Positions 1 to 24,267 of a stretch of DNA of 24,267 nucleotides are shown here, piece after piece. Where the stretch lies: IMG/VR virus record IMGVR_UViG_3300004369_000143, positions 1 to 24,267 of that record. One strand, given 5' to 3'. The notes under the pieces are model-generated. The model had not been told where the DNA came from and did not search any database. It saw only the letters and a program-made list of their open reading frames with translations. The DNA comes from a virus. Made by a program: the position numbers and the translations under genes. Position 1 is the first letter of the stretch; every line of letters starts with the position of its first letter.

Positions 1-113
1 TCCATCGCCCAAGCGGGCACAGGCCCATGCGCCCTGACATGCTCCAGGATGCGGTGCCGGGTGACGCCGTAGCCCGCCTTTGGGCCGCTGGATGGGATCG
101 GGTGCTCTTTCAT
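1..113 (-). CDS. Small early phage protein, C-terminus cut by window edge
   Basis: The ATG at 113 overlaps the stop of the upstream gene by four bases (ATGA), the same coupling used by the preceding genes of this operon. The visible 37 residues begin MKEHPIPSSGPKAGYG and continue through a basic amphipathic stretch (RHRILEHVRAHG) that resembles one helix of a small DNA-binding domain, but too little is visible to name a fold. The gene runs off the left end. The start is well supported by overlap with gene 110-268; function is unknown. Confidence 0.6.
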   Translation of the reverse strand, partial: MKEHPIPSSGPKAGYGVTRHRILEHVRAHGPVPAWAM

Positions 114-268
114 CCCACCCACCACATAGCTGCCCCTACAGCAGTCAGCACGCCAACGACCATGCCGATGCAGCAGGCGAGTCCGATGACAAAGGTAGGC
201 CATGAGCGGTCAGCTTCAAGCTGGCGCAGTTTGGCGATCTGCTCGCCGTGTTTGATGTTGAGGCTCAT
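110..268 (-). CDS. Small single-span membrane protein
   Basis: A 52-residue ORF with ATG at 268 preceded by a strong GGGAGGTG ribosome binding site four bases upstream. The first 22 residues are polar and charged (IAKLRQLEADR); residues 24-48 are one hydrophobic segment (FVIGLACCIGMVVGVLTAVG), ending WWVG. The expected topology is one membrane span with a short N-terminal polar arm. Both ends overlap neighbours by four bases, so it is translated as part of the chain 1173-1. The family is not recognised; it could be a phage membrane effector or superinfection-type protein, but nothing in the sequence proves this. Confidence 0.7.
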   Translation of the reverse strand: MSLNIKHGEQIAKLRQLEADRSWPTFVIGLACCIGMVVGVLTAVGAAMWWVG

Positions 269-609
269 TCCGCACCTCCCGGCTTGTGGTTGGCGATGGC
301 GCGGTAGAGGGGCACGGGGCAGTCCTTCTCGTGGGCGATTGGGTTAGCCTCAAGTGCCTTCGCCCTCTCTGCGGCCAGTGCGTCGCGGTACGCCTGCTCA
401 TAGGTGCAGTGGAAGCAATAGACGCTATCGGCCTCGGTAAGGACCGTGTGCTCTGCCGCCTGCTGTAGCGCCTCACGGATGATTCGCCATGTATCGGCGG
501 GAATCTTCACCCCAAAGATTTCGCCGTTCATGATCGTGAGCTCACGCGGGTTTTTGTAAGCGTTCAGTGCCTCCAACACCCGCTCGGTATCTGCTTGCGT
601 CAGGCTCAC
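265..609 (-). CDS. Hypothetical early phage protein with CxxC motif
   Basis: A 114-residue protein. I chose the GTG at 609 because GGAGGGG lies five bases upstream and the GTGA overlaps the previous stop by four bases; a longer reading up to 903 only repeats neighbouring genes out of frame. The sequence is helix-rich and moderately acidic, with a YCFHC motif (Cys65/Cys68) and a third Cys at about 97, which could bind metal. N-terminal residues 1-20 look like a short amphipathic helix. No family recognised; probable soluble early protein in the leftward accessory operon. Confidence 0.75.
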   Translation of the reverse strand: MSLTQADTERVLEALNAYKNPRELTIMNGEIFGVKIPADTWRIIREALQQAAEHTVLTEADSVYCFHCTYEQAYRDALAAERAKALEANPIAHEKDCPVPLYRAIANHKPGGAE

Positions 610-797
610 TTGCGCCCCTCCAGCATCGCGTCCAGCCGCAGATAGCCATCCGTGCTGGGGTTGTGGGAGTAGCCCGCACTGAAAGGCGGGAACGCCTTGC
701 CATCCGGCTTGGCGCGCATGATCTGGCCGCCCTTGGCCCGGAACCGCTTCAGCGCGGCGTCGATTTCTTCGCGGGTGATGTGCTTGCGAATTTTCAT
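606..797 (-). CDS. Hypothetical small basic phage protein
   Basis: A 63-residue basic protein starting MKIRKHITREEIDAALKRF, so residues 8-25 are a likely helix, followed by an aromatic/glycine section (FPPFSAGYSHNPSTDGYLRL). ATG at 797 overlaps the upstream stop by four bases and TGA at 606 overlaps the next GTG start, so translation is probably coupled at both ends. The ribosome binding site is weak, fitting dependence on the upstream gene. No function can be assigned. Confidence 0.7.
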   Translation of the reverse strand: MKIRKHITREEIDAALKRFRAKGGQIMRAKPDGKAFPPFSAGYSHNPSTDGYLRLDAMLEGRK

Positions 798-940
798 CTG
801 TAGTACCCCGGCACGTCAGAGGTGATGATGATGCAGTTGACACAAGGCTCTGTTGCCTGCGCTTGCCCGCCCTCAAGACGGCACTGGAATTGGTAGCCGG
901 CAAGGGCTAGCAGCAAGGGCGCGAGCAGTGCCCATTTCAT
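794..940 (-). CDS. Small exported or membrane-anchored protein with signal-like N-terminus
   Basis: A 48-residue ORF starting MKWALLAPLLLALAG: one lysine, then an unbroken hydrophobic core of about 13 residues, typical of a signal peptide or signal anchor. The remaining 30 residues contain three cysteines (20, 33 and 36; the last two as CVNC). There is no lipobox cysteine just after the hydrophobic core, so it does not look like a classic Rz1 spanin lipoprotein. An AAGGAG ribosome binding site lies eight bases before the ATG, and both ends overlap neighbours by four bases. It probably acts at or beyond the inner membrane. Confidence 0.65.
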   Translation of the reverse strand: MKWALLAPLLLALAGYQFQCRLEGGQAQATEPCVNCIIITSDVPGYYR

Positions 941-1173
941 GACTGCTTCTCCTTGCTGGCCCCCTTGGCCCCCATGGCTTGCCTGAGCAGTTCTGCGGCT
1001 TCCTCTTGTTGGAATCGGCGGATCATTGGTCGCTCACTCGGTAAATCGGTGCTCATGTTTCCGTGGTAAAAGAGCCGCGCGGGGTGGGATGCTTGAGGCG
1101 CACACCAAAGAACACCCCACCCCGTGCGGGCCGCGGCCTTCCGAATTGGCCGCTGGTTACGCCGCCCTTCCAT
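937..1173 (-). CDS. Hypothetical phage protein with two possible starts
   Basis: The C-terminal part (MSTDLPSERP onward, from ATG at 1056) is protein-like and helical, with QQEEAAELLRQAMGAKG. An in-frame ATG at 1173 has a much better ribosome binding site (GGAGGGG, six bases away) than the ATG at 1056 and leaves only a 29-base gap from the upstream gene, so I use 1173 (78 residues). The extra N-terminal 39 residues are Arg/Trp/Cys-rich and could instead be leader DNA; a 39-residue form is the alternative. The stop overlaps the next ATG by four bases. Function unknown. Confidence 0.5.
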   Translation of the reverse strand: MEGRRNQRPIRKAAARTGWGVLWCAPQASHPARLFYHGNMSTDLPSERPMIRRFQQEEAAELLRQAMGAKGASKEKQS

Positions 1174-1202
1174 GGGCAGCCCCTCCGTGGAGCTCCTTCA
1201 CG

Positions 1203-1673
1203 TTAAGCATCCCAGAACAGCCGCATGATGTGCGGGCGTGCCCACTTGTTCAGGTAGGAGAAAGGCCCAGCGCCGGACGTGTCGGACTCCGTTGCGAAAA
1301 GCGCCTCAATCTCGACGGTGCGGCCACACTTTGTGATGGCCACCATCGCGTCGAGTGCCAAAATTCGGAGCCCTTGACCGAATTCAGAGCCCCCCAGCCC
1401 GTCCGCAGGCGGCATGTGCAGCGCGGCAGAATCGGCGAGCCGGTAAAGCTGATCGCACATGGCGGCGCGCACTTCCTGCCAGTGAACAGAAAGGGCCGCT
1501 GCCTGCGCTTGCCGGGCGCGCTGGCGGGCAATGAGGGGCTCTGCGATGGCTTCATTCAACACAGCGTTCATCAGCGTGTTATCGCTAATGTGGTAGTGCG
1601 GCTGCTCGGCAGTGTGGTCGCTCACGTCCGTGCGTTCGGCGTATTCGACACGTGCCGGAATCGGGTTGGTCAT
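1203..1673 (-). CDS. Hypothetical early phage protein, 156 aa
   Basis: ATG at 1673 is preceded by GGAG eight bases upstream. The 156-residue protein has an acidic/polar N-terminus (EYAERTDVSDHTAEQPHYH), a long alanine-rich helical middle (about 40-85), and an aromatic C-terminus (YLNKWARPHIMRLFWDA). No membrane segment, catalytic motif or known fold is evident. It lies directly downstream of the ribbon-helix-helix gene (33-base gap) and is probably cotranscribed with it. The long plus-strand ORF across it is antisense and lacks protein-like features. Confidence 0.75.
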   Translation of the reverse strand: MTNPIPARVEYAERTDVSDHTAEQPHYHISDNTLMNAVLNEAIAEPLIARQRARQAQAAALSVHWQEVRAAMCDQLYRLADSAALHMPPADGLGGSEFGQGLRILALDAMVAITKCGRTVEIEALFATESDTSGAGPFSYLNKWARPHIMRLFWDA

Positions 1674-1706
1674 GCCGGGTGCTCCAGAATGGGTGAAGTG
1701 CGGGGG

Positions 1707-1892
1707 CTAGGCGGCGCTGTTGCCCGCCTTCTCCTGCCGCCAGGCAGCAATGCCGCGAATGGCTGCGGCCACCACTGCGTTCTGAAAGGAGGGGCGCAAG
1801 TCTTCTTTCTGAAACTGCTCAATCGCCCCTGCCACATCCGGCGGGAACTCGATGGTTTGCCGCTTGGCTTTTGTGGTATCGTTTGCGTCCAT
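1707..1892 (-). CDS. Arc/MetJ-type ribbon-helix-helix transcriptional regulator
   Basis: A 61-residue protein with a strand-like segment RQTIEFP (about 15-21), a first helix DVAGAIEQFQKE, a turn LRPSF, and a second helix QNAVVAAAIRGIAAW. This is the size and pattern of ribbon-helix-helix repressors, which bind DNA as dimers through the N-terminal strand. I chose ATG 1892 (GAGG six bases upstream) over the GTG at 1919, which would sit almost at the predicted transcript start. The gene heads a leftward operon, and a perfect palindrome overlaps its candidate promoter, so self-repression is likely. Family level is fairly secure; target DNA is inferred. Confidence 0.7.
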   Translation of the reverse strand: MDANDTTKAKRQTIEFPPDVAGAIEQFQKEDLRPSFQNAVVAAAIRGIAAWRQEKAGNSAA

Positions 1893-1920
1893 GCCGTGCC
1901 TCGGTGTGTTGTTATTCACT

Positions 1921-1933
1921 GTCTGTCACAGAC
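1921..1933. promoter_or_regulatory. 13-bp palindrome, candidate operator
   Basis: GTCTGT and ACAGAC are perfect 6-bp inverted arms around one central base. The site overlaps the -10 region and predicted start of the minus-strand promoter, immediately upstream of the ribbon-helix-helix gene, and lies between that gene and the divergent plus-strand ORFs. Position and symmetry fit a repressor operator; binding is inferred. Confidence 0.5.
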
Positions 1934-1960
1934 TCTACTAGCCAAAAGTAGGAGAATCAA
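1932..1960 (-). promoter_or_regulatory. Candidate sigma70-type promoter for the ribbon-helix-helix operon
   Basis: On the minus strand a TTGATT -35 element (1955-1960) is followed by 17 bases and TAGAGT (-10, 1932-1937). Transcription would start near 1925, about 33 bases before the chosen ATG at 1892. The -10 overlaps the palindrome at 1921-1933. Confidence 0.5.
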
Positions 1961-2074
1961 ATTGTTTTAGGCGGTAGGGAGAAAATACTTTCCGAACTGG
2001 CTGATCGAATAGAGGAATTACGCGGGTTCTACGATCCGTCACAGAATGGCGCGGATCGCGGCGAAGTTGGGTAA
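1961..2074 (+). pseudogene. Plus-strand ORF without a normal start, possible remnant
   Basis: This frame reads 37 protein-like residues, including ILSELADRIEELRGFYDP, then TAA at 2072. No ATG, GTG or TTG is available in frame after the upstream TAG; the only well-placed codon behind AGGAG (about six bases) is ATT at 1961. It may be the front of a decayed gene whose later parts lie in other frames at 2101-2324, or a gene using a rare ATT start. Charge pattern and helix periodicity argue against pure chance, but evidence is limited. Confidence 0.3.
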
Positions 2075-2100
2075 TATAGAACCTGAACAACGAGGATGTG

Positions 2101-2262
2101 ATGAGCGTTGACATTTTTGACTTTATGCAAAACCGTAATGGATATGGCTGTGACATTATGCGGGAGTATGTAAATATCGCCTGGGAGCGCTTACACAAGT
2201 ATCGTGCTGGAACTCTGCGCACGCGCCCAATGGATCGACCCATATATGAACCGAACAGCTGA
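2101..2262 (+). CDS. Small plus-strand hypothetical protein, 53 aa
   Basis: ATG at 2101 has a good ribosome binding site (CGAGG, five bases upstream). The 53 residues (MSVDIFDFMQNRNGYG, then IMREYVNIAWERLHKYRAG) look like a real folded protein: a mixed acidic/aromatic start, one amphipathic helix, and a Pro/Arg-rich tail. It reads opposite to all surrounding phage genes and the DNA is AT-richer than its neighbours. The stop TGA shares one base with the next ATG. No family recognised. The minus-strand ORF over the same DNA lacks a ribosome binding site and is poor in acidic residues, so I favour the plus strand. Confidence 0.6.
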   Translation: MSVDIFDFMQNRNGYGCDIMREYVNIAWERLHKYRAGTLRTRPMDRPIYEPNS

Positions 2263-2324
2263 TGCAAGTCGTTGAAGAATACTCTCACCGGTTGGGGCGT
2301 GAAGCCTTGAACAAGTGTGAATAG
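2262..2324 (+). CDS. Very short coupled plus-strand ORF, 20 aa
   Basis: ATG at 2262 shares its A with the TGA of the 53-residue gene (TGATG), a common coupling arrangement. The product would be MQVVEEYSHRLGREALNKCE, a plausible amphipathic helix. At 20 residues it could equally be the C-terminal remnant of the preceding gene after a frameshift. It is followed by a terminator-like structure, which marks the end of this small plus-strand unit. Confidence 0.35.
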   Translation: MQVVEEYSHRLGREALNKCE

Positions 2325-2338
2325 ACACAAGCACACCG

Positions 2339-2404
2339 CCAAGGGTTTCGATCCTTGGTCGCAGGCCCCATGGTCCTTCGGGAATATGGGGCCTTGCCAT
2401 TTTT
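2339..2404 (+). terminator. Tandem hairpins plus T-run, rho-independent terminator
   Basis: A 6-bp stem (CCAAGG/CCTTGG, 2339-2358) is followed by a perfect 8-bp stem GGCCCCAT/ATGGGGCC (2364-2393). The second loop contains a TCC-TTCG-GGA inner hairpin with a stable UUCG tetraloop. A T-run occurs at 2400-2404, seven bases beyond the stem. The T-run lies on the plus-strand 3' side only, so it would end the short plus-strand operon just before the convergent leftward gene ending at 2512. Confidence 0.6.
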
Positions 2405-2437
2405 GAGGTGCCCTGTGTCAGTTCTCTGCATAGGACC

Positions 2438-2450
2438 CTTTGATTCAAAG
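2438..2450. repeat. Short palindrome in the convergent intergenic region
   Basis: CTTTGA and TCAAAG flank one central T. It lies between the plus-strand terminator and the end of the leftward gene at 2512; it may add to transcription termination on the minus strand, but there is no T-run. I see nothing else in 2405-2511. Confidence 0.25.
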
Positions 2451-2511
2451 AACCAGGCCGAAAGCGTCCTGTCCTATCTTTCTTGCAGGCTAACACGACT
2501 TTGTTCTGCCA

Positions 2512-2715
2512 TCACTCTCCTTCCGGTTTGACCGGCAAGCGTGGAATCTTGCCCGTGGAATAGATTCGCAGCAGCGTCGCGACCGCCCCCATCACGGCAG
2601 TACGGCCAGACTCGTAGGAATAGACCGTATGTCTGCTGAGATTGAGCATGTAGGCCGCATCGGGCACGCTCCAGCCCAGGGCCTTGCGTGCTGCACGGAA
2701 TTGAGCGCCGGTCAT
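2512..2715 (-). CDS. Small XRE-family helix-turn-helix protein
   Basis: A 67-residue protein whose first 55 residues match the helix-turn-helix pattern of Cro/CI-like proteins: FRAARKALGWSVPDAAYML, then LSRHTVYSYESGR, then a last hydrophobic helix (VATLLRIY). The turn and recognition helix are LSRHTVYSYESG. It should bind DNA, probably as a dimer. ATG 2715 overlaps the previous stop by four bases, with AAGG seven bases upstream. It is the last gene of the leftward early cluster 3961-2512. Whether it is a Cro-like control protein or an antitoxin-like regulator cannot be decided; no partner toxin is visible. Confidence 0.75.
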   Translation of the reverse strand: MTGAQFRAARKALGWSVPDAAYMLNLSRHTVYSYESGRTAVMGAVATLLRIYSTGKIPRLPVKPEGE

Positions 2716-3050
2716 TGGTCAGCCTTTGGTGTGAGCAGGGCTAGGGCTTGATGCCTCCAGCTTAAGATTTCAAGGCGCTCATCTCGGACAAGTCGGCCTT
2801 CTCCTGGTCGGACCCTGCCCACGTTATCGTAAAACTCCACCATCATCTCCAGCGCCTGCCTTGCAGCCTCAAGCGCCTTTTCCGGGTCCTCCAGCCCAGC
2901 GCATGCGTTGACGCAGGAAAGCACACGGTCACGGTTTGCGTCGCGTCTCTCGGTTGGGGCGAAGGTGGCGATCAGGTTGCCGTCAGCATCGGTCAATGCT
3001 GATACGCCCTTGTCTTGCCAGAACTCTGGACTGTGGTGCTGCTTGCTCAT
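2712..3050 (-). CDS. Conserved-type early phage protein, 112 aa
   Basis: ATG 3050 with GAGG four bases upstream; the start overlaps the stop of a 40-residue gene and the end overlaps the helix-turn-helix gene, both by four bases. The pattern 'residue, ALTDADGNLIATF, RRDANRDRVLSCVNACAGL, then helix' resembles small accessory proteins common in phages of GC-rich proteobacteria: a beta-like N-terminus followed by two helices (about 40-75 and 90-108). No catalytic motif seen; function unknown. Confidence 0.75.
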   Translation of the reverse strand: MSKQHHSPEFWQDKGVSALTDADGNLIATFAPTERRDANRDRVLSCVNACAGLEDPEKALEAARQALEMMVEFYDNVGRVRPGEGRLVRDERLEILSWRHQALALLTPKADQ

Positions 3051-3169
3051 TCTGCCTCACTGAGTGCAGGGTGATTCGCTTCGATCATGCCAATTCCCGG
3101 AACCCGCCGAGCCGGTGCCCTGATGTCACTGCTACCCATATCCAGACCGCTGGAGCTGGGCAGCGTCAC
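3047..3169 (-). CDS. Very small early phage ORF, 40 aa
   Basis: This ORF begins at GTG 3169 (or ATG 3139, giving 30 residues) and stops at a TGA that overlaps the ATG of the next gene by four bases. The translation (GSSDIRAPARRVPGIGMIEANHPALSEAE tail, quoted in parts: RAPARRVPGIG and NHPALSEAE) looks like a genuine small phage protein, with a basic proline-rich middle and acidic end. It fills most of the 131-base gap after the zinc-ribbon gene. The ribosome binding site is weak at both candidate starts. Confidence 0.5.
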   Translation of the reverse strand: MTLPSSSGLDMGSSDIRAPARRVPGIGMIEANHPALSEAE

Positions 3170-3181
3170 GTCAGGCCGGGA

Positions 3182-3610
3182 TCATGGTCTTCCCCCTTGG
3201 TAGTAGCGCTGCCGCAAGGCCGCCAAGTCCTGGCAAGATTCCCGTAGCATCGTCCGGCAAGCCGCGGCGTGGTACCGCTCGCGGATCATCTGGCGGAGCT
3301 CCTTCATGTGCCGCAGCATCCGCCCTCGCTTGGCCACGTAAAGCCACCTGTTCCGCTTCGGCTTCAATGCGCTACACGGCAAGCACGATCCTTCACCCAT
3401 GACGCCAGGTGCGAAAGCGCGCTCTATGCCGGTACCGTGGCACCGTGGGCATTCAGGCCGCAGCGTTTCAAACCGTGCGCCGTAGTCTTCCGTGTAGCCC
3501 TTGATCTGATCCATGTAGGACGGGCCACCAATCACACAGCCATCCGCATCCGTCACAGGCTTGTTCGGTATCTCGACAATCGTGCCCAAGGCTTTGTGCT
3601 GCAGGTACAT
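3182..3610 (-). CDS. Zinc-ribbon hypothetical early phage protein
   Basis: A 142-residue protein with two CxxC pairs: Cys54-Pro-Arg-Cys57 within CPRCHGTG and Cys76-Leu-Pro-Cys79. CxxCxGxG-type knuckles like this resemble the zinc-binding repeat of DnaJ and are common in small phage DNA-associated proteins. The C-terminal half is strongly basic (KPKRNRWLYVAKRGRMLRH) and probably binds nucleic acid. ATG 3610 lies behind a run of seven G on the minus strand (GGGGGGGAT) that serves as ribosome binding site. Four cysteines spaced for one zinc ion are visible; function beyond that is inferred. Confidence 0.7.
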   Translation of the reverse strand: MYLQHKALGTIVEIPNKPVTDADGCVIGGPSYMDQIKGYTEDYGARFETLRPECPRCHGTGIERAFAPGVMGEGSCLPCSALKPKRNRWLYVAKRGRMLRHMKELRQMIRERYHAAACRTMLRESCQDLAALRQRYYQGGRP

Positions 3611-3665
3611 CGCTCTATCCCCCCCAAGTGTGTTGAGTTGTTATTCCGGAGTCCATCGCTCCATC

Positions 3666-3690
3666 GTGCCTACCGCCTGCTGATAGGCAC
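3666..3690. repeat. Perfect 7-bp hairpin between two early genes
   Basis: GTGCCTA and TAGGCAC form a perfect stem around an 11-base loop in the gap between genes 3704-3961 and 3182-3610. No T-run follows on either strand, so it is more likely an RNA processing, stability or protein-binding element than a terminator. Confidence 0.4.
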
Positions 3691-3703
3691 TGTGCAGGGA
3701 TGG

Positions 3704-3961
3704 CTAGGCAGCTTGGAGTTTCTTCAACGCACTGCGCACAGCAGTCAGATTGATCTTGTCTAGGTCGATACCGTCGCCAGTCTCGTAGTCCATCACAAAG
3801 CCGTGGTCACGCTCATAGCTGCGGAAAAGCACCACGCCGTAACGCTCGCCATAGGGCCGGATGTTGATCTGCTTTCCTATGGCACTGTCATGCGTGGACA
3901 CTTCCCATTCGCTGCCCAGTTTGCTGGAGATAGCGTTTGCCTTTTCGCGGATGGTCTGCAT
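3704..3961 (-). CDS. Hypothetical early phage protein, 85 aa
   Basis: ATG 3961 has AAGGGG five bases upstream and a CA-rich leader shared with two other genes here. The 85-residue product has an N-terminal helix (IREKANAISSKLGSEW), a beta-like central part (KQINIRPYGERYGVVLFRS) and a last helix (LTAVRSALKKLQAA). It is compact and soluble-looking and is the first gene after the leftward promoter at 4061-4089, so it should be among the first expressed. No family recognised. Confidence 0.7.
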   Translation of the reverse strand: MQTIREKANAISSKLGSEWEVSTHDSAIGKQINIRPYGERYGVVLFRSYERDHGFVMDYETGDGIDLDKINLTAVRSALKKLQAA

Positions 3962-4060
3962 CGTTTCCCCTTGCGTTGTGTGTTGTTCACTTGACTTGCC
4001 TCTATCCTCTCACATTCTTTGTAGGATTGCAACACCTTGGATGAATTTTTATCCCTAGTT

Positions 4061-4089
4061 ATTACAGTGATATGGTTCTGTGTGGACAA
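4061..4089 (-). promoter_or_regulatory. Candidate sigma70 promoter for the leftward early genes
   Basis: On the minus strand TTGTCC (-35, 4084-4089) and TGTAAT (-10, 4061-4066) are separated by 17 bases in an AT-rich block. Predicted start is near 4054, about 90 bases ahead of ATG 3961. The -10 matches consensus at five of six positions, the -35 at four. Confidence 0.5.
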
Positions 4090-4112
4090 AAAAGTTTCAG
4101 CACACGTCAAAT
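4083..4112 (+). promoter_or_regulatory. Candidate divergent plus-strand promoter
   Basis: On the plus strand TGGACA (-35, 4083-4088, five of six consensus) is followed by 18 bases and TCAAAT (4107-4112, four of six). Its -35 lies on the same bases as the -35 of the leftward promoter, so the two could not be used by polymerase simultaneously. It would drive the plus-strand ORFs from about 4119. Confidence 0.35.
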
Positions 4113-4138
4113 AATTGATGCGCTGCGCCGTTAGGTTT

Positions 4139-4309
4139 ATGGTGGATGCAGACACTAGCACTGGAGGTGAGATTGACAAAGCAGAACCCTCCAGCACCTT
4201 GAGCGAAGAGGCCGAGCGGAATACAAGGGTGCTGGGCATATCGCTAGAAGCGATGATCATCTTTCCGGATGAGGGTGCGCCGGACTATGAACAACGCTTG
4301 GCAGAGTAG
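4139..4309 (+). CDS. Small acidic plus-strand hypothetical protein, 56 aa
   Basis: ATG 4139 opens a 56-residue acidic ORF (DADTSTGGEIDKAEPSSTLSEEAERN..., then LGISLEAMIIFPDEGAPDYE) ending TAG at 4307. Upstream AGG is close to the ATG and the ribosome binding site is modest. The composition (many Glu/Asp, one hydrophobic strand) is more natural than the overlapping minus-strand frame, which has almost no acidic residues. It is the first of two plus-strand ORFs in an AT-richer island, opposite to the phage late genes. No family recognised. Confidence 0.4.
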   Translation: MVDADTSTGGEIDKAEPSSTLSEEAERNTRVLGISLEAMIIFPDEGAPDYEQRLAE

Positions 4310-4319
4310 AGGGCTAAAT

Positions 4320-4682
4320 ATGAAAGGGGACATTGTAGTGAACAGCGGCAGTCATCCGCACTACGCTCAAGGCTTGTGGGATCACAGGCCAGAGGTGAGC
4401 GCCGATGAGGTAGACGCCAGGCCAAGCCTAGCCGATGAGCAGTGGGCTAGGTACGTCGGTCCTTATGAATGGTGCGCCGCTCTTGTTAGGGTGGCTGACG
4501 CCAGGGCCATAAGCCTGAGCAGCAGGGCTAGGCCACGGCCCGCAGCCGCTTCTCCAGCAGGGCTAGCTGTTCGCCTTGATCCGCCCGTATATGGCCATCA
4601 ATCCCCCTGCCGCTGTGCCCAACGCTGTAACAATGGTGCTGACCTCGCTCTCGCTGATGCCCAGTTGCGGGACCAGCGCTGA
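4320..4682 (+). CDS. Plus-strand hypothetical ORF running antisense into the lysis cassette
   Basis: ATG 4320 has AGAGGG six bases upstream, overlapping the stop region of the previous ORF, so the pair may be translated together. The first 75 residues look genuine (MKGDIVVNSGSHPHYAQG, then EQWARYVGPYEWCAALVRVADARA). From about residue 82 the frame is antisense to the holin-like gene, and its Pro/Ala/Arg/Cys-rich sequence looks like shadow translation. A likely reading is a gene whose true 3' end was lost at a mosaic junction near 4560. Convergent overlap is about 120 bases. Function unknown. Confidence 0.4.
   Translation: MKGDIVVNSGSHPHYAQGLWDHRPEVSADEVDARPSLADEQWARYVGPYEWCAALVRVADARAISLSSRARPRPAAASPAGLAVRLDPPVYGHQSPCRCAQRCNNGADLALADAQLRDQR
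4520..4566. repeat. 12-bp direct repeat after the lysis cassette
   Basis: CAGCAGGGCTAG occurs at 4520-4531 and again at 4555-4566, 35 bases apart; the second copy covers the TAG stop of the holin-like gene. Two copies bracketing the end of a cassette may mark a small duplication or a recombination scar. Confidence 0.4.
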
Positions 4683-4730
4683 GCAAAGCAGCACCACGAT
4701 CCCGATGTACGTCTTCTTGCCCTTCAACAT
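4563..4730 (-). CDS. Internal-start holin-like small membrane protein, 55 aa
   Basis: An in-frame ATG at 4730 inside the 97-residue ORF carries the best ribosome binding site of the region, AAGGAGG five bases upstream. The product MLKGKKTY... has two membrane spans (about 9-26 IGIVVLLCSALVPQLGI and 32-48 IVTALGTAAGGLMAIYG) with a positively charged N-terminus and short charged tail (GRIKANS). Size and topology match class II holins and small phage membrane proteins starting with similar MLKG(K/Y)KTY sequences. Next to an M15 endolysin this is a plausible holin. It may be the main product of this locus; see the longer form. Confidence 0.65.
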   Translation of the reverse strand: MLKGKKTYIGIVVLLCSALVPQLGISESEVSTIVTALGTAAGGLMAIYGRIKANS

Positions 4731-4856
4731 AGTGCCTCCTTGCGGTTTGGCGTATTGCCACAGCACATCATGCGCCACGACAGGTGCGACTTCCTTTGCG
4801 GTCTTTCGCGCCACCCAACTGGCGATGGCCGATACGATCAGGGGGATAGGGATCAT
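4563..4856 (-). CDS. Longer form of the holin-like membrane protein, 97 aa
   Basis: ATG 4856 overlaps the previous stop by four bases (ATGA) but has no recognisable ribosome binding site of its own, so it would depend on translation of the preceding gene. It adds 42 residues (MIPIPLIVSAIASWVARKT, then a mostly charged linker to Met43) to the internal-start protein. The added part could make a third membrane contact, giving a long/short pair as in holin/antiholin systems with dual starts, or the locus may be an accidental fusion of two genes. The existence of both products is inferred from start-site quality. Confidence 0.5.
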   Translation of the reverse strand: MIPIPLIVSAIASWVARKTAKEVAPVVAHDVLWQYAKPQGGTMLKGKKTYIGIVVLLCSALVPQLGISESEVSTIVTALGTAAGGLMAIYGRIKANS

Positions 4857-5167
4857 TGCGCGACCGGCACTAGAAGTATTTTCTGCGCCAGCACCACAGT
4901 GCTAGGGAACAGCAAGCCGATCACGGCGAGCTCCACAATGTTCCGGTCAATCCAGTCCCACTTGTTCTTGTGCGCCTCGCGCTTGAACTTCTTGAACACG
5001 CGATACACCGCCAGCACCACCACCAGCCCCAGGGTCTTGATCGTGGCCCAGGCTTCATCAGAGAGCAGCACCGGCATGTCTGCCGCACCGTAGGCGTGCT
5101 GTGCCCAGGTGAGGCTGATGAGCAGCAGGACGGCCCCTGCAATCCACGCCAGGCGTTCGCGGGTCAT
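4853..5167 (-). CDS. Small membrane protein of the lysis cassette, holin candidate
   Basis: A 104-residue protein with three hydrophobic segments: residues 8-22 (WIAGAVLLLISLTWA), 44-60 (KTLGLVVVLAVYRVF) and 78-98 (VELAVIGLLFPSTVVLAQ), separated by a strongly basic loop (KKFKREAHKNK). The N-terminal segment may act as a signal anchor. ATG 5167 overlaps the endolysin stop by four bases and has GAGG just upstream. Three-span topology and position suit a class I holin; a role as a holin accessory or antiholin is the alternative. No spanin pair is seen next to it. Confidence 0.65.
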   Translation of the reverse strand: MTRERLAWIAGAVLLLISLTWAQHAYGAADMPVLLSDEAWATIKTLGLVVVLAVYRVFKKFKREAHKNKWDWIDRNIVELAVIGLLFPSTVVLAQKILLVPVAQ

Positions 5168-5562
5168 CCTTCCTCGATCAGCTCAAAGTGGCAGAGGTCA
5201 TCGAAATTGTTGTCCTTCACTTCCGTGTCACCATCCCAGTCCCCACCCCACCTGAGCCGGATGCCCATGGAGCGCGCCGTGGCCATCACCTGCCCAGCAA
5301 AATAGGTCTGCCGCTCGCGGTCTTTCCAGTCGATGGGGTAGCACTGCACGTCCACCGCGTTGGATGGCCACGTATTGTGCCTGCCATTCGGCCACTTCAC
5401 CTGAGACAGGCCCTCGGCAACCTTGGCGTTCTGCTCAATCTTGTTGCGGTGCCCGGTGATGATGCTGCAATCGAAGTCCTGCACCACGCGCTCAAAGATC
5501 GTGCGAAGACTGTGGTGGCAGGTTTTCAGGCGCTCTGCGCTGCTCTGTCCGAAGGTGGGCAT
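5164..5562 (-). CDS. Endolysin, M15-family peptidoglycan endopeptidase
   Basis: A 132-residue protein matching the VanY/L-alanyl-D-glutamate peptidase (M15) fold used by many phage endolysins, which cut peptide stems in peptidoglycan. Zinc ligands are visible as His62 and Asp71 (RHNTWPSNAVD) and His125 (DLCHFEL), with Asp122 a candidate catalytic base; ITGHR near 35-39 and the RWGGDWD segment at about 104-110 are family landmarks. The normal motif begins SKH; here Arg-His is found. No signal peptide, so export needs a holin. ATG 5562 with GGAG four bases upstream; overlaps the next gene by four bases. Confidence 0.88.
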   Translation of the reverse strand: MPTFGQSSAERLKTCHHSLRTIFERVVQDFDCSIITGHRNKIEQNAKVAEGLSQVKWPNGRHNTWPSNAVDVQCYPIDWKDRERQTYFAGQVMATARSMGIRLRWGGDWDGDTEVKDNNFDDLCHFELIEEG

Positions 5563-5602
5563 GCTGCTCCGTCCGGGTGAGAGTGTGATCGTTCTGCCAA
5601 CG

Positions 5603-5623
5603 CACGCAGGGACGGGCTGCGTG
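5603..5623. repeat. Perfect 7-bp hairpin between virion gene and endolysin
   Basis: CACGCAG and CTGCGTG pair around a 7-base loop in the 93-base gap before the endolysin. No T-run follows on the minus strand. It may act as an RNA stability or processing element separating late structural from lysis transcripts. Confidence 0.35.
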
Positions 5624-5655
5624 GATGGGAAAGGGTTTGCGGAATGATCCGGCCG

Positions 5656-6303
5656 CTAGAGGCCCAGCGCCAAGTCCACCGTGGCGTAGACCACGCCCAC
5701 ATTGAACAGGGCGCTGGTGCCCGCGGGGGCCAGCACGGTCATGCCCAGCGCGTAGGTGGGCGGGATGATGAACATCCCCTCCACGTCCGCCACAAGGCCG
5801 GAGCCAATAGACGCAGCGCTCAACTGATCGCGGCTGGCCACGTTCACCCAGATCGGGGCGCCCGCCAGCGTCACATTCTGCGCAAAGACGCCATTCGTGT
5901 CCGCGCTGCCGGGCGTGATGGCCTTGTGCACGCTGCTGGAGTATGCCGACGGGGCGCTGGCCTGCGCGGCGCTGGAGATCCCGGCCAGCAGGCTCATGCC
6001 CAGGCCAAGCGTGCCCGATACCGAGTGTGCCGTGATCTTGAGCACCACGAGGTGTTTCCCGGTGTCGCCATTGTAGAGCGCCCAGGCTGCGGTGGTCGTG
6101 GGCAAGGCGTTCACCGGCGCAATGGCCGTACCGGCTCCCGTGCTGGCCGCATAGAGCCGCTGCCCCCGCGCGAACTCCATGTATTTGGGGTTCACCGTCT
6201 GGACGTGCAGGCCGCCCGTGGGCAGCAACTGCAAGGGACTGATCCCGCCTTTCGGCAGGCTGGCGGCATTCTGCACAAAGCCGCGTTGCATATCTGTGCT
6301 CAT
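5656..6303 (-). CDS. Conserved-type phage virion protein, 215 aa
   Basis: I start at ATG 6303 because of the near-perfect GGAGGTGA ribosome binding site; the longer reading to 6363 adds a non-protein-like leader. The 215-residue product is beta-rich with alternating Gly/Ser/Thr/Val, little charge and no cysteine (segments GGLHVQTVNPKYMEFARGQ, LYNGDTGKHLVVLKITAHS, MFIIPPTYALGMTVLAP). It resembles small beta-sandwich structural proteins repeated in podovirus late clusters (minor capsid, head fibre or decoration proteins). It stands between the ejection genes and lysis genes with its own strong ribosome binding site. Confidence 0.6.
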   Translation of the reverse strand: MSTDMQRGFVQNAASLPKGGISPLQLLPTGGLHVQTVNPKYMEFARGQRLYAASTGAGTAIAPVNALPTTTAAWALYNGDTGKHLVVLKITAHSVSGTLGLGMSLLAGISSAAQASAPSAYSSSVHKAITPGSADTNGVFAQNVTLAGAPIWVNVASRDQLSAASIGSGLVADVEGMFIIPPTYALGMTVLAPAGTSALFNVGVVYATVDLALGL

Positions 6304-6380
6304 CTCATCACCTCCGTGTGGTGTCGCTGGCAAGCAAAGTCTAGTGCACGCAAGGGCCAGCACCCCGCCACACCCTTCCG

Positions 6381-9113
6381 CTACCGGGACATAGCCCGCC
6401 CCACGGTAGTCTCTGCACGTTCACCCGTTTTCAGCCCGCCCAGCCCACCTTGCGTGGTCTTCACCACCCCGCCGCCGCTAGAGTTGCTTTGCTGTTCTTG
6501 CTGCGCCTGTTCCGCGTTCTCGCCTGCGTAGCTGGCCTGCATAGCGGCCACAAAGCCCGGCTCAAAGGATGGGTCGAGCGGCACGCTGAATAGGATGGAA
6601 AGTTGGCCGCGTTGCTGGTACGATAGCGTCTCTTGGAATTCGGGAATCCGTTCCACCAGCCGCATTTGCAATTCTTGAAAAAGCGCCGGATAGACCGTCC
6701 GAATCGCTTCCACGCCCTCGCGGTTGACGCGCCCTGCGGCCATGTCGCTCAGAAAGGCGCCGGGGTCAGCGACGGCCGCGACGTAGCGATTGAACCGCGT
6801 GATCTCAGTATCGTCGGGCTGCCAGCGCCCACTGTGCCGCCCTAGGGGGTCGTTCCCCAGGTCGTAGGGGCTGGCCGGGGCCTTGCTGAGCAGAAAGCCA
6901 ACGGCGGCCTGAGCCTGCGCAGTCATGGCCATGCCGGTCTGTGGCGCAGTCTCCAGGACTGCTCCCAGGCTCTCCTGGATACGCCGCGCCATAAGCGCCT
7001 GGTCTTGGCTCAGTTGCCGCAGGGCCGCCACCTGGGAATGAAACGTCTTCTGGCGGGTGGAACCTCGATACTTGCTGAGTTCTTCGCGGCCTTTCTCGCC
7101 GGGGTCGGTCAGGTTGAGCCCCGCGACAGTGAGCGCGGCCCCGCCCGAATTGCGGACAGCACGCTCAGCAGCCTCCCCGGCTGCGCGCGCCCCACGCTTC
7201 CCGGCGGCAAAGGCCCCGTCAACCGCCTCATCCATCTTCCGCGAAAATTCCTGCGCTGACCGCTCAAGGTCGGCCAGGGATGCCACGCGCACGCTGATCC
7301 CGCCCACCCGCTGTGCGGCCCTGTTGAGCACGTCCGCGGTGACCGCACTGAGCCTTCCGCGCAAAACCTTGTTCCCTGCGGCGCCCAGCAGCCACGCTCC
7401 TGCGGCCAGGTCGAGGTCAAAGTCGCCGTCCATCATGGAGGCTACTCCGCCCACGCCACCAAACAACATGCCCATACCGTAATCCGATGGGCTTACAAAG
7501 CGGTTGGATGTGTCGCCTAGAATGCGGTCTTCCGCGAAGTCCGCGGCCATCTTCATGTTGCCGTACAGCCGCTTAACCTCGCGGTAGGTGTCCTTGAAGG
7601 TCTTGCCCGCAGTGCTGCTGGCCAGCTTGTCCGCGCTTTCCTCCAGGTAGTCTTCCATCACGCCGCGCAACTCGCGCAAGGATTCCACCTTGGGCGACTG
7701 GCTCAACTGGTTGCGGTAGGCCACGCTGTCGAGCGTCACCCGCGCCTTGTGCAACTGGCTGAAGGTCATCTGCTCAGGCAGCGCGTTGTCCAGCGTTGCC
7801 AGTTCCCGCTTGAGCGCCCGGCCAATCACGCGATCATCGTAACTGGTGCTGGTCAGGTACTTCTCCACCACCGGCTGCAGGCGCGCGAGCATGGCGGACT
7901 TGCGCGGCATGGCGCCACCCGGCGCGGCCTTGCTCAACCCATCCCACAGGGCACCGATCTGCTGGCCGTAGAAGTCTTTGCGCTCTGCGGCCTTCTTGGC
8001 GATGGTTTCCATCGTGTCTTTGTAGGTGACCACCCCTTCGTTGAGCAGGTCGCGGCCAAACTGCTGCACGCCGCCCTTGCGCGCGTCCAGAATGCGGAAT
8101 GCCCGCTTGTTCTGGCCAATGGCAGCCTTGGCTGCCCGCTGCTCTGCAAAGTCGCTCAGGCCCTCAGTGGCGATGCTCAGGAATGCCTCATCGGTCTTCT
8201 TGCCAGCCGCCGCGGCCGCAGCTCCCGTGCCGCCAGCGCCGCGCGCCCCTGCTGGTACTAAGCCGCGCTCGGCCACTTCACCGGCTGCCTCTGCACCTTC
8301 CGTCAGAAGCTTCTGCCCTGCGCGGCCCTCAATCGTGCCCGCGGGCGCCATGCGGCTGCGAAAAGGCTGCAGCGCCGTTTCTGCCCCAAACTTGAGCGTC
8401 TTGCCCAGGGCCCGCTGCGCCGCCGTGGCGCCCCCACCCAGTACAGCGCCCAGGCCCACCGTGCCCAGGATCTGCGAAGCCGTCAGATCGGGGTTGTCCG
8501 TCAGGCTGGCCTCGGTCACTACCTGCCCGGCGCCATAAAACGCACCCTCCACCGCGCTGCCCGCAATCGCCCGCGCGCCCGCGCCCTTGACAATGCGGCC
8601 AGCAATCGCCTGGGAACTGCGCTGCGCCAGCCGGGGCAGGGCCGTAGCCGCCTGCGCCGCCGCGCCCGCCGTGGTGGTCGGCTCAGGCAGCAGGAAGGGA
8701 ATGGCAATGCCGCCAATTTCCCCCACCGTGCTGGCCACGGGGTTGCGCTCCATGCGCTCCCGCAAGCCCTCCTTGTCCACGCCCATCTTGGTCAGCGCCG
8801 CGTCGCTCAGGCCAAAGGTGAGTCCGCGGGCCGCGCCTTCTATCCCGGCACGCACCGGGTTGAGCGCGCCTTCCCCGTACTCCTTCTGCTTTCGCCGCTC
8901 TTCGGCCTCTGCCGCCGTCTCCAGCCGCCACCCGGCGCGGAAAGCGTTGTGCGCCTCCTCTGCGCTCAGGGCCCCGCGCTTACCCTCCGGGCTGACCACG
9001 CGCAGGGATTCACCGGCCGGCAGGGTGTGCGTGCCCGCCGCCACCAGCCGCGTAGCCTCTTCCTCTGAGGCGTCTACCGTGCGCTGGGCCTGCCAGTCGT
9101 AGAGCTGCGGCAA
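6381..9113 (-). CDS. Large internal virion (ejection) protein, 910 aa
   Basis: The frame opens with TTG at 9113, preceded by GAGGA seven bases away, inside the end of the previous gene. An N-terminal domain of about 80 residues (LYDWQAQRTVDASEEEATRL... GKRGALSAEEAHNAFRAGW) is typical of phage internal proteins, followed by glycine/alanine-rich stretches (ARAIAGSAVEGAFYGAGQ, TVGLGAVLGGGATA, GMLFGGVGGVASMM) suited to membrane insertion, and long helical middle and C-terminal parts. It should be packed in the virion and enter the cell with the DNA. No lysozyme motif is seen. Late-operon order supports the role; the family assignment is moderate. Confidence 0.65.
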   Translation of the reverse strand: MPQLYDWQAQRTVDASEEEATRLVAAGTHTLPAGESLRVVSPEGKRGALSAEEAHNAFRAGWRLETAAEAEERRKQKEYGEGALNPVRAGIEGAARGLTFGLSDAALTKMGVDKEGLRERMERNPVASTVGEIGGIAIPFLLPEPTTTAGAAAQAATALPRLAQRSSQAIAGRIVKGAGARAIAGSAVEGAFYGAGQVVTEASLTDNPDLTASQILGTVGLGAVLGGGATAAQRALGKTLKFGAETALQPFRSRMAPAGTIEGRAGQKLLTEGAEAAGEVAERGLVPAGARGAGGTGAAAAAAGKKTDEAFLSIATEGLSDFAEQRAAKAAIGQNKRAFRILDARKGGVQQFGRDLLNEGVVTYKDTMETIAKKAAERKDFYGQQIGALWDGLSKAAPGGAMPRKSAMLARLQPVVEKYLTSTSYDDRVIGRALKRELATLDNALPEQMTFSQLHKARVTLDSVAYRNQLSQSPKVESLRELRGVMEDYLEESADKLASSTAGKTFKDTYREVKRLYGNMKMAADFAEDRILGDTSNRFVSPSDYGMGMLFGGVGGVASMMDGDFDLDLAAGAWLLGAAGNKVLRGRLSAVTADVLNRAAQRVGGISVRVASLADLERSAQEFSRKMDEAVDGAFAAGKRGARAAGEAAERAVRNSGGAALTVAGLNLTDPGEKGREELSKYRGSTRQKTFHSQVAALRQLSQDQALMARRIQESLGAVLETAPQTGMAMTAQAQAAVGFLLSKAPASPYDLGNDPLGRHSGRWQPDDTEITRFNRYVAAVADPGAFLSDMAAGRVNREGVEAIRTVYPALFQELQMRLVERIPEFQETLSYQQRGQLSILFSVPLDPSFEPGFVAAMQASYAGENAEQAQQEQQSNSSGGGVVKTTQGGLGGLKTGERAETTVGRAMSR

Positions 9114-9116
9114 AGG

Positions 9117-10820
9117 TTATTCCTCATCCGGCTGGAAGGTGGTGGGCTGGTAGCCTTCGCTGTAAGTGATCCCCGCGCTCGCCAGCACCGTATTGCGCTC
9201 CCGCTGAATTCCCGCCAGGATTTCGCGCAATTCGGCGCGCGCCCGGCCTTGGCGGAAGGCGGACAGCGGGTTTTCCCTTAACAGCATGAACTTTTCCTCG
9301 TTCTTGGTAAGGTTCGCGCCCAATTCCTGCAATTTCTTCATGCGGGCCTGAACCCGGTCAGTCATTTTCTGCGACAGCGCCCGGTCTTCAGAGCCCCAGG
9401 ACTCATAGCCGAATTCCTCACTCATCTGAATCAGGCGCGTCAGGTCTTCTTCGATCAGGTGTGCATTCTGGATGGTCGCAGTCGCCTTCTTTGCGTTGTA
9501 GGCATTGTTGGCCATGCCGATAGGCTGGCCGCTCGCATCGAAAACGGCCCGCTCCCGGCGATCTTTGCCCCAGGTTTCGGTATTGTTCGGATCAAACGCG
9601 GGCTGCGCCGCCCGCGTGGCTGCGGCCTCTACCACCGGCTGGAAAAACCTGACCCGTTCCTGCGCCTTCTTCACCTCTATCTGCGCAATTAAGTCCGCCT
9701 TCGCCTGCTTCTGCTCTGCGCTTTTCAGCCCAACCGTGAGAACGTTCAGTTCCGTCTGCGTCTCTTCCAGCATAGCCAGCCGGGTTGCTGCTTCTGCCTG
9801 CCGCTCATCAGCAAAGCGGGAGCGCATGTGCCCAAGCGTGGTCAGCTTGGACTGCGCTGCGTCACCCAATTGCGCATACTTCTCCTTTTGCAGCTCGATA
9901 TCCTCGTCAAAGGACTGCTGAAGAATTTGCAGCGCGTAGTTGGGGCCGCCCGTCAGCCCTGCACCATAGCCGCCAATCGCCGCCGCAAGCACAGCCAGAA
10001 TCTTGTTGCCCATCCCCCGGTCTGCCCATGGCTTCTTGAACTTGAACGCCTTGCGCTCTTCTTCGGCGGACTTGTATTCGCCCATGACATTTTCTTGGGC
10101 GCGGAGCCGCTCCTGTTGCTGCGCCTCCATCGTGACGCTCATCGCGCGCTGCTTAACTGCCTGCTGGCGGGTGCGCTCCGCAATGGCTTCGTAGGCCAAT
10201 TTCTGCTCATCCAGCCCGGTCTGCGCGGTCGCTGCCCAGTTGTCCAGCGCGATCATCACAGGGGCCGCCACGGCCTGCGCCACATTCACGCCGCCCATGG
10301 GGTCAGATTGCGGTGCGGCTGTGGGCTGCTGCGTGGCTTGCGGGGGCTGCACAAAGCGCGTGACCGCCTGCGTACCACCCCCTTGCCCAGCGCCAGGCCC
10401 AGGGGTGCCCGTGGGCGGCGTGCCTGCCGGTGCCGCGCCGGGGTCTGCCTTGTTCGGCGTTTCCTCGTCCACCCCGTACTGCTCCCGCAAGAAAGATGGA
10501 ATGCCTTGGCCTGACTGCCCACCGCTCAAAGGCGTGGCTTGCGGGGGCAGGAAGTCTTCCGGCTCCTTACCGCCCTGGGCGGGCTGAAAACGGGCCTTGG
10601 GTGGCGGTACAGGCGGCGGCGCCAAGGATCGCTTCAGCTTTGGCTTCGTTTCCGGCTTGAACCCGCTGGCCAGTACTCGTAAGCGCGGGAGTAGAGGGCG
10701 TCTGCGCCTGTTGTCCGGGTTCGCCGGTTTGCCCATCAGCTTGTTCAGCCCATCGATCTGGCCATCATCCAGGCCAAGCTCGCGGGCGCGGGCGATTTTC
10801 TGTTTATCCATGTAGGTCAT
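9117..10820 (-). CDS. Internal virion-type protein with Pro/Gly-rich linker, 567 aa
   Basis: After a helical N-terminus comes an Arg-rich stretch (residues 38-49), a proline/glycine/threonine-rich low-complexity linker (68-172), a long alpha-helical region, a hydrophobic glycine segment (271-292 NKILAVLAAAIGGYGAGLTGG), and charged helices to the end (LQKEKYAQLGD, RMKKLQELGANLTKNEEKF). The segment LAAAIGGYGAGLTGGPNYALQ, then DEDIELQKEKY, is typical of phage internal or ejection proteins. Start ATG 10820 lies two bases after the previous TAG, with GGAG nine bases upstream. It is probably packaged in the head. The Arg-rich stretch contains a 21-bp repeat, see findings. Confidence 0.6.
   Translation of the reverse strand: MTYMDKQKIARARELGLDDGQIDGLNKLMGKPANPDNRRRRPLLPRLRVLASGFKPETKPKLKRSLAPPPVPPPKARFQPAQGGKEPEDFLPPQATPLSGGQSGQGIPSFLREQYGVDEETPNKADPGAAPAGTPPTGTPGPGAGQGGGTQAVTRFVQPPQATQQPTAAPQSDPMGGVNVAQAVAAPVMIALDNWAATAQTGLDEQKLAYEAIAERTRQQAVKQRAMSVTMEAQQQERLRAQENVMGEYKSAEEERKAFKFKKPWADRGMGNKILAVLAAAIGGYGAGLTGGPNYALQILQQSFDEDIELQKEKYAQLGDAAQSKLTTLGHMRSRFADERQAEAATRLAMLEETQTELNVLTVGLKSAEQKQAKADLIAQIEVKKAQERVRFFQPVVEAAATRAAQPAFDPNNTETWGKDRRERAVFDASGQPIGMANNAYNAKKATATIQNAHLIEEDLTRLIQMSEEFGYESWGSEDRALSQKMTDRVQARMKKLQELGANLTKNEEKFMLLRENPLSAFRQGRARAELREILAGIQRERNTVLASAGITYSEGYQPTTFQPDEE
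10676..10696. repeat. 21-bp direct repeat, copy in the 567-aa gene
   Basis: The same 21 bases (core GCGGGAGTAGAG on the plus strand) are found at 22556-22576 in the portal gene, 11.9 kb away. The two copies are read in different frames (LLPRLR versus LYSRAYE), so shared protein function cannot explain the match. Confidence 0.6.
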
Positions 10821-10822
10821 GG

Positions 10823-12439
10823 CTAGTTGCTCCGCCCGATGCTCTGTTCAATCTGTTTGAGGCGCTTGTGAAGGTGCGCCTCTGCGGCCAGCAACACGCC
10901 GAAGCCCTTGCCGTAGTCCACCACCAGCCCGTCTGGCGTCTCGGTCACCAAGCGGCTGCCCGTCTCGGTCTTCAGGAGGTTCTGCGCCATCACGGACAAG
11001 TGTTTGCCGGGGCCGCGCAAGGGCTTGCCGGGCTCCTTGTACTCGTATTCCGCCGGGTGCAGTTCATCCAGCATGGCGTGCAACGCCGGGTCTGCCGCGG
11101 ACTCATCGATGTTGGTTTTCAACCGCTCATCAGAAAATGCCGCGGCGGTGCCCAGCCCCGCGCCCACCGCGCCGAACATGCCCGCCGTCTGCTGACCCCT
11201 CCGCGCCTGCTGCGCTGCATACCGGGCCGCCTCTGCCGCGCTGTCGCTGGCGTACTCAGTCTGGTAGGTCTGCGCATTGAGCCCCGAGGCCGCCATTTCG
11301 GCCTCCACGCGCATCCGCTCCGCCTCCTGTGCGGCCATGAACTGCGCCTGATCCACGTCAATGCCCATCTGCGTGTACTGCTGCACCAGCGCATCGCGGT
11401 TTTGCTGCTCCTGGACGCTCAGTTGCCCTTGGGCGATGTTTGATTGAACGTCCTGCCCACGCGCCGTCACGTCCGCTTGAATGGTCTGCCCGCGCTCGGT
11501 CACATCGGCGCCGCGCGCCTGATCCAGCGTGCCGCTCAGAAGCTGCTGCGCTGCCTGCTGCTCCTGCAGCGCCGCAATGCCACCAGCCTGCGCAATGCCC
11601 TGCTGCTGGGTTGCCGCGTTCTGCGCCACGATGCGCTGTGCCAGCGCCGGGTTGCCGCCCCGGTTGGTGACCGCTGCTGCGTTGGCTGCTGCGATGGACT
11701 GCTCCATCCCGGCAGTCATCTGTGCGCCGGACACCGTGGGGCCTTGGCCTGCGGCGCGGGCCTGCAACTGGTTCACCAGCGCGGCTTGGTCCTTCCGGAA
11801 CTGCCCCCTAGGCCGCCGGGCGCGGAAGGTCCGTTGCTGGGCAATGGTGGTCTTCCGGCGGCCCTGCAGATCATCGGTTTCTCCCGCAATCCGCTTATGC
11901 GCAGCCCTTAGCCGGGGGTCGATGAAGGCGCTTTGATTCACCTCGGGCGCTTTTACAATATAACCGGGGCCCGCGGCGGAGGTGGGCGGACGGTCGTTCG
12001 TATTTTCTCCGCCCTGCGGGAAATCACCTCCGTCGCTGTGCCCTTCCGTCCCGCTACTGGCGCCATCGTTCCCCTGTCCCTCGCCAAAACCGGGGCCCAT
12101 CCCGTCATCTCCGTAGCCTCCATCGAATTGCGCAAAGGCATCGGTAGCGCCTCCGTAGCCTCCATCAAAACCGCCTCCGTCGAACATCCCCAGCTTCTGT
12201 TGTAGTGTGGAAGCCCCGCCTTCGCGCTGCACCACGCTTTCAGGGATCACAAACTCGCCGGAATCCAGCAGACGAATTACGCGATCATTCCCTTGCCCTC
12301 GCCCTTGGTCTGCAGGGCCGTTCACCGCACCAGGCCGAATCAGCGCATTCAACGCCACCGGATTGCGCTTTGCTGCTTCCATGGCCGCAATCATCGCATC
12401 CAGCGCTTCTTTGTCTGCCGCACCTACACCTTGAGCCAT
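10823..12439 (-). CDS. Internal virion-type protein with S74-like C-terminal chaperone domain, 538 aa
   Basis: ATG 12439 shares its A with the previous stop (TAATG) and has AGAGG nearby. N-terminal residues 1-60 end with SGEFVIPESVV, a motif found in phage virion proteins. Residues 80-150 are Gly/Asp-rich repeats. A long Gln/Ala-rich helical region follows (200-410). The C-terminal 103 residues match the phage intramolecular chaperone (peptidase S74) motif: Ser436-Asp-Glu-Arg-Leu-Lys441 then a helix ending LHKRLKQIEQ, a coiled-coil-like tail. Ser436/Lys441 keep the spacing of the self-cleaving Ser/Lys pair known from K1F endosialidase. It lies between tail and ejection genes. Confidence 0.65.
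   Translation of the reverse strand: MAQGVGAADKEALDAMIAAMEAAKRNPVALNALIRPGAVNGPADQGRGQGNDRVIRLLDSGEFVIPESVVQREGGASTLQQKLGMFDGGGFDGGYGGATDAFAQFDGGYGDDGMGPGFGEGQGNDGASSGTEGHSDGGDFPQGGENTNDRPPTSAAGPGYIVKAPEVNQSAFIDPRLRAAHKRIAGETDDLQGRRKTTIAQQRTFRARRPRGQFRKDQAALVNQLQARAAGQGPTVSGAQMTAGMEQSIAAANAAAVTNRGGNPALAQRIVAQNAATQQQGIAQAGGIAALQEQQAAQQLLSGTLDQARGADVTERGQTIQADVTARGQDVQSNIAQGQLSVQEQQNRDALVQQYTQMGIDVDQAQFMAAQEAERMRVEAEMAASGLNAQTYQTEYASDSAAEAARYAAQQARRGQQTAGMFGAVGAGLGTAAAFSDERLKTNIDESAADPALHAMLDELHPAEYEYKEPGKPLRGPGKHLSVMAQNLLKTETGSRLVTETPDGLVVDYGKGFGVLLAAEAHLHKRLKQIEQSIGRSN
12109..12166. repeat. 16-bp direct repeat in the Gly/Asp-rich segment
   Basis: CTCCGTAGCCTCCATC occurs at 12109-12124 and 12151-12166. 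It encodes repeats of the type FDGGYGG within the flexible glycine-rich linker of the 538-residue protein, consistent with local duplication. Confidence 0.5.
12128..12146. repeat. 19-bp repeat, copy in the 538-aa gene
   Basis: The same 19 bases occur at 13378-13396, exactly 1250 bases away, in the adjacent tail gene. Both copies encode TDAFAQ in frame. Confidence 0.5.
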
Positions 12440-15400
12440 TACATCCTCTTTGTTGCGCGGACGCGGTTGGTGCCGCGTTTCACCCCTGCCAGCAGGGCCA
12501 AGCTCACCAGGTCGTAAGACTCCCCTGTGGTGTCTTCCATCACGTCTTCAAACCGGAAGCGCACGGACTGGCACTTCTGCCGCCCCAAGTGCACTTCAAA
12601 CTGATACAGGCCATCATCCACGCCGCCCCAGGGGCTCGATTCACCCCAGTAGGCGTCTGCGCCCCAATAGGTGCTATTCAGCAGCGCCCCGGTGTCGATC
12701 ACATGATCTTCTGGCCAACCGGGCTGGTAGTCATAGGCTACCTGCACGCGCAGCCGGTGCGCAGACCGGAAGTTCCCCAGCACCAGCGCCCGGTACACCC
12801 GCTGGAAGCCCTGAATGCCCGCCATCTTGATCCATGCCGTTTCGATCACCAGCGGGAACTTGCGGTTTTCGTCCAAGTACGCGCCGGACGTTTCCGTGTA
12901 GACCTTCCCGTCTGAGCGCAGATAGGCGTAGGTGCCCTGCCAGACCGTGGCGCTCAGGCCAATGTGGTTGTCCCAGGAGCTCCACTCGCCCACATGGTAG
13001 TCATAGGCCAGCGCCACGCCGCTGCTGGTGGTGAAGCGCACTTGGTTGGTGTCTTCCACCAGCACGCCGCTGGTCACGGTCAGGGCGTTGTAGGCTTCCA
13101 CGGGCGCGCCGATGTACGACACGCGCAGGCCGCGATCTAACAGATAGAAGCCCTTCGCCCCCTTGAAGATGAGCCCAAGGGGTGTTTCCACCACGCTGTG
13201 CTTGTCTGTGCAGCCCGCGTCTGTGGTCACCCGCTCAACTGGCGTGAAGGCACCGCCCAGGCCGGTTGCGTTCGGGCCATCGCCCGCCATGCCATAGATC
13301 TGTGAGCGTTTGAAGAAAATGTACTTGTCATCCAGTACACCCAGCGCAGTGATTGGCCCGCCGTCCGGGTTGACCGTTTGCGCAAAGGCATCGGTAAATT
13401 CCGTGCCCACACCATAGCGGACGGGCTTGGAGTACCAGAAGGTGCTGCCATCCTCCAGCCCGGCCAAGATCACGCGGCCCTTGCCGACGGCAATCAGCGA
13501 GGCCGCTGGTGGGGCGATGTTCTCCAGCACACCGCCCGTCGTATACTGAATCTCGTTGTCGCCAATGGCGCTGTCCGCCAGCGTGTCGGTAAACGTCACG
13601 GTGTCTGCTGTGGTGTCGTTGTAGGTAGGGCTGGTGCTGCTGGTCACCTTGTACGCCACTGTGCCGCTGGCCTTGGTGCGGTAAACCTCCAGCATCACTT
13701 CATCCCGCATGTCCTGCTTTGACGTGATGCGCAGCGTGGGGATAGTCACTTCCACGGATTGCGCAAAGCCGCCCCCGGTCAGCGTAACCTGCACGCCAAT
13801 GGAAGGCGCGCTGCGATGGATGCGGCCCCTATTGTCCGTCCAGGCGTAGACCGCGAAATACTGGTAGACGCCGTCGCTCATGGAGCCGCCAGAGGTCACG
13901 CCATTCAACGTCACGCCCTCGGGAAACAGGTGAAATCCCTGTTCCACCACGTTGAGCCCGTCGTACAGGGACACAAAGCCGCCCGTGACCAGCAGCGTTT
14001 CCGCCGCTTCCCGCGCCTGGAATTGCGCCGCGCTGGTGTAGTCCAGCGTGATCTCGGACACGCCGCGCAGGGAGTAGGTGACGTTCTGGGTCTGCGTCGT
14101 GGCGAAGCTGCGCAGGTCTTCGGAAATGAGCCGCGTCTTCACGCCCACGGCGGCCTTGAACACGCCGCTGGTGCTGGTCTCCAGCACGCGGGGCAACGTG
14201 GCTTTGCTGGTCACGCCACCGCCCACGCCGGGCAGCATCTTGCCAGAAATTGCGCCGGCCGCCGTCACCGCAAAGTAGGTGCCCTGCAATGTGGAGCCGT
14301 GTGCCACCATCACGTAACTCACATCGCCCGTGCGCCATGCCTTGCCCGCGAGCCCTACGCTGCGCAGCACGGTTGCCGCGGAGCCCGCTGTACCACCTGT
14401 GGTCAGCGTATTCTGCTTGACTAGGCGCAAGGTGGCCGATGCGTTGTAGACCTCGTAAAACACGCGCAGGGTGCCGCTGTCCTCAATCACCGCTGTGCAG
14501 TTCACCTGATTCGGACTGGTGCTCGAATCAATGGTGGTGGCCGCCAGGAAGCTGGTCAGGTCGTTCAGCAGAATGAAGCCGCGCAGCCCGTTGGTCGTGT
14601 TGTGGTACGTCACATAGACGTAGCCGCTGGACTGATCCACCACCACGCCCAGGCAGTTCTCCGCCTGTTCGGATACGCTCACGGTGGATGGGAGCCCCTC
14701 TACCGGGCTGCCCAGCGTTCCATCCGCTTGGAGGTAAGCCACCTTGATTGCGGGCGTGGCCGTGGCCCAGGCAATGATTGCGTTGGTGCCCGCCTCGTAC
14801 ACATCGAAATGCGAGTCTGTGCCATCCAGGTCGCTCACAATGCTGGTTTCTGAGCCCAGCGTGGTTGCGGTTGCGGGGTTGATGACGCGCGTGTAGATCG
14901 CGGTCGAGCCCGGCACGCTGTAGACCACCACCAGCTTGCCGTTGATCGCCAGGCAGCGGGGCCGCTCGCCGGATGCGTTGGCCTGGGTGTCCTGCAAGAG
15001 CGGGACGCCGCTGGCATCATCCACCGCCATGAGCCGCACGCCGCCCCGGCTGTCCTCCCATGCGTAGAGTGCCACGCCGCCGGCCACGGCCATGTCTGCA
15101 TGGGATTGGCTGGAATCGTTGCGCAGCACGTCTTTGCGCGTGACGGCCATGGGCTGCAGCGTGCCCTTGTCCACCCACTTGTTCACGGCGGGCGTATAGC
15201 TCATCAGTTCACCGCCGTCCTGGTCGAGTTGCCCCACCAGCTCATCACCATAGGCCCCCAGCCAGGAACCCCCGGAAATGGCCGTGGCTTCACCCACCAC
15301 ATCGCGGGACAGCGCGGTGTATCCGTTGCGCTTGCGGATGCGTCCAGGCGAACGGAAAGAGCCGTTGGTGAGCCCCGTGAGTTTGCCGGGAATCACCAGC

Positions 15401-15468
15401 TTTTCATCCGTTTTGGTGTCCAGGCCGCCCGTGAAGGGCACGTGGATCACTTGCTTGGCCAGGGGCAT
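12439..15468 (-). CDS. Large podovirus tail protein, nozzle/tail-tube B-like, 1009 aa
   Basis: Residues 1-50 carry the pattern VPFTGGLDTKTDEKLVIPG, then LTNGSFRSPGRIRKRNGY, characteristic of a common podovirus tail protein. The rest is beta-rich with short repeated strands (a beta-propeller-like layout is plausible), an FNIII-like segment near 500-650 (TSKQDMRDEVMLEVYRT), and a C-terminus with many Trp/Tyr (DYHVGEWSSWDNHIG, YWGADAYWGESSPWGG). Position between adaptor/fibre and internal proteins fits the tail nozzle position held by T7 gp12. ATG 15468 follows a 51-residue gene. I am sure it is a tail structural protein, less sure of the exact homology. Confidence 0.7.
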   Translation of the reverse strand: MPLAKQVIHVPFTGGLDTKTDEKLVIPGKLTGLTNGSFRSPGRIRKRNGYTALSRDVVGEATAISGGSWLGAYGDELVGQLDQDGGELMSYTPAVNKWVDKGTLQPMAVTRKDVLRNDSSQSHADMAVAGGVALYAWEDSRGGVRLMAVDDASGVPLLQDTQANASGERPRCLAINGKLVVVYSVPGSTAIYTRVINPATATTLGSETSIVSDLDGTDSHFDVYEAGTNAIIAWATATPAIKVAYLQADGTLGSPVEGLPSTVSVSEQAENCLGVVVDQSSGYVYVTYHNTTNGLRGFILLNDLTSFLAATTIDSSTSPNQVNCTAVIEDSGTLRVFYEVYNASATLRLVKQNTLTTGGTAGSAATVLRSVGLAGKAWRTGDVSYVMVAHGSTLQGTYFAVTAAGAISGKMLPGVGGGVTSKATLPRVLETSTSGVFKAAVGVKTRLISEDLRSFATTQTQNVTYSLRGVSEITLDYTSAAQFQAREAAETLLVTGGFVSLYDGLNVVEQGFHLFPEGVTLNGVTSGGSMSDGVYQYFAVYAWTDNRGRIHRSAPSIGVQVTLTGGGFAQSVEVTIPTLRITSKQDMRDEVMLEVYRTKASGTVAYKVTSSTSPTYNDTTADTVTFTDTLADSAIGDNEIQYTTGGVLENIAPPAASLIAVGKGRVILAGLEDGSTFWYSKPVRYGVGTEFTDAFAQTVNPDGGPITALGVLDDKYIFFKRSQIYGMAGDGPNATGLGGAFTPVERVTTDAGCTDKHSVVETPLGLIFKGAKGFYLLDRGLRVSYIGAPVEAYNALTVTSGVLVEDTNQVRFTTSSGVALAYDYHVGEWSSWDNHIGLSATVWQGTYAYLRSDGKVYTETSGAYLDENRKFPLVIETAWIKMAGIQGFQRVYRALVLGNFRSAHRLRVQVAYDYQPGWPEDHVIDTGALLNSTYWGADAYWGESSPWGGVDDGLYQFEVHLGRQKCQSVRFRFEDVMEDTTGESYDLVSLALLAGVKRGTNRVRATKRM
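13378..13396. repeat. 19-bp repeat, copy in the 1009-aa gene
   Basis: Identical to 12128-12146; encodes TDAFAQ in the 1009-residue tail protein. Flanking bases differ on both sides. Confidence 0.5.
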
Positions 15469-15477
15469 GTCTGCTCG

Positions 15478-15633
15478 CTACTCCCGCTCACTGGGTTCGT
15501 CTTCCACGCAGGCCGGGTCTGCCTGAATTTCCCGCAGTGCCTTCACGTAATCCCGGTTCTTGGGGTCTGGAGGAATGCCGCGCCCGTCTTCGGTGTTCAG
15601 TATTCCGCTCTCACCCCGCCTGTATTTCGCCAT
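15478..15633 (-). CDS. Small conserved-type phage protein, 51 aa
   Basis: This short ORF lies exactly between the stop of the fibre-like gene and the tail gene. ATG 15633 immediately precedes the stop codon of the upstream gene in sequence order, so translation probably continues by coupling. The product contains GRGIPPDPKNRDYVKALREI, matching small phage proteins with the pattern (I/S)PxDxxNRDYxxYL found next to tail fibre genes. It has an acidic tail (VEDEPSERE). Role in the tail or its assembly is unknown. Confidence 0.7.
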   Translation of the reverse strand: MAKYRRGESGILNTEDGRGIPPDPKNRDYVKALREIQADPACVEDEPSERE

Positions 15634-17376
15634 TTAGAGCCTCGCGTCGAAATAGACGATTGCCGAGCCCGCATCATCTGCGAGCTCGCAGCCCTCGCCA
15701 GCCGTCAGGACAGTGGCGTTCACGGTGATCTCCGCGGTGACCCCATTGGGTTGGGAACTGATCGTAGCGACGGCATTGACCGCCCGCGATGCCCCTGCGT
15801 AGCGAATGTCAAAATCCCCCGCCGAGGACACGCTGAAAGTGGGCGCCGCCCGCATCGTCACGGGCAGTTGGAAGTGGATATGGGCAACGCTTGTGTTTTG
15901 GGCATACCCATTCCCCATGCGGTTGTTGGAGCCGCCCCCCACGATCTTGCTGAAATACCGCTTGCACGCCTCCAATTCGCTCCCGTAGGCGCGGCGCACA
16001 AAGTTGGTGGCCACAGCGCCTTCCTCGATCTGCAACTCGGTCAGGTAGGCATTCTTGGTGGTGATTGCGCCGCAATCCAGTTCAACTTCCAATTCCAGCC
16101 CCCGCTCAGGGTTGGCACTGGACAGGTCAACATTTTCCAATTTGAGCGTTGTGGCCGTGGTGTCGTTGACCGAGGTGCCGCCATCGTTGGAAATGGCGCT
16201 GGTGGCGCTGAACACATCGGCCACGTCCGCGTCGCGCAGGTACAGGGTGGCGGTCTTCGCGCTGCCAATGTCGTGGTAGACCTTCACCTGAATCGAGGCG
16301 GACTTGCCCTTGAAGCGCGCCGCGTCCTTGGCCTCCATCCGGTAGACCCAGTGCAGCTTCCCGCCCGCGGCCAGCGTCACTCCTGAGAAATGACTGGCAT
16401 AGCCCGTGCTGCCCACTGAGGCGCTGGTTGCCTGGGTTAGCGTTCCTGCGCTGGCGGTCTGCGTGGTGTAGCCCCCGATCATGTCCACCCCGCCGTTCAC
16501 CACCTCTGTGACCGCATCAGAGGAAGCGCCCAGCGTATAGGCGGGGTGCTGCGCCACGATGCAGCCGCCGTTAATGACCGCGTTCGGGTTGCCCAGGTGG
16601 TCTGCGAACACGCCGCCGTCCTTCAGTAGGACGCTATCCAGCGTGACCCCCGCGCCGCTGGTTTTTTCAATCACATCGTCCGTCTGCACGGTCGTACCAG
16701 CCACGACACCGCCTGTCGTGGTCAGGCTGGTGACCGTGGGCGTGGCCGTGCTCGCCATCACGCCGCCCGTGGTCAGCGTCATCAACTCCGTGACGCTGGA
16801 CGGCAGGGCGCTGGGCAGTTCCAGGGACACATTCGCCGCTAGGCTGGCCTTGCTGGACAACTTCACGTAATTGGCGCTGCTGGCGTTCTCATAGACAAAG
16901 AGGCTTCCGCCCACAATGTCACCGGTGATGCCGCTGCTTTGCGTAAAGCTGTAGGCTTTGGTGCTGCTGGAGTAGGTCACCGCCGCCGTGCTGGTGGCGT
17001 AGTCTCCGCCAATTCCGCCGATGCTGCTGGCGTTCAGCGCGCCGCTGGCCGTGAGCTGCACATCGTTGCCGCTCGCGTCCCGGTAGTGCAGTTCGCCGCT
17101 CACCACTTGCAGGCTGTTCAGGTAGTTCGCCCCGGTCAGAATGGCGGACTGGCTGGTCATCACCGCGGCGCCCAGCTCATAAAGCCGGTTGTCGTTCATC
17201 TCCAGCGCGGCGTTGATGTTCAGTCCCGCCGGGGTCACGCGCGCGCCATTGCCGCTGGAGTGATCGTGCCCATCGATCACCGTCAGCGCCGCATTGACCT
17301 GCGTTGCGTAGTCCGGCCCTGCAGTGCCACCCACGCCAGGGGTGGGCAGCGTCAGGGTCATCAGCGGAGTTGTCAT
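15634..17376 (-). CDS. Tail fibre or receptor-binding-type structural protein, 580 aa
   Basis: The N-terminal domain reads TLPTPGVGGTAGPDYATQVN, then IDGHDHSSGNGARVTPAGLN (HDHS at 37-40), a pattern found at the start of many podovirus tail fibre-type proteins. Residues 70-300 are a Ser/Thr/Gly-rich beta region with fibre-like repeats. A C-terminal region (about 448-478, LQIEEGAVATNFVRRAYGS, then ELEACKRYFSK) is the end of a carbohydrate-binding-type module common in phage fibres, followed by a last beta domain of about 100 residues. ATG 17376 with GAGG six bases upstream. Probably contacts the host surface. Confidence 0.75.
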   Translation of the reverse strand: MTTPLMTLTLPTPGVGGTAGPDYATQVNAALTVIDGHDHSSGNGARVTPAGLNINAALEMNDNRLYELGAAVMTSQSAILTGANYLNSLQVVSGELHYRDASGNDVQLTASGALNASSIGGIGGDYATSTAAVTYSSSTKAYSFTQSSGITGDIVGGSLFVYENASSANYVKLSSKASLAANVSLELPSALPSSVTELMTLTTGGVMASTATPTVTSLTTTGGVVAGTTVQTDDVIEKTSGAGVTLDSVLLKDGGVFADHLGNPNAVINGGCIVAQHPAYTLGASSDAVTEVVNGGVDMIGGYTTQTASAGTLTQATSASVGSTGYASHFSGVTLAAGGKLHWVYRMEAKDAARFKGKSASIQVKVYHDIGSAKTATLYLRDADVADVFSATSAISNDGGTSVNDTTATTLKLENVDLSSANPERGLELEVELDCGAITTKNAYLTELQIEEGAVATNFVRRAYGSELEACKRYFSKIVGGGSNNRMGNGYAQNTSVAHIHFQLPVTMRAAPTFSVSSAGDFDIRYAGASRAVNAVATISSQPNGVTAEITVNATVLTAGEGCELADDAGSAIVYFDARL

Positions 17377-17399
17377 CTGTCGCCTCGCTCAGGGGTGCG

Positions 17400-17564
17400 C
17401 TAGACCACCAGCCCGCACAGTTCGCGCAGGCGGTTGATGCGCTGGGAGATCGGCGCCGGAATGCCGCCATGGTCGCGGCCCATCTCTTCCACCGTCTCCG
17501 TGATTTTGGCCAGCAATTCCTGTTCTGCTGAAGGTGCCTTTGCTTGCTGTTCCGCTTTCGCCAT
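17400..17564 (-). CDS. Small phage protein, 54 aa
   Basis: A short gene filling the space between the 105-residue gene and the fibre-like gene. ATG 17564 has GAGG seven bases upstream. The sequence MAKAEQQAKAPSAEQELLAK, then ITETVEEMGRDHGGIPAPIS, ends with a basic helix (QRINRLRELCGLVV). It is mostly helical and may be a small structural or assembly factor. No family recognised, but position and ribosome binding site support a real gene. Confidence 0.65.
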   Translation of the reverse strand: MAKAEQQAKAPSAEQELLAKITETVEEMGRDHGGIPAPISQRINRLRELCGLVV

Positions 17565-17579
17565 TGCCTTGCCTCATCG

Positions 17580-17897
17580 CTAGAAGACCCAAACGCTCAC
17601 GGTGCAGTCCGTGTTCGCGCGAAGGGTCAGGGTTTTTGAGGGTGCCGGGCTGTCTGCCTGCGCATCCCACACAATGGCCTCGGTGTCGTTCCGCACCACC
17701 AGCCAGCCCCGCAATGGGCTGTCCAGGCCGTGATTCACCTCCTTGTCCTCATAGGCGGTGATCTCCACGCCTTCAATGAGCCGTCCGCCTGAAATCGCCG
17801 GGGCCGTGGCCTCGTTTAGCGCCTGCTGCACGTTGTCTTGCAGGCGCGCCAGCACATCATCCACACCCAGCAGCCGGGCCAGGGTGACGCGCAGCAT
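17580..17897 (-). CDS. Small conserved-type virion protein, 105 aa
   Basis: The start ATG 17897 shares its A with the adaptor stop (TGATG). After an N-terminal helix the protein is beta-rich: GRLIEGVEITAYEDKEVNHG, then PLRGWLVVRNDTEAIVWDAQ, then LTLRANTDCTVSVWVF. This 'pVpHGLxRxPxGWxVV ... LxLxAxxxxTVxxxVF' pattern is seen in many small podovirus proteins near the tail genes. It could be a tail or head-tail completion protein. Family pattern is convincing, biochemical role unknown. Confidence 0.7.
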   Translation of the reverse strand: MLRVTLARLLGVDDVLARLQDNVQQALNEATAPAISGGRLIEGVEITAYEDKEVNHGLDSPLRGWLVVRNDTEAIVWDAQADSPAPSKTLTLRANTDCTVSVWVF

Positions 17898-18817
17898 CAG
17901 GCCCAGCCCCCGCCCATGCGCTCATTGGCGTGAATGTCCGTCACCACTTCCGGCTCTCCGATATCGCGCTCTTCCGCCATCTCTTCCAGCCGCATCCGCA
18001 GGCGGCCAAGCTGGCGTTCCTGCGCAGATGTGTCGCTCTCTTCCTTCGCTAGGCACTTGATGGCGGACCACACCACTGCGTACTCTTCCCAGCCGTTGAT
18101 CCCGTCATAGGTGCTTTGCAGGGTGTGCGTGCCCGTGCCGGTGTCCGTGATGTCTACGGCGTCGCCATCCTCGCTAGTGGCCAGTTGCACGGTGTCTGCG
18201 TCGGTTGCAATCACGTAGTAGTCTGTGCCGGCAGAAAGCCCCGCGGGCAGCGTGGTGGTGCTACTCAACCGGACTGTGGCGTTGCCGCGCAGCCCGTGGC
18301 CCGCAATGGTGATGGTGTCCGCGTCTGCATCCACGTCACTGGTGGCAATCGCGTTCCACAGTTGCAGCACAGGGCTGGTTGGCACGTACCAGAAGCGGCC
18401 GGAATAGCTGCCCCCCGCCTTCGGCGTGAAGCGCACCTTGCCCTGCTCTAGCCGGTACTCCATGTCCACAAACGTGCCGACCTGCGCGCCGCCGGGATAC
18501 CAGGTGCCCCGGTTGCGGCGCCGCCAGCCGTACTTGTTCACCGGCAGGTAGTTGGTGCCGCTCAGCGCCAGATCCACGCCGCGCAGCTTGTAGAAGTCGC
18601 TGGGCAGCGCCACGGTCTCCGTGGATCCGCTCAGCGTGAAGGTGGATTGCTGGAGGAAGTAGTCCTCGCCATAGGCCCCCACCAGCAAATCCCACAATTC
18701 CGTGAGCCCATCGTTGACGTAGCCGCGCACCTCTGCGTCCGTCACAAAGGCGCTAGCCTCCATGTCTGCGGCGCGGCGGGCGCGGGTTGCCAGATCGCTC
18801 ACGGTCACTAGGCGCAT
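17897..18817 (-). CDS. Head-tail adaptor (tail tubular A-like) with inserted beta domain, 306 aa
   Basis: Residues 1-150 and 236-306 form the usual podovirus adaptor: a helical N-terminus (LATRARRAADMEASAFVTDA, then VRGYVNDGLTELWDLL), a central beta part (YFLQQSTFTLSGSTETVALP, KVRFTPKAGGSYSGRFWYVP) and C-terminal helices (WEEYAVVWSAIKCLAKEESD). Inserted at about 151-235 is a beta domain (DTITIAGHGLRGNATVRLSS, PAGLSAGTDYYVIATDADTV, GTGTHTL) found as a mobile module in many phage virion proteins. The protein should join the portal to the tail. Its stop overlaps the next start by one base. Adaptor assignment is good; insertion boundaries are approximate. Confidence 0.75.
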   Translation of the reverse strand: MRLVTVSDLATRARRAADMEASAFVTDAEVRGYVNDGLTELWDLLVGAYGEDYFLQQSTFTLSGSTETVALPSDFYKLRGVDLALSGTNYLPVNKYGWRRRNRGTWYPGGAQVGTFVDMEYRLEQGKVRFTPKAGGSYSGRFWYVPTSPVLQLWNAIATSDVDADADTITIAGHGLRGNATVRLSSTTTLPAGLSAGTDYYVIATDADTVQLATSEDGDAVDITDTGTGTHTLQSTYDGINGWEEYAVVWSAIKCLAKEESDTSAQERQLGRLRMRLEEMAEERDIGEPEVVTDIHANERMGGGWA

Positions 18818-18819
18818 GG

Positions 18820-19035
18820 CTAGTCGGCCCCGATGGCGCGAATAAAGCCCTTGAGCAAGCGGCTGAATTCACGCGGTTTGTCATCGCGCAGGGCGTCCAT
18901 CATGTCCTGCGCGATGACGGATTCATCGTCCAGCGGGCCATCCTCTTCTTCTTCGGAGCGCTCTTTGCTCTTCGCGCCGGAATCCTTGGCCCCCTTGACG
19001 ATCAGGTCTGCCAGCCCATGGGTGTCTGCGGCCAT
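18820..19035 (-). CDS. Small acidic phage protein, 71 aa
   Basis: ATG 19035 starts two bases after the preceding TAG (TAGCCATG). The 71-residue protein is strongly acidic (SKERSEEEEDGPLDDESV) and ends with a helix DDKPREFSRLLKGFIRAIG. Small acidic proteins ending with a similar Asp/Ala-rich helix are common between capsid and adaptor genes in podoviruses. An upstream GTG at 19068 would add 11 residues but overlaps the previous gene. Possible assembly chaperone; unproven. Confidence 0.65.
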   Translation of the reverse strand: MAADTHGLADLIVKGAKDSGAKSKERSEEEEDGPLDDESVIAQDMMDALRDDKPREFSRLLKGFIRAIGAD

Positions 19036-19037
19036 GG

Positions 19038-19436
19038 CTAGTTCGCCACGCTGGAGTTCTTGAGCCACAGCTCGAAATGGATGCGGTTGTTGGCGTGGCT
19101 TGCAATGTCCACCGCCGCAATCGCCCCAGCCCCATCGTAGTCACCCGCGCGGATGATGATGGTCTTGGCGCTGCTCACGTCATGAGCTCCAAACTGCAGC
19201 ACGGCGTCTGTCAGCGCGTTCATCTGCAGGCTGACCTGGGCGCTCACCAACTCGGTGTACTTGTCCGTCAGCGTGATAGTGAAAACTCCGGTGGACGTGT
19301 GCACAACCGTGAAGCCCTGCCCGGTGTTGTCCGCGTTGTCGATGGTGCCAGTGCCGTTGGGGCGGAAACTGCCCGCCAACTTCACCATGCCGCGCTGCAA
19401 TGCCCCCTGGACGGGGTGGAAGTATCGATTGGCCAT
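19038..19436 (-). CDS. Virion-associated hypothetical protein downstream of the capsid gene, 132 aa
   Basis: ATG 19436 is chosen over GTG 19445 because AGAGGTGG lies at suitable distance. The 132 residues begin MANRYFHPVQGALQRGMVKL and continue beta-rich (FTVVHTSTGVFTITLTDKYT, IIIRAGDYDGAGAIAAVD). It is not a classic decoration protein but the pattern 'short N-terminus then alternating beta strands with Thr/Val' matches small structural proteins often next to podovirus capsid genes. Probable minor head or decoration protein. Confidence 0.55.
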   Translation of the reverse strand: MANRYFHPVQGALQRGMVKLAGSFRPNGTGTIDNADNTGQGFTVVHTSTGVFTITLTDKYTELVSAQVSLQMNALTDAVLQFGAHDVSSAKTIIIRAGDYDGAGAIAAVDIASHANNRIHFELWLKNSSVAN

Positions 19437-19474
19437 GTGGGCCACCTCTCAAAGAAGCAGGTTGAAGAAGGCCT

Positions 19475-19495
19475 GCCGGGCAGCCATCACCCGGC
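19475..19495. repeat. GC-rich hairpin after the capsid gene
   Basis: GCCGGG and CCCGGC form a 6-bp stem with a 9-base loop in the 74-base gap after the capsid stop. On the minus strand it is followed by TTCTT-type pyrimidines rather than a clean T-run. It could attenuate transcription past the highly expressed capsid gene, or stabilise the capsid message. Confidence 0.35.
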
Positions 19496-19510
19496 GGGCG
19501 CATCAGGCCG

Positions 19511-20722
19511 CTAGGCCAACTGGATGTTGGCGTTGTAGCCGGGGGCCTTGCAGTAGAGCTGGCCGTAGTAGCCGTGCCGCACTTCCACGCTGTCTGCCGT
19601 GGCGTTGCGCAGGCTGCTGAGGCCGTCCGTGTCCAGCGTTTGCGGGCACGGGCCCAGGCTGTGCAGCTTCCAGGTGTCCATCTGGAGCATGAAAGCGCGG
19701 TTCACCGGGCAGTAACGGTCGCTCATGACCTTCATCTCCCCGTGACCGGCTTGCAGCGTCAGGGCGCGGAAGCCAATGCCTGCTTCCATCTCCACGTCCA
19801 CATACTGCTTCTTGCTGCCCAGCGCGTTGATGAGATCCCCGAAGTTGGTGGGGTTCATGTACACGAAGTCCGGCGATCCACCGTGACGGGTGAGCCGGAT
19901 GGCGGCCTTGACCAGCGTTTCCTCAATCGGATCGGCGGAGCCGTCATAGCGCATGCCACCCAACCGCACGGTGTCGCTGGTGCGATCCACCCCGAAGAAG
20001 GTGGTCGCGCTCGGCGCAGTGCTCGGAATCCAGGCCGCCAAGCCTTTGATCTTCGCCGCGTGGTCACCCTGGACAAAGATGTAGTCACCGGTGGTCACGT
20101 CCGTGGTGAAGGGGCTTTCCTGCAGGTCATCCTCCACGGTAATCACGCCGGTATCCCGGTCAATGTCCGTGATGTTGGTGTTCCCCGCCTTGACAGACCC
20201 TGTGCCGTCCGCCGTGGAAAACACGATCTCCATGCCCACGTCGAATTTTACCACGTCTTCAATGTTCTCGAGCGTGAAGGACGTGGTAGGCGCCGTTTCC
20301 GACACCGTGCCCAGCGAGCCAGAGCCGGTGCCATACAGGTCGGCGGCCAGTTGGTTGCTGATCGCCCGGATGGCATTGTCATTCTCGGTCTTGATGGCCC
20401 GCGCCAGGGCGCCCTTGTCGTTCGCAGAAGCCAGAATGGTCTCGTTGTCGATGTCGGCCAGCACGTAATCCCGCGCGCGGGTCACGTTGAACTTCACACC
20501 CAGCGTCGGGCGCTTGTTGGTCACGGCCGTGCTGAAGGTGGCGCTGCGTCCTTGCGGGTTGGCGTATTCCACCGGCACAACGAGGTTATCCCCGTAGAAG
20601 TCCGTGGACTTGGAGAGGGCCGCCAGCAGCGGGCGATCCTTGTAGGTGAGATTCGCAACCGTCGAAACGGGGTAGAGTTCCTTCAACGCATAGTCGAAGG
20701 TGGTCAGATCCAATGCACTCAT
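19511..20722 (-). CDS. Major capsid protein, 403 aa
   Basis: I start at ATG 20722 (MSALDLTTFDYALKELYP) because GAGG lies eight bases upstream; the longer reading adds 14 residues that come from a hairpin. The protein has the HK97-fold pattern of podovirus capsids: N-arm and E-loop region (DNLVVPVEYANPQGRSATFS), spine helix (ALARAIKTENDNAIRAISNQ), then an inserted beta region (about 142-220; FDVGMEIVF, DIDRDTGVITVEDDLQ, TTGDYIFVQGD) and a P/A-domain (FVYMNPTNFGDLINALGSKK, HGEMKVMSDRYCPVNRAFM). It assembles on the scaffold encoded upstream. The gene lies between hairpins, fitting high expression. Confidence 0.9.
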   Translation of the reverse strand: MSALDLTTFDYALKELYPVSTVANLTYKDRPLLAALSKSTDFYGDNLVVPVEYANPQGRSATFSTAVTNKRPTLGVKFNVTRARDYVLADIDNETILASANDKGALARAIKTENDNAIRAISNQLAADLYGTGSGSLGTVSETAPTTSFTLENIEDVVKFDVGMEIVFSTADGTGSVKAGNTNITDIDRDTGVITVEDDLQESPFTTDVTTGDYIFVQGDHAAKIKGLAAWIPSTAPSATTFFGVDRTSDTVRLGGMRYDGSADPIEETLVKAAIRLTRHGGSPDFVYMNPTNFGDLINALGSKKQYVDVEMEAGIGFRALTLQAGHGEMKVMSDRYCPVNRAFMLQMDTWKLHSLGPCPQTLDTDGLSSLRNATADSVEVRHGYYGQLYCKAPGYNANIQLA

Positions 20723-20733
20723 AACGGCAACCT

Positions 20734-20761
20734 CGCAAAAGAGCGTGTAGAGCCTTTTGCG
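20734..20761. promoter_or_regulatory. Perfect hairpin just upstream of the capsid ribosome binding site
   Basis: CGCAAAAG and CTTTTGCG form an 8-bp perfect stem with a 12-base loop in the 87-base scaffold-capsid gap; the minus-strand stem ends immediately before the capsid ribosome binding site (GAGG). It is likely an RNA stability or processing element that raises capsid expression relative to scaffold, or a site that adjusts start access. Confidence 0.5.
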
Positions 20762-20809
20762 CAAGCTGAGCCGCCCGAACGTCCAGGAGCAGCGCGGTCT
20801 ATGGCGTGA

Positions 20810-21754
20810 TTATGCCGCGGCGCCGCCCCCTTCTAGGGCTTTGACCGCCCTTGCCAGGCGCTCATCATCCGTCATGGCAGCAGCCTTGTGCACCACCACG
20901 GATTCTTGCGCGTTGTTCAGGGTTCTCGGCTCTTGTGCTCTGCCGCCTGCTTGCATCTTTTGCTTTGTCGCGCCCTTTTCTTCACCCGTGGCGCCCGCGG
21001 GCTGAGCGGCCTTCGCGGCCTGCTCTTCCAGAAACTTCTTGACCTTGCTCGTGCCCAGCAGTTTTTCCGTGGCCTGCTGATACAGGCCCTTTTCGGTCAG
21101 GGCACAGGCTTCAGCGTAGTCCAGCACCTTGCCGTGCTCCTTGTGCCAGAGCACCATCACCTCGTTGACCAATTCCGTGGCGCCATCCCAGTTATTCAGC
21201 AGCTCATACGCCTCAGCATCCTTGCTGATCGTCTGGCCAATGGAGTCCATGTGCTGCTGCACGTTGCGCTCGTACTGCTTCTGCGCTTCTTCCTTCTCCG
21301 CATCGGCCCGGGCCTGCTTGTCTGCCGCGATCTGAGCTTCCAGCGCGGCCAGCTTGTCTTCCGTGGTGGGGTCTTTCTTGCCGTTCAGCCCCAAGTCCAC
21401 CACCTTGCGGAAGTCCAGCCCTGCTTCTTCCAGCACGGCCAGCGGGTCTTCCTTCAGCCGATCCAGCACGCCCTTCTGACCGTCCAGCCCCTTCTCGCGG
21501 TCTTCCAGCGCCTTCTCGCGTTTCCGTATGACGTTTTCCCGGCTCATGACCTGCGCCAGGGTCAGACCAACGCGCTCCTTCTTGGGCGGCTGGCCATCGG
21601 GCTGGCCTTGCGTGCCCTGCTCGCCTTCCTGGGCTGTCTTCTGCCCAGGTGCGGGAGAGCCGCCCCCCTGGGCGCCTGCCCCGTCCGCAGGCGCGCCAGG
21701 GGTTGCCCCAGTCTCGGGAGAGTCCGGTGCAGCGGTTTGCGTCTGGACTTCCAT
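20810..21754 (-). CDS. Capsid scaffolding protein, 314 aa
   Basis: The protein lies directly between portal and capsid genes, the standard scaffold position. Residues 1-55 are low-complexity Ala/Gly/Pro/Gln (disordered), followed by a strongly charged helical middle (SRENVIRKREKALEDREKGL, KLAALEAQIAADKQARADAEK, QYERNVQQHM) likely forming coiled coils, and a basic C-terminal helix after a disordered KGATKQKMQAGGRAQ stretch. Such charged helices suit the scaffold-capsid contacts known in P22 and T7. ATG 21754 with GGGAG five bases upstream. No protease motif seen, so it is not a fused scaffold protease. Confidence 0.82.
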   Translation of the reverse strand: MEVQTQTAAPDSPETGATPGAPADGAGAQGGGSPAPGQKTAQEGEQGTQGQPDGQPPKKERVGLTLAQVMSRENVIRKREKALEDREKGLDGQKGVLDRLKEDPLAVLEEAGLDFRKVVDLGLNGKKDPTTEDKLAALEAQIAADKQARADAEKEEAQKQYERNVQQHMDSIGQTISKDAEAYELLNNWDGATELVNEVMVLWHKEHGKVLDYAEACALTEKGLYQQATEKLLGTSKVKKFLEEQAAKAAQPAGATGEEKGATKQKMQAGGRAQEPRTLNNAQESVVVHKAAAMTDDERLARAVKALEGGGAAA

Positions 21755-21766
21755 GGCGTCTCCCAG

Positions 21767-23686
21767 TTAATTCATGACGGGTGGGGGAGCCCCGCCGCCG
21801 CCGGGCACATTCGGGAGCAGCGGGCTTGTGGGCGCGGCTTCCGGGCTGGCCATCGGAGCGGGGGGTTGCGGCGCGGCGCCTTGCATCGGGGCCACAGCCT
21901 GCGGGGGGTTCAAGATGTTCTGTGCGTCCAGCAGCCAATCGCGGAAAGATTCCTGCACGCTCTCTGGCGCGCCGTCGATGCGGGCGCGGAGCAGGGCGTT
22001 GCGCATCATCTTCACGCTCAGTTCCAGGTTCATGTGCGGGTCGGGCGAGATGTACTCACCGCCGTCTAAGAATCGCTCCATCACCTGCTGAATCAGCTCA
22101 ATAGCGGCGAGCTGCTGGTTGGCTGCGCCTTCCAGGTCTGGGAAGTCCAGGAGCTGCAAGCCGGTGTCGCGGTCGATCAGCCCGGCCTGCATCATTTCCT
22201 GGATCGTTTCCAAGCGGCCGGCGGGTGTGTTGGGCAGTTGCGAGACTGGGAAGATCTGCATCTCGTACTGGTCTTTTTCCAGATCCACGTCCTGCCAGCG
22301 GATGCGCTCCATGAAGTTCTTGCCGCGGTAGGTGGCCACAAAGCCGTCTTTGTCGCCTTCCTCGCGCAATTTTTCATCAATCTCCTTGGCCAGCACGATG
22401 AGCTCCCGCGCCGTGTCCAGGAAGAAATTCTCATACGCCTGCCCGAGCATCATGAATCGCTCGGTTTCAATGTCGTTGTACTCGCGCAGCGCCTTGCCGC
22501 TGTTGAGCCCGGCGGGCTTCTGGCTGGTGGCGCTCAGTTGGCTGATGCCCGCGATCTCGTAAGCGCGGGAGTAGAGCCGGTCAAGCTGCTCAACCACGTC
22601 GCGAGGCGCGCTGTTGTGCGTCACCACCTGCGGCGGCGTGTTTCCGGTGTAGTTAATGATCGCGCCGATCTGGTTGCGCAGATGCGAAGGCGCCACCTTG
22701 CTGCCGGTCTTCACATAGACCCATGGCACGCCCAGGCGCCGCTGGGATTCGCTGATGGACAGCGCCAGCCGGTTGATCTCCACTTGCGTGCCGGTCAGCA
22801 GCTCCGCCAGGCCTTGCCCCGAGTAGCCCAGCAGTGGCGATTGCCAGTGAAAGCGGATGAACGGGAAGGTCTCGCGCTCCCATTCTTCATCCACCAGCGT
22901 GCAGTTCTTGAGGCTGATGGTGTGGCGCCCATCGCCCGCATCTGGCCCGCTGGGCAGATGCCACGCCTCGATCACGCACAGTTGCGTGGTTGGCCGGTGG
23001 CTGGCGTCATCGTCGCGGTCTTCTTCGCAGGCAGCGATCTCGGTCTTGTATTCCGGGAACTGCTCAATCAGCACCTCGCGGGAGACATTCTTCACCCGGT
23101 AGAGGTTGCCCGGCGCGCCGTACTTGGATTCCGCGTCATCCCATTTCAGTTCTTCCGGGAAGACGTACTCCAGCTTGATCTCGTGGCCGCGCCGGTAGGG
23201 GTGCAGGAAGCCTGTGCCGAAGACACCGCCGCAGATGAACACCATCGGCGCCAGGTCGTACATATCGCAGCCGTAGAAGATGCCCTGCGTGAACTGGCTG
23301 AGTTTCTTGGCGCGGGCCTGCTGGCTGAAATCGCCGCGGGTGGTGAGAAACAGCGGGCGGGGGCGGTTCTTGGTGATCTTGCTGGCCAGCGTGTCGATGC
23401 ACGAGCGGATCACGTTCAGGCTGAAGCGATCCTTGGCGCCGCCGCCGGTTTCCCGGGCGTAGGACTGAATGCCCAGCCCGGCCACGTTCTTGCCTGCGTA
23501 GAGGCGTAGGTGGCGCTTGTTCAACTCGGTGCGGTAGCGCTGCTCCGTGTTCAGATCGGAGACTTTGGCCCAGACGGAAACGTGCGGCCCGGCCACGGTG
23601 CTGCCCTTGTCGGCAGTCCACCACGCAGTCTCGGGCGCGCCCTTGCGAGCGGCGTAGTCATAGGAGGGGCTGGGGTAGCTCGCCAT
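21767..23686 (-). CDS. Portal (head-tail connector) protein, 639 aa
   Basis: I start at ATG 23686 (MASYPSPSYDY); an in-frame TTG four codons upstream has no better ribosome binding site. The protein has the length and features of podovirus portals: NVIRSCIDTLASKITKNRPR near 90-110, LKWDDAESKYGAPGNLYRVK, the wing/stem part FHWQSPLLGYSGQGLAELLTG, IAGISQLSATSQKPAGLNSG, and a C-terminal helical region ending in a Pro/Ala-rich tail (MQGAAPQPPAPMASPEAAPT). It forms the ring through which DNA enters and leaves the head. It follows the terminase and a small gene and precedes the scaffold, as expected. Confidence 0.9.
   Translation of the reverse strand: MASYPSPSYDYAARKGAPETAWWTADKGSTVAGPHVSVWAKVSDLNTEQRYRTELNKRHLRLYAGKNVAGLGIQSYARETGGGAKDRFSLNVIRSCIDTLASKITKNRPRPLFLTTRGDFSQQARAKKLSQFTQGIFYGCDMYDLAPMVFICGGVFGTGFLHPYRRGHEIKLEYVFPEELKWDDAESKYGAPGNLYRVKNVSREVLIEQFPEYKTEIAACEEDRDDDASHRPTTQLCVIEAWHLPSGPDAGDGRHTISLKNCTLVDEEWERETFPFIRFHWQSPLLGYSGQGLAELLTGTQVEINRLALSISESQRRLGVPWVYVKTGSKVAPSHLRNQIGAIINYTGNTPPQVVTHNSAPRDVVEQLDRLYSRAYEIAGISQLSATSQKPAGLNSGKALREYNDIETERFMMLGQAYENFFLDTARELIVLAKEIDEKLREEGDKDGFVATYRGKNFMERIRWQDVDLEKDQYEMQIFPVSQLPNTPAGRLETIQEMMQAGLIDRDTGLQLLDFPDLEGAANQQLAAIELIQQVMERFLDGGEYISPDPHMNLELSVKMMRNALLRARIDGAPESVQESFRDWLLDAQNILNPPQAVAPMQGAAPQPPAPMASPEAAPTSPLLPNVPGGGGAPPPVMN
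22556..22576. repeat. 21-bp direct repeat, copy in the portal gene
   Basis: Identical to 10676-10696 over 21 bases and then diverges on both sides. Here it encodes LYSRAYE of the portal protein. A 10-bp core (GCGGGAGTAG) also occurs on the opposite strand at 15478-15487, just before the 1009-residue tail gene. Confidence 0.6.
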
Positions 23687-23710
23687 CCAAAGCACCAATC
23701 AGACGCAAGG

Positions 23711-24010
23711 TTAGCCACTTGAGGCGTACAGTTCAACCTCGCTGAACCCGTCGCCTTCTGCTTCCCCGTCCGGCCCTTGTGCTTTGCCGGTGATTGCGTC
23801 TTTTGCTTTGGTGCTGCCATCAATGCCGGGGTGGGCACCGTCGCCAGCACCCACACCGTAGCCTGCTCCAGGCATAAAATCAACATAAATGCGAGTTTTC
23901 CCACATTTGAGGTCGATTTTGTGGGCGCCGTGGGCCAGCAGCCACTTCATCAGCTCGCGCTCCTTGGCGTAGCTGGGCTTGCCCCACCAGCGTCTTATTG
24001 CTCCCACCAT
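23711..24010 (-). CDS. Small gene between terminase and portal, 99 aa
   Basis: ATG 24010 lies inside the end of the terminase gene with a strong AGGAGG ribosome binding site seven bases upstream, so it is translated by overlap with it. The 99-residue product starts MVGAIRRWWGKPSYAKEREL, has a basic middle (AHGAHKIDLKCGKTRIYVD) and a Gly/Asp-rich flexible end (GAGYGVGAGDGAHPGIDGST). It is not homologous to terminase. Position suggests a small packaging or assembly accessory, but function is unknown. Confidence 0.7.
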   Translation of the reverse strand: MVGAIRRWWGKPSYAKERELMKWLLAHGAHKIDLKCGKTRIYVDFMPGAGYGVGAGDGAHPGIDGSTKAKDAITGKAQGPDGEAEGDGFSEVELYASSG

Positions 24011-24267
24011 TCGCTGTCCTCCTGTGGTGCGTATTTCTCTTCGAGTTGCTCAATAATGCGCTTCTCGGTGGCCCGGTGCGCTTCTGTAGTGCCCGGCAGT
24101 GGCGCGATGTTCGGGGCCTCGTACAGGTAGTGCAGGGCCTCGCGCCAGACGTAGAGCGTGGCGTCCGAGTCGTGGTTATCGAAGCGCGGGTCTTCGATGA
24201 AGCGCCCCTTGCCCGTGGGGTCTGGCGCCCACTGCAGCGTGTTCCACTCTTCAATGATCGGGTCGCC
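23995..24267 (-). CDS. Terminase large subunit, C-terminal 90 aa (partial)
   Basis: The gene enters at the right window edge and ends with TAA at 23995. The visible sequence has the typical C-terminal context of phage large terminases: PIIEEWNTLQWAPDPTGKGR, then IEDPRFDNHDSDATLYVWRE, then ALHYLYEAPNIAPLPG. The DNHDSDATLY segment is characteristic of the nuclease domain end in many phage terminases. The ATPase and most of the nuclease lie outside. The next gene starts inside its 3' end. Identification rests on this C-terminus plus gene order. Confidence 0.78.
   Translation of the reverse strand, partial: GDPIIEEWNTLQWAPDPTGKGRFIEDPRFDNHDSDATLYVWREALHYLYEAPNIAPLPGTTEAHRATEKRIIEQLEEKYAPQEDSEWWEQ

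Follow-up and report, generated by a model that had tools for sequence, protein, structure and literature searches.

Organization of the lysis genes

The window, meaning the whole stretch of DNA that was analyzed, is a 24.3-kb linear virus record with a GC content of 62.6% by base composition. A tailed-phage structural block lies on its minus strand and includes a portal-like protein, an SU10-type capsid protein, and long structural genes. The lysis genes come after this block in the order of an endolysin, a 104-residue protein, and an open reading frame (ORF) of 97 codons. The features are listed below.

5164-5562, minus strand: M15-peptidase-like endolysin (phrog_465, 4.6e-31), with hundreds of phage relatives
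4853-5167, minus strand: orphan protein of 104 residues with three hydrophobic stretches, the upstream partner in any coupling
4853-4856, minus strand: ATGA overlap formed by the stop of the 104-residue gene and the start of the 97-residue ORF, read from the sequence
4563-4856, minus strand: 97-residue ORF (long form), first ATG at 4856
4731-4856, minus strand: in-frame extension of 42 codons found in the long form only, an open frame whose translation is uncertain
4735-4741, minus strand: Shine-Dalgarno (SD) sequence AAGGAGG, 4 bases ahead of the ATG at 4730 (-11.4 kcal/mol)
4563-4730, minus strand: core of the two-span holin, 55 residues (short form), the likeliest main product as judged from its SD and the profile of its relatives

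The M15-type endolysin is located two genes upstream of the 97-codon ORF, and an ATGA overlap is found at both junctions, endolysin/104-residue gene and 104-residue gene/97-residue ORF. The locus is probably a phage lysis cassette composed of an endolysin, a 104-residue membrane protein, and a holin. The 104-residue protein (4853-5167, minus strand) has three hydrophobic helices, its N-terminus resembles a signal peptide, and no relatives were found across all the libraries searched; it may be a second holin or the antiholin of the cassette. No spanin gene, RNA family, or tRNA was recognized in the window, and the vicinity of the lysis genes yielded no promoter-like site. The cassette is followed by about 600 bases (3962-4562) that hold no convincing gene, and the next small genes lie beyond them. 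Separately, the gene at 5656-6303 on the minus strand is listed as 235 residues from a GTG at 6363; the ATG at 6303 is its more likely start because of the strong SD there (-10.8 kcal/mol).

Two nested start codons and their ribosome binding sites

Two in-frame start codons, the ATG at 4856 and the ATG at 4730, share one reading frame. They predict products of 97 and 55 residues that differ by the 42-residue extension, and both products contain the same two membrane spans, at residues 50-68 and 72-90 of the long form, with Kyte-Doolittle means of 1.94 and 1.51. SD strength was calculated as the energy with which the 16S tail pairs to the sequence ahead of each start. The 20 bases upstream of the ATG at 4856, CTTCTAGTGCCGGTCGCGCA, pair at only -2.4 kcal/mol, a value matched or bettered by 66% of the 363 ATGs on the strand. 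This start is without a usable SD, and its pairing is at the level of an ordinary ATG. The internal ATG (4730-4728) is preceded by AAGGAGG at 4741-4735 with the spacer CACT. Its pairing energy of -11.4 kcal/mol is reached by 0.55% of the ATGs on the strand. The internal SD exceeds chance expectation, since it is the strongest among the gene starts compared in the window, against -2.4 kcal/mol at the long start. A comparable SD was found at only about 3 of the 109 internal ATGs of the other genes in the window, and one of them seems to be where its gene really begins. Thus a plausible ribosome binding site is present at one of the two starts, and the long start could work by coupling only. The main features of this layout had been described in the first-pass annotation (the 97-residue ORF opening in an ATGA overlap without a ribosome binding site, the internal ATG with a near-ideal AAGGAGG, and the two predicted products with common spans), and they hold as sequence.

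The layout of the long start was also compared with chance by hand calculation. A stretch of 41 codons stays open with a chance of about 31% at 62.6% GC, an A precedes 19% of TGA stops, and one third would fall in frame. Taken jointly, these three requirements have a chance of about 2%, so the layout deserves some weight, and the long start stands only weakly above chance. It also fits the style of the operon, because the endolysin/104-residue junction is an ATGA as well.

The core belongs to a family of two-span holins

The first scan for relatives gave one sequence (L001), and a scan with the motif YGR-x-KA added some 40 relatives in viral contigs, mostly of 65-75 residues with two spans. 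PHROG 34682, annotated as holin, was matched by 22 of the 25 aligned sequences (best 5.3e-15), and PHROG 29088 by 23 of the 25. A profile built from 31 relatives without the window matched the core at an E value of 5.7e-10 among 465 frames; the match is limited to the core, with nothing ahead of it, and the 55-residue product fits the family over nearly its whole length. When the window protein itself was scanned against PHROG, no family was matched, PHROG 34682 included, and its tie to that family runs via relatives found by a motif taken from the window protein itself. The C-terminal similarity is partly by construction, because the motif scan was built from the window core. Independent of the motif scan are the alignment of the N-terminal K-T-x-x-G and the gene context. 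In several phages, the gene of the relative lies directly behind an endolysin-like gene and ahead of a gene for a small lipoprotein similar to an outer-membrane spanin, the neighbor genes being read by eye and not scored.

The window core shares with the PHROG 34682 (65 residues) and PHROG 29088 (143 residues, no assigned function) type, both matched by its relatives, the two spans, the GG-x-x-A-I-Y-G-R-x-K-A end, and the place behind the endolysin; it differs in being about 10 residues shorter and in lacking the W-Y-x-S motif. Hydropathy and the helices of the structure model agree on two membrane spans followed by a short charged C-terminus. Together with the profile match over the core, this similarity supports the core as a member of a known two-span phage holin family, and by this membership the protein would form the hole that lets the endolysin out. 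The holin-like identity proposed in the first-pass annotation is likewise supported by the family profile and the lysis neighborhood.

Other searches of the window protein gave negative results. No tblastn matches to the 97-residue protein were found in phages or plasmids, and none to the proteins of its relatives; these negatives are weak because low-complexity filtering probably masks small membrane proteins. Scans of genome contigs by exact peptide words gave no relatives, Pfam and NCBIfam gave nothing meaningful, and no solved structure matched. Foldseek found no match among viral models, as expected at a pTM of 0.34.

Most relatives begin where the window has its internal ATG

Start positions were compared as the distance from the motif. 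The relatives start 45-57 residues upstream of it, nearly always with an SD; in the window this distance is 42 for the short form and 84 for the long form. A start at the core position with a pairing of -5 kcal/mol or better and no extension was found in about 34 of the 41 relatives, a count that omits incomplete or doubtful frames by judgement. Conservation in the family is thus seen for the core start only. In about six relatives (L090, L137, L144, L093, L150, and L091), an upstream start gives a longer N-terminus, and an extension recognizably like that of the window was found in none of them.

The window is not the only case in the family in which a holin start lies within a longer in-frame ORF. 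In the contig L143, a single frame of 282 codons (1322-2170, plus strand) encodes a CHAP-like endolysin (phrog_8781, 1.1e-33), then a charged linker, and finally a holin core of the same family; a very strong SD and an ATG at 1994 belong to the core itself. The SD marks the core start here too. The frame is either a fusion of endolysin and holin in one frame, with a start inside it, or an artefact of assembly, and no phage record spans it as a whole. Another contig, L145, contains a frame of 205 residues (8225-8839, minus strand) in which the family holin core continues in frame into lipoprotein-like sequence, a possible holin-spanin fusion or nested gene.

Coding signal of the 42-codon extension

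The in-frame codon score of the extension is the best of its six frames, yet among real in-frame windows it ranks at the 1.6 percentile, and the synonymous-only score ranks at the 1.8 percentile. The GC3 is 0.63 in the extension versus 0.82 in the core. Codon use leans against translation of the extension without deciding, because low codon scores were also found in some other small genes at the same end of the window. AlphaFold places a helix at residues 4-36 of the extension (pTM 0.34), a weak prediction since this part has no homologues; the scans run detected no relatives of the extension. When a profile was built from the extensions of three relatives, the window ORF was the top match, at a non-significant E value of 2.8, out of register and equalled by 44 of 2000 shuffles. 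Homology of the extension with the N-termini of the extended relatives was rejected as not significant. Sister phages were sought via the portal protein. One relative of 85% was found on an 8.6-kb contig with no match to the lysis cassette, and this search gave no close sister phage for testing the extension.

Comparison with known dual-start and two-span systems

The lactococcal phage TP712 produces Hol88 and Hol74 from two ATGs. It resembles the window in having a two-span holin, two in-frame ATGs, and an N-terminally extended long form (PMC4749879). It differs in that its extension is a highly charged stretch of 14 residues and both forms were demonstrated by expression; an ATGA-coupled start, as in the window, is not described in the sections cited here. 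Three further systems resemble the window in layout: TcdE (PMC6200909), in which the N-terminal extension is absent from related phage holins and the internal start is stronger, but which has an extension of 24 residues, three spans, and a long start with its own SD; lambda S107/S105 (PMC7312051, PMC12642591), with nested in-frame starts in the holin gene, but a two-residue extension and a three-span class I holin; and gp62 of phage N4 (PMC12642591), a two-span lysis protein or regulator with two possible starts that adjoins a second holin-like gene, but which has 109 residues and an SD at both starts. Among the TcdE isoforms M1, M25, and M27, the longest carries 24 additional residues; its initiation is poor, and it inhibits lysis (PMC6200909). 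The extension lengths in these precedents are 2, 14, and 24 residues, versus 42 in the window.

Proposed model and alternatives

The best explanation, with a probability of about 0.68, is that the holin is the 55-residue two-span protein from the ATG at 4730, with little or none of the long form made. We infer this dominance from the SD and the relatives; that part of this SD is predicted to be paired counts against it. In this model, the 55-residue holin would begin at the ATG at 4730 through its own SD, insert into the inner membrane, oligomerize, and open that membrane late in infection, giving the endolysin access to the wall. The 42 in-frame codons upstream would be an untranslated leader between two genes, or alternatively would yield a minor 97-residue form via termination-reinitiation at the ATGA. 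Translational coupling is the usual case for gene pairs that overlap, and in bacteria a coupled start of the ATGA type can be functional (PMC6728339). The long form, where made, may act as an inhibitor, a role suggested by the nearest precedents, TP712 Hol88 and TcdE-M1.

It is unlikely, though worth weighing, that both forms are made, the 55-residue form as the effector and the 97-residue form as an antiholin-like product whose dose follows translation of the 104-residue gene. The ATGA/nested-start layout, the TP712 and TcdE precedents (PMC4749879, PMC6200909), the usual coupling of overlapping pairs (PMC6728339), and the positive charges that the extension adds ahead of the first span argue for it. 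Against it, the extension is absent from the relatives as a rule, its coding signal is weak, and the ATG at 4856 has no SD; in E. coli, reinitiation dropped upon SD removal for 4 of the 5 gene pairs examined (PMC6728339). The first-pass annotation had predicted two products with a coupled long form, to be refuted if homologues as a rule lacked the first 42 residues. This is largely what was found, because about 34 of the 41 relatives start at the core without an extension. The nested starts stand as sequence, the conservation of both starts does not, and the use of both with the long form as a coupled antiholin is unproven, its likelihood lowered by what the relatives show. A still less likely version is an inhibitory long form with a 42-residue helical extension, made only by ribosomes just finishing the upstream membrane protein.

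It is improbable that the 97-residue form is the sole product, with the internal SD arising by chance and the extension being an N-terminal domain as in a minority of relatives: the longer N-termini of L090, L137, L144, L093, and L150 and the top match to the three-extension profile favor it, whereas that match is non-significant and out of register, comparable internal SDs are rare in the other genes, and the long start has no SD.

Implications for lysis control

Should the long form exist, the balance between coupled and independent initiation in a single gene would determine when lysis occurs, which would tie the lysis clock to upstream translation by simple means. If it is made only by ribosomes finishing the upstream gene, the holin/antiholin ratio would be a readout of the translation of that gene. 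If the long form is not real, the locus is a reminder that genes of a compact phage operon need not start at their first ATG, and the relatives and the SD strength would put the holin start 42 codons further in.

Follow-up and report, generated by a model that had tools for sequence, protein, structure and literature searches.

A 21-bp repeat in two genes of a phage fragment, probably one piece of a templated mosaic in a protein linker

An identical run of 21 bases lies in two genes of one phage fragment, and the question raised by this locus is whether the run is a DNA signal or the trace of a copying event. The window, meaning the whole 24,267-nucleotide stretch of DNA analyzed (IMG/VR record IMGVR_UViG_3300004369_000143, positions 1 to 24,267), encodes an SU10-type major capsid protein and adaptor, a portal protein, a tail-fibre-like protein and an endolysin, and a search of it for tRNA genes found none. 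The right-end gene, cut by the contig edge, is taken for a putative terminase from its position before the portal gene and its kin in a relative, L003. IMG/VR contains many kin of the portal at about 40-45% identity, with L003 alone being close. A query for portal kin in the phages collection and a portal alignment in genome_contigs gave no result, and no kin of the 1009-residue and 910-residue proteins were found in viral_contigs.

The sequence CTCGTAAGCGCGGGAGTAGAG is present on the same strand at 10676-10696, in the gene for a 567-residue protein (g567), and at 22556-22576, in the portal gene, with 21 of 21 positions identical. This bears out a sequence-only reading that had reported the same 21 bases in two genes in different frames; the 5' end of the 21-mer falls at codon position 2 in g567 and at codon position 1 in the portal gene. 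That reading had also held chance to be very unlikely, and rightly so: when codon order was shuffled within genes and intergenic DNA was shuffled base by base, matches of at least 21 bp lying more than 300 bp apart averaged 0.0015 per shuffled window (2000 shuffles), and a looser procedure in which intergenic DNA was left unshuffled gave 0.007 (300 shuffles). A third, reversed occurrence of a 10-bp core at 15478-15487 is present as described but is of ordinary size; it was given no weight because similar-sized pieces match elsewhere, such as 11 bases at 8973.

An all-against-all search on both strands ranked the 21-bp pair second among the exact matches of the window. The three longest matches (27 bp inverted, 21 bp direct and 20 bp inverted) all end within 10575-10696, a stretch of 122 bp. 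Exact short segments of 27, 21, 20 and 17 bp in this part of g567 match other sites of the same genome, and the pieces and their partners are as follows.

9117-10820, minus strand: g567, the open reading frame of the 567-residue protein in the virion region, read here as the recipient
10532-10696, minus strand: patchwork region, about residues 42-97 of g567, in which four pieces make up 88 of 165 bases, one base mismatched
10676-10696, minus strand: piece A, the reported repeat, a 21-bp direct copy of portal 22556-22576
22556-22576, minus strand: source of piece A within the portal gene (residues 375-381, LYSRAYE), judged native, being in register with substitutions in L003
10609-10638, minus strand: piece B, a 30-bp inverted copy of portal 23420-23449 with 1 mismatch
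23420-23449, minus strand: source of piece B, portal residues 84-93, judged native, aligning in register with L003
10575-10594, minus strand: piece C, a 20-bp exact inverted copy of 6424-6443 and the third longest match
6424-6443, minus strand: presumed template of piece C, encoding residues 891-897 in the 910-residue gene
10532-10548, minus strand: piece D, 17 bp repeated directly and in frame at 10331-10347 of g567

The exact core of piece B, 27 bp at 10612-10638 paired with 23420-23446, is the longest match in the window. The two portal partner sites are 0.86 kb apart and have opposite orientations relative to their copies. When the pairs were viewed with their flanks, every pair ended abruptly, with no similarity past the ends. 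A shared protein motif was rejected on the grounds that the frames differ and two pairs are inverted, a repeat family or mobile element on the grounds that each piece has one partner, and a CRISPR-like array on the grounds that no repeat unit was seen by eye between the pieces. For about half of the patch no source was found: no template above the level of random segments turned up in the window or the first 5.95 kb of L003 for the spacers at 10595-10608 and 10639-10675, and 10500-10820 as a BLAST query against phages and plasmids yielded weak short matches only. The spacers may be old linker sequence or may derive from the missing part of the genome. The sequence-only reading had missed the 27- and 20-bp matches, both inverted, in the same 122 bp. 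A separate 12-bp match that starts just after piece A (10697 with 12652) was taken as chance.

The clustering of these matches was compared with shuffled windows and with other phages. Pairs more than 300 bp apart were counted, a rule that leaves piece D out of the shuffle counts, and no complexity filter was applied, such a filter hiding the 20-bp pair of the window. Matches of at least 20 bp averaged 0.006 per shuffled window. One explanation would be that chance and composition suffice, GC-rich and codon-biased sequence giving such matches, and other GC-rich phages do contain isolated examples (of 20 bp in L111 and L137, of 21 bp in L139). It is hardly credible here, for the window has three matches in 122 bp, and in 0 of 2000 shuffles did even two matches of at least 20 bp fall inside one 150-bp stretch, which places the clustering beyond chance. 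Among 80 other phage loci (1,271,193 bases, each locus of at least 7,000 bases, not all of them independent, near-identical phages such as L106 and L107 being included; L141, a duplicate of L135, was excluded), 72 lacked any pair of matching segments of at least 20 bp lying more than 300 bp apart, 7 had isolated matches and 1 (L114) had a hub of two. The L114 hub sits in a repetitive stretch. A further survey took in relatives represented by 16 complete or nearly complete contigs (586,769 bases, partly overlapping the 80 loci). Hubs of three or more matches of at least 20 bp were present in 2 of the 16, the distant relatives G006 and G038, and a hub of two in G009. These contigs hold 283 (G006), 444 (G038) and 27 (G009) pairs of at least 17 bp; the hubs of G006 and G038 are taken to be a different phenomenon, large families of long direct repeats, and G009 was also set aside as a repeat family. 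At the lower threshold of at least 17 bp, hubs of two matches also occur in L137 and L139, among the 80 loci, and in G001.

The explanation favored for this cluster, at a probability of about 0.7, is that the linker of g567 holds a mosaic of short templated copies, to which the 21-bp repeat contributes one segment. The patch looks like the remnant of a mutation and not like a DNA signal. The sequence-only reading had offered two options, a site for packaging, recombination or regulator binding and a recent copy event; the latter is supported, as part of a cluster of copied pieces, and the former is not. Extended to RNA, a functional site could be the 21-mer itself or an antisense element formed by complementary pieces in late mRNA, and through the inverted pairs the g567 transcript is indeed complementary, over 27 and 20 nt, to the portal and 910-residue gene transcripts. 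Such a site is nevertheless very unlikely. Each piece has exactly one partner, and the neighboring pieces are different sequences, mutually unlike and in mixed orientations. Both portal sites are ordinary coding sequence, and the portal of L003 has diverged at them while staying in register. Counted across the window and the contigs scanned, the 21-mer has two copies in the former and none in the latter: allowing as many as 3 mismatches revealed no further copy in the window, and an exact scan returned 0 stretches in viral_contigs and 0 in genome_contigs, scans from which records very near the window may have been excluded. Recurrence of a motif in the genome or its relatives, as for a pac or cos site, a regulator site or a recombination site, was not found.

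The direction of copying was assessed with L003, a contig 80.5% identical to the window in DNA and with a portal protein 85% identical. Third codon positions of the window and L003 are 39% divergent. L003 has both portal stretches in register, with substitutions; residues 375-381 read LYSRAYE in the window versus LYNRAYE in L003, and L375 and A379 are invariant in a four-sequence alignment. The copies in g567 match the portal allele of the window itself exactly, apart from one mismatch in the extended piece B, with the caveat that a search of this kind finds only near-identical copies. Because the L003 portal is in register and the g567 copies equal the window allele, the portal is read as the donor and the copying as having followed the split from L003. 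Judged from these alignments, both portal sites are ancestral and native, and g567 would be the recipient of the portal-derived pieces. The linker would then probably be the recipient for all of the pieces.

The patched stretch of g567 is a proline-rich linker. Neither Pfam nor PHROG gave a match for the 567-residue protein, and no kin came from the phages collection or, with two queries, from viral_contigs. Searches of 37 and of 11 phage records found distant homologues, at E values up to 1, in 12 and 5 of them, respectively. Among the matches listed, these distant homologues align just over the later, helical part of the protein, all starting at query residue 119 or later, so the pieces (residues 42-97) lie outside the matched parts. 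No relative whose N-terminal linker could be aligned turned up in phages, viral_contigs or the homologous phage records. A single-sequence AlphaFold2 model, weak overall (mean pLDDT 54.6), contains two short N-terminal helices (residues 6-28) and long helices from residue 180, and between them residues 38-108 all have pLDDT below 50 and no secondary structure. The linker is accordingly predicted to be disordered and may tolerate almost any in-frame sequence. It presumably grew or was replaced when the pieces arrived.

In the sequence of events proposed, the disordered linker would have gained at least three pieces of 20-30 bp after the split from the L003 lineage, with the portal gene (two sites, in opposite orientations) and the 910-residue gene as donors. 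A DNA end or gap in the linker would have been filled with short pieces of the phage genomes then abundant in the cell, probably through a polymerase or strand-annealing error, either by repeated template switching or by capture of short single-stranded phage fragments. The two inverted pieces fit template switching or strand capture and do not fit protein homology; this enzymatic route is an interpretation in which the two possibilities are given without ranking. All of the pieces would have been made in a single event or burst, and the scar would have persisted where the reading frame stayed open and the new residues were tolerated.

The closest known processes, by analogy, would be templated mutations in phage T4 and short-patch double illegitimate recombination (SPDIR). 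Templated mutations in T4 were reportedly described by Schultz, Carver and Drake in 2006. In SPDIR, attributed to Harms 2016, short heterologous segments, some of them intragenomic, are said to replace sequence and leave clustered polymorphisms; it is reportedly known from bacterial chromosomes (Acinetobacter baylyi), and SPDIR proper is said to show, at its joints, microhomology to the ancestral sequence that was replaced. The patch resembles SPDIR in its short segments of intragenomic origin and differs in being found in a phage rather than a bacterial chromosome. SPDIR is named as a bacterial process in part of PMC7192050, and it is also referred to in PMC8116780. The T4 mutations are attributed to sequential strand switching in the portion of a review that deals with them (PMC3016281). 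As in that portion (PMC3016281), where strand switching and return are invoked for T4, the present case involves phage DNA and copying from elsewhere in the same genome. Unlike the T4 events, which according to the same portion copy from an imperfect repeat elsewhere (PMC3016281), the pieces here have no flanking similarity, and several distant templates in both orientations converge on one spot. No imperfect repeat common to both sites, of the kind that would guide a T4-type switch, is found in the present sequence. Templated insertions at yeast double-strand breaks, many of them 5-34 bp and some multi-fragment, are described in part of PMC11724301. The likeness to the patch lies in pieces of very small size, which may be inverted or come from distant loci and sometimes occur several together, as given there (PMC11724301). 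The yeast enzymes are eukaryotic, in contrast, and complex events make up just 5-7% of insertions in the mutants named in that part of the text (PMC11724301). The literature searched contained, by title, no description of multi-source templated patches in a tailed phage. If real, the patch would be the fossil trace of a templated event that drew on several sources in a double-stranded DNA phage, its donors located to the base, and would offer a concrete route to new coding sequence in phage linkers without import of foreign DNA. It would also caution against reading a 20-bp sequence repeated exactly in two phage genes as necessarily a binding site.

The patch junctions are present in one assembled metagenome contig only, L003 being without the g567 region. 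An amplification, library or assembly artefact, in which chimeric molecules or a misjoined graph created the patch and the true gene has another linker, is weighed here and considered unlikely. It would agree with the single metagenomic contig, with the lack of the 21-mer in any other contig scanned, and with the formation of chimeras with inverted pieces in strand-displacement reactions, as described in part of PMC9484634. Those chimeras, however, are in the same part of the text mostly inverted repeats with two extensively overlapping alignments (PMC9484634), whereas the patch holds several 20-30 bp pieces from distant sites, separated by unique sequence. A weak argument against an artefact is that the 567-codon frame is open through the patch and starts two bases past the preceding gene.

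The pieces might also have been gained one by one, as separate short duplications tolerated by the linker or favored by selection and not in one event. This course is possible, if somewhat unlikely. It draws on piece D, the nearby 17-bp in-frame repeat, and on an in-frame match in the adjacent 538-residue gene, which together suggest that several low-complexity linkers of this phage have taken copies.

12128-12146, minus strand: candidate additional piece of 19 bp (TDAFAQ), a direct, in-frame match to 13378-13396 in the 1009-residue gene

This 19-bp match is the fourth longest in the window, and TDAFAQ is encoded in both genes. The 12128-12146 copy lies inside a repetitive Gly-rich stretch of the 538-residue gene (FDGGYGG..TDAFAQ..FDGGYG), and the part of the 1009-residue gene that holds the 13378-13396 partner aligns across the 12 homologous loci listed. 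Being in frame and on the same strand, the match could be chance. Against stepwise gain, the tight cluster and near-perfect identity of the three main pieces suggest similar, recent ages.

A broader version of the templated-patch reading, in which SU10-like phages recurrently paste 17-30 bp pieces of late genes, in any orientation or frame, into the disordered linkers of internal virion proteins, is distinctly doubtful. Such recurrent intragenomic patching would perhaps reflect breaks made by the host and repaired with fragments of degraded phage DNA. It would draw on the hub of the window, on the 19-bp in-frame piece in the Gly-rich stretch of the 538-residue gene and on a case in G001. The distant, GC-rich G001 has two inverted matches of 17-18 bp within 150 bp in its g567 homologue; this case is treated as a lead, because two-match hubs of at least 17 bp are also present in L137 and L139. 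The two-match hub of G001 arose in 0 of 500 block shuffles.

The homologue of the 567-residue gene in G001, a contig from a distant relative, contains two inverted exact matches of 17-18 bp, at 3929-3945 and 4064-4081, whose partners lie at 20748 and 24849.

G001 (loci L157 and L158), 3536-5329: open reading frame, homologue of the 567-residue gene

The two matches are less than 150 bp apart, both inside this homologue, and a pair of this kind was found in none of 500 block shuffles. Pairs resembling it are also present in the phage loci L137 and L139.

Within the window, a further match joins the 538- and 1009-residue genes.

12128-12146 and 13378-13396: 19-bp exact match, in frame, encoding TDAFAQ

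In the 538-residue gene the first copy falls within repetitive, Gly-rich sequence, and in the 1009-residue gene the second falls within a segment that can be aligned; this match is possibly another copied piece. Two more exact matches, each isolated, direct and 18 bp long, link different genes (447-464 with 20934-20951, and 9020-9037 with 18118-18135). The mean number of matches of at least 17 bp in the shuffled window was only about 0.16.

Two other distant relatives, G006 (L172-L174) and G038 (L175-L177), contain hundreds of direct-repeat pairs of at least 17 bp, reaching 119 bp and 145 bp, respectively; the longest among those listed lie near the contig ends.

Domains were also observed in two proteins of the window. 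The SU10-type adaptor protein (17897-18817) has an additional domain at residues about 157-234, which matches portions of PHROG families for tail fibres and baseplates. The 538-residue protein (10823-12439) carries a Peptidase_S74 (endosialidase chaperone) domain close to its end and is nonetheless placed amid structural genes.
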